Source: a bacterium (lineage in GTDB: Bacteria > JAJVIF01). From it: a stretch of DNA of 64,000 bases. Location of the stretch: positions 1,550,001 through 1,614,000 of the forward strand of contig JAJVIF010000001.1 of assembly GCA_022072165.1 (NCBI GenBank), written 5' to 3'. Within the stretch, counting starts at the first letter, position 1, and each line of letters begins with the position of its first letter. The notes below the pieces were generated by a model. That model worked only from the letters and a program-made list of their open reading frames with translations, searched no databases and was not told the origin of the DNA. Below, piece by piece: positions 1 through 64,000 of this stretch. A program made the translations under genes and the position numbers.

Positions 1-185
1 GACGCGCCTCACCCTCCTGGTGCCAGCGTGACCGGCGGGGGCAGACGGCTGTGAACTCGTCTGCAGCAGATCCTCCGATGACTGTCACCCAGAGCCCCAT
101 ACCCCGACCGGGCGCCGGTCGCGGCTGAAAATCCGGGTTATCGCTGGGTATCGGCAGCCCGGCTTGAGGCTTGAGGGTCTCGGGG

Positions 186-205
186 AAATTTTTCCGGAAA
201 ATTTT
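186..205. repeat. AT-rich inverted repeat upstream of the first glycosyltransferase
   Basis: Eight-base arms at 186-193 and 198-205 flank a CCGG centre, with one mismatched pair. It is an AT island in GC-rich DNA, 45 bases before the ATG at 250, so it may be an operator or an UP-like promoter element. The rest of 1-249 holds no convincing gene. Confidence 0.35.
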
Positions 206-235
206 GCCAGTCCTGCCTGACCCGGTGGCACCCCT

Positions 236-241
236 GATAAT
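236..241 (+). promoter_or_regulatory. Possible -10 box (GATAAT) of a leaderless gene
   Basis: GATAAT lies eight bases before the ATG at 250, so transcription would start at or next to the start codon. No Shine-Dalgarno sequence precedes this ATG, which supports a leaderless transcript. No good -35 box is seen at 16-18 bases. Confidence 0.35.
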
Positions 242-249
242 CACCCCTA

Positions 250-1353
250 ATGTCCGCCCCCACCCTGGCTTTGGTGACTGACGCTGGCGCGCTCCACGCT
301 CAGCGCTGGGCGATGGCCTTCCGCGACCGGGGCTGGCAAGTCCGCCTTCTCACCTGGGGGAGCCTGGCGGACCTGCCGGGCATCGAGACCATCCCCGTAC
401 TCGACGCACGTCCAGGCGCGGGTCGGGGCCCCCTGAGTGCGCTCACCGGGTACCGCCAGCTCCGGCAGCGCTTGGAGGAGGCGGACCTCGTCCATGTCCA
501 TTCCCTGCCGGCGGGTCGCTGGGTGACCTGCCTCACCGGACTCCCGCGACTGATGATCACGTCCTGGGGGACCGATGCCATGCCGCGTCAGGGGGCGCTT
601 TCGGCGGCGCAGAAGCGCTGGGTGACCTACGGGCTGCGACAGGCGCAGGCGATCGGAGCCTACTCCCAGTTCGCCCGCACCGCCCTGATCCGCCACTACC
701 GCCTGCCAGACGCGCGGGTGCACTGGACGCCTTTGGGTGTCGACCTGACCTGCTTCGATGCCTCCCGCTTCCCCACTCCGCCAGCGGAACCGCTGGTCAT
801 CGGGTTCTTTAAGCACCTGCGCCCCATCTATGGCCCACAGGTGCTCCTGGAGGCGCTGTCGCTTTTTCGGCATCAGTGGACCGGTCCCTGGGAAGCACGA
901 CTCTATGGCGATGGCCCGCTGCAACAGGATCTCGCACGCCGTATCGATGAGCTGCAGCTTCAGGAGCACGTACGACTCGCCGGACGAGTGCGCCATGAGG
1001 ACCTGCCAGCGGCAATGGCCGCTTGTCATCTGGTCGTGAGTCCGAGTTTGGTGGAGGAGTCGCTGGGATTGGCGAGTCTGGAGGCACAGGCGCTGGGACT
1101 GCCGGTCATTAACAGCGGTCTGGGAGGGATGCCGGAGACCTGCGTGCCCGGGGAGTCGGGATTCTTGGCACCGCCCGGCGAACCTGCCGCGTTGGCGTCG
1201 CTGCTGTTACGCCTGGCCCGAGACCCGGCATTGCGAGCACAGATGGGGCAGCGTGGACGTCAGTTTGTGCATGAAGCGGGCTACGTCTGGGCAAAGTGTG
1301 TGGATCGGGCAGATGCGATCCAACGATCGCTACTGGTGCCCCGAGAAAAATGA
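250..1353 (+). CDS. Glycosyltransferase family 4 (GT-B fold)
   Basis: A 367-residue cytoplasmic glycosyltransferase of the GT4 type, which moves a sugar from a nucleotide-sugar donor onto a glycan or lipid acceptor. The N-terminal acceptor domain opens with a Rossmann-like strand (ALVTDAGALHAQRWAMAFRDRGW). The C-terminal donor domain has the family E-x7-E motif in EESLGLASLEAQALGLPV at about residue 270, followed by GGMPE. Length is normal for GT4. The ATG at 250 is the first in frame and has no Shine-Dalgarno sequence. The gene runs towards a minus-strand lipoprotein gene and the two share a palindrome between their ends. Donor and acceptor cannot be told from sequence. Confidence 0.88.
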   Translation: MSAPTLALVTDAGALHAQRWAMAFRDRGWQVRLLTWGSLADLPGIETIPVLDARPGAGRGPLSALTGYRQLRQRLEEADLVHVHSLPAGRWVTCLTGLPRLMITSWGTDAMPRQGALSAAQKRWVTYGLRQAQAIGAYSQFARTALIRHYRLPDARVHWTPLGVDLTCFDASRFPTPPAEPLVIGFFKHLRPIYGPQVLLEALSLFRHQWTGPWEARLYGDGPLQQDLARRIDELQLQEHVRLAGRVRHEDLPAAMAACHLVVSPSLVEESLGLASLEAQALGLPVINSGLGGMPETCVPGESGFLAPPGEPAALASLLLRLARDPALRAQMGQRGRQFVHEAGYVWAKCVDRADAIQRSLLVPREK

Positions 1354-1355
1354 CA

Positions 1356-1379
1356 CCAGCCGCGACATGTCGCGGCTGG
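1356..1379. terminator. Perfect 24-base palindrome between convergent genes, likely bidirectional terminator
   Basis: Positions 1356-1379 read the same on both strands (arms CCAGCCGCGACA). It sits between the stop of the plus-strand glycosyltransferase (1353) and the stop of the minus-strand lipoprotein gene (1408). Read on the minus strand, the hairpin is followed within five bases by an ATTTTT tract, as in a Rho-independent terminator. Confidence 0.6.
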
Positions 1380-1407
1380 GGAGTCACGGCGGTTGTCAGC
1401 GTTGCGA

Positions 1408-2685
1408 CTACTGGGCGTCGTCAGAAGCGACGGTTCCCGATTCGATGGAGATCGCCTGGTCGGTGGGTGAGCCGGAATGCGGCACGGTCTCAATTCTGAC
1501 AGGCTCGCCCACATCGGCCTTCGGTGGCGCACTGGTGGGATTCAGGACCACCACGACCCCGGTGGGGGTCTTGCCGGTCTTGAGGGTCTTCTCGGGTGTG
1601 AAGTCTCCGAGACTCACGACCGTCAAAGTGTCATCCCCCCTGTTGGTCACCCACAGGCGACCGGCATGTGTGTCCAGGGCCAGCATGTATGGTTCAGCGC
1701 CGGTTTTGGCGCGATTCGAGACCTGACCTGTGGTGGCATCGATGCGGAGGGCCTCGCCTTTGTCCTGCAGGGTGGCGTAGTAGAACGCTCCGGTCCCATC
1801 GGCGATGATCCCCTGGGGCTGTCCATCCAGCGCCCATTCCCCGATGATCCCTTTGGTCTTGGCGCTGACGCCGACAATTTTGTTGCTGCCACTCACGGTG
1901 ACATAGAAGGAGGCGTTATCCGGGGCAGCGGCAATCTGACTGGGGCGATCGCCCACCGGGATCCGGGCGACTTCCACAGGCCCCTGGTCATTGCCGAGGA
2001 AATCGAGCAGGTACACATGGTCCGGGTCGGTGGTGCCGTTGGGGTCATTGGCCGCGATGGCGATGTAGCGTCCATCGGGGGAAAAGGCGATGCCGAAGGG
2101 TCCGGGCCCCGCGGTGATCTCGGCGTTGCGCTTTCGTTCTTCGTCGCTCTGATCCCGGACATACACCTTGTTGTTCTGCCAGTCGGAAACCGCAGCCCAC
2201 ATACCATCCTGACTGATGGTGACAAAGACGGCATCGGGGTTGTCATCGGGATTGCCGACGACACCCTTCTGCCGGATGCTGTTACCGGAGTTCGGGTCGA
2301 TCGCCCAGAGGGACCCACTGCGGAAGATGTCCTGAATGCCCCCTTCCGGTGTGGTCTTGGCGATGTCATCCAGACTCATGAACCGGGCAGGGAAGAAGAT
2401 CGTGTTCTGCTGCGGATGGCGGACCAGGTTGCCGGGCTGATGTCCAGTCCGGACAGTCCCCGGCACAGCGGTCAGCGTTTCCAGATCGAAGACACTCAGG
2501 GTGTCCTCGCCACTGTTCGCCACATAGGCGACGCCCTTCGAGTGCGCTTCGAACACCGGACGGGGCGGTCCGGCGGGCTTTGCCGGCTCCTCGGCCTTTT
2601 TCTTGGTGGTACTGGTGTTCTGCCCTGCGGGCGTACAGCCCAGCAAACAGGCGAGACCGAGGGTCGCGAATAGCAGCGAGCGCAT
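1408..2685 (-). CDS. YVTN-type beta-propeller lipoprotein
   Basis: A 425-residue protein with a lipoprotein signal peptide (MRSLLFATLGLACLLGC), so probably anchored in a membrane facing the periplasm or the outside. The rest is blade-like repeats such as YVANSGEDTLSVFDLETL, AVSDWQNNKVYVRD and LWVTNRGDDTLTVVSLGD, typical of YVTN/lactonase-like beta-propellers. The start at 2685 is chosen because a GGAGG Shine-Dalgarno lies just upstream and because it begins the signal peptide; longer in-frame starts give a non-signal N-terminus. Such propellers are binding scaffolds or, less often, hydrolases. No catalytic residues were identified, so the substrate is unknown. Confidence 0.85.
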   Translation of the reverse strand: MRSLLFATLGLACLLGCTPAGQNTSTTKKKAEEPAKPAGPPRPVFEAHSKGVAYVANSGEDTLSVFDLETLTAVPGTVRTGHQPGNLVRHPQQNTIFFPARFMSLDDIAKTTPEGGIQDIFRSGSLWAIDPNSGNSIRQKGVVGNPDDNPDAVFVTISQDGMWAAVSDWQNNKVYVRDQSDEERKRNAEITAGPGPFGIAFSPDGRYIAIAANDPNGTTDPDHVYLLDFLGNDQGPVEVARIPVGDRPSQIAAAPDNASFYVTVSGSNKIVGVSAKTKGIIGEWALDGQPQGIIADGTGAFYYATLQDKGEALRIDATTGQVSNRAKTGAEPYMLALDTHAGRLWVTNRGDDTLTVVSLGDFTPEKTLKTGKTPTGVVVVLNPTSAPPKADVGEPVRIETVPHSGSPTDQAISIESGTVASDDAQ

Positions 2686-2905
2686 GCGCCCCAACCTCCG
2701 AGCATCCCGGCATTCCGGGCAGTTGTTGATATGGCCGTCGTACCGCAGTCGGCGCCTGCTGTCTGCCCGACTGCACCCGGGGAGTGTAAACCCTACCGGG
2801 CTGGACTTAAGGATGCAAGCGGCGATTACGCAGCACCCCTGGTCCACTCAGCCAAGCGCCCCGGCGTGGACACCGGGGCGCCTGGAAAAGAGTTGTTGCG
2901 ACCCC

Positions 2906-4069
2906 TTACCGCAGTGGCTGATGCCGACTGGGGGGAGGAGCCGTGCGCTGGTCGATGCCGACCCAGCGGACCCGGACGAAGGTCCCCTGGAACGGCCGGA
3001 CCCAGAAGTCGTCCACCCGGTCAGGCTGCACCCAACCCTGGGCATCGGCGAGCTGCTGACTCGCTGGCCGGGTCGGATTCGCCTCAACATCCATGTGAAC
3101 CGGCGGAAGCGTCCCGAGGGCCAACAGCGCGAAGAGCACGAGGCTCAGCACCGACCGCCCATACTCCCCGGCTCGCAAATGCCAGGGACGGGTGCCCCGC
3201 AGATCGAGGAGCAACTCGATCCGTTCCCGGACATTCCCCATCCCGTGCAAAGCGGGCGATGCAGCGGCGGTCTGCTGGTTGGAGATCGCGAATCCACCAG
3301 CGCCACTGACGAACGGGCTGATGGAAAGGAGCTTGCAGAGTGCCTGGGCGAGGCCGGTCGCCGACGACACCCGTTTCGCCGCCGCATCCGCCTCCCATTC
3401 CCGCTGCTGCTGCCAGTGCTCGGCATAGGTGCGAATCACGGGAATGTAGAAGAAGAGATGGCTGAGGATACTGAGGATGAAGCCCTTGAGGGGGTCCCGG
3501 TTCCGCTGGTGATGCACCTCGTGCATGATCACCGACCCGAGTTCCAGGTCATCCAGGGCATCGAGGAGCCCGGTGGAGATGTAGATCCGCGTGACGAAGA
3601 TCCCGAGCACAAAGGCGCGGGGCACCGGGTCACCGTAGACCACGAAGGGGAGGTCATACTGTTGCAGGGCGGTGAGGCGGTCTTTGAGGACCGAGTTCGG
3701 CACCTGGGTGGTCCGGAAATACTCCTTCACCCGCTGATGTCGCGCGTGAATCCCCCAGGCCGCCACGATCGCCCGGGCGATACCCGTTGCCACCAGCAGG
3801 ACCAGTGCCACCTGGCAGGCGAAACTCAGGTTCAGGTGAGCCCGGAGGGGGTCCAGCTGTAGCGTCGTGGTAAGCCGGCCAAAAAGGTCCGGCCAGAAGG
3901 GGTACAGGGAGTAGAAGATCAGGAGGGGGTAGACAAGCAGCGACAGCAGGGCCCAGGGTGCCCGGATTTCGTGCGGCCGCATGGGCTGCACCTGATCCGT
4001 CCGGCTTGCTCCTGCCAGTGCTGTACTCACGAAAGCCCCCGCCATCCGGGCCGGGCCCCGGATGAACAC
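2906..4069 (-). CDS. M56/BlaR1-like membrane metallopeptidase
   Basis: A 387-residue membrane protein with hydrophobic segments near residues 40-65 and 85-110 and a zinc-protease HExxH motif in VIMHEVHHQRNRDP at about residue 185. This matches the M56 (BlaR1/MecR1) or closely related M48 topology, in which a membrane protease responds to an outside signal. The gene starts five bases after the stop of a BlaI-type repressor, the usual pairing in which the protease leads to repressor loss. The start is uncertain: GTG at 4069, or ATG at 4045 or 3982; none has a strong ribosome site. No penicillin-binding sensor domain is obvious in the C-terminal part, so the signal need not be a beta-lactam. Confidence 0.8.
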   Translation of the reverse strand: MFIRGPARMAGAFVSTALAGASRTDQVQPMRPHEIRAPWALLSLLVYPLLIFYSLYPFWPDLFGRLTTTLQLDPLRAHLNLSFACQVALVLLVATGIARAIVAAWGIHARHQRVKEYFRTTQVPNSVLKDRLTALQQYDLPFVVYGDPVPRAFVLGIFVTRIYISTGLLDALDDLELGSVIMHEVHHQRNRDPLKGFILSILSHLFFYIPVIRTYAEHWQQQREWEADAAAKRVSSATGLAQALCKLLSISPFVSGAGGFAISNQQTAAASPALHGMGNVRERIELLLDLRGTRPWHLRAGEYGRSVLSLVLFALLALGTLPPVHMDVEANPTRPASQQLADAQGWVQPDRVDDFWVRPFQGTFVRVRWVGIDQRTAPPPSRHQPLR

Positions 4070-4073
4070 AAAT

Positions 4074-4487
4074 TTACTTTTCGGCCTGCCGCTGCTGAAT
4101 GAGGTCCATCAGCGCCTGCAGCTCCGCGGGATTCTGCTGATCCAGCAGGTCCACCATCGCGGCGACGGTCTGGGTGGGGGAGAGTTCCAACAGGCCCGCG
4201 AGGACGTTGCGGGAGACCTGCGCCGTGAACTCTTCCTGGGTCGAGGTGGCGCTGTAGAGATACCGGCCTTCAACCTTGTCCTTGATCACAAGTTCTTTGG
4301 GGACGAGCCGCTCAAGAACCGTCAGGACGGTGGTGTAGGCCACGCGACGGTGTTGACGGAGGGACTCGAAAATCTCACGCCCCGTCAGGGGAGCGGAGGC
4401 CCGCCAGAGAATGCCCATCAGTTCCTTTTCGAGGGGACCGAGGATTTTCTCCATACGGGAATTTTCGGGCTTGAAGTTAAGAGCCAT
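4074..4487 (-). CDS. BlaI/MecI/CopY-family transcriptional repressor
   Basis: A 137-residue winged-helix repressor. The family N-terminal domain is clear (LGPLEKELMGILWRASAPLT, then VAYTTVLTVLERL as the recognition helix region and the wing around DKVEGRYLYSA). The C-terminal half is the helical dimerisation part where family members are cut during induction. It is the first gene of an operon with the M56 peptidase and has a well-formed promoter upstream (4542-4570), so autoregulation is likely. The target genes are unknown; no beta-lactamase lies nearby. Confidence 0.9.
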   Translation of the reverse strand: MALNFKPENSRMEKILGPLEKELMGILWRASAPLTGREIFESLRQHRRVAYTTVLTVLERLVPKELVIKDKVEGRYLYSATSTQEEFTAQVSRNVLAGLLELSPTQTVAAMVDLLDQQNPAELQALMDLIQQRQAEK

Positions 4488-4541
4488 GGGAGCGAGACCT
4501 TTGCTCGGAAAGACGTAGACACCGCGGGGAGTAGCGTCGAC

Positions 4542-4570
4542 ATTGTACCTGCCGGTCCACTGAGCGTCAA
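4542..4570 (-). promoter_or_regulatory. Sigma-70-type promoter of the repressor/peptidase operon
   Basis: On the minus strand TTGACG (4565-4570) is followed after exactly 17 bases by TACAAT (4542-4547), 55 bases before the ATG at 4487. An inverted repeat ACCGGA-N7-TCCGGT at 4575-4593 lies just upstream of the -35 box and is a candidate operator. Confidence 0.7.
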
Positions 4571-4643
4571 TGAGACCGGAAGTAGTGTCCGGTTTTTGGT
4601 CAGCAATGCCCTACATCAGTCTGCATCCTGCCCCACGCCCCGG

Positions 4644-6026
4644 TCAGGGCTCCCGGGGGCTCTCCCCCGCGCCAGGAGTCGCATATGAGCTGTCGGAATC
4701 CTCCAGATGGTCGCCTTGCGCCGACATCAGGGTCTGGGTCCGGAGCTGTTCCAACAGTCGCTCCTCTTCCTCCGCCTGGGCCAGTCTGGCGGCATCGACC
4801 GCTGGTTTATCAGGGCGGAGCAGCACCTGACGGAGGCCCTGGACCCGGGCGAGCCAGGTCTGGCTGGCGGCATAGTGCTGACGTCGACTGCGAGCGGCGG
4901 GATCCTCCGTGAGCTGCTCTTCGATCCCGGTAACCCACTCCTGCACGGATGAGCCGGTCCGGACCAGGTCGCCGAACGCCCGGAGTTCCTCCAGAGGCGA
5001 AGCCATCACGGGGAGCCCGGAAGCGAGGTACTCATAGACCTTGACATGATCCGCCACGGAAGTCAGGCGGATCACCAGCTGCGGCAGGATACCGATGCTG
5101 GCGTGGGCGGCATAGGCTGGGAGGTCCCCATGCGCTTTGCGCCCCAACAGATGGCAATTTGGGAGGCTCCGGAGACTGGCAAACGGACGCATGGGTGGTC
5201 CCAGCAGGACCACCTGCCAGTCTGGTCGTGCTTTGCAGAGACCAGCGACCAGCGCTTCATCGAACCATTGCGCCAGCGAGCCGAAGTACAGGAGCACCGG
5301 GCCCCGCTTCGCGATCGGAGCCAGATCCGCCGGCATCGGGACCGCGTCACGGTCGCTGAGATTGAACTCGGCAGGATCGCAGGCATTGCGCAGCTGCACC
5401 AGTCGCCGGGGGCTCCCCTGCGGCGAACGCATCCGGGGGCCTGAGCGGACCGGGCGCTGCCGCTCCCCAGCTTTCAGACGGAGAGTTGCGGCCGAGCTAA
5501 AGATGGTGATATCGCACTGCTGAAAAAGGCGTCGCTCCAGGTCTAACGTGACCTCGGGTCGCCGACTCGGCACCGGAAAGTGTTCAAATTCATCGCAGCA
5601 GTCATAGACCGCCCTGGCCACATCGATCAGTGGCAGCCAGTCGGCAGCAAGGGGATTGCAAGCGAGGAAGATCAGGCGATTGTGCGGGATGGGTCCCAGC
5701 ACCTGCTCCATCGCGGCGGCATAACGACGATGGTTCAGGGCATTGATGCGTCGGCTCCAGTACCCCACGGGGACCCCCGGTGGCGGGGTCCAGACCCACA
5801 GGTAGGGGCCGACCTCCCGGGGCTCCTGACGCCAGGCGGTCCAGTTACTCGCGGGTTTTTCAGGGGACCGTCCAACCGTGAGCCAGTTCCCGGGTTCCTC
5901 GACATACAGCACTCCGACCCCCAGCCCGGCGAGGCCGCTGGCGAAGTGCTGGTGGCGTTGCCAGATGCCGCTGAATGCGTTGGCGTCGGCGAAGACCACC
6001 TGGATAGCGTCCCAGGAAAAGGGCAT
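4644..6026 (-). CDS. Glycosyltransferase, GT-B fold (family 4-like)
   Basis: A 460-residue cytoplasmic glycosyltransferase. The N-terminal domain has the usual acceptor-side pattern (IWQRHQHFASGLAGLGVGVLYVEEPG) and the C-terminal domain has GT-B donor-side features (LLYFGSLAQWFDEALVAGL, then VYEYLASGLPVMASPLEELR near residue 335). The last 60 residues form a charged extension beyond the catalytic domains. It is monocistronic or the end of a short run; it is probably used for surface glycans, like the enzyme at the left edge. Sugar and acceptor are unknown. The TATAAT box at 6036-6041 suggests a transcript with almost no leader. Confidence 0.82.
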   Translation of the reverse strand: MPFSWDAIQVVFADANAFSGIWQRHQHFASGLAGLGVGVLYVEEPGNWLTVGRSPEKPASNWTAWRQEPREVGPYLWVWTPPPGVPVGYWSRRINALNHRRYAAAMEQVLGPIPHNRLIFLACNPLAADWLPLIDVARAVYDCCDEFEHFPVPSRRPEVTLDLERRLFQQCDITIFSSAATLRLKAGERQRPVRSGPRMRSPQGSPRRLVQLRNACDPAEFNLSDRDAVPMPADLAPIAKRGPVLLYFGSLAQWFDEALVAGLCKARPDWQVVLLGPPMRPFASLRSLPNCHLLGRKAHGDLPAYAAHASIGILPQLVIRLTSVADHVKVYEYLASGLPVMASPLEELRAFGDLVRTGSSVQEWVTGIEEQLTEDPAARSRRQHYAASQTWLARVQGLRQVLLRPDKPAVDAARLAQAEEEERLLEQLRTQTLMSAQGDHLEDSDSSYATPGAGESPREP

Positions 6027-6035
6027 AGCGGCCTG

Positions 6036-6041
6036 ATTATA
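6036..6041 (-). promoter_or_regulatory. Candidate -10 box TATAAT, near-leaderless start
   Basis: Minus-strand TATAAT ends nine bases before the ATG at 6026, so the mRNA leader would be about three bases. No good -35 box is seen at normal spacing. Confidence 0.4.
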
Positions 6042-6056
6042 GAGACGAGAGTCGCC

Positions 6057-6215
6057 TTAGCGTCCGGGGCCAAGGTGGGCGAAGAACAGGAAGGTTTCGA
6101 CGAGTTCGAAGCAGACCCGGAGAGTCATGCCGACCGTCCAGCCCGCGAGGACCGGAACAACAGTCAGGCCACCCAACTCGGCCCAGAGTGACCAGGACCG
6201 GGCGGGGTGGCCCAT
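6057..6215 (-). CDS. Small hydrophobic protein, possible single- or two-pass membrane protein
   Basis: A 52-residue frame with a hydrophobic core (LTVVPVLAGWTVGMTLRVCF and VETFLFFAHL) and codon choice like its neighbours. It lies between the stop of the His-rich secreted protein gene (6250) and the next glycosyltransferase, on the same strand. The frame stays open further upstream, but that part is Arg/Ser-rich shadow sequence over the neighbouring gene. No ribosome site precedes the ATG at 6215. It faintly resembles small AtpI/AtpZ-like membrane proteins; I make no functional claim. Confidence 0.4.
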   Translation of the reverse strand: MGHPARSWSLWAELGGLTVVPVLAGWTVGMTLRVCFELVETFLFFAHLGPGR

Positions 6216-6249
6216 GAGTGTCGTTGGAGGAGTCAGGGAGGACCGGACT

Positions 6250-7530
6250 CTAGCGGCGATTCTTCGCCGCGCGGTCTTCGCGGACTTCGCGCTCGATGCG
6301 GTTGACCTTGCTCTCCCGCTCGTTGGCATCGATGTGATGCGTGTACTGCTTCCAGCGCTGGAGGTTGGCATCACCGCTGTTCGCGACCCGCTCCCGGGGC
6401 GCTCCCTCGCCTCGCTTGCGGTACTCCCGCTGCGGCGCCTTGTCGATGCCATAGGCATGGCGGAGATGGTTGACGTACCAGGCAGGTACGGGGTGGCTGA
6501 GTTCGCGCAGCAACTGGCCGGTGAAGTCCCTGGCCAGCCCGGTGGTCATGGCGCGGCTGGAGGAGGGATTCCACCAGTCGCTGGTATTGCGAACTTCCTG
6601 CCGGGTGCCGTAGATCGGCTCGCCGGTCGCTCCATCGAGGACGTAGAGGTTCACCACCAGTTCGCCACGACGCCGGGGAAAAATCTGCCCCAGGAGGTGC
6701 GAATCCTTGGTATCGCCCCAGCTGCTGATTGAGCCGATGATGAGGCCATCGACATCCAGCGCGTCGGCCATCATGCGGATTTCCTCAGCGGTGTAGTCGG
6801 TCCCGAGGGTCCCGAGGGCCATCCCGGACGCTGGCGCAGCGTTGCGGCTGCGATACTCCGCGACCCGCTTCGAGGCCTCACGCTTGATGGTGTCGCTGAG
6901 GTCGACGCCCTGCAGACTGCTGTTGAAGACAGTCCCCAGCGGGTCCTGCCCCTTCGCGCCATAGTTGAGATACGACGTGCGGAGGTCCGGCAGCCCTTTG
7001 AGCTCGATGACCGCAGCTTCCACATTTTCAGCCGGCAGGACCAGGATGCCCGTTTCGAGCAGGCTGCCAGCGAGGGTGTCCCGGAGCATCCGCTCGGCCC
7101 AGACCATGTTGAGATCGTGGCCGATGGGGGCGATGCCGCTCAGGTCATTGAGGGGGAGAATCGCGAGGCGATAGACATCCTGCGCCAGGAACTCGATGGC
7201 CGCCGCACGGAGGCGGTTCGGATGCCAGCTGTAGTCAGCGGAGTCTTCGCGATGGGGGTACTTGGCCAGCAGCCGCTGATCTTCTTTGCTCAGCCCCATG
7301 TGGCCCATACGGCGATGCTTCTTCGCCTGCTGCCCATGGTAGCTCCCGCCTTGATGGGGTCCCTTGCCCATGCCCGGATGCCCACCATGCCCGGCGGGAT
7401 CTTTGCCGCCGCAGTGGCAGGGGCCATCGCCCGGGTGCTGGTGACCGTGGCCTGGCCCCTCGGCCATGGCCGGCACCAGCAGCAGGAGGCTGGCGAGGAG
7501 GGAGAGAGTGAGGGTACGGATCGGCTGCAT
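6250..7530 (-). CDS. Secreted CsgG/GNA1162-like protein with a His/Gly-rich N-terminus
   Basis: A 426-residue protein with a signal peptide (MQPIRTLTLSLLASLLLLVPAMA). Mature residues up to about 80 are rich in His and Gly (GHGHQHPGDGPCHCGG and later HGGHPGMGKGPHQGG), a likely metal-binding tract. The following domain, about residues 110-350, has the pattern of the CsgG/LpoB/GNA1162 fold: LAILPLNDLSG, a tail-end ADALDVDGLIIGSISSWGD, then VVNLYVLDGATGEPIY. Members are periplasmic or outer-membrane-associated helper proteins. The C-terminus is a charged helix. The start at 7530 has a GGAGAA ribosome site. A trafficking or metal-handling role is an inference. Confidence 0.65.
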   Translation of the reverse strand: MQPIRTLTLSLLASLLLLVPAMAEGPGHGHQHPGDGPCHCGGKDPAGHGGHPGMGKGPHQGGSYHGQQAKKHRRMGHMGLSKEDQRLLAKYPHREDSADYSWHPNRLRAAAIEFLAQDVYRLAILPLNDLSGIAPIGHDLNMVWAERMLRDTLAGSLLETGILVLPAENVEAAVIELKGLPDLRTSYLNYGAKGQDPLGTVFNSSLQGVDLSDTIKREASKRVAEYRSRNAAPASGMALGTLGTDYTAEEIRMMADALDVDGLIIGSISSWGDTKDSHLLGQIFPRRRGELVVNLYVLDGATGEPIYGTRQEVRNTSDWWNPSSSRAMTTGLARDFTGQLLRELSHPVPAWYVNHLRHAYGIDKAPQREYRKRGEGAPRERVANSGDANLQRWKQYTHHIDANERESKVNRIEREVREDRAAKNRR

Positions 7531-7595
7531 GCTCGTTCTCCGGTTGCTGCCGGCCAAGGCCAGGCAGAAGGTGCGGCATAACTGGTCGTCAGCAA

Positions 7596-7613
7596 CAGAC
7601 GCGCAAGCGTCTG
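7596..7613 (-). terminator. Hairpin after the secretin-linked lipoprotein gene
   Basis: CAGACGC and GCGTCTG arms with a four-base loop lie ten bases past the stop of the minus-strand lipoprotein gene. There is no strong T-tract, so termination may be weak. Confidence 0.35.
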
Positions 7614-7622
7614 CCGCCAGGC

Positions 7623-8258
7623 TTACGGACAGAGGACGTTGGACGCTTTACAGAAGCTGCCGGTGTTGTCAGTGAAGGTTATAGGCAGGCTCAGCGAATC
7701 GCCGGTGCTTTCACGTGGGTCCACAACGACGACCTGCATCCCGTAGGTGTAGCGGGCCTGACCGGAAGCCCCAGTACAGAGGGCTGTGCTACCGGAAGAA
7801 TCGCCGCCGCCGAGATTCGACATTTGTACGACCACCCGGATGACACCTTTCGCGCTACCGGGCTTGTTGTACACCGTCCGGCGATCGGAGATGCCACTGA
7901 CCTGTACGGGATCCAGTTCCAGGATGCTGGACCGGCTTTGGAGGGTAAGGAAGGCATCCACATCGAGGGGTGCCTGGGTGTTCGGCACGGAGATGTAGAC
8001 CGCCACGGCGTAGGAATTCCGGAGTACCGTGAAGCTGCGGTCCCGGCAGGCGTTATTCGGACCCGCGACCCCCGTGACGAGCGTCATCTCCTCACCGGAG
8101 GCGCTGGAGGTTCGCTCCGTGCTGCCTTCGATGAAACGGACGCTGAGAATCTGCGGCTGGTCATCGGGATTCCCCGCCAGTTCCCCACCATCGCAGCCTG
8201 CCATCAGGGAGGCCGCGCACAGGAAAGATGTCAGCAGGCAGAGCCGGTTGAATGCCAT
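7623..8258 (-). CDS. Lipoprotein encoded directly after the secretin
   Basis: A 211-residue protein with a lipobox (FLCAASLMAGC) and a mature part rich in Ser, Thr and beta-prone stretches (VAVYISVPNTQAPLDVDAFL, YTYGMQVVVVDPRE). I recognise no family. It starts three bases before the secretin stop is cleared on the same strand (ATG at 8258, secretin stop at 8262-8264) with a GGAGGGGG ribosome site, so it is co-translated with the secretin. A lipoprotein in this place could act as a pilotin or an outer-membrane partner that helps the secretin assemble; that is inference from position only. Confidence 0.75.
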   Translation of the reverse strand: MAFNRLCLLTSFLCAASLMAGCDGGELAGNPDDQPQILSVRFIEGSTERTSSASGEEMTLVTGVAGPNNACRDRSFTVLRNSYAVAVYISVPNTQAPLDVDAFLTLQSRSSILELDPVQVSGISDRRTVYNKPGSAKGVIRVVVQMSNLGGGDSSGSTALCTGASGQARYTYGMQVVVVDPRESTGDSLSLPITFTDNTGSFCKASNVLCP

Positions 8259-8261
8259 GGA

Positions 8262-11200
8262 CTAGTGCCCCCCTCCGGGAAGATGACTGGACCCGGCGCG
8301 CGGCGGGAAGTACATCGGCTGCGCGTAGATGTCCAGGATGGTCGGCGTGAAGACGAGGATCAGTTCGGAGCGGTCGAGATTCTTGCTCTTGCTCTTGAAG
8401 AGCTTGCCGAGCAGCGGAAGGTCGCCGAAGAACGGGATCCGATTTTCCGAGGCGGTGGTGGAGTCGTTCAGGATGCCCCCCACCACAAAGGACTCGCCGG
8501 ATGGAATCACCAGGTTGATGGTGAAGTTGTTGTCGCCCGTCCGCGGACCGATGTCAGACACCCCGATGAGGGAGCTGAGATTCGGGGTCACCGACAGACT
8601 CACCAGCCCCCGCTCCAGATCGGCACGGGCCGAGAACTGAAGCTGCAGACCGATCTGCTGCTGGCTGATCCGCTGCGTGACGCGGCCGAAGTCGGAGACC
8701 TGGAAGGTGGAGCGGAAGGGTACTGTCTCACCGACAAACAGGGTGCCGGTCTGACCATTCGCCACGACCAGGTTCGGATTCGCCACCGAGACCGCTTCGT
8801 TGTTGGTCTCCAGGTAGTTCAGCACCGCCTGAATGTTGATCCGGCTGCTGCTGATATCCCGCTCGAAGCCCCCGATGATGTCGTTGTCCGGGCGGCCCCG
8901 GGTCGGAATTGGTGCGCCAGTGATGGGGTCAAAGCCGCTGGTGGAGGGGGCTTTCTCCTGCAGGGAGAAGGTGACCGCTCCGGGCTCCTGACCACCGTTA
9001 TTGATGATCCAGTCGAGCCCGCTCCGCTTGGCGGCGGTCTGGCTGACCCGCATGATCTTGACATCGAGGCGGACCTGGACCGGCGCGGAGTCGATCTCAT
9101 CGAGGACCCGCATCACCAGGTCGCGGCGACCAGGGGTCACGCGAATGAGGAGCTTCTCTGTGGCGTTACTGACGCCCCCCTGACTGTTTCCCCCACTCCG
9201 CTGCTGGCGGAAGAGGGTGACATCGTTGTTGTCCAGCATCCGGAGCTGCCGCAGGGCCTGCTGCATCTGCGTGGCGGAGGCGTAGCGCGGCTCGTAGACC
9301 ACGACATCCTGGAAGCTGTCGCCATAGTCCTGACGCAGCTTCGCCTCTGAGGCGAAGATGTAGATACCAGCATCGCTCAGGAACCACTTCACACCGGCCT
9401 GGGCCGCGATGAGGTCGAACACGATGGTCAGGGGCTTTTCATACACCTTGACCGTGATCTCCTGCTTCACAGACGGCTCCACGGAGATGCTCAGGTTGTA
9501 GCTGTCAGCGATGGTGGAGATGACATCGGCAGCGGCGGCGCTGCGGAGGTCGAGGGTCACCAGGGGCTCATCGACCACATTGACCGGGTCGTTGGCCGAG
9601 CGGGTGGGGTCGAAGTGATTGAAGTACCGACCGGTCCGCTTCTGGGTCGATGGTGCACCGGCAGGTGCGGCGGCGGGTGACCCGTCCTCGATTTTCACGG
9701 CTTCCCGTGCGGGAGCCGGATCATCGGCTTTCGGTGGAGCAGTCGCAGTCCCGGCATCGCGGGCCGCGGGGCGCGCCTGGCCGGTCACGCTGATTAGCAG
9801 CGTGCCAGGCATCCGGTGGCTGATGTTGTAGTTCAGACCTTCGGCCTTCAGTCCCTCGCGCAGATAGAGAGAAACACGGGCGGCGGGTTCCTGGTCGGTG
9901 CCACCGGACCAGAGCTTCAGGGCATCGAAGCGATCCCCGGCGCTCTGCTGCTGGCGACCGGCGTCCGGGCTTGCCATCTTCGTGTTCAGGAAGCTCAGGG
10001 CGAGCTGGGCCGGGTAGTTGAGCCAGTTGACCATCGGCTCACCGAGGGTCCCGGTGTAGGAAATCTCGAAGACATCCTGCCCGTTCTCGACACGATGGCT
10101 GATGCCAGTGATCGCGGCCTGGCCAGTGATGGCCGGGGCATCGAGTGCTTTCGGCGCTGGCTCCGGAGTCGGGTCGATGGCAGGTGCATTGTCCTTTGTG
10201 GGGGTGTCCTTCGGTTCTTCGATCCGGACCGGCGCAGGACGGGCGGACTTGGTGGGTCGGACCGGCTCCACGGCAGGAGTCGGCTCGACTGCGGCAGGAG
10301 CAGGCTCTTCCACCACGATGGCGGGCTCCGGGGTCGGGGCAGACTCGAAGGCTTCAGGATCGGTCTGCGGCGGGGTCGCGCTGGCGGCAGCCAGGCGTTC
10401 CGTTTCGGCTTGTCGCTCGGCGTCGGAGAGTTCCGGCTCGATCACCACGGGGACTTCCATGGCCGGAGCTTCTTCCACAATCACGGGGGTCGGTTCGGGA
10501 GACGGCAGCTCGGTCTGGATCGCGGGGATTTCCACCATCGGCTCGGGCTCAGGCTCGGGAGCCGGAGCGGGCTGGGGTCGTTCGATCGCCAGAGGAGCCG
10601 GGGGCTCCTGGGCGGGCGGTGTCGCGACCGGCGCGGGGTCCAGGGTGTAGAACCGGTAGACCCCGTCGACCTTCTTGTAGTGGACACCATTTTCGCGCTT
10701 CATGGCCTGCAGGAACTGGAAGAGCGTTGCGCCCTTGAGTTCCAGGGAGACGACTCGACCGGCGGCCGACGGCGCGATTTCATACGGGGCCTGCAGAATC
10801 TCGCCCATCGCGATGTTCATGAACTCTTCGATGGGGAGCTGCTTCAGCGAGAAAGAGAAGATCTCTTTTTTCGCGAGGGGCACTTCGGCGGGAGCCGGGG
10901 TTACTTCTTCGACTGCCGCGACCGGCGCTTCGATGGCAGGTGCGGGCGTTTCTTCGACCACCGGCGCTTCAACGGCCGGCGCGGGGGTCTCGATCACGGG
11001 AGCCGGTTCTTCGATGACGACCGGTGTTTCCATCACCGGAGCGACAGGCGCGACGGGAGTGTTGGTAACAATCCGCAGGGTGGAGCGTGTTCCCTCGACG
11101 GCAAAGTCGTAGGTCACGGCTTCGAGGGGCCGATCGAGGGCGATCTGCACCACAACCTGCTCGGGGGTCTTGCCTTTCATCAGGCGGACCGATGAGGCGG

Positions 11201-13268
11201 CTGCACCCTTGAAGAAGCGGGTTTTGCCCATCGCCAGGCCATCGAAGTTCACTTCACGCTGCTCAAACGTGATAAGGAGGCGATTGGGGAACTTGGCGGC
11301 GACGATCTCGGGTCGCATCACGCTGCTGGACTCGAAGATGAAGAGGTCGGTGTCGCCTTCCTGCTGGCGGACCATCGATACCGGGTCACCCCAGACCGGG
11401 GCGGCAGGCAACTCGATGGCGGGGGCAGGGGCTTCCACGACGGGAGCCGGGGTCGGTTCCGGTTCGGGCAGCGCGACAGGCGCAACTGGTTCCGGCGTCT
11501 CGATGACCGGCTCGATCGCCGGTGCGGGAGTTGGCTCTTCGATGACCACCGGTTCCTCAACAACTGCGATCGGCTCTTCAATAGCAACCGGCGCTTCGAC
11601 CGGAGCGGGCGCCGTGATTTCGGGGGCCGCAGGTGCTTCCTCGGTCGGCTGCTCGCGTTTCGGCGGAGCCTGGGGCAGGGTCATCGGGGTGTGATTTGAG
11701 GCCTCTGGCTGAGTCGCCGCTGCGGGTGCAAGGGTGGCCTCAGGCGCGGGAGTCTCCAGGACTGCCGGCACTTCAGCGACCGGCGCAGGTTCCACGATCG
11801 GTTCGGGAGCCGCTTCAACGACCTGGACTTCCTCCACAGCGGGGAGTTCCAGCGCCGGGGCCGGCGCAGGAGTCTCTTCGACCGGTGCGACTTCCGGGGC
11901 TACCGGAGGCGCAGGCACGCTGTCCTTGGAGGCCGGGACAAAGTCCACATGCCAGAGAGTTGGCTCGACCTGCTTGACGCTGACCTGCACGTCGCGGGTC
12001 GCGGTGGTGTTCAGCCGCCAGTTGATCTGGGCTTCAGGGCCGGCAGCGGTTTCCTTCAGCACGACCTGCATGTCCTGCACCAGGTCGCTGGAGAGGGGGA
12101 TGGTGTACCGGTCGCCAACACCGGCGGGGAGGGCCACGCGGGCACCCCGGACGGTATAGACCTGGCGATCGGGATAGCTCAGGCGCTCCAGCTCACCCTG
12201 GAAGGGGGCGTTACCGATGACGATAAAGCGCTCGCCCTCGGGGGTCGGCTGGTACTGAATCTGGGTAATGGTGAGTCCGGCGGCATTCTGGCCACCGGCG
12301 AGGACCGCGATCTGCTCACCGCTTCCCGCTGCAGGTGGAGCGGGCGGGAGCGGAAGGCCAGGCAGTGGCGCTGGCTCCGGAGTGGTGAGCGCCGAAAAGC
12401 GGACATCGAGCTGCAACTGCGATCCACTCAGGCGGATGAACTCGTTGCTGAGGGTATGTCCCACTGGCGGGTCGAGGGTCAGGAGGAGCAGGACCCCGCC
12501 GTTGGCCTCGTTGACGATTTCGAACTCGCGCACGACCGCGCCTTCAACCGGGGCGTTGAACGAATCTTTTGCGGCGGTCGCCGGGATGCGGAAGCGGGCA
12601 TCGTTGAAGCGGCAGAGGAGCCGCGGCCCATCCAGGGTCACGACTGGCTCACTCAACGGGCCATCGGCCTCGAAGCGGAAGCGGTCATGATCCGCGCCGA
12701 ACTTTTCATGGACCAGCTTGGTGATGGTAGCCGGACCGGTTGGGGTCGCGACGGGGGTGGCGTCATACGCATCAATCGGGCGTCCGGCAGTGAGATTCTC
12801 CCGGGCGGCGGCGGACAACGGGGTGTCGGCCACGATGACCTGCCCACCGGCAGTGGGGAGAACCAGCCGATCCTGCAGGCTCGCGGGATCGATGGCTTTG
12901 TCGAAGACCAGGACCAGGCGTCCGACCGGCGGCTGGGTGCTCTGCTGGAGCACCTTCAGGCTGACCACGGATTCCAGATGGATCGGGAAGACCCGGGGGT
13001 TGCCCTCGTTGTAGCGGACGGTGACGCCGGCGTAGTCGAGGATCAGGCGGGGAGGGTCTGCGAGGACTTCCACCGTGGGAGTGGGGAGGGTGCCTTCCGC
13101 CTGGAGTGCGACTCGCAGGAGATGTTCATCGACCCGGAACTGGACACTGCTGATGGTGGGTGCCGCTGCCTGGGCGATGCCCAGCAGGAACATCAGCCAG
13201 AGGCCGATGAAGGCAGCCACCGGGCGTGCCGAAGCGGTCCGGGGGGGAAGGGTTTGTGGGGCTGACAT
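8262..13268 (-). CDS. pilQ: Very large PilQ-like secretin with several AMIN domains
   Basis: A 1668-residue outer-membrane channel subunit for a type IV pilus or type II-like secretion machine. A signal peptide ends near residue 35. AMIN or AMIN-like domains appear near 38-150, 185-290, 330-440, 685-790 and 1045-1160. STN-like domains lie near 855-930 (FSFSLKQLPIEEFMNIAMGE) and 1220-1290. A short secretin N domain precedes the C-terminal secretin domain (about 1370-1655), which has the signature VPFFGDLPLLGKLF-like run (IPFFGDLPLLGKLFKSKS) and NFTINLVIPSGESFVVGG. Long Pro/Ala/Glu/Val linkers separate the domains. Typical PilQ proteins are about half this length. It has its own promoter (13432-13460). 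Confidence 0.92.
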   Translation of the reverse strand: MSAPQTLPPRTASARPVAAFIGLWLMFLLGIAQAAAPTISSVQFRVDEHLLRVALQAEGTLPTPTVEVLADPPRLILDYAGVTVRYNEGNPRVFPIHLESVVSLKVLQQSTQPPVGRLVLVFDKAIDPASLQDRLVLPTAGGQVIVADTPLSAAARENLTAGRPIDAYDATPVATPTGPATITKLVHEKFGADHDRFRFEADGPLSEPVVTLDGPRLLCRFNDARFRIPATAAKDSFNAPVEGAVVREFEIVNEANGGVLLLLTLDPPVGHTLSNEFIRLSGSQLQLDVRFSALTTPEPAPLPGLPLPPAPPAAGSGEQIAVLAGGQNAAGLTITQIQYQPTPEGERFIVIGNAPFQGELERLSYPDRQVYTVRGARVALPAGVGDRYTIPLSSDLVQDMQVVLKETAAGPEAQINWRLNTTATRDVQVSVKQVEPTLWHVDFVPASKDSVPAPPVAPEVAPVEETPAPAPALELPAVEEVQVVEAAPEPIVEPAPVAEVPAVLETPAPEATLAPAAATQPEASNHTPMTLPQAPPKREQPTEEAPAAPEITAPAPVEAPVAIEEPIAVVEEPVVIEEPTPAPAIEPVIETPEPVAPVALPEPEPTPAPVVEAPAPAIELPAAPVWGDPVSMVRQQEGDTDLFIFESSSVMRPEIVAAKFPNRLLITFEQREVNFDGLAMGKTRFFKGAAASSVRLMKGKTPEQVVVQIALDRPLEAVTYDFAVEGTRSTLRIVTNTPVAPVAPVMETPVVIEEPAPVIETPAPAVEAPVVEETPAPAIEAPVAAVEEVTPAPAEVPLAKKEIFSFSLKQLPIEEFMNIAMGEILQAPYEIAPSAAGRVVSLELKGATLFQFLQAMKRENGVHYKKVDGVYRFYTLDPAPVATPPAQEPPAPLAIERPQPAPAPEPEPEPMVEIPAIQTELPSPEPTPVIVEEAPAMEVPVVIEPELSDAERQAETERLAAASATPPQTDPEAFESAPTPEPAIVVEEPAPAAVEPTPAVEPVRPTKSARPAPVRIEEPKDTPTKDNAPAIDPTPEPAPKALDAPAITGQAAITGISHRVENGQDVFEISYTGTLGEPMVNWLNYPAQLALSFLNTKMASPDAGRQQQSAGDRFDALKLWSGGTDQEPAARVSLYLREGLKAEGLNYNISHRMPGTLLISVTGQARPAARDAGTATAPPKADDPAPAREAVKIEDGSPAAAPAGAPSTQKRTGRYFNHFDPTRSANDPVNVVDEPLVTLDLRSAAAADVISTIADSYNLSISVEPSVKQEITVKVYEKPLTIVFDLIAAQAGVKWFLSDAGIYIFASEAKLRQDYGDSFQDVVVYEPRYASATQMQQALRQLRMLDNNDVTLFRQQRSGGNSQGGVSNATEKLLIRVTPGRRDLVMRVLDEIDSAPVQVRLDVKIMRVSQTAAKRSGLDWIINNGGQEPGAVTFSLQEKAPSTSGFDPITGAPIPTRGRPDNDIIGGFERDISSSRINIQAVLNYLETNNEAVSVANPNLVVANGQTGTLFVGETVPFRSTFQVSDFGRVTQRISQQQIGLQLQFSARADLERGLVSLSVTPNLSSLIGVSDIGPRTGDNNFTINLVIPSGESFVVGGILNDSTTASENRIPFFGDLPLLGKLFKSKSKNLDRSELILVFTPTILDIYAQPMYFPPRAGSSHLPGGGH

Positions 13269-13431
13269 AGATGAACTGACTCCTACGACGGTCGGACTGG
13301 AACGCTCGTGCCGATATGTCAGCCCCCGCAGGGCAGGCTGACCACCGAAGTCACTCTGCGCTATGCCTGTCGGCCCCTGCTCTCAGAGAACCGACGGACC
13401 TCTCACACCCCTGAGCGGATACCGCCGCGGC

Positions 13432-13460
13432 ATTGTAGGCCCCGCGTCTGCTCCGCTCAA
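13432..13460 (-). promoter_or_regulatory. Promoter of the secretin gene
   Basis: Minus-strand TTGAGC (13455-13460), a 17-base spacer and TACAAT (13432-13437) lie in the 211-base gap between the PilP-like gene and the secretin. It would give a leader of about 155 bases before the ATG at 13268, which has an AGGAG ribosome site. Confidence 0.6.
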
Positions 13461-13479
13461 GCGTGCACATGCTGTGCCG

Positions 13480-14037
13480 TTATTCGGCCAGCTCTGGCAC
13501 GGACCGGATCACCAGGTGGCTCCCCGCCCGGATCACCTGTAGCCCGGTATCGGGATCCCGGGGGAGCATCCCCACCAGCGACCCCTCCTCTGCACTAAAG
13601 ACCACGGCTGTCGGTGCCACTTCCAGCACTTCCAGCGTCAGGTCACCGATGCGGACGGTGTCGCCCGCGGAAAGTTTGACGACGGTCCCATCGAGGGCGA
13701 CAAGCGCCTGGGTCCGTCCCTGCAGGGTCAGCACGCCCTGCATGCGGCTCCGGTCCAGGAGTTCCTGAAACCGGTCGAAGGTCGTCGGTCCGGAAGGGAC
13801 CAACGCTCCCAGTGGTACCGGCGGCAGGGGCTGCAGCTGTCCCCGGATGCCGCCCTCGACGGCGGGCGGCGCGAAGGGGCCGACCGGGTCGAACGGATTG
13901 GAGCGTCCGGACTGGCTCTCCCAGGGAGGGAGTCCGGCTTCCTGGGCCAGCGCAGGCATGACGCCACCACCACTCAGGAGTCCCACCACGACGAATGGGA
14001 GCAGGCGGGGCACGATGGTCCTGGACTGATCAGGCAT
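13480..14037 (-). CDS. PilP-like periplasmic protein, copy 2
   Basis: A 185-residue secreted protein: signal peptide (PFVVVGLLSGGGVMPALAQ), a proline-rich stretch with PPWESQSGRSNPFDP, and a C-terminal beta domain (MQGVLTLQGRTQALVALDG, LSAGDTVRIGDLTLEVLEV) resembling the PilP homology region. PilP links the PilN/PilO inner-membrane complex to the secretin. The start at 14037 is preceded by GGAGGAGGT; an earlier GTG at 14046 is less likely. It shares the PPWxSxxxRxNPxDP motif and domain order with the gene just upstream, so the two look like an old tandem duplication. Confidence 0.7.
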   Translation of the reverse strand: MPDQSRTIVPRLLPFVVVGLLSGGGVMPALAQEAGLPPWESQSGRSNPFDPVGPFAPPAVEGGIRGQLQPLPPVPLGALVPSGPTTFDRFQELLDRSRMQGVLTLQGRTQALVALDGTVVKLSAGDTVRIGDLTLEVLEVAPTAVVFSAEEGSLVGMLPRDPDTGLQVIRAGSHLVIRSVPELAE

Positions 14038-14068
14038 CGATGGCACCTCCTCCCTGCGCCTGGGAGCG

Positions 14069-14977
14069 CTACTTCTTCTTGTCTTTTTCGTCGCCCGAGA
14101 CGATCACGATGCCGCGATCCCCTTCACCGACGTAGAGGTTGCCCCCGCCCGTGAGGGAGAGGATCCCCGAGAGGTCGCTGCCGACGGTTTGCACGATCAC
14201 GGTATCGGTGGTGATGTCCTTAACCTTGATCGTGTAGTCCTTTTCGTCGTACTCATCGCCGACCCGGAGGCGGACAGTCCGCTTGCCAAACACGATGATG
14301 GCCGTCCGTCGGTTCCCCTCGGCGGTCACGATTCCCACCAGCTTGGAGGAGTCCAGGAAGCGCTGGAACGCCTCCTGCAGCGACTGGAGTTTCAGGCCCC
14401 CGGCCGGTGGGTAGTAGGGCGGTGGGGGGGTGCTGTCCAGGATGAGCTGATGGAACGGCAGCGGCTTCACGATCTGCGGATCGTAGGGATTGGTGCGCGG
14501 GGCGCGGCTGTTCCAGGGGGGGCGTCCCCCGGCGAAGTTCGTCATCTGCCGGACATCGGTTTCGTTCGGCTGGATGTGGTACTTCATGTACGCCTGGACG
14601 CGCGCAATGATGGCCTTGGTTTCTTCGGCGGTGGGCTTCTTCCGGAAATGCTGATCCAGCGATGACGCATCCGGCGGCAGATCGCCGGGCTTCTGCCGGG
14701 TGTCCGGCGCTGGGGGCGGTGTGCTGGCGGCGGCGGGGTCCGCAGCTGGGGCTTCGGCAGCGGTCTCGGAAGCGGCGGCTTCCGCAGCTTTCGCGGAGTT
14801 GCCCCCCTCGACCCCTTCCTTGATCCCCTCGCCGGCCGCTTTCCCCGCCTTCTGGATGTTCACCCCCTGCTGGGCGAACACGGGCGAAATCGCGAGCATC
14901 CCCAGACAGAGCAGCACCCAGCCCCCCCACAACGGCGGGAGGGCCCGGGAGACCGAAGATGTGGTGGTCAAGCGCAT
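14069..14977 (-). CDS. PilP-like periplasmic protein, copy 1
   Basis: A 302-residue secreted protein: signal peptide (WVLLCLGMLAISPVFAQ), a low-complexity Ala/Pro region to about residue 100, a helical part (ETKAIIARVQAYMKYHIQ), the motif PPWNSRAPRTNPYDP, and a C-terminal beta domain (LVGIVTAEGNRRTAIIVFG, RVGDEYDEKDYTIKVKDI). The position after pilO and before pilQ is that of pilP. The start at 14977 has an AAAAGGAG site; an ATG at 14998 overlaps the pilO stop (TGATG) but has no ribosome site. The tail ends in GDEKDKKK. Confidence 0.72.
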   Translation of the reverse strand: MRLTTTSSVSRALPPLWGGWVLLCLGMLAISPVFAQQGVNIQKAGKAAGEGIKEGVEGGNSAKAAEAAASETAAEAPAADPAAASTPPPAPDTRQKPGDLPPDASSLDQHFRKKPTAEETKAIIARVQAYMKYHIQPNETDVRQMTNFAGGRPPWNSRAPRTNPYDPQIVKPLPFHQLILDSTPPPPYYPPAGGLKLQSLQEAFQRFLDSSKLVGIVTAEGNRRTAIIVFGKRTVRLRVGDEYDEKDYTIKVKDITTDTVIVQTVGSDLSGILSLTGGGNLYVGEGDRGIVIVSGDEKDKKK

Positions 14978-14997
14978 GAGGCGCTCCTTTTCCGGCA

Positions 14998-15843
14998 TCA
15001 GTTCGCAGCCGCCGCTTCAGCAGCCGCTGTCGCCGGATCCTTTTCAGCCTTGGCGTTGAGCAGCGCTGTCGGATCCTGGTTCAGCTGCTCGTAGATGATG
15101 TTCCGGTCGGCATAGACAATGATCACGCAGTCGAGCTGGAAGGGACGGGAGTCCCCCACCCCGGTCTTGGGCGTGATGCGGACCGAGGTCGCCTGCAGCA
15201 ACGGCTTGTCGTTCGCGACCAACCAGAGGAACCGTTTGATGTTGCTGTAGGTGCCAGTCGCCTGGATGCGATACCGATGCCGCTCGTAGCCCTTGGTGAG
15301 GGCGATCTTTTCCATCGGCATCCCGGCGGCGATGCTGTCGTAGAACGCCCAGCGGTCCATGGGGCTGGAGGAATCGCGGAATTGCGGCAGCTTCCCTTCC
15401 AGTCCCTCCATCGCCTTCTGGAACGACTGGATGTTCTTCATGAACTTGTCGGTCTCGTTGATGTTCGGGACCACATCCGCCAGTTTGACGGCATCCGGTT
15501 TGCCCGGCATGGGCGCGCTCACCGGGAGACCCGTGCTGTCGAGGTTGCACGCCAGCAACAGGTCGTAGATCCGCTTGGTGCGATCCGGCGCGGAGAAGGT
15601 GGTGGGAATATCGAGCCGAATGAGGTCGCGATCCTTGTCGATGGTCTCGGACACAGGACGGAACTTGTTCTCGTGCACGAGAATGGAGTCCATCACTGTT
15701 GTCTGGGCCAGGACTTTCGTCAGCTTCTCGTTCTGGACCTCGATTTCTTCGAGGGCCGGGGTCCGGTAGAAGATGTTGTAGTTGATCAGGATGATCGCGA
15801 CGAGGGCGATGGTCCCGAAGATCTGGATGTAGATCTTGAGCAT
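14998..15843 (-). CDS. pilO: PilO-like inner-membrane assembly protein
   Basis: A 281-residue bitopic membrane protein: short cytoplasmic start, one transmembrane helix (IFGTIALVAIILINYNIFY), a coiled-coil-prone stretch (ALEEIEVQNEKLTKVLAQ) and a periplasmic alpha/beta domain (YRIQATGTYSNIKRFLWLVAN), which is the PilO/GspM-like layout. PilO pairs with PilN in the alignment complex under the secretin. The ATG at 15843 follows an AGGAGGG site. It is longer than common PilO (about 200 residues) because of an insert around residues 60-150, and ends in an Ala-rich tail. Assignment rests on topology and gene order. Confidence 0.78.
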   Translation of the reverse strand: MLKIYIQIFGTIALVAIILINYNIFYRTPALEEIEVQNEKLTKVLAQTTVMDSILVHENKFRPVSETIDKDRDLIRLDIPTTFSAPDRTKRIYDLLLACNLDSTGLPVSAPMPGKPDAVKLADVVPNINETDKFMKNIQSFQKAMEGLEGKLPQFRDSSSPMDRWAFYDSIAAGMPMEKIALTKGYERHRYRIQATGTYSNIKRFLWLVANDKPLLQATSVRITPKTGVGDSRPFQLDCVIIVYADRNIIYEQLNQDPTALLNAKAEKDPATAAAEAAAAN

Positions 15844-15851
15844 GTGCCCTC

Positions 15852-16457
15852 CTAGTTGCTCTCGAGTTGCGGGACTTCGATGAAGTACCACTTTTCGACG
15901 CTGAAGGTGTAGTTACTGGTCAGGACCCACTGCCCCTGGAGCTGACTCTTCGTGTAGCCGTTCGTCCGGATGTTGACGAACTCCTGGGCGTTGATCAGAT
16001 TCGAGTGGAGCGTGTAAAGCGGGGCATAGGAGGTCCCGGCAGCCACCACCGTGATGCTGACCCCCGGCCAGCCCTTCTTGGCACCGGTAAAGCGCATGTT
16101 CTGGAGCCAGACCCCCTCGGGCAGCATCTCTTCAACCCGGTTGTACACCGCCCACCAGGGGGGATTCGCCAGCCGCAGTTGCAGGATGCTCCGCAGGTAG
16201 CCATTCACCACCCGCGCTTTGCCCTGCAAGGGCAGGAACTGCACGGCCCGCTTCTGCTTCAGGTCGAGCTCGGTCTGCTTCGTTTGCAGGGTATTGGCGA
16301 GGTCCTTCTTGCGATTCTCCAGCTGGGTGAAGTTCAGGAACACACCCAGTCCCACCGTCAGCAGGACCGCCGCCGCCACCAGGGGGAAGGAGCGCCATTC
16401 CGGTTTGGGACGGTACTCCTCTGGCAGAAAGTCGATAAACAGGTCTTCCCTATTCAT
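15852..16457 (-). CDS. pilN: PilN-like inner-membrane assembly protein
   Basis: A 201-residue protein with the PilN/GspL C-terminal layout. The N-terminal INFLP-like segment (LFIDFLPEEYRPKPEWRS), which in the family docks onto PilM, is followed by one transmembrane helix (FPLVAAAVLLTVGLGVFL), a heptad-like helix (LENRKKDLANTLQTKQTEL) and a periplasmic domain (NRVEEMLPEGVWLQNMRF). It overlaps the pilM stop by eight bases and lies eight bases before pilO, so the three are co-translated. Confidence 0.85.
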   Translation of the reverse strand: MNREDLFIDFLPEEYRPKPEWRSFPLVAAAVLLTVGLGVFLNFTQLENRKKDLANTLQTKQTELDLKQKRAVQFLPLQGKARVVNGYLRSILQLRLANPPWWAVYNRVEEMLPEGVWLQNMRFTGAKKGWPGVSITVVAAGTSYAPLYTLHSNLINAQEFVNIRTNGYTKSQLQGQWVLTSNYTFSVEKWYFIEVPQLESN

Positions 16458-17661
16458 CGCTCACCCCCAATCCCCGGATGGCGAGGCCGACGGCAGGAGA
16501 GAAGACTGGGGCGTAGCGTCCCAGCAGGTTCTCATCCAGCTCCGCGGCGGTGGCATCGAGATCGGAGAAGGGATCGCCTGCCAGCACGGGCATACCGAGC
16601 TTCTCCGCCATGAAGTCAAGGAACTTTTGGCCGTAGGGGTAATACCCATCGACCACGGCAAAGCCGATTTCTGCGGAGTCTTTGCCGAAGGACTGCCCGT
16701 AGCGGATGGTGTTCAGCGTCTCGTCTACCAGGTCGGTGATAAGTTGCTCCACCCGACCCAGCCCGCGACGTTCCACCTGCGCCTGAATGCTTTCCACTGC
16801 ACTTTCGGCGAAGGCGGTGGAGGTGGCGAAGGGGTCGAAGGCCTCGAAGGGATTGGGCGCTTCGGTCGGATCGGGCTCCGGTTCCTGTTCAATCACCGGC
16901 TCTGGCATCACCGGGACGGCAGAGTAATCGTCTTCCTGCAGCGACTCATCAAACATCGGCGCCTCGCCGAGCTGCTCGAGGAACTGCTGCGCACCAATGG
17001 GGAGGGAACGCACCAGCCGCACTGCGCCAGCATGGACGATAGAGAGGTCGGTGCAGCGGTCGTTGACCGTGATCAGCACGAACTCATCGCCGTGATCGCG
17101 AATGAAGGGGCTGCGGCGCTCCGCGCGCCAGGCGGCGACCGCAGTAAGGTCGATGGCCAGTGGCTCCATGTCGGACTGCTGGATCGCTTCTGCCAGGGCG
17201 ACCACCGGCTCACGCTCGGCGGCCATGATGAGGACCTCCACCTTCTCGGTGTTGTCTTCGGCGGACTCATAGACCCGGGTGACTTTGTAGTCGAAGAGGT
17301 TCGGGATCTCGCCCGTGGCTTCAGGGAGCGAGGCTTCGGTCTCGAACTGGATCGCCTTGCGCAGCTCTTTCTTGTTCATGCTGGGCAGGGTGATGGGTCG
17401 AATGATGACCCGGTCGGCATCCAGGCTGGAGACGACATGCCGGGCGCGCACATTCATGCTGGAGAGGAGGCGGGCGACGGCTCCGGCGACGAGGGCGGGA
17501 TTTTCCATCCGATGACCGGTGTAGGCCTCGGGAGGAGTTTCGGTCCAGCCGACATTCACCAGGCGTGCGACTTCTCCGGTACGCTCGACTTCGACCGCAC
17601 GGATCAGCGTCGCGCCCACCTGGAGCCCGACCACGCGTTTGAGCTTTTTCCGGCCAAACAT
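16450..17661 (-). CDS. pilM: PilM-like actin-fold assembly ATPase
   Basis: A 403-residue cytoplasmic protein of the PilM family, which binds the PilN N-terminus and joins the motor to the inner-membrane ring. The start (RVVGLQVGATLIRAVEVER) matches the VGLDIGSSSIKAVEL-type first strand, and MNKKELRKAIQFETEASLP is the family motif near residue 90. An acidic, low-complexity insert lies near residues 235-285 (VPVMPEPVIEQEPEPDPTEA), not usual in the family. The ATG at 17661 follows GGAGG by 11 bases and heads the pilMNO operon. Confidence 0.88.
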   Translation of the reverse strand: MFGRKKLKRVVGLQVGATLIRAVEVERTGEVARLVNVGWTETPPEAYTGHRMENPALVAGAVARLLSSMNVRARHVVSSLDADRVIIRPITLPSMNKKELRKAIQFETEASLPEATGEIPNLFDYKVTRVYESAEDNTEKVEVLIMAAEREPVVALAEAIQQSDMEPLAIDLTAVAAWRAERRSPFIRDHGDEFVLITVNDRCTDLSIVHAGAVRLVRSLPIGAQQFLEQLGEAPMFDESLQEDDYSAVPVMPEPVIEQEPEPDPTEAPNPFEAFDPFATSTAFAESAVESIQAQVERRGLGRVEQLITDLVDETLNTIRYGQSFGKDSAEIGFAVVDGYYPYGQKFLDFMAEKLGMPVLAGDPFSDLDATAAELDENLLGRYAPVFSPAVGLAIRGLGVSDE

Positions 17662-17739
17662 AGAGCCGTTGGCCTCCACGCACCGACAGAGTATCCCGGT
17701 GGCAGCCACCAGGCGGGTGTCGTTCCCTGAAGATTGCCT

Positions 17740-17769
17740 AGATTAGCAAGGCAACCGCGAGGCCGTCAA
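17740..17769 (-). promoter_or_regulatory. Promoter of the pilMNO operon
   Basis: Minus-strand TTGACG (17764-17769), an 18-base spacer and TAATCT (17740-17745), about 80 bases before the pilM ATG. It shows that pilM is transcribed apart from the pseudopilin operon upstream. Confidence 0.6.
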
Positions 17770-17842
17770 CCTTCGACAGCCCTTCTTTACCTGTTGCCGG
17801 CCTGCTGGCCGACCCTGCTGTGTGCCTGACATACGGCGGCCC

Positions 17843-17874
17843 CACGGCAGCACGATACGACGGCTGCTGCCGTG
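17843..17874. terminator. Stem-loop between the pseudopilin operon and pilM
   Basis: Ten-base arms CACGGCAGCA / TGCTGCCGTG (17843-17852 and 17865-17874) with a 12-base loop, about 70 bases past the last pseudopilin stop. There is no T-tract, so it could terminate weakly or protect mRNA ends. Confidence 0.4.
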
Positions 17875-17942
17875 TGGCACGAATCAGGCCAGTTTTAAAG
17901 TCCTTTAAGTGGGGACAAGTGTGCATGACCAGTGGATTATGT

Positions 17943-18503
17943 CTACCGGTCGGGGATCGGGCGCAAACTATAAGTACCGATATCTGGCGTCAGTCCGTAC
18001 AGCGGTGTCGGTGAGAGCCGGTTCGTCGCCGGATCGATGCTCACCCCCAGATAGCGCTCCTGAAAGCCGATGGGACGGAGCACGATCGCGAAGTAATTGC
18101 TCGTTGAGCGGAGATTCCCGGCGTCCTGCGTGTACGGCAGGATTTCGATGTCGTAGCCGTCCATCGGACCGCGCACCACCAGCATCCCGGGTGGCGGGGC
18201 ATAGTTGGCCCAGGCCCGGGGGAGATGCCCCCGGTTCACCATGTCGGTCCAGAGGGCTCCCGGACTCCCGTAACGCTGTCCGGGTCCCCAGTGGGGGTAC
18301 TCCCCGTTTTTCACCATGAACGTGGTGTAGGCGTTCACCAGCCCCTTGATCTGCGCGACTGCCTGGGCTTCCCGGGCCTGGACTCGCGCTTTGGTCACGG
18401 AGGCGACCGCCATCGCGACCAGGATGCCGATGATGGCCATCACGGTCAGAAGTTCAATGAGGGTGTAACCCACCCGGCGGGAGCTGAGGGAGCGCAGATG
18501 CAT
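17943..18503 (-). CDS. Pseudopilin 12 of the array (last gene)
   Basis: A 186-residue prepilin-like protein. The class III signal cuts after Gly12 (VG|YTLIELLTVMAIIGILVAM), with Glu at +5 and a 20-residue membrane helix; Tyr replaces the usual Phe at +1. The C-terminal globular part (NYFAIVLRPIGFQERYLGV) differs from the rest of the array. Its ATG follows directly on the TAG of the upstream gene with no gap. It would be processed by a PilD-type peptidase, which is not in this window, and placed in the pilus-like fibre. Confidence 0.85.
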   Translation of the reverse strand: MHLRSLSSRRVGYTLIELLTVMAIIGILVAMAVASVTKARVQAREAQAVAQIKGLVNAYTTFMVKNGEYPHWGPGQRYGSPGALWTDMVNRGHLPRAWANYAPPPGMLVVRGPMDGYDIEILPYTQDAGNLRSTSNYFAIVLRPIGFQERYLGVSIDPATNRLSPTPLYGLTPDIGTYSLRPIPDR

Positions 18504-19139
18504 CTAGCCCCCCCCATCCGCGAAGGCGTAAATCGAGGCAGTCGTGAGATCAACGCTCCGATTCGGCAGCTTGTAATACCGGGCGGTGTGGTCCCGGTTG
18601 TACGCCCGACCATTGATAATGGCGACGGTATTGCGCTGATAGGAGCCAGGAATCGGCTGGAGCGCGACCGCATAGATCATCGACGGGTCTTCATTTGCGG
18701 TATCGACGCCCGGTCGATCAAACGGAAACAAGACCAGCTGGTAGCCGGGAGTCAGCAAGTCCGGGGTGTTGTAGGCAAAGCCAGAGTAACGCTGCGGGAG
18801 GAGTCCCTCATTCACCAGCCCCTGGAAGAGCGCCTGGGGATTGCGGTAGTGAAAGAACTGGATGTCGGTCTGTCCGTTGTTCTGATAGTGCGGATAGGTC
18901 TTGCCGTTGGTCATCCAGTACTGCTCGTAGGCGTTCTGGAGCTGATTCAGCGCGCCCAGAGCCGAGGCTTCATTCGCCTGGATGCGGGCTTCCCGGAGAT
19001 ACGCGAGGGAGACGGTCGCGAGAATCGTCATGATCGCAGCCACGGTCAGCATTTCGATGAGGGTAAAGCCCCGGCCAGCCGCCCCCGGTCCGCGCAGGGC
19101 AGACACGGGGCGGCAGAGGCGGCAGATGAGGCGGGGCAT
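18504..19139 (-). CDS. Pseudopilin 11 of the array
   Basis: A 211-residue prepilin-like protein with a long basic leader cut after Gly24 (RG|FTLIEMLTVAAIMTILATV). The body is Tyr/Asn-rich and longer than its neighbours. It contains the helix motif typical of the array (NEASALGALNQLQNAYEQYW) and a variable C-terminal half. Start at 19139 has AGGAG about 12 bases upstream. It lies 35 bases after the upstream pseudopilin stop. Confidence 0.85.
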   Translation of the reverse strand: MPRLICRLCRPVSALRGPGAAGRGFTLIEMLTVAAIMTILATVSLAYLREARIQANEASALGALNQLQNAYEQYWMTNGKTYPHYQNNGQTDIQFFHYRNPQALFQGLVNEGLLPQRYSGFAYNTPDLLTPGYQLVLFPFDRPGVDTANEDPSMIYAVALQPIPGSYQRNTVAIINGRAYNRDHTARYYKLPNRSVDLTTASIYAFADGGG

Positions 19140-19174
19140 GACGACCAGCAGCTCCTGGAGTCGGGGTATCCGAC

Positions 19175-19606
19175 TTACACCGGGCGACCATCGGGGAGGG
19201 TGACAATCCCCTCATGATTAATGACGAACGTCGAGAGTCGCAGCCCCGAATTGCGGGGATAAGCGAAGACGGTGTAGGTCTGATTGTTCCCGGCATTCCG
19301 GAAGTCCAGGCTGTAAGACTGGATGAAGTAGCGCTTGTTGGCGAGACCGGAGTACGCCGCGGGGAGGTAGTTGCTGACCTCGCCCCAGACGGTGGTGTAC
19401 CGCTGATTCCGGTTGAAGAACATTTCTTCCGCATCCGCCAGGCTCTTGAGGCTCTTGATGCAGGCCGCTTCGAGGGCGCTGCGCCGGGAACCATTAAGCG
19501 ACGGGATCGCGATGGCTGCCAGGATGCCGATGATGCTGGAGACCACCAGCAACTCGAGCAGCGTGAAGCCGCGACGGGGTTCGTAGGGGCGCAGGGCTCG
19601 GATCAT
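19175..19606 (-). CDS. Pseudopilin 10 of the array
   Basis: A 143-residue prepilin-like protein, the shortest of the set, cut after Gly13 (RG|FTLLELLVVSSIIGILAAI). The helix is followed by ALEAACIKSLKSLADAEEMF and a C-terminal motif shared with several siblings (STFVINHEGIVTLPDG). Ribosome site GAGGT about ten bases before the ATG at 19606. It is the nearest of the array to ordinary type IV pilins and could be a major subunit, but nothing here proves that. Confidence 0.86.
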   Translation of the reverse strand: MIRALRPYEPRRGFTLLELLVVSSIIGILAAIAIPSLNGSRRSALEAACIKSLKSLADAEEMFFNRNQRYTTVWGEVSNYLPAAYSGLANKRYFIQSYSLDFRNAGNNQTYTVFAYPRNSGLRLSTFVINHEGIVTLPDGRPV

Positions 19607-19647
19607 GACTGACGTACCTCTTTCTTTCCCGGCGATAGGCCGGGCGG

Positions 19648-20130
19648 TTAGTTCCCCGAAAGGCCACTGACCGGCAGGATGCTGGAACCGGAGATCTGGG
19701 ACACGCTGCCATCGGAATCGGCAACGAAGGTCCGCAGGTCATACTGGCCACCGGGAACCGGCACCAGGCTGATACGGAAGGTGTCGGTGCGGAGCCGCAC
19801 CTGCACTGAATAGAACGGTGCGATCGGGCTGTCATTCGTGCGGCTCAGGTCGTCGCCCTGGTGGTACCGGGGATCGACCAGATCCCCTTCGGCCTGCAGC
19901 TGATCAAAGCGTCCGAACGACTTGTACCGGGCGAAGTACTGATACTGCGCGGTCGCCAGGGTCTTGCCGGCCCCCACCGCCGACGCTTCCAGCGCTACCG
20001 CCCGACTCTGGCGCATCGACGCCAGAGCGACGGTCGCGAGGATCGCGACGATCGCGGCGACGGTCAGGACTTCCACCAGGGTGAAGCCCCGATGTGTCCG
20101 TCGGCGGGATGGCGGAAAGAAGTCGCGCAC
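19648..20130 (-). CDS. Pseudopilin 9 of the array (GTG start)
   Basis: A 160-residue prepilin-like protein cut after Gly15 (RG|FTLVEVLTVAAIVAILATV). It starts with GTG at 20130, three bases after the stop of the upstream gene and without its own ribosome site, so it depends on translational coupling. The C-terminal part keeps the shared LRTFVADSDGSV motif. Confidence 0.84.
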   Translation of the reverse strand: MRDFFPPSRRRTHRGFTLVEVLTVAAIVAILATVALASMRQSRAVALEASAVGAGKTLATAQYQYFARYKSFGRFDQLQAEGDLVDPRYHQGDDLSRTNDSPIAPFYSVQVRLRTDTFRISLVPVPGGQYDLRTFVADSDGSVSQISGSSILPVSGLSGN

Positions 20131-20133
20131 GGC

Positions 20134-20607
20134 TTAGAACCCCAGACTGCTGGGCGGGAAGGTCTGCACCCGCCCCTCGTGGGTGATAGTGAAGGTCCGC
20201 AAGGTGCGATCGAAAGGCTCGGCCACCACGGTGAAGTTGGCGTACAGCGAGTGAGTCCCGGTGGCGCTGGTGTAGGGCGGCCGGACTTCCCCGGGCTGGA
20301 TGAAGATCAGGGAGAAGTTCTTCGCGAAGGAGCCGGCGGCATCGCTGGCGCTGTAGCTGGAGGGGAGGTAGGTCCCCACCAGGTCACTGAAGTTGTTGGC
20401 ATAGAGACCATTGCGCTGATAGAAGAGCTCCTGCCCTTCGGCGACCGCCTTGAGTCCCTTTTCGGCGGCGACTTCCAGCGCTTGCCCCCGGGCGCGCTGC
20501 ATACTCGCCAGGGCCATGGTGGCGATGATGAGAATCACCAGCGCGACCAGGGTCATTTCGATGAGGGTGAAGCCGCGGCGCGGCCTGCCACTAATGCGCC
20601 GGAACAT
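20134..20607 (-). CDS. Pseudopilin 8 of the array
   Basis: A 157-residue prepilin-like protein cut after Gly12 (RG|FTLIEMTLVALVILIIATM). The ATG at 20607 with GGAGGG upstream was preferred to a longer frame from 20652. Its start overlaps the end of the upstream gene by 17 bases. It has the array's helix (ALEVAAEKGLKAVAEGQELF) and the C-terminal LRTFTITHEGRV motif. Confidence 0.85.
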   Translation of the reverse strand: MFRRISGRPRRGFTLIEMTLVALVILIIATMALASMQRARGQALEVAAEKGLKAVAEGQELFYQRNGLYANNFSDLVGTYLPSSYSASDAAGSFAKNFSLIFIQPGEVRPPYTSATGTHSLYANFTVVAEPFDRTLRTFTITHEGRVQTFPPSSLGF

Positions 20608-21088
20608 ACGTCCCTCCGCTTCCCGAGGTCCCCTGCCGGGTCTCGTACACAATCCCTTCCTGGGTCAGCAGGAAGATGACGTTATCGCCGGTCCGCTCGT
20701 TGTAGGGATAGTCCACCCCGCGGGCGATGACGGAATAGCGATGGGGCTGCGCCGGGTCATAGACCCAGGTGACGCTGAAACCCCGCATGAAGGCATCGAT
20801 CCCACCAGCCGGCCCCCGGGGGTCGCTCTGGCGGTAGGCCTGCGCGATGATGGAGTAGTTCTGCAGTTCCCGGAAATTGGCGGCGTAGCGACCGTGGGAG
20901 GTGTGGTACGCCTCCATGCCGGCTCCGATGGCTTTCAGGCCGTGGAACCCCGCCACCTCGATGGTCCGCTGGCGGCTGTTGCGATAGCTGGAGAGCCCCA
21001 TGGTGATGAGGATGGCCACGATAGTCGCCACCACCAGGATTTCCAGCATCGTGAAGCCCCGCAGGGAAGACCGGCGGTTACTTGACAC
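20591..21088 (-). CDS. Pseudopilin 7 of the array (GTG start)
   Basis: A 165-residue prepilin-like protein cut after Gly11 (RG|FTMLEILVVATIVAILITM). The start is probably GTG at 21088, because GGAGGT lies seven bases upstream; the longer frame from GTG at 21121 has no ribosome site and would overlap its neighbour more. It overlaps the upstream pseudopilin by 11 bases. The C-terminus (VIFLLTQEGIVYETRQG) is a variant of the shared motif. Confidence 0.83.
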   Translation of the reverse strand: MSSNRRSSLRGFTMLEILVVATIVAILITMGLSSYRNSRQRTIEVAGFHGLKAIGAGMEAYHTSHGRYAANFRELQNYSIIAQAYRQSDPRGPAGGIDAFMRGFSVTWVYDPAQPHRYSVIARGVDYPYNERTGDNVIFLLTQEGIVYETRQGTSGSGGTYVPAH

Positions 21089-21554
21089 GGTAGCCACCTC
21101 CGGTGGATTCCTGCATGACACCGTTTTCGGTCAGCCGGAAGGTCTTCAGCCCGAAACCAGGGTCCGGGACGGCGAACACAGAGAACCCATAGGTGCGGCC
21201 CGCGATCGGCGGCTCCAGTTCGATCCAGACGGAGTAGTGTTTCGCCATGCGCGTAGCATCCGTGCCACCACCGTGGCTATAGCCCCGGTCCACATAGTTC
21301 AGTCGCTGCAGGTGATAGAAGCTGGTGAACTGGCGATAGGACGACTGATAGGCGTGCTGCGCTGCGCCGAGGGACTTGACAGCCTGCATGGCGCCGACTT
21401 CCCAGGCGCTCTTCTTGGACCCGGTGACCTGCGGGATGGCCATGGCCAGGAGGATGGCGATGATCGCCACCACCAGCAGGATCTCGAGCAAGGTAAAGCC
21501 ACGCTCCGCGTGCCGGAGGCTGAGGCTGTCCCGATGGGATCCTTTCACTTTCAT
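21078..21554 (-). CDS. Pseudopilin 6 of the array
   Basis: A 158-residue prepilin-like protein cut after Gly19 (RG|FTLLEILLVVAIIAILLAM). Helix continuation AMQAVKSLGAAQHAYQSSY, then a beta-rich C-terminus with LKTFRLTENGVMQES. Ribosome site GGGGAG precedes the ATG at 21554, and nine bases separate it from the upstream gene. Confidence 0.86.
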   Translation of the reverse strand: MKVKGSHRDSLSLRHAERGFTLLEILLVVAIIAILLAMAIPQVTGSKKSAWEVGAMQAVKSLGAAQHAYQSSYRQFTSFYHLQRLNYVDRGYSHGGGTDATRMAKHYSVWIELEPPIAGRTYGFSVFAVPDPGFGLKTFRLTENGVMQESTGGGYRVK

Positions 21555-21563
21555 GGTGCTCCC

Positions 21564-22064
21564 CTACAGGTTGTTGAAGGCGCTGCCGACGGTCACGGTT
21601 CCCTGCGCCTCGATGTAAAAGGTCCGCATTCCCAGTTCCGGATTCACCGGGAATGCACCGATAGTGAAGATGTGGCTCCCCAGAATGCGCCCCTGGCTGT
21701 CCGTGGGAGCGGCGGGGAAGGTGTCGGTCCGGGCCCGCAACTCGTAACCCTTCGCCAGCTGATCGGTCAGACCCGACTGATAGGTCTCCGGTGGGAGGTA
21801 CCCCCGGATGTCATCGAAGAACCGGGTCGAGAAGTTCGTGTCCATGGCGGGGTAGTAGCCCCGGTCCCGGTAGTAGAGCTCGAAGGTCCCGCGGATGGTC
21901 TGGAGGCCTTTGACAGCGGACGCCTCATACGCGGGGACCCGGGATTTCTGCAGTCCGGGCAGCGCCAGGATGATCAGCAGCGCCGCAATGGCGACGACGA
22001 TCAGCACTTCGACCAGGGTGAACCCCGCCTGCTGGCGTCGGAGGTGGTGACAAAGTCGGGTCAT
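21564..22064 (-). CDS. Pseudopilin 5 of the array
   Basis: A 166-residue prepilin-like protein cut after Gly14 (AG|FTLVEVLIVVAIAALLIIL). Helix continuation EASAVKGLQTIRGTFELYY; C-terminal shared motif MRTFYIEAQGTV. GGAGGT lies seven bases before the ATG at 22064. Confidence 0.86.
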   Translation of the reverse strand: MTRLCHHLRRQQAGFTLVEVLIVVAIAALLIILALPGLQKSRVPAYEASAVKGLQTIRGTFELYYRDRGYYPAMDTNFSTRFFDDIRGYLPPETYQSGLTDQLAKGYELRARTDTFPAAPTDSQGRILGSHIFTIGAFPVNPELGMRTFYIEAQGTVTVGSAFNNL

Positions 22065-22075
22065 CGGGGCACCTC

Positions 22076-22543
22076 CTACCAGATCACCACGCCGGTCTGA
22101 CTGTCGCGGAGCCGGCCATTGATGAGCGCAAAGGTGCGCAAGCCGGTTTCCGGCACGACGGGCGTGACGGTGATGGAGTAATCCTGCGGATACGGGCCGT
22201 TCGAGAAAAAGGCGATGGAATACCCCTTAATGAACCCATCGACCGTATCCGGCCGGCCATACCCCTTGGGGTCGATGGCATCGATGGACCGCAGGCGGTT
22301 CCAGTGATCTTCACTGGTGCCGCCGGGGTAGTAGCTGTTCAGGTTGTAGTAGAGCTCTTCGGCTTCGGCGATGGCCTTGAGGCCGCCGACCGCCGATGAC
22401 TCAAGGGTGGAGCGCCGGCTGCCGTAGTACGACGGAATGGCGAGGACCACCAGGATCGCGAGAATGCCAACCACAATGAGGATCTCCACGAGAGTGAACC
22501 CTCGGGCCAAGCGGGACTCGCGATGGGCAGCCAGACTGAACAC
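22076..22543 (-). CDS. Pseudopilin 4 of the array (GTG start)
   Basis: A 155-residue prepilin-like protein cut after Gly15 (RG|FTLVEILIVVGILAILVVL). Start is GTG at 22543 with AAAGGAG seven bases upstream. Helix continuation SSAVGGLKAIAEAEELYYN; C-terminal shared motif LRTFALINGRLRDSQ. The region around ITVTPVVPETG is the usual beta-sheet of pseudopilins. Confidence 0.86.
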   Translation of the reverse strand: MFSLAAHRESRLARGFTLVEILIVVGILAILVVLAIPSYYGSRRSTLESSAVGGLKAIAEAEELYYNLNSYYPGGTSEDHWNRLRSIDAIDPKGYGRPDTVDGFIKGYSIAFFSNGPYPQDYSITVTPVVPETGLRTFALINGRLRDSQTGVVIW

Positions 22544-22582
22544 AGGCCGCTCCTTTAGACAGAGACCGGAGAGATCCGGTAT

Positions 22583-23095
22583 TTAGAAGCCACTGACCGG
22601 CGGGCCGAAGATGCTGAGGCCTTCCCGGACCGGCGGATCGGTAAAGAGCGTGTCCCGGGAGGCTTCGTTATCCAGGACGATGCTGATGTTGAAGGTCCGC
22701 ATCCCGAGGCTCTGCCGTGCCGGGACCGCGTCGATCTTGAAGTACAGGCTGTTCGCTGTCGCCGGTACCGTGAAGATCAGCGAGTACATCTCGATGTACG
22801 GCCGGACCGAACTGCCACTGTTGGGGGGGACCAGGAACCCCTCCTTGCGATACCCCTTGGGGATGTAGCCCGCCTCGACCAGTTCGTTGAACCGCCCGAA
22901 CTGCTTGTTCTCCCCGAGATACCGCTTCTGCACCATCGCCAGGTTGGCGAGCTTCGCCACGCACTGGCTCTCGTAGTTTCGTCGCTTCACCGCCTGAATC
23001 CCCGGCAGGGAGAGGGTGGCGACGATCCCGATGATGGCTGCCACCATCAGCACTTCCGTCATGGTGAACCCGGATCGGGGGCGGGGAAAGCGCAT
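22583..23095 (-). CDS. Pseudopilin 3 of the array
   Basis: A 170-residue prepilin-like protein with a short leader cut after Gly9 (SG|FTMTEVLMVAAIIGIVATL). Body SQCVAKLANLAMVQKRYLG, with a C-terminal MRTFNISIVLDN variant of the shared motif. An AGGG site lies about six bases before the ATG at 23095. Confidence 0.85.
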   Translation of the reverse strand: MRFPRPRSGFTMTEVLMVAAIIGIVATLSLPGIQAVKRRNYESQCVAKLANLAMVQKRYLGENKQFGRFNELVEAGYIPKGYRKEGFLVPPNSGSSVRPYIEMYSLIFTVPATANSLYFKIDAVPARQSLGMRTFNISIVLDNEASRDTLFTDPPVREGLSIFGPPVSGF

Positions 23096-23102
23096 CGCGT
23101 CC

Positions 23103-23621
23103 CTACTTCACCGGCCGGTTGTTGGCGGCGAGCCGCACGACGTTGTCCTGGCTGACGTACATCGCCCGCAGGTCCGGCTGCCTTCCGGCCAGCCGCCAGC
23201 GAGCGGGGACCGCCTGCTGCGGCATGGCAGCCGTCGCAGTGATCCGGAAGTTATCGGTTTGCGCCACGATTTCGAGCTGGTAATCCGGGATGAACGCGCT
23301 GGCAGGCAGCCCATTCAGGGTCTGGTTGTGCAGCACGACATCGTCTTCCACGAACTGGGCCGCGATGTACCCCTGGTCCTGCAGTTCAGTGAAGGTGGCG
23401 TAGCGATCGAAGTTCTGAAAGTAGATCTGCTGGAGCGCGGCGAGTTCACCGAGCTTGACGTAGGCACGGTTTTCCTTCGCCTGCCGGAGCGTTTCCAGAT
23501 AGGTGACCGTCCCGATGGTCGCCAGGGTCAGGAGGAGCCCGGTGACGATCAGGAGTTCGATCAGCGTATAGCCGGTGCGCGAGCGGAGCATCGCTCGCAG
23601 AGCGTACATGCTGCGTACCAT
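23103..23621 (-). CDS. Pseudopilin 2 of the array
   Basis: A 172-residue prepilin-like protein cut after Gly17 (TG|YTLIELLIVTGLLLTLATI), with Tyr at +1 as in the last gene of the operon. The ATG at 23621 has GAGGAGG seven bases upstream. The C-terminal half lacks the LRTF motif and ends DNVVRLAANNRPVK. A gap of about 150 bases separates it from the previous gene, the longest inside the operon. Confidence 0.84.
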   Translation of the reverse strand: MVRSMYALRAMLRSRTGYTLIELLIVTGLLLTLATIGTVTYLETLRQAKENRAYVKLGELAALQQIYFQNFDRYATFTELQDQGYIAAQFVEDDVVLHNQTLNGLPASAFIPDYQLEIVAQTDNFRITATAAMPQQAVPARWRLAGRQPDLRAMYVSQDNVVRLAANNRPVK

Positions 23622-23772
23622 TCCGGTCCTCCTCGGTCGAAGTTCCCCTCTTGGGGGTATTTTCGGCACTTTACGGTCCCGTTGACGCCGGTTTGCCGGA
23701 CCTCAACAGGCGCGATTTGTTGCTTTTTGCTCCACTGTCGCGAGACCGACCAGTTTCACGCGGAGTGTAGCG

Positions 23773-24270
23773 CTACCGGATCCGCCGTTGCGTCCCATCC
23801 GGGTTGATCGTAAAGACCTGCCCATCCTCTTCCATATAAAGGATGGGGAGGCGGCCCGGCGCACCGACCGGTTCCGCCACGACAGCGTAGTTGAAGCCAT
23901 CCGGCGGGACGGTCATGTTCGCGATGTCCCGGCCAATCTGCAGGCGATAGTACCGGAGAAAGGGACTACCGCCATGCCCGGTGGTGTCGTCGGGCACCAG
24001 GTCCCGGGCGATGAAGCCCGCATTCTGGAGGTCGACATAGCTCGCGAAGGTCCCGTTGGGGTTCACCCCGAGGTCGCCGCTGCTTCGGTAATTCTCCTGC
24101 CAGGTCGCGATCTGCTTCAGGCGGGTTACCGCCCGACTCTGGATCTGCGCCTGCTTCATGGCCGGCAGGACTGTCATGCCCAGGCCGGCGATGATGACGA
24201 TGATCGCGGCGACAGCCACGGACTCGATGAGGCTGAAGCCGCGACGCTGGGCGGCGGGCAGTCCGGACAT
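23773..24270 (-). CDS. Pseudopilin 1 of the array
   Basis: A 165-residue prepilin-like protein cut after Gly11 (RG|FSLIESVAVAAIIVIIAGL), Ser at +2. The ATG at 24270 with AAAGGAGT upstream was chosen over a longer frame. The C-terminal part (LPILYMEEDGQVFTINPDG) resembles the shared closing motif. Position next to the PilW-, PilV- and PilX-like genes suggests a GspH/FimU-like minor pilin role, by analogy only. Confidence 0.84.
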   Translation of the reverse strand: MSGLPAAQRRGFSLIESVAVAAIIVIIAGLGMTVLPAMKQAQIQSRAVTRLKQIATWQENYRSSGDLGVNPNGTFASYVDLQNAGFIARDLVPDDTTGHGGSPFLRYYRLQIGRDIANMTVPPDGFNYAVVAEPVGAPGRLPILYMEEDGQVFTINPDGTQRRIR

Positions 24271-24304
24271 AGTGCGCGACTCCTTTCTCACGACACAACC
24301 TCCG

Positions 24305-24955
24305 CTAGCGGAGGAAGTTCGCGTCCTCGATGGCATCGAACTCCAGCCCCGGTGGGAGCCGGACAGTCCCTTCATTCCCGGCGCGTAACACGCCGGTGAA
24401 GAGGTTTTGACGTTTCACGTTTGCGGATGCGAGGCTGAGGTCCATCTCGATCCGCCGGATCTCCGAGGCCAGCCCCGCCCGGTTGCCCTGGGCATCATAG
24501 AAGCGGAAGGTCACACCCTCCACTTCCGGGGCAAGGATCGTGGTGAGATAAGTCTCACCATCCTGCTCATTCGAAGTCTTGAGCAGGTAGAAACTGCCTG
24601 TGGAGGCGGAAGCCTTGGCGGTGTAATGGACCCAGATGTCCTGCCCCCGCTCGTTGGTGTACCCGAGGATCAGGTCCTGGGGGTCTTCCAGCGGGGTGAT
24701 GCTGCGGGTACTCACTTTGGTGTTATCGGTGTACCCGAAGTGGAACCGGGTCGTCTGCGCGACATCCCGCAGGAACGACCCCTGGATCCGCCGGAACGCG
24801 GAGTTGAAGTCCTGCTGTGAATGCAGTTCGTTGGTCGTGGAAAGTCCGTTCAGTGCGAACGTGGTGGCGAGCACGATCGCCCCGGCCGCGATGGTCACGG
24901 TCAGGAGCGTTTCCAGCAAAGTGGTCCCTCGTCGGGACGAGCGCCAGGCGAGCAT
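24305..24955 (-). CDS. PilW/GspJ-like minor pilin
   Basis: A 216-residue prepilin-like protein cut after Gly10 (RG|TTLLETLLTVTIAAGAIVL), Glu at +5 kept. The body (FRRIQGSFLRDVAQTTRF, then VEGVTFRFYDAQGNR and IRRIEMDLSLAS) follows the PilW/GspJ pattern of a helix, a beta-sheet and a late strand with xVRxxxhxLxL. It starts three bases after the PilV-like gene stop. In type II systems GspJ belongs to the tip complex with GspI and GspK. Confidence 0.8.
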   Translation of the reverse strand: MLAWRSSRRGTTLLETLLTVTIAAGAIVLATTFALNGLSTTNELHSQQDFNSAFRRIQGSFLRDVAQTTRFHFGYTDNTKVSTRSITPLEDPQDLILGYTNERGQDIWVHYTAKASASTGSFYLLKTSNEQDGETYLTTILAPEVEGVTFRFYDAQGNRAGLASEIRRIEMDLSLASANVKRQNLFTGVLRAGNEGTVRLPPGLEFDAIEDANFLR

Positions 24956-24958
24956 CTG

Positions 24959-26830
24959 TTAGTTCCCCCCCAGCACTGTGTCGAGGATGAACTGCTCGCC
25001 GGAACTCTCTTCATAGGATCCGTCGCCACTGGTGCTGGCATCGGGATTCCGGAAGAAGTTGTCGTTGGACTGCCGGTCCTCCGGGAGTCGGTCAAGCGGG
25101 AGCCGGGGATAGACCTGTGTCTCGAACATAGCCGCGACATCCTCATCGAGATTGGCCGCATCCTCCGTCGGCTCTTCAGGAATGCCGTTGATCTCCACGA
25201 AGTCGACTTTGACGCCACCAAAGTAGGCAGGAGGCAACGATGAGCCGCTGGCATCGCTCTTGAAGCGGAGGACCACGGTATCTCCTGGCAGCCAGGGACT
25301 GTAGCGACCCGCCAGACTCTCCGGGTCGGTGGTGTTCCCAAAGTACTGCGGCAGGCCATACTGATTCCCGCTGACATCGTAGATCTGCAGGAAGTCGGTA
25401 TCGGGCTGGCGCTGAAGGTCGAAGGTGCTGAAGTGGAGACGAATGGCTTCCGCACCCGGGACCGTGATGACTTTCAGGAAGTCCTCGTTGGAGCGGTAGT
25501 TGGTGTGGTCGAAGGGGACCAGCGAGGTGGTAGGGAGCTGCGGCAGGGTGCCGCCCGCGACTTCGGCATCGCGGTAGATGACACTCGCGAGCTTCGTGAG
25601 CTCGGAGTTATCGGTCTGCCACCAGTCCTGCTCCATGAACTTCTTGGTGTTTCGTCGGCCATCGTGACGCATTACTTCGATTTCGACCCGCAGCACGTTG
25701 GGGCGATCCTGCGGCGGCCAGACCGTCATGTCCGGCGTCCAGTACACCCGGCGCGCCAGGTCATAGTCGGACCCGGCGTACTTCGGGAAGAACATGATGT
25801 AGTTCCCGACTTCCCGGCTCCCATTGTCCCGGTCGAAAGTAGGGATGTAGGCGGTGGCGGTGTTGTACCCAAAGACTTCCAGTTCGCCCACGTAGGGGTA
25901 ATGGAAACTGGGGTCACTGCTGGAGACCGTGTAGATTTCGCCGATGCCCAGGATGACCGTCTCCAGAGGATTGGCGGGGTCATTGCGAATTTCGATGATC
26001 CCGGCGGAATCGATGGTCTGATCGCCAATGCCGTAGATGACCCGTCCTTCATGCACGGCGGGGTTGAACGGGATGCCGAGCCCGAGGTCGACATTGGAGG
26101 CGAACATCTTGAACCGGCGCTGATAGATGCCGGGATACTGGCTGACGGCATCTTTCTGAACTACGGGATCGGGGTCGGTTTCCAGCGCGGGATCGCCAAA
26201 GGTGTTGAAGCGGTTGTCGTAGAGGATGCGGTGCATCCGGGTGACCTGGCGGAAGTTGAGCCACCACATCTGGCTGTCTTCATCGACATCGGTGCCGGGC
26301 TGGGTGGGGTCGATGACATTCCCCGGGTCCAGCGCTCCGCCGGAGGTGCCACCACCACCGATAACCGTGTCGTTGGGGTTATCGATTTCGCCGGGCCAGC
26401 CACCACCGGCAATGGCGAAGGGGCCATTCTCCAGCGCGACCCACTTCCCCTGTGCGCTGTCGAGCCGGATGCCATCAGCCGCAAGTTCCGGCGGGAAGTT
26501 CGGATGGTGACCCGTCGAGGCGACCTGCCCATTCCCGTTGGGGGGCAGCACACTGGTTACGAGATTCGTGAGGTAATCCGGGACCTCTTCGATGTCTTTC
26601 GGGGTCGAGGTCTGGAAGTACGGCAGTTCGTCAAACGACACTGCCCGGAGGAGTTCGAGCTCCTGGGCCGCGAAAAGATCCGCCGCCGTCTGGTCGCGGG
26701 AGGTGACACTCACCCCCACACTGGAGGAAAGGGAGCCGAGGTACCCGAGGGCGATGATCGCCAGTACGGCGGCTGCGAAAGCGATTTCAACCAGGCTCAG
26801 GCCCCGATGTGCGCGCCAGATGCGGAGCAT
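24959..26830 (-). CDS. Giant PilV/GspI-like minor pilin with a CUB-like domain
   Basis: A 623-residue prepilin-like protein cut after Gly10 (RG|LSLVEIAFAAAVLAIIALG), with Glu at +5. The helix leads into LFAAQELELLRAVSFDELP, the PilV/GspI pattern. The remainder is a large exposed domain. Residues about 455-545 look CUB-like (IRLHFSTFDLQ, TDFLQIYDVSG, DTVVLRFKSD, GGVKVDFVEI). GspI/PilV proteins are normally 120-190 residues. The TAA of the upstream gene and this ATG overlap by one base. It probably sits at the fibre tip and presents a binding domain. Confidence 0.78.
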   Translation of the reverse strand: MLRIWRAHRGLSLVEIAFAAAVLAIIALGYLGSLSSSVGVSVTSRDQTAADLFAAQELELLRAVSFDELPYFQTSTPKDIEEVPDYLTNLVTSVLPPNGNGQVASTGHHPNFPPELAADGIRLDSAQGKWVALENGPFAIAGGGWPGEIDNPNDTVIGGGGTSGGALDPGNVIDPTQPGTDVDEDSQMWWLNFRQVTRMHRILYDNRFNTFGDPALETDPDPVVQKDAVSQYPGIYQRRFKMFASNVDLGLGIPFNPAVHEGRVIYGIGDQTIDSAGIIEIRNDPANPLETVILGIGEIYTVSSSDPSFHYPYVGELEVFGYNTATAYIPTFDRDNGSREVGNYIMFFPKYAGSDYDLARRVYWTPDMTVWPPQDRPNVLRVEIEVMRHDGRRNTKKFMEQDWWQTDNSELTKLASVIYRDAEVAGGTLPQLPTTSLVPFDHTNYRSNEDFLKVITVPGAEAIRLHFSTFDLQRQPDTDFLQIYDVSGNQYGLPQYFGNTTDPESLAGRYSPWLPGDTVVLRFKSDASGSSLPPAYFGGVKVDFVEINGIPEEPTEDAANLDEDVAAMFETQVYPRLPLDRLPEDRQSNDNFFRNPDASTSGDGSYEESSGEQFILDTVLGGN

Positions 26831-29442
26831 TACTGCACCTCCCCGAAGCTCCGGACTTTGCCGGTGGAGCGCTGGTTGTAGTTATCGGCATCCGCCGGGG
26901 CGAGGTCGCGGTCGGTGTTCCCGAGGAAGGTGTTCGCGAAGTAGGCCACTTTGTCGATGACGAAACCGTTGTAACCGTTGTTGGGCTGGCCATCGCCCCG
27001 GAGGACCACCCGGGCGGTGTCGCCGGACACCAGCACCCAGCCATACTGGCTGTTGATCTCCGGGGGCAAATTCGGGTCCGCAAGCAGCTCGCCCACCACG
27101 CCGCCCTGCTGATCATTCGGGTCCAGGAAGACCGGCGGGTCAACCCCGGTGTCCGAGAATGAGGTGAGGGTCTTGATGAGCTGGCCCGACGCGTCGTAGA
27201 TGTCGATGGCATCCCCGGGGGCCAGTCGGAACTGATCACGCAGGAAGTGGATGCCGAGTTCCGTGACACCCGGGACCGTCAGCCACCACTCGCCCTGCCG
27301 ATTGATCCCCTCACCCCAGTTGGTGTAGGCCGCCGTCGCACCGAAGGAACTCATTGTGCCGGGGGCGATCATGGAGCGGTCAACGTCATTGGCGTTGTTC
27401 GCCACATAGCTGATGGAATCGACCCAGAAGCCGTAGTTCAGGCGGTCGTCCAGATAGTCGCCCTGGCGATCCAGATAGGGGGTAATTTTGAGGCCGTTCA
27501 CCGACGGTCCAAGGGTGAAGTTCTTGTTCGCGAGATCCGCAATGTCGTAAATCCCGGGCGTCCCGATCAGCAAGCCGAGGGCCCCGTTGGGGGAAACATA
27601 GGTCTCGGGCGGCAGAATCGGACCGAAGGAAGAGAGATAGTCGATGCGGATGGAGTCGCCATCAGTACTGCTGGCCGCAGCGAGGCTGGTCGCGCGATTG
27701 AAGTGGACCTTCCAGCTCACCAGGGGTGCACCGCCAGGAGGCGTCGGTTTGAAGACCGTGGTCGACCAGGGGAGTGTGGGATGAATCGCCTCCAGGCTCC
27801 CGAGGCTCCCCTGATGGGCGGTCCGCTGAGTGGGGAGATCGATCCGCACCAGCTGCCCGTTGTTATCGACGTACTCGACTGCCGAGACCAGATAGCCATA
27901 CGCCGAGGGATCACCGACCCCGTCGAGGCCCAGGCGCAACTGGATCCCCAGAGGCGTGTTGGCACGGACCCGGGTCGCGAAGGGGGTCTGGTAGAACGGC
28001 AGCGCCCCGGTCAGAGTCGCGAGGACCTGACCGGTGTTCGCGTTGATGACATCCAGCGTATCCCCGGGGCCCAGAAATGAATCGCCGGAGAACTCCAGGC
28101 GCATCGCCTGAATGATGTTGTTGGGGTCCTGGCCGTTGGGGTCCGTGATGATCGAGGGGTCTACCACCGGCGGGGTGGTCCCGCCACCAGGCTGGACCTG
28201 CAGGCCCGCTTCCTCCTCGGTCATGTTGTATGGCGACCAGATGGTCTGTGTGAAGCTGCTGGCGACCCCGCCTTCGAGGCCATCGTAGGGATGCGGCGTC
28301 TCGAAGTAGGCTGGCTTTTCTTCCTCGTCGAAGAAGTACCGGACACCGGAGAGCTGGAAGCCATACTGCTGGTCCGGAGTCCCTGAACCAAAGACGTTAT
28401 CTGTCACCATGCGAATACGGAGCGTCGTGCCATCGGCAGGATCTTCGAAGTAGTAGGACACAGGCCCCGGAGTCGGGCCGGCAATGGTAGCGAAGGGAGG
28501 CTGATACACCCCATTAGCCCAGCGGCTGAACTCCAGCCGGTCGCCGGGATCTTCCAGACCCAGGAAGCCCGGATCAAAGAGGAGTCCGATACGCTTGATT
28601 TTGCGTCCCGGATTCGCGGGGTCCCGGGGATAGCTGACCGACCAGTAGCGGTCCATGCCCGGAGGATAGGCATCCGTGCCCATCAGCCCTGCGAGATCGT
28701 GGGGAGACTCCACGGTATGCGGACGGATCGTCAGTTGCGAGAAATCATCGCGCGTCCGCTCCCGGGAACCGTAGTACCGATTCTCCTGCTGATACGACTT
28801 CCGGAGCGTGGCCGTCCGGATGTCACTCTGTCCCTTGGTGATTTCGCCGTGGGCGTAGAGATTCAGCGTGCTGGACTCTTCACCCGGGAAATAGTTGTAG
28901 TCCAGGCGACGCTGTGCGAAGGCATCATCCGAGAGGAACTCCAGCAAGCGCTGGTCCGCCGGACCAGCGACAGTGGTGACCATGGCGGCTTCATCGATGC
29001 CACCGGAGTTGCGGATGAACTCCGCACCGACATACACGGTTCCGGAGCCCTTGGTGGTGGGGAAACCGACCCGTCCGACCCACGGCTGCTCAGTGTCTTT
29101 GAGGGTCTTCTGCAGATCGACCTTCGCAAGATCGAGACCGGATTCGATGGTGGCATCCGGGGTCGAGGTGTCCCCCGCCGCCGGGAGCTTCAGATTGCCG
29201 GGGAGACGCTTAATATTTTCTTTGAGCTGCCAGGCGGCGAGGTCCAGAACCCCTTCGGTGGCGGTCCGGGCCTGCATTGCCCGACTCCCCGCATCGGATG
29301 TCTGATACTCATCGACCGCCAGGGCCAGCAATCCCGCAGACACCAGGGCGACAGCGCCCATGATCACGGCCACCAGCACCAGGGCATACCCACGACGGGG
29401 TCGTGCCGCGGTCCGATGCCAGTGACTGAGCCAGCGATCCAT
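26830..29442 (-). CDS. Giant PilX/GspK-like minor pilin with repeated CUB-like modules
   Basis: An 870-residue prepilin-like protein, first gene of the operon. The signal is RRG|YALVLVAVIMGAVALVSAG at residues 16-36; it lacks Glu at +5, as GspK and PilX proteins do, which fits the outermost tip position. The start MDRWLSHWHR at 29442 has GGAGGG upstream. Beyond the stalk are at least three related modules near residues 444-520, 570-680 and 722-834, each with a hydrophobic strand (LGIHFLRDQF, MRLEFSGDSF) and a D-x-[IL]-x-I/V-Y/N motif (DAIDIYDASG, DTLDVINANTG). These look CUB-like and match the module in the neighbouring PilV-like protein. Confidence 0.75.
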   Translation of the reverse strand: MDRWLSHWHRTAARPRRGYALVLVAVIMGAVALVSAGLLALAVDEYQTSDAGSRAMQARTATEGVLDLAAWQLKENIKRLPGNLKLPAAGDTSTPDATIESGLDLAKVDLQKTLKDTEQPWVGRVGFPTTKGSGTVYVGAEFIRNSGGIDEAAMVTTVAGPADQRLLEFLSDDAFAQRRLDYNYFPGEESSTLNLYAHGEITKGQSDIRTATLRKSYQQENRYYGSRERTRDDFSQLTIRPHTVESPHDLAGLMGTDAYPPGMDRYWSVSYPRDPANPGRKIKRIGLLFDPGFLGLEDPGDRLEFSRWANGVYQPPFATIAGPTPGPVSYYFEDPADGTTLRIRMVTDNVFGSGTPDQQYGFQLSGVRYFFDEEEKPAYFETPHPYDGLEGGVASSFTQTIWSPYNMTEEEAGLQVQPGGGTTPPVVDPSIITDPNGQDPNNIIQAMRLEFSGDSFLGPGDTLDVINANTGQVLATLTGALPFYQTPFATRVRANTPLGIQLRLGLDGVGDPSAYGYLVSAVEYVDNNGQLVRIDLPTQRTAHQGSLGSLEAIHPTLPWSTTVFKPTPPGGAPLVSWKVHFNRATSLAAASSTDGDSIRIDYLSSFGPILPPETYVSPNGALGLLIGTPGIYDIADLANKNFTLGPSVNGLKITPYLDRQGDYLDDRLNYGFWVDSISYVANNANDVDRSMIAPGTMSSFGATAAYTNWGEGINRQGEWWLTVPGVTELGIHFLRDQFRLAPGDAIDIYDASGQLIKTLTSFSDTGVDPPVFLDPNDQQGGVVGELLADPNLPPEINSQYGWVLVSGDTARVVLRGDGQPNNGYNGFVIDKVAYFANTFLGNTDRDLAPADADNYNQRSTGKVRSFGEVQ

Positions 29443-29837
29443 GTGCCCTCCGGACTCTGCAGCGCGCCAGGGCTCCTGCAGGTGCGATATGCCGTGGGGA
29501 GAGTATCCAAGCATCGTACCAAAGCGCCTGTTGGAGCCTGGTTCTCCCAGAACGCCTCCCAAAAGAGAAACCCCCTTCCTCAGGCCTTCGGAGAGAAAGG
29601 GGGCATTCCAGGGATAACGACGCTTTGGAGGGATACAGTGGGGGGGCCAAAACCGTTTCGGGTAAGATTTACAACAGAAATGAGCAGATTATGTCCTCCA
29701 GAGCGGTGCCGAGGGCGATTTCGGAAGGAGGCAGGTCCGCCAGCGCGGGGCGACATATCGGATCGACATGTATTTTTTTGCCGCCCGCACCTCATGCCAC
29801 CCCGTACTGTTGCATTCTGAGGCAGCGCTGCGCCGCG
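29443..29837. other. 395-base intergenic region before the pseudopilin operon
   Basis: It contains the hairpin terminator at 29561-29603 and an AT-richer stretch around 29655-29700 and 29765-29780. It must hold the promoter for the minor pilin operon, but no clear -35/-10 pair was found on the minus strand. No gene is supported here. Confidence 0.5.
29561..29603 (-). terminator. Rho-independent terminator of the glycosyltransferase operon
   Basis: On the minus strand a CCCCCTT...AAGGGGG hairpin (29571-29603) is followed by TTTCTCTTTT (29561-29570). It lies past the mannosyltransferase stop at 29838 and before the pseudopilin operon, separating the two transcripts. Confidence 0.7.
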
Positions 29838-30644
29838 CTAGCGACCCAGGGCGCGACGTCGCCGGCGCAGCTCCCCGGCATGGGTCAGGGCGTACCACCG
29901 CAGGCGCGGCACGATGAAAAACGACTCGATGGCGATCCGCCGGGAGAGCTTGCTTTGCCCCGCCGTCCGGTCCGCAAAAATGATCCGGACTTCCCCGATC
30001 GAGAAACCAAGCATCACCGCCCGGTAGTTCAGTTCAATCTGAAACGCATAGCCGTTGGAGCGGATTTCATCCAGCCCGATGGCTTCCAGGACCTCGCGAC
30101 GCACCACCTTGAAGCCGGTCGTCATGTCCCACATCTTCATCCCCGAAATCGCCCGGACATAGGTCATCGCTCCCAACGAGAGCATCAGGCGAAACAGGGG
30201 CCAGTTGACGATCGACAATCGGCCATCCTTGAAGCGGGAGCCGATGACCAGGTCATAGGTGCTGCTGGCAGCCAGCAAGTCAGGAATCGAGGCCGGATCG
30301 TGCGAAAAATCGGCATCCATCTGCATGATGTGAGTGTAGTCGCGTGCCAGTGCCCAGTGGAACCCCGCCACATAGGCGCGTCCGAGACCATCTTTCACCT
30401 GCCGATGCAGGACATGGACCCGGGGCTCCGTGGCACGGAAGGACTCTACCCATTCCCCCGTCCCATCCGGCGAGCTGTCGTCCACCACCAGCACATGGGC
30501 GTTCGGCACATGCTGGAAAATCAAGGGCAAGAGCCCCGGCAGATTCTCCCGCTCGTTGTAGGTCGGCATCACGATCAGGACCCGCATGGCGGGGTCGAGG
30601 GCCGGAGGGGCAGGCATCGATGGGGCAGGCAGATCGGTAGGCAT
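29838..30644 (-). CDS. Polyprenol-phosphate mannose synthase-like GT2 (Dpm1 type)
   Basis: A 268-residue glycosyltransferase of family 2. The catalytic domain has the Dpm1 signatures VLIVMPTYNERENLPGLL, VVDDSSPDGT, the DxD-type MDADFSHDP near residue 110 and GSRFKDGRLS. It ends with GQSKLSRRIAIE and a basic tail, without the extra transmembrane helices of some relatives. Family members load mannose from GDP-mannose onto a polyprenyl phosphate at the inner face of the cytoplasmic membrane. The neighbour is a GT-C-like membrane protein that could use the product, so the pair may serve extracytoplasmic O-glycosylation or glycan synthesis. The exact sugar is inferred. Confidence 0.87.
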   Translation of the reverse strand: MPTDLPAPSMPAPPALDPAMRVLIVMPTYNERENLPGLLPLIFQHVPNAHVLVVDDSSPDGTGEWVESFRATEPRVHVLHRQVKDGLGRAYVAGFHWALARDYTHIMQMDADFSHDPASIPDLLAASSTYDLVIGSRFKDGRLSIVNWPLFRLMLSLGAMTYVRAISGMKMWDMTTGFKVVRREVLEAIGLDEIRSNGYAFQIELNYRAVMLGFSIGEVRIIFADRTAGQSKLSRRIAIESFFIVPRLRWYALTHAGELRRRRRALGR

Positions 30645-30665
30645 GGGTCAGTAGGTCGCTCCAGC

Positions 30666-32114
30666 TTACGACAGGCGTCCGGCGGGGTAATACGACGCGA
30701 GCCCGACCGACCAGCGGTAGACCGCTTCGATAAGGGGGCAGACCAGCGCGCCGGCGGGCTGCGCGGTCCCGGCGACCCAGACCAGCACCCCGAGGCGAAC
30801 CGCGTTGTGATACCAGGGCTGCCAGCCCTGCAGGATTGGCTCTCTGAAGATAAACGCGCAGTAGTACCCCAGGAGTGGCAGCAGACTCACGAGCGCGTCG
30901 CCGCCAAACTGATGGAGATAGAAGGTGACCTGTGTGCGCCCACCGAAGGTCGGGACCAGAATGCCAATTTGCTTGCCCCCCTCCGATGCTGGTACGCCAT
31001 AGCCAAACGCGCCATCGATGATCGCCAGTCCGACGGCGGCGAGGAGGGTCCAGTACGCCCCCCAATGGAAGATCCCCTGCCCGGCGCGAAAAAGGTCGAC
31101 CTGCTGCGCCTCTTCCAGTTCCTGGGTCCGGATGATGCGACTCACCAGTATCAGGGTCCCGATCAGTGCTGGCGGGAACATCCAGAGAAGTCCGTTGTAC
31201 CCGATCAGGTTCTGCAGGAAGTACTGCACGCTGGCGCCGATGTTCGCCTGATGCAGCACGATGAGTGGCAGCAGCTTGTTGAAGCCCCACATGTGGGTCC
31301 CGACCAGCACCAAAGCCACCGGAAGCGCCCCCAGCGCCAGATGCTGTCCCAGTTGCTGCAACGGGCGGGGACGGGTCGCCAGCAACACGCCTCCAAAGCC
31401 AATGACTGCGGCTCCCGCCACCGGGACGATGCCACAGGCGAGCATCAGCAACGCTCCCGCGCGCCAGCCCTGCATCCGGGCAGGCTGATCTTTCGCGATG
31501 CGGAAGAGCGCGGTGTTGAGTTGCGCGAGCCCGGTCCAGAGGAGCGCCGCACCAAGGGCGTGCTCGGTGAGATAGGTCATCCGGAGCGCCAGGGGCGACA
31601 GAAAGAGGACCGGGAGCACCAGCACCCACCAGCGCGACCCGGAGAGTCCCCGCAGCTGGATGCTCTGGCCAAAGAACCATGCGAGGAGGCTGACCGCGAT
31701 CAGATTCGGCACCAGCGCCAGGACCCGGTAGAGCGTCAGGGGGTCCAGGGCATCTGGTGCGACGCCGGCGATGCGGGATGCCATGCTCGTCAGGCCCCCC
31801 AGCAGGAGGCCATAGAGGGGGGTGAAGCGGGGACGCAGGGTGGTAGTCCCCTCCCCCTGACGGGCCGGGACATGGACCGTACCCGGGGCCTGCGCCAGGA
31901 CGTCCGGCACCCGGAAACCCCGTCCGGACGCCACTTCCAGCGCTGTGGCATAGCGGACTGCCTCATCGCCGGAGACCGGAATCTGCGGCTGCCAGGTCCA
32001 GCGGGCGATGGTCTGACGGTACTCGTTGGTGGTCGCGACTGGGGTCAGCACCACCAGCGTACTGAGGACGACCCAGGCCCAGCCCAGGAGCATCAGGAGA
32101 CCGAGTTGGCGCAT
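30666..32114 (-). CDS. Multi-pass membrane protein, GT-C glycosyltransferase-like
   Basis: A 482-residue membrane protein with about ten to twelve hydrophobic segments. After the first helix comes an external loop with acidic residues (PVSGDEAVRYATALEV) and RFTPLYGLLLGGLTS, the layout of GT-C enzymes that take a sugar from a polyprenyl phosphate carrier. It is 21 bases upstream of, and co-transcribed with, the mannosyl-phosphate synthase-like gene, which supports this reading. No named family was recognised, so a flippase or unrelated transporter remains possible. Confidence 0.6.
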   Translation of the reverse strand: MRQLGLLMLLGWAWVVLSTLVVLTPVATTNEYRQTIARWTWQPQIPVSGDEAVRYATALEVASGRGFRVPDVLAQAPGTVHVPARQGEGTTTLRPRFTPLYGLLLGGLTSMASRIAGVAPDALDPLTLYRVLALVPNLIAVSLLAWFFGQSIQLRGLSGSRWWVLVLPVLFLSPLALRMTYLTEHALGAALLWTGLAQLNTALFRIAKDQPARMQGWRAGALLMLACGIVPVAGAAVIGFGGVLLATRPRPLQQLGQHLALGALPVALVLVGTHMWGFNKLLPLIVLHQANIGASVQYFLQNLIGYNGLLWMFPPALIGTLILVSRIIRTQELEEAQQVDLFRAGQGIFHWGAYWTLLAAVGLAIIDGAFGYGVPASEGGKQIGILVPTFGGRTQVTFYLHQFGGDALVSLLPLLGYYCAFIFREPILQGWQPWYHNAVRLGVLVWVAGTAQPAGALVCPLIEAVYRWSVGLASYYPAGRLS

Positions 32115-32218
32115 AGCAGCGGTGATGCGGCGACTCCCAAGGGGGGGGATGCGTGGTCCGGTGACACGGCGGGGCCGTGACGCCGATGGTAGCGCAGACT
32201 CATGGCATCATCGGCTGT

Positions 32219-32665
32219 ATGGCCCTGTGTGTCCCATGCCGTCCGTTGTCGCCGCTCCTGTTGGGGGTCGTGATGTTGCTCGCTGGTTGCGAAGCGGCGA
32301 CCACGGAAGCGCCGCTGGTGCCGCCATCGACAGTTCCCGATCCAGCGTGGGTGGCCCTGGTGACCGGTCGCTGGGAAGGGATCAGCACCACGACCACCGG
32401 CGTGGAGGATTACCTTGACTTCACGTTCTGGCCCGATGGTGTCTATGCCCGGGTCCGCGTCGAGGTGAATCGTCGGCGGCTGGCCGAGCCCTACGCGGAA
32501 CTGACGGGCGAGGAAGTCCGGATCGAAATTGCGGATCTCCAGGGAAACAGCGGGCAGTTTCTGGGGACGATTGCGGCATCGGCAGGGACGATCTCAGGGA
32601 CCTTTACCCTGACATTCAACGGCACCACCGACCAGGGCACTTTCACGGTTACCAAAATCGACTAG
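32219..32665 (+). CDS. Small secreted lipoprotein
   Basis: A 148-residue lipoprotein: signal peptide with lipobox (LLLGVVMLLAGC) and a beta-rich mature part (VTGRWEGISTTTTG, YLDFTFWPDGVYARVRVEV, GTISGTFTLTFNGTTDQG) that could form a small lipocalin-like or other beta-barrel. Earlier in-frame starts at 32177 (GTG) and 32186 exist; the ATG at 32219 best fits a signal peptide, but no clear ribosome site marks any of them. It stands alone, divergent from the GT-C gene and convergent with the DUF3108-like gene. Confidence 0.7.
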   Translation: MALCVPCRPLSPLLLGVVMLLAGCEAATTEAPLVPPSTVPDPAWVALVTGRWEGISTTTTGVEDYLDFTFWPDGVYARVRVEVNRRRLAEPYAELTGEEVRIEIADLQGNSGQFLGTIAASAGTISGTFTLTFNGTTDQGTFTVTKID

Positions 32666-32672
32666 CGCCAGC

Positions 32673-33548
32673 TTAGGTGCGGGGTGACGGGGCTGGGGGG
32701 CCGACTTCGGGCTTCTCCGGCAGCTTTGGTGCAGGCTTGGGGGCGGGCTTCGGTTTCGGTTTCGCGTTGGGGTCCTGGATGCTGTGCTTCTTTAAGCGCC
32801 AGATCCGATTACCCGCCTCGTACTGCGCGATGATGCGCGGATCCTTGACGGCATACCAGACGAATTCCGAGACGCCGCTGATCCGGTGCTCCACTTTCCA
32901 GCACTCGTAGATGCCCGCCGGGACCGGGATCACTTCGCGCCCGGTGATGGTGATGATGGGGGTCCGGAAGGAGAGATTCACCGGGTCGAGCATCATCGTG
33001 GTGAAGAGGTTCCCCTCCTCAAACTCCAGCCCGCGACCCGCCAAAAAGAGGAGCGGCAGGAGCGTGTAACTCCCGGCGTTGGTGAGCTTGCGCGACACCT
33101 GCTCGCCATTCACCTGGGTCTGGAGCGCAGTGATCTGTTTGTCGGCGAACTGGAGTTCCAGGGTTTCGGTGCCCCGCTCATCGGCGTAGCGCTGACGGAA
33201 CCCCCAGGGCTGGAGGGTCTTCGCCTCCAGGGTCGCGACCCAGCCGAGAGATTGCCCTCCCGGCTCGGTACCGTTGTAAGTGATTTCCAGCTTGTCGTAG
33301 GGGCCGCCGGTGAGTCGTTTTGTGGAGAGGGTCCCCTCCCCTTCCCGGATCGCGCCATCGCCTCCCTTGAAAGCGCCCCCGGTATCGTTCTTCACTACGA
33401 TCTGATAGGTCAGGGTATCGGGGGCGGGGAAGCTCTTATCGGCGGGATACCGCCAGGAGTGGAACGGCTTCGCCTCTGAATGGATAGGCTGCGCCCCACC
33501 CACCAGGAGTGTCAGCGCCAGCACCGCAGTGACATGTCGTGCCGTCAT
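32673..33548 (-). CDS. DUF3108-like periplasmic protein
   Basis: A 291-residue secreted protein with a signal peptide (VTAVLALTLLVGGAQPIHS) and the beta-rich pattern of DUF3108 proteins (DTLTYQIVVKNDTGGAFKGG, LPLLFLAGRGLEFEEG, ITGREVIPVPAGIYECWKVE, FVWYAVKDPRIIAQYE). Members occur in the periplasm of diderms, with an unclear role near the outer membrane. The C-terminal 30 residues are Pro/Lys repeats (PKPKPAPKPAPKLPEKPE), which may span peptidoglycan or bind acidic polymers. The ATG at 33548 is preferred to a GTG at 33554. Confidence 0.7.
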   Translation of the reverse strand: MTARHVTAVLALTLLVGGAQPIHSEAKPFHSWRYPADKSFPAPDTLTYQIVVKNDTGGAFKGGDGAIREGEGTLSTKRLTGGPYDKLEITYNGTEPGGQSLGWVATLEAKTLQPWGFRQRYADERGTETLELQFADKQITALQTQVNGEQVSRKLTNAGSYTLLPLLFLAGRGLEFEEGNLFTTMMLDPVNLSFRTPIITITGREVIPVPAGIYECWKVEHRISGVSEFVWYAVKDPRIIAQYEAGNRIWRLKKHSIQDPNAKPKPKPAPKPAPKLPEKPEVGPPAPSPRT

Positions 33549-33616
33549 CAGCACTCATTTAACACACTTTTGCATGTATCCGCTCGCCCATGCCTGATCA
33601 GACTTAATGGCGGGGT

Positions 33617-36298
33617 CTAGCTCTTCTTGCGGGCCGGGGCGGGGGTCCGCTTCCCTACCCCATTCCCCGACGCTTTGCTGGCAGGACGTTCGGTGGGCTT
33701 CGCGGGGGCCTTGCTGGCCGCTTTTGTTGCGGTTTTCGCGACGGGCTTGCCGGTCGCTTTTGCTGCGGACTTCGCGGCGGGTTTCGCGGGGGCAGGCTTC
33801 GGTGGTGGCACCACTTTCGCCGCAGGTTGGGCCGGTGCGATAGGACCTGTCGCCCGGACCCGTCCAGGCTTCTTGCCGGTCCCGAGTTCCGCGAAGTCCT
33901 TCATCGACAACGCGACCTGCAGGACCTCTTCCACCCGGGTCACCGGGTAGATCGTGAGGTGCTGCAGCACTTCGGGGTCGACTTCCCGCAGATGGAGCTC
34001 GTTGTCCTTGGGGATGATGGCGGTTTTGAGGCGTCCCCGGACCGCCGCCAGGAGCTTTTCCTTCAGGCCGCCGATGGGGAGGACATCGCCCCGGAGATTG
34101 ACCTCGCCGGTCATGGCAACATCTTTGTCCACCGGGTGCCCGGTGAGAAGACTGGTGAGGGCGGTGACCATCGTGACGCCAGCAGATGGGCCATCTTTCG
34201 GGGTCGCTCCGGCGGGGACATGGACATGGATGTCGTGCCCCTGGAAGACTTTGGGATCAATGCCGAGGCGCTCGGCGTTGGCGCGAATCCAGCTCAGGGC
34301 TGCCTGTGCCGACTCCTGCATCACGTTCCCCAGCTGCCCGGTAAGAATCAGCTTGCCCCGTCCCTCCATCATGGTGGCTTCCACCTGGAGGATGGTGCCG
34401 CCGACAGAGGTCCAGGCGAGGCCTGTGGCGACCCCCACCTGGCGCTTTTTCTCGAAAGCCTTTTCGGGGAACTTGGGGATGCCGAGGAAGTCCTCGAGAT
34501 TTTTCTCCGTGATGGAGAAGGGTCCCTTTTCGCCACTCGCCTTGCGATAGGCGGCCTTACGACAAAGGCTGGCAATGGTCCGCTCGAGATTGCGGACCCC
34601 GGCTTCCCGGGTCCACTCCTCGATCATGCGCTGATACGCCTTGTCCGCGACTTTCAGGTCGGTCTTTTTCAGGCCGTGATTTTCCAGCTGCTTCGGCAGC
34701 AGATGCTGCTTCGCGATTTGGGTCTTTTCATTTTCGGTGTAGGACGACAGCTCGATGACTTCCATGCGGTCCCGCAGAGGGGCCGGGATGGGGTCGAGCA
34801 TGTTGGCCGTGGCAATGAAGAGGACATTGCTCAGATCGAAGGGGAGTTCGAGATAGTGGTCGGAGAAGGTGGAGTTCTGCTCCGGGTCCAGGACCTCCAG
34901 CAGGGCGGAGGTGGGGTCGCCCCGGAAGTCCATCCCGACCTTGTCGATTTCATCGAGGATGAAGACCGGGTTCTTGGTACTGGCGGTCCGGATCCCCTGA
35001 ATGACCCGTCCGGGCATGGCCCCGACGTAGGTCCGACGATGCCCGCGAATCTCCGCTTCATCGCGGACTCCCCCGAGGGACATCCGGACAAACTTGCGTC
35101 CGAGGGCTTCCGCAACGGAACGTCCGAGAGAGGTTTTGCCCACACCGGGCGGTCCGACCAGGCAAAGGATCGGGCCTTTCATGTCGGCCTTGAGCTTCTT
35201 GACCGAGAGGTACTCCAGGAGCCGCTCCTTCACGGTATCGAGGCTGTAGTGATCCGCATCGAGGACGGCCTTGACATGACTGATGTCGAGATTGTCTTCC
35301 GTGACTCGCTCCCAGGGGAGGGCGATGAGGGTGTCGAGGTAGGTCCGGACCACCCCGGACTCAGCGGAGTCGGGATGGAGCCGCTTGAGGCGATCGAGCT
35401 CGTGGAGCGCCTTCTTTTCGCCATCTTCCGGCATCTGCGCTGCTTTGATCTTCTCGCGGTACTCCTCGATCTCCTGCTCGCGCTCGTCGCCCTCGCCGAG
35501 CTCGCCCTGGATCGCCTTGAGCTGTTCGCGCAGGATGAATTCGCGATGAGCCTTGGAGAGTTCCTGTTGCGCCTTGTCCTGGATCCGGCTGGAGACCGAC
35601 AGGACCTCGACCTCCTTCACCAGGAGATTGACGATCTTCTTCAGGCGTTCTTCGGGATCGATGATCTCCAGGACATCCTGTTTGTCCTGGGTCGGGATAT
35701 CGAGATTGGTGGTCACCATGTCCGCGAGCATCCCGGGCTGCTCGATCCGCTCGGCGGCCTGCATCATGTCGGGGGAGATGTGCTTGGACATGGACCCGAG
35801 CTTTTTGAACTGCTCGAGGACCGTCTTCATCAGCGCTTCGACCGTCACGCCGGTGACTTCCGGCTCGGTGAGCTCTTCCAGGTGCGCTTTGAGCCAGGGG
35901 TCGGTATGGACCCACGAGGCAAAGCGGACCCGGGCAAGGCCCTGCACGAGAATCCGCACTTCGCTCTCGAGGCGGGCCATCCGCAGGACCACCGAGAGAG
36001 TCCCGATCTCATAGAGATCCTCAGGCATCGGATTCTCGACCCCGGGATTCTTTTGGGTGACCAGGACCACTTTGCGGTCCTTCTCCAGCGCTTCTTCCAG
36101 CGCGGCCACTGAGGCCTGACGTCCGACCGAAATCGGCACCACCAGATAGGGGAAAATCACCAGGTCCCGCAGGGGAATCACCGGACATTGCGCCGGCACC
36201 TCGACATCCCCTTCCTGGGGGTTGTCCGAGATCGGGGGGGTCGCAGGTCCGGCCGGCCGATCGGCGGGACTATCGGGCGAGTCAGCGCCCAGACGCAT
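33617..36298 (-). CDS. lon: ATP-dependent protease Lon with a Lys/Ala/Pro-rich C-terminal tail
   Basis: An 893-residue cytoplasmic AAA+ serine protease that degrades misfolded and regulatory proteins. The Lon N-domain starts at VIPLRDLVIFPYLVVPI. Walker A (GPPGVGKTS) is near residue 383, Walker B (FILDEIDK) near 447, and the Ser-Lys dyad lies in DGPSAGVTM (Ser near 704) and GLKEKLLAA (Lys near 746). After about residue 810 comes a tail of some 84 residues made almost wholly of Lys, Ala, Pro and Thr (KPAPAKPAAKSAAKATGKP), not present in ordinary Lon. The ATG at 36298 has AAAGGAG eight bases upstream, and an extended -10 promoter precedes it. Confidence 0.96.
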   Translation of the reverse strand: MRLGADSPDSPADRPAGPATPPISDNPQEGDVEVPAQCPVIPLRDLVIFPYLVVPISVGRQASVAALEEALEKDRKVVLVTQKNPGVENPMPEDLYEIGTLSVVLRMARLESEVRILVQGLARVRFASWVHTDPWLKAHLEELTEPEVTGVTVEALMKTVLEQFKKLGSMSKHISPDMMQAAERIEQPGMLADMVTTNLDIPTQDKQDVLEIIDPEERLKKIVNLLVKEVEVLSVSSRIQDKAQQELSKAHREFILREQLKAIQGELGEGDEREQEIEEYREKIKAAQMPEDGEKKALHELDRLKRLHPDSAESGVVRTYLDTLIALPWERVTEDNLDISHVKAVLDADHYSLDTVKERLLEYLSVKKLKADMKGPILCLVGPPGVGKTSLGRSVAEALGRKFVRMSLGGVRDEAEIRGHRRTYVGAMPGRVIQGIRTASTKNPVFILDEIDKVGMDFRGDPTSALLEVLDPEQNSTFSDHYLELPFDLSNVLFIATANMLDPIPAPLRDRMEVIELSSYTENEKTQIAKQHLLPKQLENHGLKKTDLKVADKAYQRMIEEWTREAGVRNLERTIASLCRKAAYRKASGEKGPFSITEKNLEDFLGIPKFPEKAFEKKRQVGVATGLAWTSVGGTILQVEATMMEGRGKLILTGQLGNVMQESAQAALSWIRANAERLGIDPKVFQGHDIHVHVPAGATPKDGPSAGVTMVTALTSLLTGHPVDKDVAMTGEVNLRGDVLPIGGLKEKLLAAVRGRLKTAIIPKDNELHLREVDPEVLQHLTIYPVTRVEEVLQVALSMKDFAELGTGKKPGRVRATGPIAPAQPAAKVVPPPKPAPAKPAAKSAAKATGKPVAKTATKAASKAPAKPTERPASKASGNGVGKRTPAPARKKS

Positions 36299-36343
36299 GA
36301 GCAGTTCTCCTTTGTTCAGCCCCGGCAGGACTGTTGGGGAGCG

Positions 36344-36352
36344 AGTATAGCA
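36344..36352 (-). promoter_or_regulatory. Extended -10 promoter of lon
   Basis: Minus-strand TGCTATACT (36344-36352) is an extended -10 element about 45 bases before the lon ATG. The -35 region is weak, as is common with extended -10 promoters. Confidence 0.55.
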
Positions 36353-36520
36353 CCCGCTTTTAATGCGCCTTAGCGAGATTTTGCCGGACTGAAAGGTCCC
36401 GCGATGCAACCTTTGGCGTTGATGGGGCATCCCAGTCAGCAGAGAAAGCGTGCGCTGACGGTTGCCCGTCACTCGGCGCTTACCCACGACTACATGACCC
36501 CGACTGGAGCCCGCTGCCCT

Positions 36521-37129
36521 ATGTCCCACTTCCCGCAACGCCTCCGACCCGCCACGTCTGGCCTGATGAGCCGGCGTATGTCGGTGGCTCTGCTGCTGGT
36601 GGGAGTCGCACTGCTGCAGCTTGGCTGCTTCACGCCGGTGGCGAAACACCAGTATGGGCCGTCGTTGAGCGAGCAGCCTGCGGCGACTCTCGAAAAGAGT
36701 CAGGCCGCCGGGATCGCCGCCCAGCGGGAAGAGCGACTTGCCGCCGGGACGGATCAGCGGGGCGGGTTTGGGACTGTCCCCCTGGCGGCGCATTTTCTGG
36801 GGGATGTAAACAGCGCCGTGCAGGAGGCGCAGTCATCGGGGATACGGCAACGGATTTTTGTCCTGATCACCGATGGGCAATGCCAGGAGTGTGAACGTTG
36901 GGAAAAGATTCTGACTTCCGATGTCATCCTCCGGGAGAAGCAGCGGGGGTGGATCTTTGTCCGGGCGGATGTGACGGTGAATCCGAAGGTGCTGGACCGG
37001 TACAAGCTGACGGTGGATGATCTGCCGGTGGGGCTGGTCGTGAGCGACCGGGGGAACGAGAACTACCGGTATGTGAAAGCGCCGTCGAGTGTCGAGGTGA
37101 TGCACCAGTGGCTCCGCGACCGCTGGTGA
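36521..37129 (+). CDS. Thioredoxin-fold lipoprotein
   Basis: A 202-residue protein with a lipoprotein-type signal (MSVALLLVGVALLQLGC) and a thioredoxin-like domain: IFVLITDGQCQECERWEKIL with a CxxC motif, WIFVRADVTVNPKVLDRYKL, then VDDLPVGLVV, where the usual cis-Pro is in DLPVG. Such proteins act as periplasmic disulfide reductases or thiol carriers. It lies directly before the Cys-rich cassettes on the same strand, so it might keep their cysteines in the right state; this is an inference. The start is uncertain: ATG at 36521 or 36566. Confidence 0.72.
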   Translation: MSHFPQRLRPATSGLMSRRMSVALLLVGVALLQLGCFTPVAKHQYGPSLSEQPAATLEKSQAAGIAAQREERLAAGTDQRGGFGTVPLAAHFLGDVNSAVQEAQSSGIRQRIFVLITDGQCQECERWEKILTSDVILREKQRGWIFVRADVTVNPKVLDRYKLTVDDLPVGLVVSDRGNENYRYVKAPSSVEVMHQWLRDRW

Positions 37130-37182
37130 GAATCTCGCCACCTTAATCAGCAAAGAGTTATCCGTCTGATTCGCAATGGCAC

Positions 37183-37219
37183 TTGACGTGTGTGTGTGTG
37201 TGTGTGTGTGTGTTACTTT
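37183..37219 (+). promoter_or_regulatory. Promoter-like element 1 with a TG-repeat spacer (25 bp)
   Basis: TTGACG (37183-37188) is followed by (TG)12 plus T, 25 bases in all, and then TACTTT (37214-37219), whose end is six bases before the ATG at 37226. The preceding TGGCAC is shared with the second copy. A 25-base spacer is too long for normal sigma-70 use, so this copy may be in a low or off state unless the TGT just before TACTTT works as an extended -10. Confidence 0.6.
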
Positions 37220-37225
37220 GAGGGC

Positions 37226-37783
37226 ATGGCTACTCCATGGACGAAATCTTTCTGCACCTTGGCGCTAACTTGCGCTATGTGGGTGGCCATGGGAGCCATG
37301 CCCAACATGAGTGCAACAAATGCCAGCCCAATGGCTGGATGGTGTCTCTGCCATGGCTGCCTTCTTCATGAGGATCCCGTGCTGTCGTATGAAGTGGATA
37401 CATGCCCGAACCTGCATATCTTCTGCTGGGGCGTGCCGATTCCAGTACCGATCACTGTTTTGTGTACCGTCAGATTTAGAGAGAATATTTACTCCTTTAC
37501 TGGCTCCGCGCACGAGCAGGACGGTGATTGCCAGGACCAGGGTATGGTGGAGTGCGGCAAGCTCCACCCACGCCGGTGCAGAGAATTCCTGGGAGTCGAC
37601 TGCAGTGCAGACATCTCTGTGGAAGTGCTGGATGAACTGATCGGGCTATTCCCGGGATGCGACCTCCCAGGAAATCTGATACAGATCCGCGAAGCCTGCG
37701 AGATTACAGTGCGCCAGCGTTGGGAGGGTCCGCCAGTCTGTTCAGATGCCATCGCATGCGACCAGTCGGAGGGCTGCCCCTGA
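37226..37783 (+). CDS. Secreted Cys-rich protein, family 1, cassette copy 1
   Basis: A 185-residue protein of unknown family. A hydrophobic, Met-rich signal-like N-terminus is followed by 15 cysteines, beginning with GWCLCHGC and including VECGKLHPRRC and a C-terminal VCSDAIACDQSEGC. All 15 align one-to-one with those of the protein at 40714. It is the first gene of a four-gene set and overlaps the next gene by one base (TGATG), so they are co-translated. The ATG is placed where a leaderless transcript would begin. Inferred to be exported and disulfide-bonded; function unknown. Confidence 0.72.
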   Translation: MATPWTKSFCTLALTCAMWVAMGAMPNMSATNASPMAGWCLCHGCLLHEDPVLSYEVDTCPNLHIFCWGVPIPVPITVLCTVRFRENIYSFTGSAHEQDGDCQDQGMVECGKLHPRRCREFLGVDCSADISVEVLDELIGLFPGCDLPGNLIQIREACEITVRQRWEGPPVCSDAIACDQSEGCP

Positions 37784-38949
37784 TGCGTCGTATTCTCCCA
37801 CTACTGCAGGCGTCACTCCTGCTGGCCATCCTGTTTCCGACTGGTTGTGGTTCAGGCCAGCGACAGCCAGCGCCTGCCTCTGCAGAGCGATCTACGGAAC
37901 TCACAGCAACCGTGGACCGACGGTTTGGTGACTGGGACGGCGAAAAGGAGTGGCGGAACAGATCAGGACGGGACGATGACCCTGTGGCGGATCTCTTCGC
38001 CCGGCGCCTGGAGATAACAGTACCGACCGCCGCTGATGCTGACAGAATCCGGAGTTGGCAAACGGGGGAGACTGGTCCCTGCATGAAGCAAATCTGGGAC
38101 AGCCATCGGGGCCTGAGAGAAGCGCTCGAGTTCTATTGCTGGTCTCACGATGGAGCATGGCCGACGGCGGTACAGGACGTGGCCCCGTACTGCTTTAGCT
38201 GGCCAGTGAAGGGACCACGGAGTACAGAGTTGATCCCGCTGGTTGACGCAGAAACATTTAAGGTCCGAGTCGCTCAGCATGACAAGCTGGTCTTCCCATT
38301 AGAGCAGATGCTGGAACTGCAGATGCTGGCCCTCGACCTCACGGAAGATGGCGCGTCCGTTTACCGGCCGGCCATCGAGACTGGTGGCACCCGCTGTCTG
38401 TTCATGGGTGTCCCGGAGGCATGCAGCCGATACCCTGGGTCTACGCCGCGATACCGGCGCGAGTCCATCACCACGCTCGCTTCATTGCCGCCGGACGCTC
38501 TCCGGACGAGATTGAGCAAGGCTTTCAACTGGGCACCCCCGGAAGAGATTCGTGTGGGATTCGCAGCCGACGCGCTGCAGGAGCTGATCCGGTGGGCCTG
38601 TCTAAATCTCTGGCGGCCCCCGGAGAACCTGGACGAGATGCTGCAGTTCTCGGGGCATCAGGTGATCAATTTGGCCGCCGTCCCACCGGAGGAGGCAGAC
38701 ATCCTTGTCGAGTTTGACGGCGAGTCCAGCTACCGGATGACACTTCGCTATATGCCCAACCTGGTCGTGCAAAGAATCTATACGATTCACCGGGTGGCTC
38801 ATCCGCACTTCAGCGCCAGCATCATTGGCCCCACCCGATTTGAAGAGCTTCGCCCGGAAGCCAGTTTTGTACCGTTTGCCAGCTTCCGCCTCGCGACTCC
38901 GTCGGCAGCCGCTATGCCGTATCAGCTCAGCCCGCCAGGAGGATCATAA
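37783..38949 (+). CDS. Lipoprotein, family A, cassette copy 1
   Basis: A 388-residue lipoprotein (LLLAILFPTGC) of unknown family. It shares with its copy-2 relative at 41270 the blocks LREALEFYCW (IREAL in copy 2), FSWPVKGPRSTELIPL, a helical LIRWACLNLWRPPENLDEML, SGHQVINL and ADILVEFDGESSYRMTLRY. The ATG at 37783 overlaps the stop of the Cys-rich gene before it. The helix followed by a P-x-x-L-x-E-L/M turn resembles the folded part of some pseudopilins, though no pilin signal is present. A membrane-anchored partner of the Cys-rich proteins is a fair guess. Confidence 0.7.
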   Translation: MRRILPLLQASLLLAILFPTGCGSGQRQPAPASAERSTELTATVDRRFGDWDGEKEWRNRSGRDDDPVADLFARRLEITVPTAADADRIRSWQTGETGPCMKQIWDSHRGLREALEFYCWSHDGAWPTAVQDVAPYCFSWPVKGPRSTELIPLVDAETFKVRVAQHDKLVFPLEQMLELQMLALDLTEDGASVYRPAIETGGTRCLFMGVPEACSRYPGSTPRYRRESITTLASLPPDALRTRLSKAFNWAPPEEIRVGFAADALQELIRWACLNLWRPPENLDEMLQFSGHQVINLAAVPPEEADILVEFDGESSYRMTLRYMPNLVVQRIYTIHRVAHPHFSASIIGPTRFEELRPEASFVPFASFRLATPSAAAMPYQLSPPGGS

Positions 38950-38957
38950 ACTTTGCC

Positions 38958-39524
38958 ATGCAAACACCTGCTTCACAGTTTTCATCACGGGTCATGCCCT
39001 GGTTCCGTGGAGCCATGACTTCGCTTGTCTTACTCTCCATCGCCGCTGCTCCTCCAGTGGTGCAAGCAGAACCCTGCGACAAGGCTTGCTGTCTGGCCGT
39101 TGCGGTGAATGAAGGTGTATGGACCATCACCCTTCCATACTACTACTGTCATTGCGAAGGTGGGATTCCCCACACCTATGTGGCATTTCTGGAGGAGGTG
39201 ACGTATCACTTTGATGTGCGGAGCTGGACCTATGCCTGCGGGGAGGAGTGGGAATGTACGCAGGTCTCCACATATCCTGAGGCGGTCATCTATTGCGGGG
39301 AGATTGAACAGATGCTGCACCCTCGCATCGGACCTGACTGGATTCGTGCCGAGGGGCCAAAGAATCAGACCATCTGTGAGCAATGCTATATCCCAGGGGT
39401 CTGCTTCCCAAGTGGGCCTGCCTGGGCTGACTTACCTCACATGTGCGGCATCTGTGTCTGTGACGACCCCTGCCATTGCCATGTTGAATGGCTCACACCG
39501 CTCATCTACTGCCCCGCTCGATGA
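38958..39524 (+). CDS. Secreted Cys-rich protein, family 2, cassette copy 1
   Basis: A 188-residue protein with a signal peptide (TSLVLLSIAAAPPVVQA) and 17 cysteines in the mature part. Blocks include CDKACC, YACGEEWECTQVST, ICEQCYIPGVCF and MCGICVCDDPCHCHVEWL. All 17 cysteines align with those of the protein at 42447, and parts of the two genes are identical in DNA. The family is not one I recognise. It follows the lipoprotein gene by eight bases. Dense paired cysteines could make disulfides or bind metal; an extracellular disulfide-rich domain is more likely given the signal peptide. Confidence 0.74.
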   Translation: MQTPASQFSSRVMPWFRGAMTSLVLLSIAAAPPVVQAEPCDKACCLAVAVNEGVWTITLPYYYCHCEGGIPHTYVAFLEEVTYHFDVRSWTYACGEEWECTQVSTYPEAVIYCGEIEQMLHPRIGPDWIRAEGPKNQTICEQCYIPGVCFPSGPAWADLPHMCGICVCDDPCHCHVEWLTPLIYCPAR

Positions 39525-39541
39525 CACCTGGAGGTGTTCCG

Positions 39542-40549
39542 ATGCTTCTACACTTCGCAAGTCGTATCCATCCATTACTCAGGACCGTTATTTACATGGC
39601 CTTTCTCGGCTTTCTGTCATTGCTCGGCTGCCCCCGGAATTCGCCTGAGAACTCCCCTGCTGCCCTGGACCCAGCAGCTGCCCGGCAGACGGCTGGGTTC
39701 CCGGCGACCGTAAAGCTCGGTGATCGTGATGTTGAGCTGCGGTCGACCAGTAGTCCGGAACTGCGACAACTCAACCGAGTCGCAAAAGCGCTGGCGACTG
39801 CGGTCTCCTGGGGCGCGAAACAGGACGCTACCGTCTTCACGGACTGGTTTCAGCAACCCGCACCAGAACTGTCCGCTCCGTTGCCCGTCATCTGGGTGGA
39901 TCCGCCGGGGCATCCGGTGCCGATGACACAGGATCGGTCGGTGCCGCGGCGGATCTGGCCCTCTTTCAAGGATGGCACGTTGCAGATCCTGACGCTGACC
40001 ACGCCGGAGGCAAAGACTGCCCGAGGCCTTCAGGCTATCGATCCGGAGCGCCGGAGCACCCCGCTTCCGCCGCTGCCTGACGGCAGAATCATCCCTACAC
40101 TGGATCCCTGTGCGCCGCTGCCCCCCGCCGGGCGGCTCCCACTGGGGATCGTGGCTGCTCTGGCCGAGCTGCATCACATGGCCCAGTATGAGCCGGGGAA
40201 ACTCCGCTCCGAACTGGAACTCATGGTCCCGCCACAGACCCAGGCCCTCCTGGCGCAGGAACTGGGACCTATTCGCCTGCTCATGTGTCGTGCCCGGGGA
40301 ATGGCTGCCCTCGCCTTCACCTATCAGGGAGAGTCTTACGCGGCCCTGGCAATCCAGCAACGCTGGTCCATGGGACATACCGGGGAGCACTACACATTTG
40401 GGCATGTCACCAACGAGCCACCGGAATTGATGGCGAGGTCGGTCATGATCGAGATGCTGGATTCCCAGAAGCTGCGTCCGGGCGGCATGTACGACTTCGC
40501 GAACCAGGCGCTCTGGGAGGAGGTCTCGGTCGGCCTGGGCGACCTGTGA
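39542..40549 (+). CDS. Lipoprotein, family B, cassette copy 1
   Basis: A 335-residue lipoprotein (AFLGFLSLLGC) of unknown family, last gene of the first cassette. Shared with the copy-2 protein at 43047 are KALATAVSWGAK, PELSAPLPVIWVD, SFKDGTLQILTLTTPE, LPLGIVAALAEL and VPPQTQALLAQEL. The start at 39542 is supported by GGAGGTG seven bases upstream; a longer frame from 39488 overlaps the Cys-rich gene and lacks this. Function unknown. Confidence 0.7.
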   Translation: MLLHFASRIHPLLRTVIYMAFLGFLSLLGCPRNSPENSPAALDPAAARQTAGFPATVKLGDRDVELRSTSSPELRQLNRVAKALATAVSWGAKQDATVFTDWFQQPAPELSAPLPVIWVDPPGHPVPMTQDRSVPRRIWPSFKDGTLQILTLTTPEAKTARGLQAIDPERRSTPLPPLPDGRIIPTLDPCAPLPPAGRLPLGIVAALAELHHMAQYEPGKLRSELELMVPPQTQALLAQELGPIRLLMCRARGMAALAFTYQGESYAALAIQQRWSMGHTGEHYTFGHVTNEPPELMARSVMIEMLDSQKLRPGGMYDFANQALWEEVSVGLGDL

Positions 40550-40677
40550 GCGCACCTGCCTGCGGAGAAAACCATTCCAATCCGCCTGAAGTGTGATGCA
40601 CTCATGGCTCTGTGCTGGTGCTGCGAGGTCATGCCGCATCTATCATCAATGAGGTTTCATCATTTTGCTGCTGGCAC

Positions 40678-40706
40678 TTGACGTGTGTGTGTGTGTGTGT
40701 TAGCGT
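40678..40706 (+). promoter_or_regulatory. Promoter-like element 2 with a TG-repeat spacer (17 bp)
   Basis: TTGACG (40678-40683), a spacer made wholly of (TG)8 plus T (17 bases) and TAGCGT (40701-40706), ending seven bases before the ATG at 40714. TGT just before the -10 gives an extended -10. The TGGCACTTGACG start matches element 1. With the ideal 17-base spacer, this copy should be the active one. The rest of 40550-40677 shows no gene. Confidence 0.62.
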
Positions 40707-40713
40707 ATTTGCT

Positions 40714-41265
40714 ATGATTCTCCGACCGTTGCAGGCTCTGCTGGCATTAAGCATTCTGCTAGCAAGCCTACTCTGCGTGAACACCGTCAGATCAGAGGAA
40801 GGCGACCCACCTTCAACAGATGTACCCGGTTGGTGTTTTTGCCGGGGCTGTGAACTCGATTTTTTGGAGCTTCAGCTTGCGGAGCAGGAGACTTGTGGAG
40901 GCCTGATGGTGATCTGTGCCAGTGGTCCTGTCCCTGTGCCATTTCCAATCGATTGTCTGATAACTTATGACGCCAAGATTTTTACACTCGGAGCAGCCGC
41001 TGCAGAACCCGAGCCTGGAGACTGCGATGAGCTCGGCTTAATTGAGTGCGGCGCATCACATGTCGAACTGTGCAAAACTTTCCGGGGTGCGATGTGCTCC
41101 GCAGCAGCTTGGGCGGTGTTTCTCGACGAGTTTAACTTCACCTGCGGCATCCCGTATCAACTCGAAATCTTTGAGTATTTATGTCGGGAAGAAATCAGGC
41201 AAACGCTGGAAGGACAGATCATTTGCACAGGCACTGTCTCCTGCGACGCCACGGAGGGTTGCTGA
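40714..41265 (+). CDS. Secreted Cys-rich protein, family 1, cassette copy 2
   Basis: A 183-residue paralogue of the protein at 37226, with a clean signal peptide (LQALLALSILLASLLCVNTVRS). The 15 mature cysteines match copy 1 in order and context: GWCFCRGC, LIECGASHVELC, GAMC, and a C-terminal IICTGTVSCDATEGC. Between the cysteines the two proteins differ at most positions, so cysteines are the conserved part. The frame is open upstream through the TG repeat, but the ATG at 40714 begins the signal peptide. Confidence 0.76.
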   Translation: MILRPLQALLALSILLASLLCVNTVRSEEGDPPSTDVPGWCFCRGCELDFLELQLAEQETCGGLMVICASGPVPVPFPIDCLITYDAKIFTLGAAAAEPEPGDCDELGLIECGASHVELCKTFRGAMCSAAAWAVFLDEFNFTCGIPYQLEIFEYLCREEIRQTLEGQIICTGTVSCDATEGC

Positions 41266-41269
41266 ACCA

Positions 41270-42457
41270 ATGAAGGGCGGCATCAGATTCGTACTGATAA
41301 CCGGGTTACTGCTTGCTCCAGGATGCGCCAGTAAAGCTGCGCGCCCAGCAGCACCGGGACAGGTGTCCCCAGCCACAACTATCAGGAGGCCAGCGACTGA
41401 TGGAGAGTCGGCAAGTCAAAAACAGGGAACCAGTATTGAAGAGGCAAAGGCCCTGGTTGCGGAAGGCAGACCCCTTGAAATCTTTTCTCCCACTCCCGCA
41501 CAACGAATCGAGATCGAGGGCTGGATCGCTGGCGACCTGGCGACCTGCTGGCCCAAGATGTGGAAGTCTCCATTTGACATACGGGAAGCGCTGGGGCGAT
41601 ACGAGCGATACCGGGGAGAGCCTCCGCCGGATATGTTACTGACCGGCCTGGCACCGTTTGTCTTCGCCTGGCCAGCCCGCGCCCCAGGGAGTAGTGAACC
41701 AATCCCACTTATCCATCCGGTAGACGCTGCCAAGTGGCAAGCCTGGACTCAGCGCGCTCAACTAACGCAAGAGGAGATGCTGGATGCTCAGGCATTCGCC
41801 CTGGAGCTGGACCAGGACTCGAGGCGTCTGACGGTACCTTTTCGCCAGCGAGCCCTGATCGAGACGTACGGCTTTATAACAATCCCGCTGACAGACTCAC
41901 CTGTCCGTGCGCAAGTTAAATACCAGCCCCGATCATCGATGCAAGAGGCCCTTCCCCGCCTCGAACGGATGCGTGATCATCGTCGCTGGGGCGAGCTCAA
42001 CGATGTCGAGTCATGGCTGATACCGGATGAACTCCGTCTCTATCTTGCGGCGTCAGACATCATGAATCTCATCAGAGTAGCGACGGTGAACAGCTGGCAA
42101 GTACCAGGATCGCTCAGCGAGCTGGAGCGCTATTCAGGCCATGTGCTGCTGAATCTTGAACCCATCGATGCTCAGCACGCCGATTTGGTCGTGGAGTTTG
42201 ATGGTGAAGCCAGCTATCTGTTTACGCTCCGTTACCCGGCAGGTGTGACGCATACCATCCAGTACCAGATCAACCGCCTTGCCTGGCCTGAGTGGCTTTC
42301 CTCCAAGCTGGATCCTACAGGCAACAACAACAAGTATCAGGGCAAGAACTACAAGCCCTTCGCGGCGTTTCACCTGACTTCATCCTCCGATGCTCAACTT
42401 CCTGTCAGGCGGATAACTGCAAGCCACAAGCACGAAGGAGCGACCGATGAAGAGTGA
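41270..42457 (+). CDS. Lipoprotein, family A, cassette copy 2
   Basis: A 395-residue lipoprotein (FVLITGLLLAPGC), paralogue of the protein at 37783. Shared blocks are DIREALGRY, FAWPARAPGSSEPIPLI, NLIRVATVNSWQVPGSLSEL, SGHVLLNLEPI and ADLVVEFDGEASYLFTLRY. It begins four bases after the stop of the Cys-rich gene and its own stop overlaps the next gene by 11 bases. Function unknown; predicted to be membrane-anchored and to face outward. Confidence 0.7.
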   Translation: MKGGIRFVLITGLLLAPGCASKAARPAAPGQVSPATTIRRPATDGESASQKQGTSIEEAKALVAEGRPLEIFSPTPAQRIEIEGWIAGDLATCWPKMWKSPFDIREALGRYERYRGEPPPDMLLTGLAPFVFAWPARAPGSSEPIPLIHPVDAAKWQAWTQRAQLTQEEMLDAQAFALELDQDSRRLTVPFRQRALIETYGFITIPLTDSPVRAQVKYQPRSSMQEALPRLERMRDHRRWGELNDVESWLIPDELRLYLAASDIMNLIRVATVNSWQVPGSLSELERYSGHVLLNLEPIDAQHADLVVEFDGEASYLFTLRYPAGVTHTIQYQINRLAWPEWLSSKLDPTGNNNKYQGKNYKPFAAFHLTSSSDAQLPVRRITASHKHEGATDEE

Positions 42458-43031
42458 TAACCAGCCGGTCTTTCTGGCTGTACATCTTAGACGGCTGATC
42501 CCGGCTGTCGCGAGCTTGGGGCTAGCTTTGCTGATCCTGGCACTGCCCAGCATCGCGCCTGATGTCGCGGCTGAGGAAGATTGTGACAAGCACTGCTGCC
42601 TCGCCGCAGGAGTCGTCGACAGCGTCTGGCGGTTCGAGATGGACTACTACCAGTGCTGGTGCATAAATAATGAGCCCATGGGGGAGACCAGTTTCAGGAG
42701 GAGGGTCGCATTTGAGTTTGACGTGTTTTCCTACACCTATGCCTGCGGGGAGGAGTGGGAATGTACGCAGGTCTCTACCGACCCCAAAGCAACCATTCGC
42801 TGCGGCGATACAGAGCAGATGCTGTTTCCCCGGTTAGGGGAGAACTGGCGGCGCGCTTATGGGCCCAAGAGCCAGGCGATCTGCGAAGAGTGTTACATCC
42901 CAGGGCAGTGCTTTCCGCTGATGCCTAACTGGGCCGATCTGCCCAAAATGTGCGGCATCTGTGTCTGTGACGACCCCTGCCATTGCCATGTTGAATGGCT
43001 CTCGCCTCTGGTCGATTGTTCCCTCAAGTAG
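42447..43031 (+). CDS. Secreted Cys-rich protein, family 2, cassette copy 2
   Basis: A 194-residue paralogue of the protein at 38958: signal peptide (LGLALLILALPSIAPDVAA) then 17 cysteines in the same order, with CDKHCC, YACGEEWECTQVST, ICEECYIPGQCF and MCGICVCDDPCHCHVEWL. Two stretches of the gene (near 42739-42777 and 42953-43003) are base-for-base the same as in copy 1, unlike the more diverged lipoprotein genes beside them. Function unknown. Confidence 0.76.
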   Translation: MKSDNQPVFLAVHLRRLIPAVASLGLALLILALPSIAPDVAAEEDCDKHCCLAAGVVDSVWRFEMDYYQCWCINNEPMGETSFRRRVAFEFDVFSYTYACGEEWECTQVSTDPKATIRCGDTEQMLFPRLGENWRRAYGPKSQAICEECYIPGQCFPLMPNWADLPKMCGICVCDDPCHCHVEWLSPLVDCSLK

Positions 43032-43046
43032 CAAAGGAGAATCCCC

Positions 43047-44027
43047 ATGCTTCATCGGCTTTCGCAGCACCACGGTCGCATCGCCATTGTCCTAGGTCTC
43101 TGCTGGTCCCTCCCGGTGGTCGGATGCCTGAGTGGCGGTCCAGGGGCAACCCCAGGCCAGACAACACAACAAAAACCACCTCATATCGCCCCCCCGGTTC
43201 GTCAGCCTGCTGACATTCGCGAGCCGGTATCGGCGGAGTCGCTCTATCTCAGCGATCAGGCCCGGGCGCTGGCCTTCGCGATTTCCTGGGGTGCTCGCCT
43301 CAACGCGGAGATCTTTTCCCGGTGGCTTCAGATGGAGCATCCAGAGCTGCAGGCATCACTCCCGGTCGTGTTGCTCGACAGCCACGGCGAAGTCGTCCCG
43401 TTTACGACCCGGCACAGCGATCCCCATCGCATCGAAGTTGCGTTCAAAGATGGCATCGCACGTCTGCTCGTGATTCGGACCCCAGAGCGTTACGAAGGCT
43501 GGGACTTCAGCAGCCGTCCTCCAGGCTTTTGGTCAGAAAACCCAGTCAAGGGGACCAGCTACACAGCCACGCTTCCGGTAATCGATGCTGGAGCGGGGCT
43601 GCCGGAAGCCGGGCTCATCCCTCTCGGGATCGCCAGTGCGTTAGCCAGCCTCCCCGACCTGGAAGGCTACCAGCAGGGCGACTTACGAGAATTGCTCCGG
43701 CTGGCAGTTCCTCCGCAAACAATCGCGTTACTTTCGCAGGATGTCAGTCACCTCCGGGTACTCCGACGTCGCGGCTATGGCTGGGTAGCGCTGGTCTATG
43801 AGGTCAATGGACAACGAATCGCGGCAACTGCCCAATCGGGCAAGCTCGACATGATTCGCAAGCCGGGTGGTGGCTATGAACTCCGCCACAGTGCGACTGG
43901 TGGCGCGGGTCGCTCCGTTCACATCACGTTGCTCAATGAAGTACTCATTTCATCACAGACCAGGATGTACGCCTTTGATGACCCGGCGCAATGGGAACTG
44001 TTGACGACCGATCTCTCAGCATTGTGA
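43047..44027 (+). CDS. Lipoprotein, family B, cassette copy 2
   Basis: A 326-residue lipoprotein (IVLGLCWSLPVVGC), paralogue of the protein at 39542. Shared blocks are RALAFAISWGAR, PELQASLPVVLLD, AFKDGIARLLVIRTPE, LIPLGIASALASL and VPPQTIALLSQDV. It closes the second cassette; the next gene has its own promoter at 44040-44068. Function unknown. Confidence 0.7.
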   Translation: MLHRLSQHHGRIAIVLGLCWSLPVVGCLSGGPGATPGQTTQQKPPHIAPPVRQPADIREPVSAESLYLSDQARALAFAISWGARLNAEIFSRWLQMEHPELQASLPVVLLDSHGEVVPFTTRHSDPHRIEVAFKDGIARLLVIRTPERYEGWDFSSRPPGFWSENPVKGTSYTATLPVIDAGAGLPEAGLIPLGIASALASLPDLEGYQQGDLRELLRLAVPPQTIALLSQDVSHLRVLRRRGYGWVALVYEVNGQRIAATAQSGKLDMIRKPGGGYELRHSATGGAGRSVHITLLNEVLISSQTRMYAFDDPAQWELLTTDLSAL

Positions 44028-44039
44028 GGCTCGCATCGC

Positions 44040-44068
44040 TTGACGCTCCCTCTGGAGCCCCCTACACT
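44040..44068 (+). promoter_or_regulatory. Sigma-70-type promoter before the S23-like gene
   Basis: TTGACG (44040-44045), a 17-base spacer and TACACT (44063-44068). The transcript would start near 44075 and include the GAGGAGG ribosome site at 44117-44123. Confidence 0.65.
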
Positions 44069-44097
44069 CCCTGCTGCATCAGAGTTCTGGCGCGGTT

Positions 44098-45120
44098 TTG
44101 CCGTGCCAACGATCACGAGGAGGCGCCATCCTTCAACGGCACCCCTACGAGGACCTGAGAGTCTGGCAGAACGCTATCGGGTTCCTCGAGATGATCTTTC
44201 ACGAGACGGCGGATTTTCCGCCGGACGAGCGGCAGGAGTTAGGACGTCGCCTGCGGGATGCCGCCATTGACTGGATCAACGATCTGTCGATGGCGCACAG
44301 CAAGTCGCAGGACGAGTTTGTCGGGTTACTGAAGTCGTACCACCTCTATCGCACCCGTCTCATCATCCTCCTGAAGCTGGGCTTTCGCGTCGGCCTGATC
44401 AAGGCCAACAGCTACGCTGAGCTTGAAGGGGATTTGATGGAGCAGGAGAAGGTAGTGGCTCATCAGATCGACCTGCTGGAGAGCGGCCGGGGGATGCACA
44501 CGGGTGCCCTGACCAGTCGCTCGGCAGCACGGTCATTGCAGGTCGCCGATCGCGACCGCCGGACCAGTGGTGGCCGGGGTCGTGAGGATCGCGACACTGG
44601 TCGCGGCAGTCGCGAGGAGCGCCCCTGGGGGCGTGATGACCGGGAAGAGCGCTTCGAGCGTGAGCCCCGGTCCGGTCGTGAAGCCGCCGTTGCGCCTGCG
44701 CGCAGCCGTTCGCGGGTGGAAGAAGAGCCGGCCGCGCCGGCGAGTCGGTCCGGACGCCGCATGTCGTCCCGGGACTACGACGATGCCCCGGCTGTCGCCG
44801 CCGAGGAACTGGCACCGACGCGCTCCACGGGCCGTCGCGCCAGCACCCGGGCCACGGCAGAAGAGCCGGTGGAAGCCCCCCGCACTGCCACACGTCGCGC
44901 CAGCAGCCGGTCCGCCGAGCCTGCAGCGCCTGCGGTCCCGAGTCGCCGGGTGTCTACCCGGGATGAGGACTATGACGACGATGCTCCGCCTCCCTCCCGG
45001 TCCGCCCGGAGCGAGGAGAGCGAAGCGACGCCGGTCCGACGCCGCCGTCGCGCCGCCGTCGCGGAAGTAGTCGCCCCGGAAGCTCCGGTGGCCGCCCCCA
45101 GCCGCACCCGTCGCCGCTAA
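44098..45120 (+). CDS. S23-like four-helix protein with a long Arg-rich disordered tail
   Basis: About 330-340 residues. The first 120 match the four-helix-bundle family that includes the 23S rRNA intervening-sequence protein (YEDLRVWQNAIGFLEMIFHE, FPPDERQELGRRLRDAAIDW, SQDEFVGLLKSYHLYRTRLI). Family members often bind nucleic acid. From about residue 140 the chain is Arg/Ser/Glu/Pro-rich with repeated RRASTR and RSGRR-type clusters, so it is likely disordered and nucleic-acid-binding. The start is odd: a strong GAGGAGG (44117-44123) is followed by ATC at 44128, not by a normal start codon; the coordinate given uses the TTG at 44098, and no in-frame ATG comes before the second half of helix 1. 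Confidence 0.72.
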   Translation: MPCQRSRGGAILQRHPYEDLRVWQNAIGFLEMIFHETADFPPDERQELGRRLRDAAIDWINDLSMAHSKSQDEFVGLLKSYHLYRTRLIILLKLGFRVGLIKANSYAELEGDLMEQEKVVAHQIDLLESGRGMHTGALTSRSAARSLQVADRDRRTSGGRGREDRDTGRGSREERPWGRDDREERFEREPRSGREAAVAPARSRSRVEEEPAAPASRSGRRMSSRDYDDAPAVAAEELAPTRSTGRRASTRATAEEPVEAPRTATRRASSRSAEPAAPAVPSRRVSTRDEDYDDDAPPPSRSARSEESEATPVRRRRRAAVAEVVAPEAPVAAPSRTRRR

Positions 45121-45158
45121 GGTCGAGTTCTGCCGGTTCTGAGTGAAATCGGAGCCTG

Positions 45159-45183
45159 CCCGCCCCCGGTCCCCGGGGGCGGG
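45159..45183 (+). terminator. Strong hairpin terminator after the S23-like gene
   Basis: Eleven-base arms CCCGCCCCCGG / CCGGGGGCGGG with a three-base loop, then TTCCGTT. It lies about 40 bases after the stop codon at 45120. Confidence 0.75.
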
Positions 45184-45212
45184 TTCCGTTGTAGGGGGGG
45201 TGACGACTGAAA

Positions 45213-45363
45213 CCGGAGCCCAGGTCTTGAGACCTGGTCGCGTGATCAATCTCCACGTTCCAAGTCTGAAGACTTGGGGTCCGCTGCGACCCGGAGCCTA
45301 GGTCTTGAGACCTGGTTGCGTGATGAATCTGCACGGCACAAGTCTGAAGACTTGTGGTCCGCC
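45213..45363. repeat. Two tandem 78-base units, each with two nested palindromes
   Basis: Unit 1 starts at 45213 and unit 2 at 45291, both with CCGGAGCC. Each unit has two palindromes with 8-base arms and a 2-base centre: AGGTCT-TG-AGACCT and CAAGTCT-GA-AGACTTG. The units differ at about ten positions. It looks like an intergenic palindromic repeat family of the REP type. Confidence 0.7.
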
Positions 45364-45466
45364 GGCCTGATTCGTATTGCATCGCACTAACTCCCCAGCT
45401 AACTGACGTCGCGACTCTACTCTGAAGGCCGCCTGACCGGGCGGCACCACAGGAGCGCGACCGATC

Positions 45467-46267
45467 ATGCCCCAGCGCGGACACGACCCCTACACCATCC
45501 TTCGGGTACCCCCCGATGCGACACCTCAGCAGCTCCGGCGCGCCTGGCTCACCCTGGCGCGTCAGCACCACCCGGATCGCTATCCCTCTGCCGCCCAGAA
45601 GCAGCAGGCGACCGAGCGGCTGCAGGTCATTAATGCGGCGTATGAGGAAGTGTCGGATCCGCGCCGGCGACGTCGGCTGGATGCCCAGCGGCAGACAGCG
45701 CTGCAGCGACGTCCTGCCGCAGCAGCTGTCCGACAGACGGCGGCAGCAGTCGCGACACCCGCGGGGATGCGGAACCCCGCCCTCCCCCATCGGTACACCC
45801 CCGGTAACAAGTACGTCGTCTTCGATGGCGTGACCTACATGAACCTGGCGGAGGCATCGCGACGCCTCAAGCAGCCGGTCGCCCGACTCCAGCTTTATGT
45901 GGAGAACGGCGAGCTCAACGCGTTTGCCTTCGACAATCAGCAGTGGGTCACCGAAGCGAGCCTGATTCCGCTCAGGACCCGGCATCGCCGGGAACCGAGC
46001 GGGACAGCCCAGCGGGCGTGGAGAGCGGTCGTGCCACACCTGGGGCGTCCGCCGCGACAGGTCCCCGGGGCTGTCGCGGCACGTCCCTCGAACAGCATCG
46101 ATCGTCGGTACGATGCCCCCCGGGTGGACCAGCGGGCGGCGGCGATCCTGCAGGTCGCGCCGTCCCTGTTTCTGATGATTTGCGGGGTGCTGCTCTATGC
46201 GTACCTGGCGAACTTCGCTCTCGTCTGGCCGGCCCTCGCCCGGCTTCCGCAAGCGCTGGGGCTGTAG
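45467..46267 (+). CDS. J-domain protein with a C-terminal membrane helix
   Basis: A 266-residue protein with an N-terminal J domain (DPYTILRVPPDATPQQLRRAW, LARQHHPDRYPSA with the HPD motif, LQVINAAYEEVSDPRRRRRLD) that would stimulate a DnaK-type chaperone. A middle segment (YVVFDGVTYMNLAEASRRL, VARLQLYVENGELNAFAF) looks like a small DNA- or peptide-binding module. A transmembrane helix near residues 225-250 (LFLMICGVLLYAYLANFAL) suggests membrane tethering. It lacks the zinc and substrate domains of DnaJ, so it is a specialised co-chaperone. AGGAG lies about ten bases before the ATG. Confidence 0.85.
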   Translation: MPQRGHDPYTILRVPPDATPQQLRRAWLTLARQHHPDRYPSAAQKQQATERLQVINAAYEEVSDPRRRRRLDAQRQTALQRRPAAAAVRQTAAAVATPAGMRNPALPHRYTPGNKYVVFDGVTYMNLAEASRRLKQPVARLQLYVENGELNAFAFDNQQWVTEASLIPLRTRHRREPSGTAQRAWRAVVPHLGRPPRQVPGAVAARPSNSIDRRYDAPRVDQRAAAILQVAPSLFLMICGVLLYAYLANFALVWPALARLPQALGL

Positions 46268-46314
46268 GCATAAACCGAAACGTGACTAATCCTTTTGGCG
46301 AGCACGCGGACAGC

Positions 46315-46339
46315 AAAAAGCCCCGGGGAGCCCCGGGGC
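46315..46339 (-). terminator. Rho-independent terminator of the minus-strand lipoprotein pair
   Basis: On the minus strand GCCCCGGGG and CCCCGGGGC arms (46320-46339) are followed by TTTTTG. It ends the transcript of the two genes at 46366-48116. Confidence 0.8.
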
Positions 46340-46365
46340 AGCGCTTCAGTTGGTAGCCAAACGCG

Positions 46366-47376
46366 CTAATGCGTTGTGGAGGAGGAGGGCTGAGCTCCCA
46401 ATTCGGAATCGCCAGTTGGCGCGATAGCAGGGAGCATTGAGCCTGGCTCGTACTCCCCAAGGTGGCCGCAGTATCTTGTGGCTGTTTGCCCTTGCACGTT
46501 AACGTAGTGGAAGCCGATCCAGGTTCCTTCCCCTGTTGAAAGGTCTGAATAGTCGCCGGGAGTGGGCTGGCTGATCGGCACGTTCTTCATGGGCGCTCCT
46601 GTATACGGGTTTATCCAACAGGCAGGGTTGAGTCCACCGTAAATGAGCGCAAGATGTTGGAGCGATGTAGGGGCTCGATGATCCGGTGAAGATCGGACGA
46701 TCTCGGTGACACAAGCATTGATGATGTTCACCATGAGTACTAGTTTGGCGTTCGCGGTCGTCGGCTCCGGAAGTGGAGCGTCCGAATTTTGTGAGGAGGT
46801 CAGCTTCGAGGACCAGGCTTCGGTTTGCGACTGTTGGTACTTCAGGTCGCTCCAATGAGGCTCGTGTGGCGAGACAATAGCGATCCAGCGCTCCACATCA
46901 CCGTGCACTCCGGGCGGCGGGTCGAATCCCTCGTACTTCGGGATCGTGCCCTGGACTTGCATCGCGCGGAGTTTGGCGGAGAACGGATTGTCGCTGCTTA
47001 ACGGGCGCTCACCTACAAGTAGGGTATAGCCCAGTTCCTGGTTGCGCGAGTATGTGAGTTCGAAGGCATCGCGGAGGCTGTTGAACGGCACATACCGATT
47101 CAACTGCTGAAAGGATGACGGCGCAGGGGATTCCCCGATCGCAGGCCACATCAAGATGATGTGGTCGGCTACCAGTCCCGAGATATCACCGCCGCTTAAG
47201 GTCGACATGAAGCCGAGCCATTCCTCGTTCGATCCCACCGCAGGGCCCGATGCCCGTTGAACATCTGTTGGTCTCGGCCCGACTACGCCAGCGTCGGCAG
47301 TCTCCCTGGGTGACTGACCCGCTTTACAGCCACTGATTAAGGCAGCGGCCATCAGTACGGCGATCCAGTGTTTCAT
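46366..47376 (-). CDS. Lipoprotein distantly like the cassette lipoproteins
   Basis: A 336-residue lipoprotein (WIAVLMAAALISGC). Features recalling the cassette family-A proteins are PFNSLRDAFELTYSRN (compare LREALEFYCWSH) and a late helix with a proline turn, LMVNIINACVTEIVRSSPDH, then APTSLQHL. It also has WINPYTGAPMKNV, a phrase common in the folded part of pseudopilin-like proteins. The start at 47376 has CGGAG seven bases upstream. It is the second gene of a two-gene operon with a Cys-containing secreted protein. Confidence 0.68.
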   Translation of the reverse strand: MKHWIAVLMAAALISGCKAGQSPRETADAGVVGPRPTDVQRASGPAVGSNEEWLGFMSTLSGGDISGLVADHIILMWPAIGESPAPSSFQQLNRYVPFNSLRDAFELTYSRNQELGYTLLVGERPLSSDNPFSAKLRAMQVQGTIPKYEGFDPPPGVHGDVERWIAIVSPHEPHWSDLKYQQSQTEAWSSKLTSSQNSDAPLPEPTTANAKLVLMVNIINACVTEIVRSSPDHRAPTSLQHLALIYGGLNPACWINPYTGAPMKNVPISQPTPGDYSDLSTGEGTWIGFHYVNVQGQTATRYCGHLGEYEPGSMLPAIAPTGDSELGAQPSSSTTH

Positions 47377-47423
47377 GATTAGCTCCGTTTGCGGATGAAT
47401 GAAGAAATCCTGCACAGAAAGGG

Positions 47424-48116
47424 CTAGTTGTGATAGTGACTGCCATAGTCACCATTACAATGGGGTGCAGCACAGCCCGTTGTGGAGCCGGTCGTATGCA
47501 TGAGCCGGACCCAGGGGGATCCAGTCCCTACATGACAGGTGGCGAGGTGGCCATTCGCCATCTCTGACCAGATCGCGTTCTTCAGGGCAGTGACATGCGC
47601 ACCGTTGTAAGTCCCTGAGACATGCTGGACCTCGATCTCGATAAGGTCAGTGTCAGTGCGATCCCACCCCCCATCTCCGCCTTCGCCATCGTCTGGGTTG
47701 CAGAACTTAGCAACGTTCCATTTGACCGAGCCAGCACACCCAGTAGGCTGTGTCAGGTCTCCGCATGCCGATCCATTAGAGGCGCAATGCTGACCGTCCA
47801 AATTGAACTGATTGTGGTCAGGGCTAACCGTGCAGGGAGGGCTGCCAGAAGAGGTATACAGACAGTAGTGCAACCGGACCCGCATTTTGTAGACCGATGA
47901 CGTGCCTGGAATCGTATGATCGATCCAGTCAGGCCAGCTGCCTCCGACGTAGTAGGTTCCGGTACCGCCACCGCAGGGTGACGTGCCCAGGAACGTTTGC
48001 ATGTAGAGTGCTGGTCCGTGACTTTCATACGGACACATGATGGAAGCTTCCGCCCGATGAGGGACGTCCGCTACCAGCACCATGCAACAGATCACCAAAA
48101 GTAAGAAGCACTTCAT
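47424..48116 (-). CDS. Secreted Cys-containing protein
   Basis: A 230-residue protein with a signal peptide (MKCFLLLVICCMVLVADVPHRAEA) and about a dozen mature cysteines, in segments such as SPCGGGTGTYYVGG, QHCASNGSACGDLTQPTGC, CHVGTG and GCAAPHCNGDYG. I recognise no family, and the cysteine pattern does not match the plus-strand cassettes. The start at 48116 has AAGGAG seven bases upstream, and a TATAAT lies at 48160-48165. It is paired with a lipoprotein gene 47 bases downstream. Confidence 0.68.
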   Translation of the reverse strand: MKCFLLLVICCMVLVADVPHRAEASIMCPYESHGPALYMQTFLGTSPCGGGTGTYYVGGSWPDWIDHTIPGTSSVYKMRVRLHYCLYTSSGSPPCTVSPDHNQFNLDGQHCASNGSACGDLTQPTGCAGSVKWNVAKFCNPDDGEGGDGGWDRTDTDLIEIEVQHVSGTYNGAHVTALKNAIWSEMANGHLATCHVGTGSPWVRLMHTTGSTTGCAAPHCNGDYGSHYHN

Positions 48117-48159
48117 GCGCCGCTCCTTGCTGACTTGAGACTTGCTGAACTGGAACGAC

Positions 48160-48165
48160 ATTATA
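48160..48165 (-). promoter_or_regulatory. -10 box (TATAAT) of the minus-strand pair
   Basis: Perfect minus-strand TATAAT about 45 bases before the ATG at 48116; the -35 region (TTTTAT at 17 bases) is weak. Confidence 0.5.
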
Positions 48166-48208
48166 TCACATAGCCTTGCGGCATAAAAGCTGGGCAAGGG
48201 AAACCGCT

Positions 48209-48940
48209 TTACTGAGCTGGTTTGTGACACCAATACACCGGCTCGCTGGCGCGTAGCCCGTACCGTTCGATGCTCGCTGTTCCCAACTGCTCTGGATAAG
48301 GTATTTGCTCTACCTGAAAGCCCGCCTTGCGAAGCCGCTCGGGATAGTCCCGTCCGTAAATGCGCACATGGTCTTCCTGGCCAAACGCCCGCAAACGCTG
48401 TTCTCGCCCAATTATTGTTGGGTCCTCGTAGGTGGTTGCTCGGTTGAAGTCCTGCGGCACCTGCAGAATCGCCCAAGCATTCGGTTTCATTACCCGGTAG
48501 ATTTCTCGCATCGCCAGCAGGTCATCCGGAATGTGCTCCAATACATGATTGCAGATTACCGCATCGAAGTGCGCATCGGGAAATGGGAGGGCCTGCAGAT
48601 CCGCCTGCACCTGCACTCCATGCATTTCGCTGTCCAGCGTGACCCGTTCGATCGCGGGGAATTGGGCGAAGTACGTCGCAAGTACGGTCTCAGGCGCGAC
48701 ATGCAGGATTCGCAGCGGCGTGGTACCTAGCTCGACTTGGTCCCGCAGAAACAATACCAAGAGCCGCTGTCGCTCCAGAGCACCACACTGTGGACAGCGG
48801 GCACCGACCCGCGCTGAGGTGACCCCGAAATTCTTGAAAGAACGAAAATTGCCGCCGCAGCATGGGCACTCCCGACCGGTGCCTCGATAGTGCAGCATAG
48901 TGTCGACCGTGCGGTATAACCGACGCAGTGAGTCGATCAT
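48209..48940 (-). CDS. Class I SAM-dependent methyltransferase with an N-terminal zinc ribbon
   Basis: A 243-residue cytoplasmic protein. Two Cys pairs near the start (CPCCGG and CPQCG) make a likely zinc ribbon. The methyltransferase core (LRILHVAPETVLATYF, LPFPDAHFDAVICNHVLEHI, MREIYRVMKPNAWAILQVP) is of the methyltransferase-11 type. Motif I is HVAPE, not the usual GxGxG, as in a known subgroup. The last part (GRDYPERLRKAGFQVEQI) is standard. Substrate unknown; such proteins often lie in surface glycan loci. Confidence 0.82.
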   Translation of the reverse strand: MIDSLRRLYRTVDTMLHYRGTGRECPCCGGNFRSFKNFGVTSARVGARCPQCGALERQRLLVLFLRDQVELGTTPLRILHVAPETVLATYFAQFPAIERVTLDSEMHGVQVQADLQALPFPDAHFDAVICNHVLEHIPDDLLAMREIYRVMKPNAWAILQVPQDFNRATTYEDPTIIGREQRLRAFGQEDHVRIYGRDYPERLRKAGFQVEQIPYPEQLGTASIERYGLRASEPVYWCHKPAQ

Positions 48941-49258
48941 GAAGCCCTCTCTCCTTGATGATCCGCCTTTTCAGCCTCCGTTCCGGAGCAGGCGCTGAAT
49001 GGCCGCTTTTCGTCCTGCTTAGTGTACATGTTTTCCACGCAGGTCTATGGTCAACGGGCCACCCTGCAAGCATTGACTGACCACTCACCCCAATCTGCTA
49101 TGATTACAGCCCCTCCCCAATTGGTGGGGGTACTTTGCTGTCCGCTGCTGAAGCCCCGGGACCTCTGGCAGGCCTCCCGTGCGGTGGATCCGTCGCGCGA
49201 AACGGATCTGAAATTCGCCCGGACATAAGCGCACCCAGACTGGAGCCCGACTGACGCC
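48941..49258 (+). promoter_or_regulatory. Intergenic region with the rpsB promoter and leader
   Basis: An extended -10 TGCTATGAT (49096-49104) with TTGACT upstream at a long 20-base spacing. The leader of about 150 bases holds a GATCCGT/ACGGATC hairpin (49187-49208) that could serve autoregulation by S2. No separate gene is supported. Confidence 0.5.
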
Positions 49259-50098
49259 ATGTACGACGTCACTATGAAGCAGCTGCTCGAAGCGGGGATC
49301 CACTTCGGCCACCAGACCAAGCGCTGGAATCCGAAGATGCGCCCCTACATTTACACCCAGCGCAACGGCATTTACGTGATGGACCTGCAGCAGACCCTCA
49401 AGATGCTGAAGGAAGCCTACAACTTCGTGGTTGATGTCACGAAGAACGGCGGCACCGTCATGTTTGTCGGGACCAAGAAGCAGGCCCAGGACAGCATCGC
49501 CTTCGAGGCGACCCGCTGCGGCTCGCCCTTTGTCAACCATCGCTGGCTGGGCGGCACGATGACCAACTTCGGCACCATGCAGGCCCGGATCCGCGAGCGC
49601 AACGACCTCGACAAAGCCTTCCAGGAAGGGGGCTTCGCTCTCCGCACCAAGAAGGAGAATCAGAAGCTCTCCCAGAAGCTGGAGCGGATGAATCGCTTCT
49701 TCTTCGGGCTCAAGGACCTCAAGCGCCTCCCCGATGCCCTCTTCATCATCGACCTGAAGAAGGAGCAGAACGCGGTCAAAGAGGCCAAGAAGCTCCACAT
49801 CCCGGTGGTTGGCATCATCGACACCAACTGCGACCCCGATGATGCGGACTATCCGATCCCGGGGAACGATGACGCCATCCGCGCCATCAAGCTCTTCTGC
49901 CAGACCATGTCCAACGCGGTCATGGAAGGCAAGGAGGGGCAGGATGCTCCGATGACTGAAAGCCAGAGCGCGAAGGCCGCCGAAGCCCCGGTGGTCCCGA
50001 GCATTCCGGTGGAGGAATTCCTCGCCGACGCCGCTGTGCTGGCCTCGCCGGCTCCCCCGGCGGACCTCTCCCCCAGCGGTGGCATCATCCTCGAGTAG
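49259..50098 (+). CDS. rpsB: 30S ribosomal protein S2
   Basis: A 279-residue small-subunit protein. Family signatures are MKQLLEAGIHFGHQTKRWNP, KMRPYIYTQRNGIYVMDLQQ, VGTKKQAQD, RWLGGTMTNFGT and VVGIIDTNCDPDDADYPIPGNDDA. The first 235 residues are standard. The last 45 are an Ala/Pro/Glu-rich extension. A weak GGAG lies 12 bases before the ATG. In most bacteria tsf follows rpsB; here a terminator and a minus-strand gene follow. Confidence 0.97.
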   Translation: MYDVTMKQLLEAGIHFGHQTKRWNPKMRPYIYTQRNGIYVMDLQQTLKMLKEAYNFVVDVTKNGGTVMFVGTKKQAQDSIAFEATRCGSPFVNHRWLGGTMTNFGTMQARIRERNDLDKAFQEGGFALRTKKENQKLSQKLERMNRFFFGLKDLKRLPDALFIIDLKKEQNAVKEAKKLHIPVVGIIDTNCDPDDADYPIPGNDDAIRAIKLFCQTMSNAVMEGKEGQDAPMTESQSAKAAEAPVVPSIPVEEFLADAAVLASPAPPADLSPSGGIILE

Positions 50099-50123
50099 TC
50101 GCCGCTTCGCAGAACACCACATC

Positions 50124-50149
50124 ACGCCCCCCGGTCCGCCGGGGGGCGT
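50124..50149 (+). terminator. Terminator of rpsB
   Basis: Eleven-base arms ACGCCCCCCGG / CCGGGGGGCGT with a TCCG loop, followed by TGCGCTTGTTT, 25 bases past the rpsB stop. Confidence 0.85.
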
Positions 50150-50193
50150 TGCGCTTGTTTGGGGAACGGCGAAGGCTGCGCTTGGAGTCCGGA

Positions 50194-51102
50194 CTATCGC
50201 GCCCGGAGCCAGCAGGCCAGCTCCTGCTCAAACTGCGGGGACCTGAGGCGAAAGAGCAGCGGCGACAGATAGCAACTCTGCGCCTGGGCTTCGCGACGAA
50301 TCTCGCGAATCCCCCGCCGTGTTTGTCGACAGTGATCCGCATTAAGCCCTTCCGCTGCCGGGGCCTGCCGCAGGAAGTCCTCCAGGATCGTCAGGTCCTG
50401 TACCCAGCCCAGCTGTTTACCCAGCAGGTCCGCCGCCTGCACGAGGGGTGTCACCGACTCTGGGGCGAGGCGTTCGATGACCAGCAGGTGATACCAGGTC
50501 GTCTTCACTCGTTTGCGCCATTCATGGAACTCAGGCACCGACGCCTTCCCGGCCCGGGCGCGGAGCCCCAGCTGATGTCCCTGCCGGTATCCCCGGCTGA
50601 TGGCGGTCACCAGATGTGCTGGCGTTAACTGATCAAGCGGCCAGTCCTGCGACCGCCCAAGATGCGTCCGCAGCGATGCTGCGACGGACTGACACGCGAC
50701 TTCATCGAGCCCCCCGGCACTCAGTTCCTGCGCCCGACGATCCACCAGTCGCTGCCGAATCGGGGCAGTGGTGGTGGGGTCGAGAATCAGCAGGACCCCG
50801 GCGCGATCCCAGGTCGCGACCAGCGCCGCCGCATCCCGGGCCTGCGCCAGCCGGCGTCCGGCATCCCGCAGGGTGGTGTTCTCCTGCTCCCAGGTGAGAG
50901 GGTCGAGGACCGGTCGACAGAGGCGTAACAGCGCACGAGCCTGTTTGAGGCGTCGACGGGTCACGGCAACTCGCTGATCCAGCAGCGTGGTGTCACCGGA
51001 TTCCAGTTGCTTGAGCGCCTTGCCAAGACGTCCGGTGTAGATCCGCAGGAGCCCTGACCCCAGGGGGATTTCGGGACGCAGCGCCAGGGGAGAGAAGACC
51101 AT
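50194..51102 (-). CDS. CHAD domain protein
   Basis: A 302-residue all-helical protein of the CHAD family, which binds inorganic polyphosphate through conserved His and basic residues. Seen here are VAVTRRRLKQARALLRLCRP in the first helical repeat and VPEFHEWRKRVKTTWYHLLV in the second, the usual H-x-x-R-x-x-x-K pattern (the first copy has lost the His). No CYTH phosphatase domain is fused or adjacent. It may localise to polyphosphate granules or bind nucleotides. Confidence 0.88.
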   Translation of the reverse strand: MVFSPLALRPEIPLGSGLLRIYTGRLGKALKQLESGDTTLLDQRVAVTRRRLKQARALLRLCRPVLDPLTWEQENTTLRDAGRRLAQARDAAALVATWDRAGVLLILDPTTTAPIRQRLVDRRAQELSAGGLDEVACQSVAASLRTHLGRSQDWPLDQLTPAHLVTAISRGYRQGHQLGLRARAGKASVPEFHEWRKRVKTTWYHLLVIERLAPESVTPLVQAADLLGKQLGWVQDLTILEDFLRQAPAAEGLNADHCRQTRRGIREIRREAQAQSCYLSPLLFRLRSPQFEQELACWLRAR

Positions 51103-51186
51103 GAAGGCAGGGTACTCCAGTCGCGACGATGCGCAGGCCGCGGCATCGTGGTCGGGTGTGATTGACGGATGGCAGGCGACGAGCCG

Positions 51187-51981
51187 TTACTCCACTGGAC
51201 GGCTCAGTTCCCGGAAGTTGTGCGGCACCCAGAGGTGCCACACAGGATCCAGTTCGCACAGCTCCAGTGGCAACGACCGGTCGAGCTGCCAGGGTCCCCC
51301 CTCCTGGGCGAGATCCAGCAGCGGATTCAGCAGTGCCAGGGGAATGTCCCAGCGCTCCCGCATCGACCAGAGCGTAAACCCCACCCGGATGCGAAACGCC
51401 TTTGAGTCATAGCGCTCCAGATACTCCTGCAGCTTGGGGGGATTCAGAAAGCCGAAGCGGTAGAGCGACCGGAAAAAGGGAATGAGTCCGCCGGCCAGAT
51501 CAAAGCGCTGGATGCAGTCGAGGAAGGTCTTCTCGAAGTCGGTGACTTCCACCGGCAGATCGTCCTTGTAGTAGACCGTCCGCACCCCAAAGAAATCGGT
51601 GGTATGGACCGGCACAAAGTCCATCTGCTGGAAGCTGAAAGGCGTAAAGCGTTTGGGGCTGGTGATGATGACCCGGGGGAAGCGCCCCTCGATGAGCCCA
51701 TAGATGGTCAGCGCGGACCGATGAGAGAAGCAGTAGGGACTCACGATCCGGCTGCCGATGAGAAACATGTCCGGGGCATACGCCGCAAAGGTGGTGTCAT
51801 CCTGCCGCGCTTCCCACGGGACGATGGTGTAGAGCCCGCCCTTGATGCGCTTGAGGTACCGGCGCGTGGTGGCGTAGTGGAGGGCGTTCCGGGCCTGCTG
51901 GACGTCCGGAAAGAGGGGCTTCACCTCCTCGAGGGAGAAGACCCGCTGACCGTAAAAGCGCTCGTAGAGCCGGGGGACCAT
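51187..51981 (-). CDS. AbiEi-like antitoxin/transcriptional regulator (no toxin partner seen)
   Basis: A 264-residue protein with an N-terminal winged helix (FSLEEVKPLFPDVQQARNAL, YLKRIKGGLYTIVP) and the AbiEi C-terminal domain (FSHRSALTIYGLIEG, TVYYKDDLPVEVTDFEKTFLDCIQR). In type IV toxin-antitoxin systems the AbiEi protein represses its operon and counters an AbiEii nucleotidyltransferase. No such toxin lies on either side here: the neighbours are a CHAD protein and a sugar dehydrogenase-like protein. Confidence 0.8.
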   Translation of the reverse strand: MVPRLYERFYGQRVFSLEEVKPLFPDVQQARNALHYATTRRYLKRIKGGLYTIVPWEARQDDTTFAAYAPDMFLIGSRIVSPYCFSHRSALTIYGLIEGRFPRVIITSPKRFTPFSFQQMDFVPVHTTDFFGVRTVYYKDDLPVEVTDFEKTFLDCIQRFDLAGGLIPFFRSLYRFGFLNPPKLQEYLERYDSKAFRIRVGFTLWSMRERWDIPLALLNPLLDLAQEGGPWQLDRSLPLELCELDPVWHLWVPHNFRELSRPVE

Positions 51982-52002
51982 CAGGGGCGAGTGTACAGGG
52001 AC

Positions 52003-53121
52003 CTAGCGACGACGCACCCGGAAGATGCGACCGCCGAAATCATCGCTCACATAGAGCTGCCCATCGGCACCGGTAATGCAGTCCACCGGACGGCCCCAGA
52101 CACGATCTTTGCTCTGCAGGAACCCACTTAAGAAGACTTCCGCCTTTTTGGGGACGCCCTTCTCAAAGTCGAGGCGCATCACCTCGTAGCCCTTTTTGTA
52201 CGACGAGTTCCAGCTGCCGTGGAAGGCGATGAAGAGGTCGCCCTGGTACTCAGCGGGCCAGGCAGTCCCGGTGTAGAAACCGAGTCCCAGCGGCGCCGTG
52301 TGCGCGGAAAACTCCCAGGCCGGCGGGATGGTGGCGGCGACTTTCTCAGGGTCGATGTTGCCGAACTCGGGGTCCGGCACCCGGTTGCCGTAGGCATAGG
52401 GCCAGCCATAGAAGCCCCCATCGACCACCTGATATAGGCACTCCGGTGGCAGCTCATTGCCCAGCCAGTCGCGACCATTGTTGGTCGCCCAAAGACGCCC
52501 CCGGCTGTCGAACGCGATCCCGACCGCGTTCCGCAAGCCTGTGGCATAGAGTCGTCGCTGCTTCCCCTCGGGAGTCATGGCAATGATGCTGGCCCGTTCG
52601 GGATTGTCTTCCAGACAGACATTGCAGGTGGAGCCGATCGACACCAGGAGGGTCGAGCCATCGGGGGTAAAGGTGATGGTGCGGGAGAAGTGCCCGCCGC
52701 CACCGGGGAGGTCTGCGATTTTCTCCGGTGCGGCATCAGGCTTCAGGTCGTGGTTGTCATCCCGGAACCGGACCACCCGATCGGTGCCGGCGACATAGAG
52801 CCAGCCCTCATGGAACGCCAGCCCGTGCGCCTGCTTGATGTTGCTGACCACCTGCACAACCCGGTCCGGGACGCCGTCCTTGTCTTTGTCAGGCAACGCC
52901 ACCACCGCATCCCGGTCGATGATAGAGGCATAGAGGACGCCGGTAGTGGGATGCACGGCCATGAGCCGGACTTTCCCCAGTCCGGAGGCAAAGACATCGA
53001 CCGTGAAACCAGGGGGGACCGTGACCCCGGTCGCCGGCTCCGCCGCGACAGGGGCTGATCCACCTGCCAGGAGGGTGACACCCAGCAGCAGCGACAGCAG
53101 CGGTCCGGTGAAAGGTCGCAT
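52003..53121 (-). CDS. PQQ/sorbosone dehydrogenase-like beta-propeller, secreted
   Basis: A 372-residue secreted protein (SLLLGVTLLAGGSAPVAAEP signal) of the glucose/sorbosone dehydrogenase propeller family. Motifs are GFTVDVFASGLGKVRLMAV, DKDGVPDRVV, GGHFSRTITFTPDGSTLLVS, ATGLRNAVGIAFDSRGRLWA, GFYGWPYAYG and WGRPVDCITGADGQLYVSDD. It lies one base after the stop of a paralogous gene (TAGGATG), so they are co-translated. Members oxidise sugars with PQQ or only bind ligands; cofactor use cannot be shown from sequence alone. Confidence 0.83.
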   Translation of the reverse strand: MRPFTGPLLSLLLGVTLLAGGSAPVAAEPATGVTVPPGFTVDVFASGLGKVRLMAVHPTTGVLYASIIDRDAVVALPDKDKDGVPDRVVQVVSNIKQAHGLAFHEGWLYVAGTDRVVRFRDDNHDLKPDAAPEKIADLPGGGGHFSRTITFTPDGSTLLVSIGSTCNVCLEDNPERASIIAMTPEGKQRRLYATGLRNAVGIAFDSRGRLWATNNGRDWLGNELPPECLYQVVDGGFYGWPYAYGNRVPDPEFGNIDPEKVAATIPPAWEFSAHTAPLGLGFYTGTAWPAEYQGDLFIAFHGSWNSSYKKGYEVMRLDFEKGVPKKAEVFLSGFLQSKDRVWGRPVDCITGADGQLYVSDDFGGRIFRVRRR

Positions 53122-53122
53122 C

Positions 53123-54358
53123 CTAGGGGAGCTTATCCAGTCGATAGATGCGGCCGCCGGTGTCATCGCTGATTAGCAGTGCGTTGCCGAACTGCAGACA
53201 GTCGACCGGACGTCCGATGGCGGGATTGTTTCCCTGTCGGAAGTTCCAGACCACCGCTTCATCGCTCACTGGCTTCTGGGTGACGGGGTCAAAGTGGACC
53301 CGACGGACCTCGTAACCGACGGGCACATTCGGCACCCAGGAGCCGCGGAGCGCGACATAGGCATCGCCCAGCTTATCCAGCCCCCAGTGCTTGGTCTGCC
53401 AGAAGCAGAGCCCCATCGGCGCTTTGTGCGCGCCGAATTCCCATTCAGCAGGGCGAGTCGCGGCGACTTTGTCAGGATTCGAGGGACCGTGCATCGGGTC
53501 GGGAATGACGACACCGTTGTTGGAGTAGGCATAGGGCCAGCCATAGAAACCCTGGTCCACGATCTCCCACATCGACTCATTGGGGAGGAAGTCCCCGAGG
53601 CTGTCCTGCCCGTTGTTCACCGCCCAGATGTTTTGGGTGCCGGGCCGGAAGGCGACTCCCACACTGTTCCGGAGCCCTGAGGCGAACATCCGTCCGCCCG
53701 TGCCATCCATGTTGTACTCCCAGATGGTGGCGCGGTACTGATTGGTCTCGATGTTGTTGTTGGACTGGGAGCCGATGGAGACATAGAGCTTCCGGTTGTA
53801 CGGATTCACGCGGGGAGTACGGGTGTTGTGGCCGCCTGTGGGGAAGCCACTGATGATGACCTGCGGCGCAGCGTCCGCGACCCGGTCGCCGTCATCATCA
53901 CGGAAGCGCGAGACCTGGCTCGGCTCGCCGATGTAGAACCAGCCCCGAAAATAGTCGATGCCGTGATTGCCGGAGCGCCCAGAGACGGCAGTCGTTTTGT
54001 CTTCGGCGTACCCATCGCCATCGAGGTCGCGCAGCACCGTAATGCGTTGCCCGCCCCGTTCGGCCACCCAGACTTCATCGCCACGACGTGTCAGGTGTCG
54101 GGGACCCGCCAGTCCATCGGCAAAGATGGAGAGCTGATAGCCAGCGATGACCTGGATCTGCGGATTGGCAGGAGGGGCGGTCAGGGTCCGGACATCAACG
54201 ATGGGTCCGGGATTCGGTTCCTCCGGAATCAGCGGCAGTTCCGGTCCGGGGTCGGGGATCGGGCTGCCTGGGTCGGCGGGTAATGGTGCCGAGGTGCCGC
54301 TGCTACAGGCAGCGAGCGACAGAAGTCCGGCGCAGCAGAGGAGCGTGAGCAGGCGCAT
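53123..54358 (-). CDS. PQQ/sorbosone dehydrogenase-like lipoprotein
   Basis: A 411-residue lipoprotein (CCAGLLSLAAC) and paralogue of the next gene: ADGLAGPRHLTRRGDEVWVA, DLDGDGYAEDKTT, GHNTRTPRVNPYNRKLYVSIG, ASGLRNSVGVAFRPGTQNIW, GFYGWPYAYSN and IGRPVDCLQFGNALLISDDTGG. It keeps the same propeller blades but is membrane-anchored. The start at 54358 is set by GGAGG six bases upstream. Anchored and soluble paralogues made from one mRNA may act on the same sugar. Confidence 0.83.
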   Translation of the reverse strand: MRLLTLLCCAGLLSLAACSSGTSAPLPADPGSPIPDPGPELPLIPEEPNPGPIVDVRTLTAPPANPQIQVIAGYQLSIFADGLAGPRHLTRRGDEVWVAERGGQRITVLRDLDGDGYAEDKTTAVSGRSGNHGIDYFRGWFYIGEPSQVSRFRDDDGDRVADAAPQVIISGFPTGGHNTRTPRVNPYNRKLYVSIGSQSNNNIETNQYRATIWEYNMDGTGGRMFASGLRNSVGVAFRPGTQNIWAVNNGQDSLGDFLPNESMWEIVDQGFYGWPYAYSNNGVVIPDPMHGPSNPDKVAATRPAEWEFGAHKAPMGLCFWQTKHWGLDKLGDAYVALRGSWVPNVPVGYEVRRVHFDPVTQKPVSDEAVVWNFRQGNNPAIGRPVDCLQFGNALLISDDTGGRIYRLDKLP

Positions 54359-54464
54359 GACAGGCCTCCATGCCGTCGAAGACGACCAGGCACAGGATAG
54401 GCAGCGGCTTAATCGTACCGAATTCTGCCCGGTCCAGCGTCTCGGGGCAGCAGGCTCGCTGCTC

Positions 54465-55817
54465 CTACGGACGCCCGATGCCGTGGTACTCCCAGCCGGC
54501 GGTCCGCATGGCGGCGGGGTCGAGGAGATTCCGGCCATCGAAGAGGACCGGTTGCCGCATCACGCCTTTGATGGCGCTCCAGTTCAGGGCGGCATATTGC
54601 GGCCATTCCGTGCAGAGGAGGACTCCATCTGCCCCGGCGGCGCACTCCTCCGGCGTGTCGAAAAAGGTGCAGCCACCAAACGCCTGCGCGGCCCGGGAGA
54701 CCGCGACCGGGTCGGTGGCCCGGAGCTGGACCCCCTCGCGATGCAGTTCCTTCATGATGTCCAGCGCTGGGCTCTCACGGATATCGTCCGTCTGCGGCTT
54801 AAACGACAACCCGAACACCGCCAGCGTGATGGCCGGAAACTCCGCGCCATACGCCCGCCGGATCCGCTGTGTGAACCGGTAGCGCTGGAGCTTGTTCACC
54901 TCGATGACCGCATTTAGCAGCGTGAACTGATACCCTTGGGAGCCTGCTTTGAAGCTGAGGGCTTTGGTGTCCTTGGGGAAGCAGGAGCCGCCGAAGCCAA
55001 GCCCGGCGTTGAGGAACTGTCGTCCAATACGGGTGTCGAGGCCGATGCCTTCCGCCACTTCCGTGACATCCGCCCCCAGGAGCTCTGAGAGATTCGCGAT
55101 CTCATTGATGAAGCTGATCTTGGTCGCGAGAAAAGCGTTAGCGGCGTACTTGATCAGTTCTGCTGTCGGCGGGGTCGTCGCGACCACCGGGACCGGCACC
55201 CGGCGATCTCCCCGGGCGGGGGGAATCAGCGACGATCCGTCGTAGCGGCCATGAATCACCGGCTCGTACAACTCCCGCATCGCGGTCAGACCGGCGCTGT
55301 CGATGGTCCCCAGCACGATACGATCGGGATGAAAGGTGTCGTAGACCGCCTGCCCTTCCCGGAGGAACTCGGGGTTGGACACGATGATCGGGTCGTGATG
55401 CGTCGGATGGGCGTCTCTGAAGAGTCGACGGAAGTAATCGTTGGTGCCGGGGGGGACCGTGCTCTTGAGGATGATCACGGCCTCGGGTCCGGCATGCCGG
55501 GCCAGGCTCAGGGCCACCGACTGCAGACTCTCGAGGCGGATCTCCCAATTTTCGCCCGTCGGCGTATCGACCGTCACAAAGATGACATCGGCATCGATAC
55601 AGACCGCGTACTCCTCCGTGAAGGTGAGCCGTCCCCGCCGGATGTTCTCCAGCACCAGGGGCTCGAGGCCCGGCTCCCAGATCGGGAGGAGGCCATCCCG
55701 CAGACGAGTGATCTTGACGGTATCGATATCGAGGCCCGTCACCTGATGCCCGAGTTCGGCACAGGTGGCAGCAGTTGCCAGCCCGACATATCCGACCCCG
55801 ATGACGACGATCTTCAT
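54465..55817 (-). CDS. ugd: UDP-glucose 6-dehydrogenase
   Basis: A 450-residue cytoplasmic enzyme that oxidises UDP-glucose to UDP-glucuronate with two NAD+. Seen: the NAD-binding start MKIVVIGVGYVGLATAATCA, FVTVDTPTGEN, ILKSTVPPGTN, SNPEFLREGQAVYD, the catalytic Cys in GFGGSCFPKDTKAL near residue 277, and the C-terminal GLSFKPQTDDIRESPA. Length is normal. AAGGG precedes the ATG at 55817. The product feeds surface polysaccharide synthesis, in keeping with the glycosyltransferases in the window. It borders the phage-like module. Confidence 0.95.
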   Translation of the reverse strand: MKIVVIGVGYVGLATAATCAELGHQVTGLDIDTVKITRLRDGLLPIWEPGLEPLVLENIRRGRLTFTEEYAVCIDADVIFVTVDTPTGENWEIRLESLQSVALSLARHAGPEAVIILKSTVPPGTNDYFRRLFRDAHPTHHDPIIVSNPEFLREGQAVYDTFHPDRIVLGTIDSAGLTAMRELYEPVIHGRYDGSSLIPPARGDRRVPVPVVATTPPTAELIKYAANAFLATKISFINEIANLSELLGADVTEVAEGIGLDTRIGRQFLNAGLGFGGSCFPKDTKALSFKAGSQGYQFTLLNAVIEVNKLQRYRFTQRIRRAYGAEFPAITLAVFGLSFKPQTDDIRESPALDIMKELHREGVQLRATDPVAVSRAAQAFGGCTFFDTPEECAAGADGVLLCTEWPQYAALNWSAIKGVMRQPVLFDGRNLLDPAAMRTAGWEYHGIGRP

Positions 55818-55834
55818 GACACGCTGCCCTTCTG

Positions 55835-55855
55835 GTGAGAGTCCGGACCTCTCAC
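55835..55855. repeat. Inverted repeat at the border of the phage-like module
   Basis: GTGAGAG (55835-55841) and CTCTCAC (55849-55855) flank TCCGGAC, between ugd and the last phage gene. It could end the phage transcript or be a binding site; no attachment-site core was recognised. Confidence 0.35.
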
Positions 55856-55891
55856 ACGAGGAGCCGATTATAGAGACCCCGTCGTCAGACT

Positions 55892-56284
55892 TTACTCCTC
55901 CCAGGTGACCAAAAGTTCCCCATAGAAGCGTCCCGCTTCCGGAGCCGATTCCAGGACGGTCGGGAGATTGCATTGCAGCCAGAGCGTGATGGCCGCGCCG
56001 GGAGCCATGTCCGGGAGTCCGACCGGTGCGGTGAGGTCGTGCCACTCCTCGTACCAGATATACAACGCACCAGCCTGCAGCAGCGCAACGCTGTGGGCAT
56101 CGTGGCCGATGGCGGCGAGCTCGACCTGTCGCATGGCCGGTGCACCATCCGCCCCCCGACTGTTGAACAACTGCAGTGGGATCGGTGCGCTGGTCCCCCG
56201 GTGGTAGAGCGTCCCCAGATCCAGCAGCGCCAGCCGTTGATCAGGATCTTCTGTAGTCCAGACAGAAATTGCGGACGTCAGCAT
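55892..56284 (-). CDS. Phage-module protein of unknown function (130 aa)
   Basis: Last gene of the structural run. Beta-rich sequence (LALLDLGTLYHRGTSAPIPL, MRQVELAAIGHDAHSVALL, GAAITLWLQCNLPTVLE) with no family I recognise. It starts two bases after the stop of its upstream neighbour. Late tail-operon position suggests a tail, baseplate or host-contact part. Confidence 0.6.
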   Translation of the reverse strand: MLTSAISVWTTEDPDQRLALLDLGTLYHRGTSAPIPLQLFNSRGADGAPAMRQVELAAIGHDAHSVALLQAGALYIWYEEWHDLTAPVGLPDMAPGAAITLWLQCNLPTVLESAPEAGRFYGELLVTWEE

Positions 56285-56286
56285 CT

Positions 56287-57192
56287 CTACCCTCCAAACG
56301 GTACGGGAATGACAAACTGGTAATCCTGCGCCGGGACCTGCCCACTCCAGGCGAACTCATCGACCAACGTGCGCTGTAGCCGACGCACCGGCAGGGGTCC
56401 GGTGATCGCGCTCAGGGGCTGCACCGCATCGGCCCAGGCGGTCGCCTCCATGAACGCGATGCCGTTGAAACGTCGCTCGAACGGCGGCTTGCCCCGCTTC
56501 CCTCCCTGATAGGACGCTGCCCCATGACTGACCTCCAGCGTCCAGTCCCCAGAGGGCAACGGCACGGGGTCGGTGAATAGCGATGGCATGGCTGACGCTT
56601 CCGGCAACGGCGGATCGTCCTGCAGCAGAAAGGCGTACTCAGGCAGATCAAGACGAGGCCAGATGGTGTTCGCGAACGACGGACCCAGCGTCGCGAGATT
56701 GCAACTGATGACCGCAAGTCCGTGATTGACATACCACGGGTCGGCATCCCGCTGGTACCAGGTCATATGGCGACGCTCCAGCCCATGTCCCAGGATGAAG
56801 CCAGCCCCTCCGGGGCGCAAGCGAAGCCAGGGAGTCCGCTGGTCGGGCAGGTCGGGATCACAAAGCAGCAGGGCAAATCGATAGTAACGATCCCGCTTCA
56901 CAATCTGCCCGAACTCCGCAGAGTAGCTCTGTTGCACCCGTTCATACCCCGTGAAGGTGTACCCCGCCAGTGCAATCAGCTCCGGCAGGGAACCCCCGCC
57001 TGGAGTGCGGAGACGGACCACCGAGGGGCGGAGTCGCGGCGCATCGAATCCGCTGCCGCCATAGGTGTGATGCTCCCAGGTGACCCGCAGGGCGCAAAGG
57101 TCGACTTCCTGCGGAATGCGATGAAGTCGGAGGGGCGCATCGGGCCAGAGGGGAGTGGTGAAGTCGGGATAGAGCACCAGCGGATCGGTCAT
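56287..57192 (-). CDS. Phage-module protein of unknown function (301 aa)
   Basis: A 301-residue protein without signal peptide or membrane helices; aromatic and Pro-rich (YDFTTPLW-like opening VLYPDFTTPLWPDAPL, GYERVQQSYSAEFGQIVKRD, GDWTLEVSHGAASYQGGKRG). No family recognised. Three-base gaps to both neighbours place it in the tail operon; a distal tail or baseplate protein is likely. Confidence 0.6.
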   Translation of the reverse strand: MTDPLVLYPDFTTPLWPDAPLRLHRIPQEVDLCALRVTWEHHTYGGSGFDAPRLRPSVVRLRTPGGGSLPELIALAGYTFTGYERVQQSYSAEFGQIVKRDRYYRFALLLCDPDLPDQRTPWLRLRPGGAGFILGHGLERRHMTWYQRDADPWYVNHGLAVISCNLATLGPSFANTIWPRLDLPEYAFLLQDDPPLPEASAMPSLFTDPVPLPSGDWTLEVSHGAASYQGGKRGKPPFERRFNGIAFMEATAWADAVQPLSAITGPLPVRRLQRTLVDEFAWSGQVPAQDYQFVIPVPFGG

Positions 57193-57195
57193 GGA

Positions 57196-59535
57196 CTAGC
57201 GCACCTCCACCAGGACTCTCCGCCAGCGACCAAACACCATCGGACTCCGGGCGACAATCAGTCGTGCGCTCGCTCCGGGAAACCACTTCGCGACCTGGAC
57301 GGTCTCCCCGACTTCCACTTCGCCCATGATGGGACTGCATCCCAGGTTCCGGTGCAGACGACCCTCGATTTCGACATCCGCGATGAACTGCCCGGCGATG
57401 TTGCGACCAATCGCGACGACGGTCCCGACCCGTGTCTCCAGGGGGTCATCCGTCATCGGCGGAACCAGATTCAGCGCCAGCGAGGGAGTCACCGGGCCGA
57501 TGCGCGACCGGGTCACGCCGGTGGCCGTGCTGATCTCCCAGTGATGCTGACCGCAGCGCCAACGCTGGGGAGTCGCGCTCCCAGCATCGGACTGCGCTAT
57601 CACATCGCCTGGTCGCAACAGCGGTGTCAGCGGAGCAACGCATCCCCTTTCCTCGGCCACCGCGTGTGACGCCCACAGAAAAATGCTGCCGACCCGGATC
57701 GCCAATCGCTCAGTGGTCAGACGCTCATCCCGGATCGCCGGGGCGTAACGCAACTCAGCTTCGGGGACTCCGGCCACCCGCACTTCCACCCGGACCTGCC
57801 CCAGCGTGAGGTCATGGATGCCGGCATCGACGGCATACCCCTGTCCCCAGACGATGATGTGGTACGGCGTGAGCTCTTTCAGGTAGCGACCATCAGCAGT
57901 CGCAGCGAGCCAGTCGGCGTACTCGGCCTCCAGGTCGCGAATCAGATTGTTCTCCGGATCGCTGTCTACCCAGTTCATCCGATAGCCAGGTGCCCGGGCT
58001 TCGATGCGATACCGCCCCAGCGGCACATCCACGAAGCGGTAGTACCCGCGGGCATCCGCCAGGAGGGTCACGGTGTCTGGCAGCGGCAGGTCGCCCTCCA
58101 GACGGATCCGTGTGACTTCGGCAAAGGGAACGGGCTGCGGCTCCCCTGCGTCGGAAGCGAGGGCATCGATCACCTGCCCCGCCAGCACGAACCGGGGGTC
58201 GCCGTTTTCATCGAGGACAAACGGAGGGTCCCCCGCGAGGTCGGTCACGACCCAGGGGAGTTCCAGCTCGATGGTCGCCCAGCGATACGGACCGATCACC
58301 TCCATGCGCGGGGGACCGACCCGACGTGCCCCCTCCACGAGGAGCGTCGCCGGGTCGAACAATGTCGCGTTGAACGTGAAGGTGATCCGGAGTGGCGGCG
58401 GCAGCGTGTCGGTCCGGACCGGCGGCTCCGGCTCCCAGAAGCCTCTCGTCTCCCCGAGACGTACCCGCCCACCCGCGCTGGGATCGGCGTTGTAGGGCCA
58501 TTGCGGACGGGTCGCCACCAGTCCGCTGTCAGTGTGGCCGAAGAGCTGGATCGCTGTTGGCGCTTGTTCGGGCCGGGTCCCGGCATCAGACGACTCCAGC
58601 ACGGCCCGGGGATAGCGCATCGTCAGTTGCGGACTGCGACTGGCGGGTCCAACCTCGTGCAGCACCAGGAGCCGTCCTGCGGCACAGACCTGGGCTCCCG
58701 CCAGTCGCGCGATCTCCTGCATCAGCGCTAACGGCGAGCGGCCTGCGCCATCAAACTCCACGATCGGGAAGTCGAGGAATCCCAGACTAATGTCAGTGAA
58801 CCAGGGGTCCTGCAGCCCTGCAAAGAGCTCCCGGCAAATCGTATGGGCCGTAGGGAGTGCCTCCACGACCCGCGACTCCCGAACACTCTGTACGGTGAAG
58901 CCCCCTACCTGACGGGAACCGAGGGTCAGACGCTCCACCCGCAGCGTCCGTCCCCAACGCTGCATCACCACCGCCGCGTACGGGGGCTCCAGACGGTGCA
59001 TCGGTTCGGCGAGGGTCAGGGTCACGGTCAGGCGACCCGCACTGTCCGCCGACTCTTCGCAGGAAATCACAAAGCCTTCGAAGAGTGTCAGCTCTGTTCC
59101 AGGAACCAGTTCCATCGAGACCCGCAGGACAGGATCGTCTGCCTGCAGCGCGTGCCACTGCTCCAGCAGCTCGATGCTCCCAGTGAGTCGGGCTGTATCG
59201 GGAGCCGGTCCCAGCGACTGGTGCCCCTCGACACCCCACATCAGATCGCTGAGGTCCGTAACCACCGGCGTGGCATCCCAGGATGTCAACGCCCGGACCC
59301 GCAATCGTGGCTGCGGCAGTGTCACCACTTCGCCAGCGGCCAGTCGTTCCACCAGCGGCGACATCACTTCCACAGCCTGCTGCACGACAACAGTCCCACC
59401 TGATGGCACCTGCCCATCCGGGAGCCGTCGCACGGCATTGGTGTCGGGGTCCCAGGCGACATCGACGCCGAGTACCAGCGGCGTTGGGGGGTCCAGGAGC
59501 CAGCAGATCGGCGGCAGATAGCGCGGCGATGACAT
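57196..59535 (-). CDS. Large phage tail hub-like protein with an inserted Ig-like domain
   Basis: A 779-residue protein, the largest of the module. The first half (LRVRALTSWDATPVVTDLSD, RLTVTLTLAEPMHRLEPPYA, SPLALMQEIARLAGAQVC) resembles tail hub or baseplate proteins of the gp27/GpD type. Near residues 490-530 a carboxypeptidase-regulatory-like domain appears (LLADARGYYRFVDVPLGRYR, then IEARAPGYR). The C-terminus (VGTVVAIGRNIAGQFIADVE) looks like an OB-type domain. Assignment rests on pattern and gene order. Confidence 0.55.
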   Translation of the reverse strand: MSSPRYLPPICWLLDPPTPLVLGVDVAWDPDTNAVRRLPDGQVPSGGTVVVQQAVEVMSPLVERLAAGEVVTLPQPRLRVRALTSWDATPVVTDLSDLMWGVEGHQSLGPAPDTARLTGSIELLEQWHALQADDPVLRVSMELVPGTELTLFEGFVISCEESADSAGRLTVTLTLAEPMHRLEPPYAAVVMQRWGRTLRVERLTLGSRQVGGFTVQSVRESRVVEALPTAHTICRELFAGLQDPWFTDISLGFLDFPIVEFDGAGRSPLALMQEIARLAGAQVCAAGRLLVLHEVGPASRSPQLTMRYPRAVLESSDAGTRPEQAPTAIQLFGHTDSGLVATRPQWPYNADPSAGGRVRLGETRGFWEPEPPVRTDTLPPPLRITFTFNATLFDPATLLVEGARRVGPPRMEVIGPYRWATIELELPWVVTDLAGDPPFVLDENGDPRFVLAGQVIDALASDAGEPQPVPFAEVTRIRLEGDLPLPDTVTLLADARGYYRFVDVPLGRYRIEARAPGYRMNWVDSDPENNLIRDLEAEYADWLAATADGRYLKELTPYHIIVWGQGYAVDAGIHDLTLGQVRVEVRVAGVPEAELRYAPAIRDERLTTERLAIRVGSIFLWASHAVAEERGCVAPLTPLLRPGDVIAQSDAGSATPQRWRCGQHHWEISTATGVTRSRIGPVTPSLALNLVPPMTDDPLETRVGTVVAIGRNIAGQFIADVEIEGRLHRNLGCSPIMGEVEVGETVQVAKWFPGASARLIVARSPMVFGRWRRVLVEVR

Positions 59536-59556
59536 CAGATCAATCCTCGTGTGACA

Positions 59557-59988
59557 TCACTCAGGCAAGGGATCCAGCAACACCGGGTTCTCACCGGTTA
59601 GTACCACCGACACCCCCCGGCTGACTTCCAGTGCAGCGGGCATCGCATCTAGCAGGGCGGGACTCACGATGAGCCCGATGATGGGAATCCGTCCGGACTG
59701 GCGCCACCGGACAGCCAAGGGGTGTGAACGCAGCAGCGCGGTCCCCCACTGCACGGCCAGTGGATGCGAGATCGGTGGTGCTCCGGCGAGTCGCAGGCTC
59801 AGCGGCAGACGCTGACTCACCGCCCCGGCGATGCGGAGTCCCAGGAGCAGGGTGGTGGTCGGCGCGAGTTGCCAGGAGACGCCCAGGGGTCGTGTGGTGA
59901 CTCGTGGAGTCCCCACCCGATGCCCCAGGGGATAGCGTCGGCTCACCCCGGCGTAGCAGCGATAGCTCAGTGGATGGGTGGCCGTCAT
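59557..59988 (-). CDS. Phage-module protein with short internal repeats (143 aa)
   Basis: A 143-residue protein in which a short motif recurs: YPLGHRVG, RPLGVSWQ, LPLSLRLAG, HPLAVQWG, HPLAVRWR. The repeats are 15-25 residues apart and would give a series of beta hairpins. It is followed by a hydrophobic stretch (IIGLIVSPALLDAMPAALEV). No family recognised. It lies two bases after its upstream neighbour, in the tail part of the run. Confidence 0.6.
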   Translation of the reverse strand: MTATHPLSYRCYAGVSRRYPLGHRVGTPRVTTRPLGVSWQLAPTTTLLLGLRIAGAVSQRLPLSLRLAGAPPISHPLAVQWGTALLRSHPLAVRWRQSGRIPIIGLIVSPALLDAMPAALEVSRGVSVVLTGENPVLLDPLPE

Positions 59989-59990
59989 AA

Positions 59991-60902
59991 CTATGCCGAC
60001 ACGATGCGCGCCTGGAGCTGCGCGGAATAGGGATTCCCGGCGGCGGTCCGACCCGGTGCCGCCTGCGCCCGGATCCAGAACGGGATCGATTCCTCCGGGT
60101 CCATGGCTCCCAGGACCAGTTCCGGTCCCACAAAGGTGCCGGGTGCGCCCGACTCATCGGGAGCTAACTGGAAGTCCTGGAAGCCGGCGGAGATTTCCAC
60201 TTCCCCAGGTCCCTCGGCGACCTGCAGCAGTTCGATGACCACAGTTGGACCATCCGGCAATTCCAGCAGAATCACCGGGCCATCCAAGGTTCCCGCAATC
60301 GTGCCGACTTCTTCGCCGTTGAACTCCACCTCGAACTCATAGGTCGAGTCCGGCACCCAGGCGATGCCCCAGACACCCACCGGTGTCGTCAGGTCGAGAC
60401 TCGCCTCCGCCACGGCCTGGATGAACGGGGATTCGCCACTGTTGCGGACCACGGCATCCGGACGAATCAGGAGCCGGGCATCCACGCCCCCGGTTTCACC
60501 CACATTGCGGGCATACATTCGATGGGGCGTGCCGGTTGCCCCCGCGACCAGCGTCCCGGCGTGCCAGCCGACATCAATCTGGCTGATGTAGTGCGTCCCG
60601 GGGATCAGTACGCCGAACTCCAGCTGGATGCCGGGAATGATGCTCCCGGTACTCACCGCGCCGCCTCCTGGCAGCACGAACTCGACCGGCATCCCGGTGG
60701 CCGGTGTCATCGTGCCCCGCCATACCAGGCCGTCATGCTCCAGATCGATCACATAGCTGTCGGCCAGTGCGAAGCCGCCGGTCCGGGCGGAAGCTTCCAG
60801 CAACGACGCTGTCACAATCGCGCTCCCGGCGACATTGGTCAGATAGACCTGCCGACTCTGCAATCCGGTGCTGTCTTCGAATACCTGTAACTCTGCTGCC
60901 AT
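59991..60902 (-). CDS. Phage tail protein, probably tail fibre or tube-associated (303 aa)
   Basis: A 303-residue protein starting at 60902 (GAGGT six bases upstream) with beta-rich repeats (VYLTNVAGSAIVTASLLEAS, HRMYARNVGETGGVDARLLI, TVVIELLQVAEGPGEVEISA). Segments such as ARNVGETGGVDARLLIRPD and FWIRAQAAPGRTAAGNPYSA are like receptor-facing or spike proteins of tailed phages. Exact role not known. Confidence 0.58.
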   Translation of the reverse strand: MAAELQVFEDSTGLQSRQVYLTNVAGSAIVTASLLEASARTGGFALADSYVIDLEHDGLVWRGTMTPATGMPVEFVLPGGGAVSTGSIIPGIQLEFGVLIPGTHYISQIDVGWHAGTLVAGATGTPHRMYARNVGETGGVDARLLIRPDAVVRNSGESPFIQAVAEASLDLTTPVGVWGIAWVPDSTYEFEVEFNGEEVGTIAGTLDGPVILLELPDGPTVVIELLQVAEGPGEVEISAGFQDFQLAPDESGAPGTFVGPELVLGAMDPEESIPFWIRAQAAPGRTAAGNPYSAQLQARIVSA

Positions 60903-60951
60903 CAGAGACCTCGCTTCTGCATCTGTAATCGGCGACCTTTTCCGCCACCTG

Positions 60952-61281
60952 CTACCCCACGACCTGACACTCCACGGCCACAGTCCAGCGATCGCTCCCC
61001 AACGTCGGCGACCGCTCAATCCTGGTCAGCACGATCTCCCAGGAGTCGGCACCGAGGGTTAGCGTGGTGTTCGCACCAGCGCCCCAGAGCGACTCCAGGT
61101 CGGTCAGCTCGTCCGCGGTAATCCCCTGGCCGGTCAGCTTCAGGCGCTGCCTGCGACCACCGCGCCAGAGGAGTCCCCCGCCAGTGAGGGTGCTGACGAG
61201 CAGCCCACCGACATCCCTCACTGCCACGATTTCCGGCGTGAGTCCCAAAGTCCGGCCATCGATGCTCACCTGTATTGCCAT
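60952..61281 (-). CDS. Small phage tail-region protein (109 aa)
   Basis: A 109-residue beta-rich protein (VSIDGRTLGLTPEIVAVRDV, TLTLGADSWEIVLTRIERSP, WTVAVECQVVG). Size and position between head-joining and tail genes fit a tail or baseplate adaptor protein. Three bases separate it from the upstream gene; 49 bases follow it. Confidence 0.6.
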   Translation of the reverse strand: MAIQVSIDGRTLGLTPEIVAVRDVGGLLVSTLTGGGLLWRGGRRQRLKLTGQGITADELTDLESLWGAGANTTLTLGADSWEIVLTRIERSPTLGSDRWTVAVECQVVG

Positions 61282-61284
61282 GTG

Positions 61285-61656
61285 CTAACTCCCTGTCACC
61301 TGCCAGTCTTCGAGTCGCCAGACCATTTCCTCACGCACCTGACCCGCCTCCGCCACCAGCGACCACTCCCGCAAAACAGCCCGCGCTGATTCCAGCATCA
61401 CCGCATCTGAGTGAAGCCGACAGGTGGTCGGCTGGCCCAGCCAGGCCATCCCTTGCGGCGGATCGCTGGCGTACGCGACACAGCGGAGTTCCAGAGTCCG
61501 GCTGGTGGTCAGATGGAAGCGATCCGGCGAGTCCGCGTTGCGTGGGAGCGCGAGTCCCTGGTCGGCAAACTGCAGCTGACAACGGGTGATCTGCCAGATC
61601 GTTCCTGCCCCGATTTCCAGCGACATCTGCGGTATTGCCAGTAACGGTGGTGTCAT
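61285..61656 (-). CDS. Small phage tail-region protein (123 aa)
   Basis: A 123-residue beta-rich protein (MSLEIGAGTIWQITRCQLQF, RTLELRCVAYASDPP). The ATG at 61656 overlaps the upstream stop (TAATG), which decides the start over a GTG at 61677. No family recognised. Confidence 0.6.
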   Translation of the reverse strand: MTPPLLAIPQMSLEIGAGTIWQITRCQLQFADQGLALPRNADSPDRFHLTTSRTLELRCVAYASDPPQGMAWLGQPTTCRLHSDAVMLESARAVLREWSLVAEAGQVREEMVWRLEDWQVTGS

Positions 61657-62177
61657 TACACGTCCCCTTCCAGCCACCAGCTCGGCCCCTGCAGGACGAG
61701 CCGGCCAACACAGTGCGCCCAGGGACCCGATGATGGAGTCATCGGCTGTGCACGTCGATCCCCAGCCTGCCCCTGACGCTCCAGATGCAGCAGAAGGGTC
61801 CCGCGCTGTATCAGGTCGGAGTGCACATCGTCAGGGTCCTGGGGGAGCAGCAACGGCAACATGCCGACCGCACAGGCCTGCTGCAGGGCATCCCACCACT
61901 CCCGGACCGGCTCCTGCCACACGCCAGCTGCGGTCAGCAACGTGACATCACAGGTCAGCTGCAACCAGCCCCCCTGCTCGTTCAGGACCGATGAGACTCG
62001 CTGCCCCAGGCAGGGTTCCCACTGTCGACTCCGTTCTTCCAGGACCAGCAGCGGCAGCGAAGATGGCGTTGCGGGGGGCGGGCCTGGCACCACGGTGAGA
62101 TCCGGGAGCGCGGTCGCCAGATGCTGGATCAACGACACCAGCCACCAGCGGGTCGATGTTGTAGCAACCAGCGTCAT
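61656..62177 (-). CDS. Probable tail completion/terminator protein (173 aa)
   Basis: A 173-residue protein. The helix and beta pattern WWLVSLIQHLATALPDLTVV, QLTCDVTLLTAAGVWQEPVREWWDALQQA is that of tail terminator-type proteins, which cap the tail and join it to the head. The order after connector and head-closure genes agrees. It overlaps the upstream gene by four bases. Confidence 0.55.
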   Translation of the reverse strand: MTLVATTSTRWWLVSLIQHLATALPDLTVVPGPPPATPSSLPLLVLEERSRQWEPCLGQRVSSVLNEQGGWLQLTCDVTLLTAAGVWQEPVREWWDALQQACAVGMLPLLLPQDPDDVHSDLIQRGTLLLHLERQGQAGDRRAQPMTPSSGPWAHCVGRLVLQGPSWWLEGDV

Positions 62178-62560
62178 GACGACACCTCCAGCGGTCGACA
62201 GCGCAGGAGGCGACAGGCACCGTGCGGATGCTGCTCATGGACTGACTCCACCTGCCAAAGTCGCCCATCAAGGGAGACCACCGCTCCCGCTGGGACCGCC
62301 GCCAGGGTGATCAGATCCATCGCTCCGGCCTCCGGAGCCAGCGTGGTGTACCAGAGACGCGACTCAAGACCCCGGCGCAGCATCGGCACCTGGCCCTGCA
62401 GTCGCCACTCGACCGCCGGTGGTTCCCCCCGGGTGGCATCGCCGCCGGTGAGCACGCTGACCCACCAGGGGACCGACTCCAGTTCGCCGATGTCCGCCAG
62501 CTGTCGCCACCAGCGACGCAACCAACTCACCGACGCTCCCGCTTTTACGTTTCCTGCCAT
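62174..62560 (-). CDS. Probable head closure (stopper) protein (128 aa)
   Basis: A 128-residue protein with a beta-barrel-like ending (AVPAGAVVSLDGRLWQVESV, ACRLLRCRPLEV), typical of head-tail stopper proteins that seal the filled head. It overlaps the connector gene by 16 bases and the next gene by four. Family call is tentative. Confidence 0.5.
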   Translation of the reverse strand: MAGNVKAGASVSWLRRWWRQLADIGELESVPWWVSVLTGGDATRGEPPAVEWRLQGQVPMLRRGLESRLWYTTLAPEAGAMDLITLAAVPAGAVVSLDGRLWQVESVHEQHPHGACRLLRCRPLEVSS

Positions 62561-63063
62561 TTCAGTCGATCCACCCGATGCTGAAAATGCGCATAACTGC
62601 CGTATCCACGCAGCGTTTTGATAGCCGAGGCGATCGCCACCTGCCGCGCCATCAGGTCTGTCCCGATCCCCGGCATCCGCAACGCCAGCACGACGGATGG
62701 GTCGAGCTGCAGGACTTCCAGGCAGCGGGCCGCCGCCAATGGCACGGACTCCCCCGCCGCCGCCAGCTGCGTATCGATAGCGGCATCAGAGAGCTGCGCC
62801 CAGGCGTAGTCCGCCAGGAGCACCGCCCCTTCCTCCGGCGCGACCGGAAAGGTCACCAGTCCGTGGATCAGGTCCACTTCCACCGTATCTGTCACATCCG
62901 CGCCATCCAGCAGGACCAGAAGCGATCCCTCCATCACCGGATGGCCGGCGAGTTCGAAGACCGTGCGACGGCCATCACCGAGGCCCGGCATCTCGCCGAG
63001 CACCCAGACCGGCTGGTCCCAGATCAACTGCCGCACGGCATCACGCAACGACTCACTGCTCAC
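62545..63063 (-). CDS. Head-tail connector-like protein (172 aa, GTG start)
   Basis: A 172-residue protein in the place of a head-tail adaptor, directly after the capsid gene. The pattern FELAGHPVMEGSLLVLLDGA, DLIHGLVTFPVAPEEG, LADYAWAQLSDAAIDTQL is like connector proteins with a beta part and a helical C-terminus. GGAGGT lies six bases before the GTG at 63063. Confidence 0.58.
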   Translation of the reverse strand: MSSESLRDAVRQLIWDQPVWVLGEMPGLGDGRRTVFELAGHPVMEGSLLVLLDGADVTDTVEVDLIHGLVTFPVAPEEGAVLLADYAWAQLSDAAIDTQLAAAGESVPLAAARCLEVLQLDPSVVLALRMPGIGTDLMARQVAIASAIKTLRGYGSYAHFQHRVDRLKWQET

Positions 63064-63165
63064 AGGGCACCTCCATTGGCCGGAGAATCAGCGACGTGTC
63101 GCCACGCGCCGATTCCCCGGCTCCCGCACACTCAGGTCATCACACTCTGCTCACGCCCGAATGCC

Positions 63166-64000
63166 TCAGCCGAGGCTCGGCAGACCCGCATAGAAACTCC
63201 GCCAGTCGAGAATCGCGCCCCCCAGGACCAGACGCCCCTTGTAGGCCAGGAGGTCCCGCTCGAAGTCCTCTTTCACCAGGACTTCCGGCGTCTCCCGCCC
63301 ATTGAGGAAGCCGAGTTCGAGGGTCGGCGAGGAAGCAGGCTGAGCGATGAGATACCAGTCCTCCGGACGGGTCAGCAGGGGCTCCACAATGACCTCCACC
63401 AGCCCATGCAGGACATTCACATCGTTGGTGCTGCCCCCCGGTACCAGGCTCGAGTGCACCAGGGTCTTCGCCTGAAACTCCAGCTCCGGCGGGACCACGA
63501 GGTACCCCGGCACGATGTGCAGCGGATGCCCCTTTTCGCTGAGCTGCGAGCGCATCGCCGTGATGCCCGCCTGCAGTCCCTCAACATCCAGGAGATCCGT
63601 CGACTGATTGGTCCGGCTCCCATCGAAGAGAGGTGCACCGTCGTAGATCGGGTCCGCACTGGTAAGGAGTCCCACCACAAAGTCGCCCACCGTGTTCATG
63701 GCTCCCTGGGCGAGGTCGTGGCCGATGTGCTGGAAGGCTCCGAGGTCATCGTTCACAAACATTTCCCAGGTGAACTCCAGGACCAGTTCGTACTTCGCCG
63801 GCGAGTAGTCCACGCGATAGCTCGAGAAGTTGCCCTGACCAGCTTCCGCTCCTTCGAGGACCACGCCGAACCGATCCGTATCGCTCCGGCGCAGGCGACT
63901 CACCGGCTTCAGGTCGCCGAGCGACGCGATCCGGGCGTACTTCCGCCAGGTCGGCGTCTGCAGCGCGGCTTGCGCAATGAGCGCTCGCTCCACCTGCGAC
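63166..64000 (-). CDS. Phage major capsid protein, N-terminus cut off by the window edge
   Basis: At least 278 residues; the frame is open at 64000, so the start is outside. It has the major capsid pattern seen in Mu gpT-like and protease-capsid fusion proteins: ALQTPTWRKYARIASLGDLK, LVLEFTWEMFVNDDLGAFQH, GHPLHIVPGYLVVPPELEFQ, NVLHGLVEVIVEPLL, WYLIAQPASSPTLELGFLNG and AILDWRSFYAGL. If the protein is a fusion, the protease would lie to the right of this window, with portal and terminase genes. Confidence 0.78.
   Translation of the reverse strand, partial: SQVERALIAQAALQTPTWRKYARIASLGDLKPVSRLRRSDTDRFGVVLEGAEAGQGNFSSYRVDYSPAKYELVLEFTWEMFVNDDLGAFQHIGHDLAQGAMNTVGDFVVGLLTSADPIYDGAPLFDGSRTNQSTDLLDVEGLQAGITAMRSQLSEKGHPLHIVPGYLVVPPELEFQAKTLVHSSLVPGGSTNDVNVLHGLVEVIVEPLLTRPEDWYLIAQPASSPTLELGFLNGRETPEVLVKEDFERDLLAYKGRLVLGGAILDWRSFYAGLPSLG

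Follow-up and report, generated by a model that had tools for sequence, protein, structure and literature searches.

The window analysed here, a stretch of 64,000 nucleotides, carries eight + strand genes at positions 37226-44027, in which the order Cys-rich protein 1, lipoprotein A, Cys-rich protein 2, lipoprotein B (C1-LA-C2-LB) occurs twice in tandem (Table 1). This arrangement had been proposed in a preliminary description of the sequence and was found as described, including the tight linkage of the genes, which are separated by distances of -11 to +17 bp within each cassette. The products are predicted to be exported or lipid-anchored, in agreement with their earlier placement at the cell surface. 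A promoter with its own GT repeat lies between the two cassettes, which are thus two operons; a single eight-gene operon was ruled out by the presence of a separate promoter for each cassette. Each cassette is probably transcribed as one operon, since the second cistrons of four-gene cassettes have no promoter of the repeat type. A gene for a thioredoxin-like protein with a CxxC motif is located just upstream of cassette 1.

Table 1. Cassette genes, a further gene pair, repeat tracts and shared patches in the 64-kb window
Feature	Position	Strand	Description
C1a	37226-37783	+	Cys-rich exported protein, family 1; 185 aa, 15 mature Cys
LA1	37783-38949	+	Lipoprotein A; 388 aa, lipobox PTGC
C2a	38958-39524	+	Cys-rich exported protein, family 2; 188 aa, 17 Cys
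LB1	39542-40549	+	Lipoprotein B; 335 aa
C1b	40714-41265	+	Cys-rich exported protein, family 1; 183 aa
LA2	41270-42457	+	Lipoprotein A; 395 aa
C2b	42447-43031	+	Cys-rich exported protein, family 2; 194 aa, 17 Cys
LB2	43047-44027	+	Lipoprotein B; 326 aa
W3_L	46366-47376	-	Lipoprotein of a further, looser pair; 336 aa
W3_C	47424-48116	-	Cys-rich exported protein; 230 aa, 11 mature Cys; directly upstream of W3_L
TTGACG + (GT)13 before C1a	37183..37213	+	-35 candidate 37183-37188; tract 37188-37213
TTGACG + (GT)9 before C1b	40678..40700	+	-35 candidate 40678-40683; tract 40683-40700
Patch 1, C2a vs C2b	39228..39268 = 42735-42775	+	41 bp identical; likely gene conversion
Patch 2, C2a vs C2b	39441..39494 = 42948-43001	+	54 bp identical; likely gene conversion

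Corresponding genes of the two cassettes were compared by BLASTP and in codon alignments. The C1 copies are 33% identical (C1a vs C1b, 3e-29), the LA copies 32% (LA1 vs LA2, 1e-44), the C2 copies 61% (C2a vs C2b, 2e-73) and the LB copies 34% (LB1 vs LB2, 3e-46). In all four cases the similarity is far above chance, and the relatedness previously claimed for the lipoprotein pairs is thereby borne out. The codon alignments retain 15 Cys residues in family 1 and 17 of 17 in family 2, the same numbers that had been reported before, with identities at the remaining positions of 24% and 49%, respectively. C1a has two extra Cys residues, both within the signal peptide. Synonymous sites are saturated or nearly so, which shows the duplication to be old; that the proteins have nevertheless been held indicates real genes under purifying selection.

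The basic unit of this system is smaller than the cassette: a gene for a Cys-rich exported protein with a lipoprotein gene immediately downstream. The sequence read comprised the complete contig C4, a 144-kb region containing the window and 40 stretches of 20 kb placed at even intervals, amounting to about 1.25 Mb (about 38%) of the 3.26-Mb genome. Nineteen such pairs were found, which is a lower bound; 18 came from reading these stretches and the remaining one was located through its promoter AG repeat. The evenly spaced sample held 7 pairs per 0.8 Mb, and extrapolation from it suggests that the whole genome may hold 30-40. Four instances of the C1-LA-C2-LB order were found, two of them in the window and the others at C4:122.6-125.7 kb and C2:424.7-427.6 kb. 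The four-gene cassette of the preliminary description thus recurs elsewhere in the genome, but as a unit it gives way to the two-gene pair, which is found mostly outside cassettes. The typical Cys-rich member is exported, with a mature part that usually opens with a CC motif, and most members have 13-18 Cys in about 100-170 mature residues; the partner lipoproteins are about 310-390 aa long. In 18 cases the Cys-rich gene is followed by a lipoprotein gene at a gap of -38 to +91 bp; lipobox genes overall amount to about 14%. All mature Cys-rich proteins are acidic except C106, which is frame-shifted. C106 and W3 (46366-48116) are the two weaker members of the 19, and no profile link was found between W3_L and the other lipoproteins. 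Cys-rich genes of the pair type were never found without a lipoprotein gene, but lipoproteins do stand alone (L107, and three in the genome G002 described below). Another Cys-rich exported protein, metal-binding-like, was seen at L077 and is apparently unrelated to the pairs.

The lipoproteins fall into subfamilies LA, LB and L1, and some of the Cys-rich proteins into C1, C2 and CC. Partners match as C1-LA, C2-LB and CC-L1 in all 12 classifiable pairs, with a permutation p of about 1e-4 in which tandem duplicates are counted though they are not independent; some of the family links (C81, C100b) are weak, being based on low profile scores. Cys-rich genes have often diverged beyond detection where their lipoproteins still match. 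Two segments in which a helix is followed by a GxxPxxxxxL motif are common to most of the LA and L1 lipoproteins. From the gene linkage we infer that each Cys-rich protein pairs physically with its lipoprotein. The suggestion of joint action by a whole cassette fared less well: nothing indicates that its four products work as one, and the co-segregation of partners supports complexes within each pair.

The preliminary description had recognized none of the four families, and no match to the cassette products was found here in Pfam, NCBIfam, PADLOC or PHROGs. PDB sequence searches with the C2 pair and with a profile of the lipoprotein A superfamily gave no credible match; those obtained with the lipoprotein profile were to signal peptides or below significance. 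AlphaFold models of C2b and LA2, made from two-row alignments of the window copies, had pLDDT values of 35 and 37 and thus gave no fold that would back an interface between partners. When three genomes of the same class were searched, one of them (G002, of another family) was found to carry one Cys-rich and lipoprotein pair (L144 5371-6942), whose promoter is normal and without a repeat, together with three solo genes of the lipoprotein superfamily. The proposed survey of gene order in relatives thus has a mixed outcome: a single pair has been retained in a different family of the class, but the three other lipoprotein relatives there are solitary. About 380 other genomes gave module-level or signal-peptide matches only and no full-length relative, and a search of genome contigs with C2b found no relatives. 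Weak LA, LB and C2 matches in other genomes proved, at the loci examined, to be signal-peptide or chance similarity, and those to C1 were dismissed as short and weak. None of the resources searched contained these protein families, the architecture of the pairs or a repertoire of this scale.

Most units are preceded by a TTGAC(A) -35 box that is followed by a short tandem repeat, and at least five different repeat sequences are found across the repertoire. The GT repeats before both cassettes were absent from the preliminary description and offer the best lead to the working of the system. Upstream of C1a, (GT)13 ends 12 bp before the start codon and a -10 candidate, TACTTT, follows the -35 box at a spacing of 25 bp; upstream of C1b the spacing is 17 bp, to a weak candidate, TAGCGT, at 40701-40706. 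In the window the -35 box is clear and the -10 box weak, both -10 candidates matching at only 3/6 positions. Since, in addition, each GT tract stops only 12-13 bp short of its start codon, these repeats could affect translation or a leaderless transcript. A σ54 promoter (TGGCAC...TTGC) was considered at the window tracts, and its -12 element, judged by eye, does not fit. The location of a repeat between the two boxes is clear at two loci outside the window. At C2:315.5 kb the promoter is TTGACT-17-TATAAT with (CT)10 as its spacer, and at C2:427.6 kb it is TTGACA-21-TACAAT, again with (CT)10, where eight units would give 17 bp.

The whole genome has four GT tracts (at least a 13-mer) and seven AG/CT tracts (at least a 14-mer), and every one of the 11 lies a short way in front of a gene that encodes a lipoprotein or a Cys-rich exported protein, with nine starting at a TTGAC -35 box. 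Strong short-period arrays number about 15 in 1.215 Mb, and 10 of them are found in the 120 bp preceding a unit; these intervals together account for about 0.2% of the sequence. The combination of TTGAC with (AG)6 is found at five loci in this genome, at a single locus in each of 5 genomes among 384 others, and not at all in the reversed control. In C75, C79, C94 and C4_59C, repeats of 8-10 bp are found in the leader or next to the ribosome-binding site, outside the spacer, and four to six units have no clear repeat (C1_43C, C4_Ce, C106, W3_C; partly C81). The duplicated units C79 and F79 have 4.6 and 3.1 copies, respectively, of the same 9-bp repeat, a difference which implies that the repeats change in length.

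Patches of near identity were found between paralogs that are otherwise diverged. C2a and C2b share two identical runs, of 41 and 54 bp, within a diverged background in which synonymous sites are nearly saturated. The 3' ends of L81/F81 and of L79/F79 are 94-99% identical, with strong divergence elsewhere. In F79, the lipoprotein domain is fused in frame behind the signal peptide and first Cys residue of a protein of the Cys-rich type, and a duplicated metG tail adjoins this gene. As far as can be read from the DNA, the patches and the F79 fusion are consistent with recombination among paralogs.

We consider it fairly probable that these genes constitute a large paralogous repertoire of phase-variable, mutually recombining two-part surface modules. 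The Cys-rich partner would be a small, Sec-exported and probably disulfide-locked protein, and the lipoprotein is predicted to have an outer-membrane anchor and probably serves to hold or present the Cys-rich protein of its own unit. Transcription of most units would start from a σ70-like promoter whose -35 box is TTGAC(A); in many units the short tandem repeat would form the spacer or the adjacent leader. Gain or loss of repeat units by slipped-strand mispairing, which we infer from the DNA, would change the spacing between the -35 and -10 boxes, or the leader, and so turn the operon on, off or down, probably in a random manner. By this reasoning C1b, with (GT)9 and 17-bp spacing, is predicted to be ON, and C1a, with (GT)13 and 25-bp spacing, to be OFF, though in both the -10 candidate is weak. 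Paralogs would in addition swap patches by gene conversion. Cells within one population could therefore bear different sets of surface modules, probably for evasion of phage, predators or competitors. The surface exposure of the modules and this purpose are both presumed. The gene set thereby gains a testable mechanism, namely expression governed by repeat length, and its role as a variable surface is strongly hinted at.

The main rival places the pairs among toxin-immunity systems, with the Cys-rich protein as a secreted antibacterial toxin and the lipoprotein as its cognate envelope immunity protein; growth of the repertoire would then reflect an arms race, and the solo lipoproteins would be orphan immunity genes. 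It is the occurrence of lipoproteins alone, and never of the Cys-rich gene alone, that gives this reading its rank. It also accounts for the adjacent cognate second gene in the 19 pairs, for the co-segregation of partners and for Cys-rich genes that have outrun detection while their lipoproteins still match, and phase variation of such pairs would be plausible. One lipoprotein has a match to Imm72 (E 0.025, score 15.2), which is below the cut-off of 25 and probably due to chance. However, no toxin domain was found in Pfam, NCBIfam or PADLOC, the Cys-rich proteins with intact frames are all acidic with plain Sec signals, and dedicated export or processing genes were not seen adjoining them. The lipoproteins exceed the usual size of immunity proteins, and in the C2/LB combination it is the Cys-rich member that is better conserved (61% vs 34%). 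We regard toxin-immunity as unlikely and favor surface evasion over it as the purpose of the modules. A broader possibility, to which we give a modest chance, is a novel type of system for recognition or antagonism, made up of some 30-40 cognate pairs, each of a secreted Cys-rich ligand or toxin and a lipoprotein receptor or immunity protein, which would be switched independently by promoter repeats and re-assorted by gene conversion. If this were true, every cell would have a combinatorial surface identity.

The same proteins might instead form a structural coat, a disulfide network of Cys-rich proteins for which the lipoproteins provide the attachment to the outer membrane, like that proposed for chlamydial OmcB and OmcA. 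The high Cys content, kept against a variable background, and the lipoprotein gene that always adjoins would suit such a coat, as would the thioredoxin-like gene upstream of cassette 1, but no counterpart of that gene was noted beside the remaining cassettes. Moreover, a coat would not need some 20 divergent paralogs or switchable promoters, and the lipoproteins are Cys-poor, unlike OmcA; this alternative appears improbable. A different objection concerns the repeats alone, which may not be transcription switches and could be neutral expansions or act through the leader to tune translation. The positions of the window tracts relative to the start codons, with their weak -10 candidates, fit this objection, and so do the 8-10 bp repeats of C75, C79, C94 and C4_59C. 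On the other hand, the confinement of all 11 long GT/AG tracts to the front of one functional class is not neutral, nine of them start exactly at the -35 box, and in two a consensus-like -10 box comes immediately behind the repeat. We judge it rather doubtful that the repeats have no part in switching transcription.

Phase variation by repeats in the promoter spacer is known mainly from host-associated pathogens and symbionts. Examples are the TA repeat of hifA/hifB in Haemophilus influenzae and the poly-G tract of porA in Neisseria (PMC3899988). As in those promoters, a short tandem repeat is found here between the -35 and -10 boxes of putative surface-protein genes, where a change of unit number would shift the spacing around 17 bp. 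The switching mechanism is thus of a known kind, but the genes are unrelated, the lineage is sparsely sampled and the repeats accompany many units of one paralogous repertoire. A known type of switching appears to drive a large family of uncharacterized surface proteins, and the string TTGAC followed by a dinucleotide repeat could serve as a search key to expose switchable surface repertoires in other uncultured bacteria.

In Chlamydia, OmcA is a Cys-rich lipoprotein and OmcB a Cys-rich envelope protein. The pairs described here likewise link a lipoprotein with a Cys-rich envelope protein, but their lipoprotein is poor in Cys, and the modules occur in many copies and are apparently switchable; no match of the cassette products to OmcA or OmcB was found in Pfam or NCBIfam. 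The polymorphic toxin-immunity systems (on which see PMC3482391) resemble the present system in having linked cognate pairs, expansion by paralogs and orphan second genes, but toxin or trafficking domains were not found here in Pfam, NCBIfam or PADLOC. Unlike type IV pilins and pseudopilins, the lipoproteins have a lipobox in place of a prepilin leader and N-terminal pilin helix. The two short segments with a helix and GxxPxxxxxL nevertheless bear a weak resemblance to the region that follows the pilin helix. With hhalign, the segments aligned to the pilins of the window at a probability of 48%, which is weak, and to each other at 62%; perhaps they are pilin-like, and the resemblance may serve as a lead.

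A second two-gene family, unrelated to the main pairs of Cys-rich exported protein and downstream lipoprotein, was found at five loci, where a small Cys-rich exported protein is encoded together with a lipoprotein of 420-450 aa. In most cases the small protein is itself a lipoprotein, of the CLxCLEIYC type, and AG or GT repeats are located upstream in four of the five loci. The 10-bp repeat of stretch L089 has TTGACA upstream of it. The -35-like box TTGAC with the repeat (AG)6 was found once in each of five unrelated genomes (stretches L173, L174, L175, L177 and L178); these sites are possible switchable promoters.

Irregular members of the main family were also seen. The fusion gene of L079 adjoins a duplicated metG 3' end. 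The Cys-rich gene C106 appears to be frame-shifted, its Cys-rich reading continuing in another frame; its promoter contains an A8 run.

The thioredoxin-like protein encoded beside cassette 1, the first four-gene set in the window, could aid disulfide formation; no such gene was seen at the other cassettes. Elsewhere in the window, after the pilus genes comes an array of prepilin-like genes, about 11 as recognised by eye, which is an unusually large number.

Coordinates of features in the window and in labelled stretches (own numbering)
Feature	Sequence	Position	Strand	Remarks
Second-family pair	L185	3995-5769
Second-family pair	L186	4029-5788
Second-family pair	L187	3619-5488	-
Second-family pair	L108	2236-3974	-
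Second-family pair	G000:C4 (source genome, contig C4)	113149-114818	-
10-bp repeat CTGCATCCTC	L089	19194-19237		4.4 copies; ahead of Cys-rich lipoprotein gene
Cys-rich N-terminus fused in-frame to lipoprotein domain	L079	9921-10877	-
C106	L106	16516-17064	-
Thioredoxin-like protein	window	36404-37129	+	lipobox, CxxC; directly upstream of cassette 1
Type IV pilus genes	window	8262-29562	-	secretin-like, PilM/N/O-like; includes prepilin array; by eye
Putative Mu-like prophage genes	window	56287-64000	-	by eye
Product resembling Mu-type major head subunit	window	63166-63993		by eye
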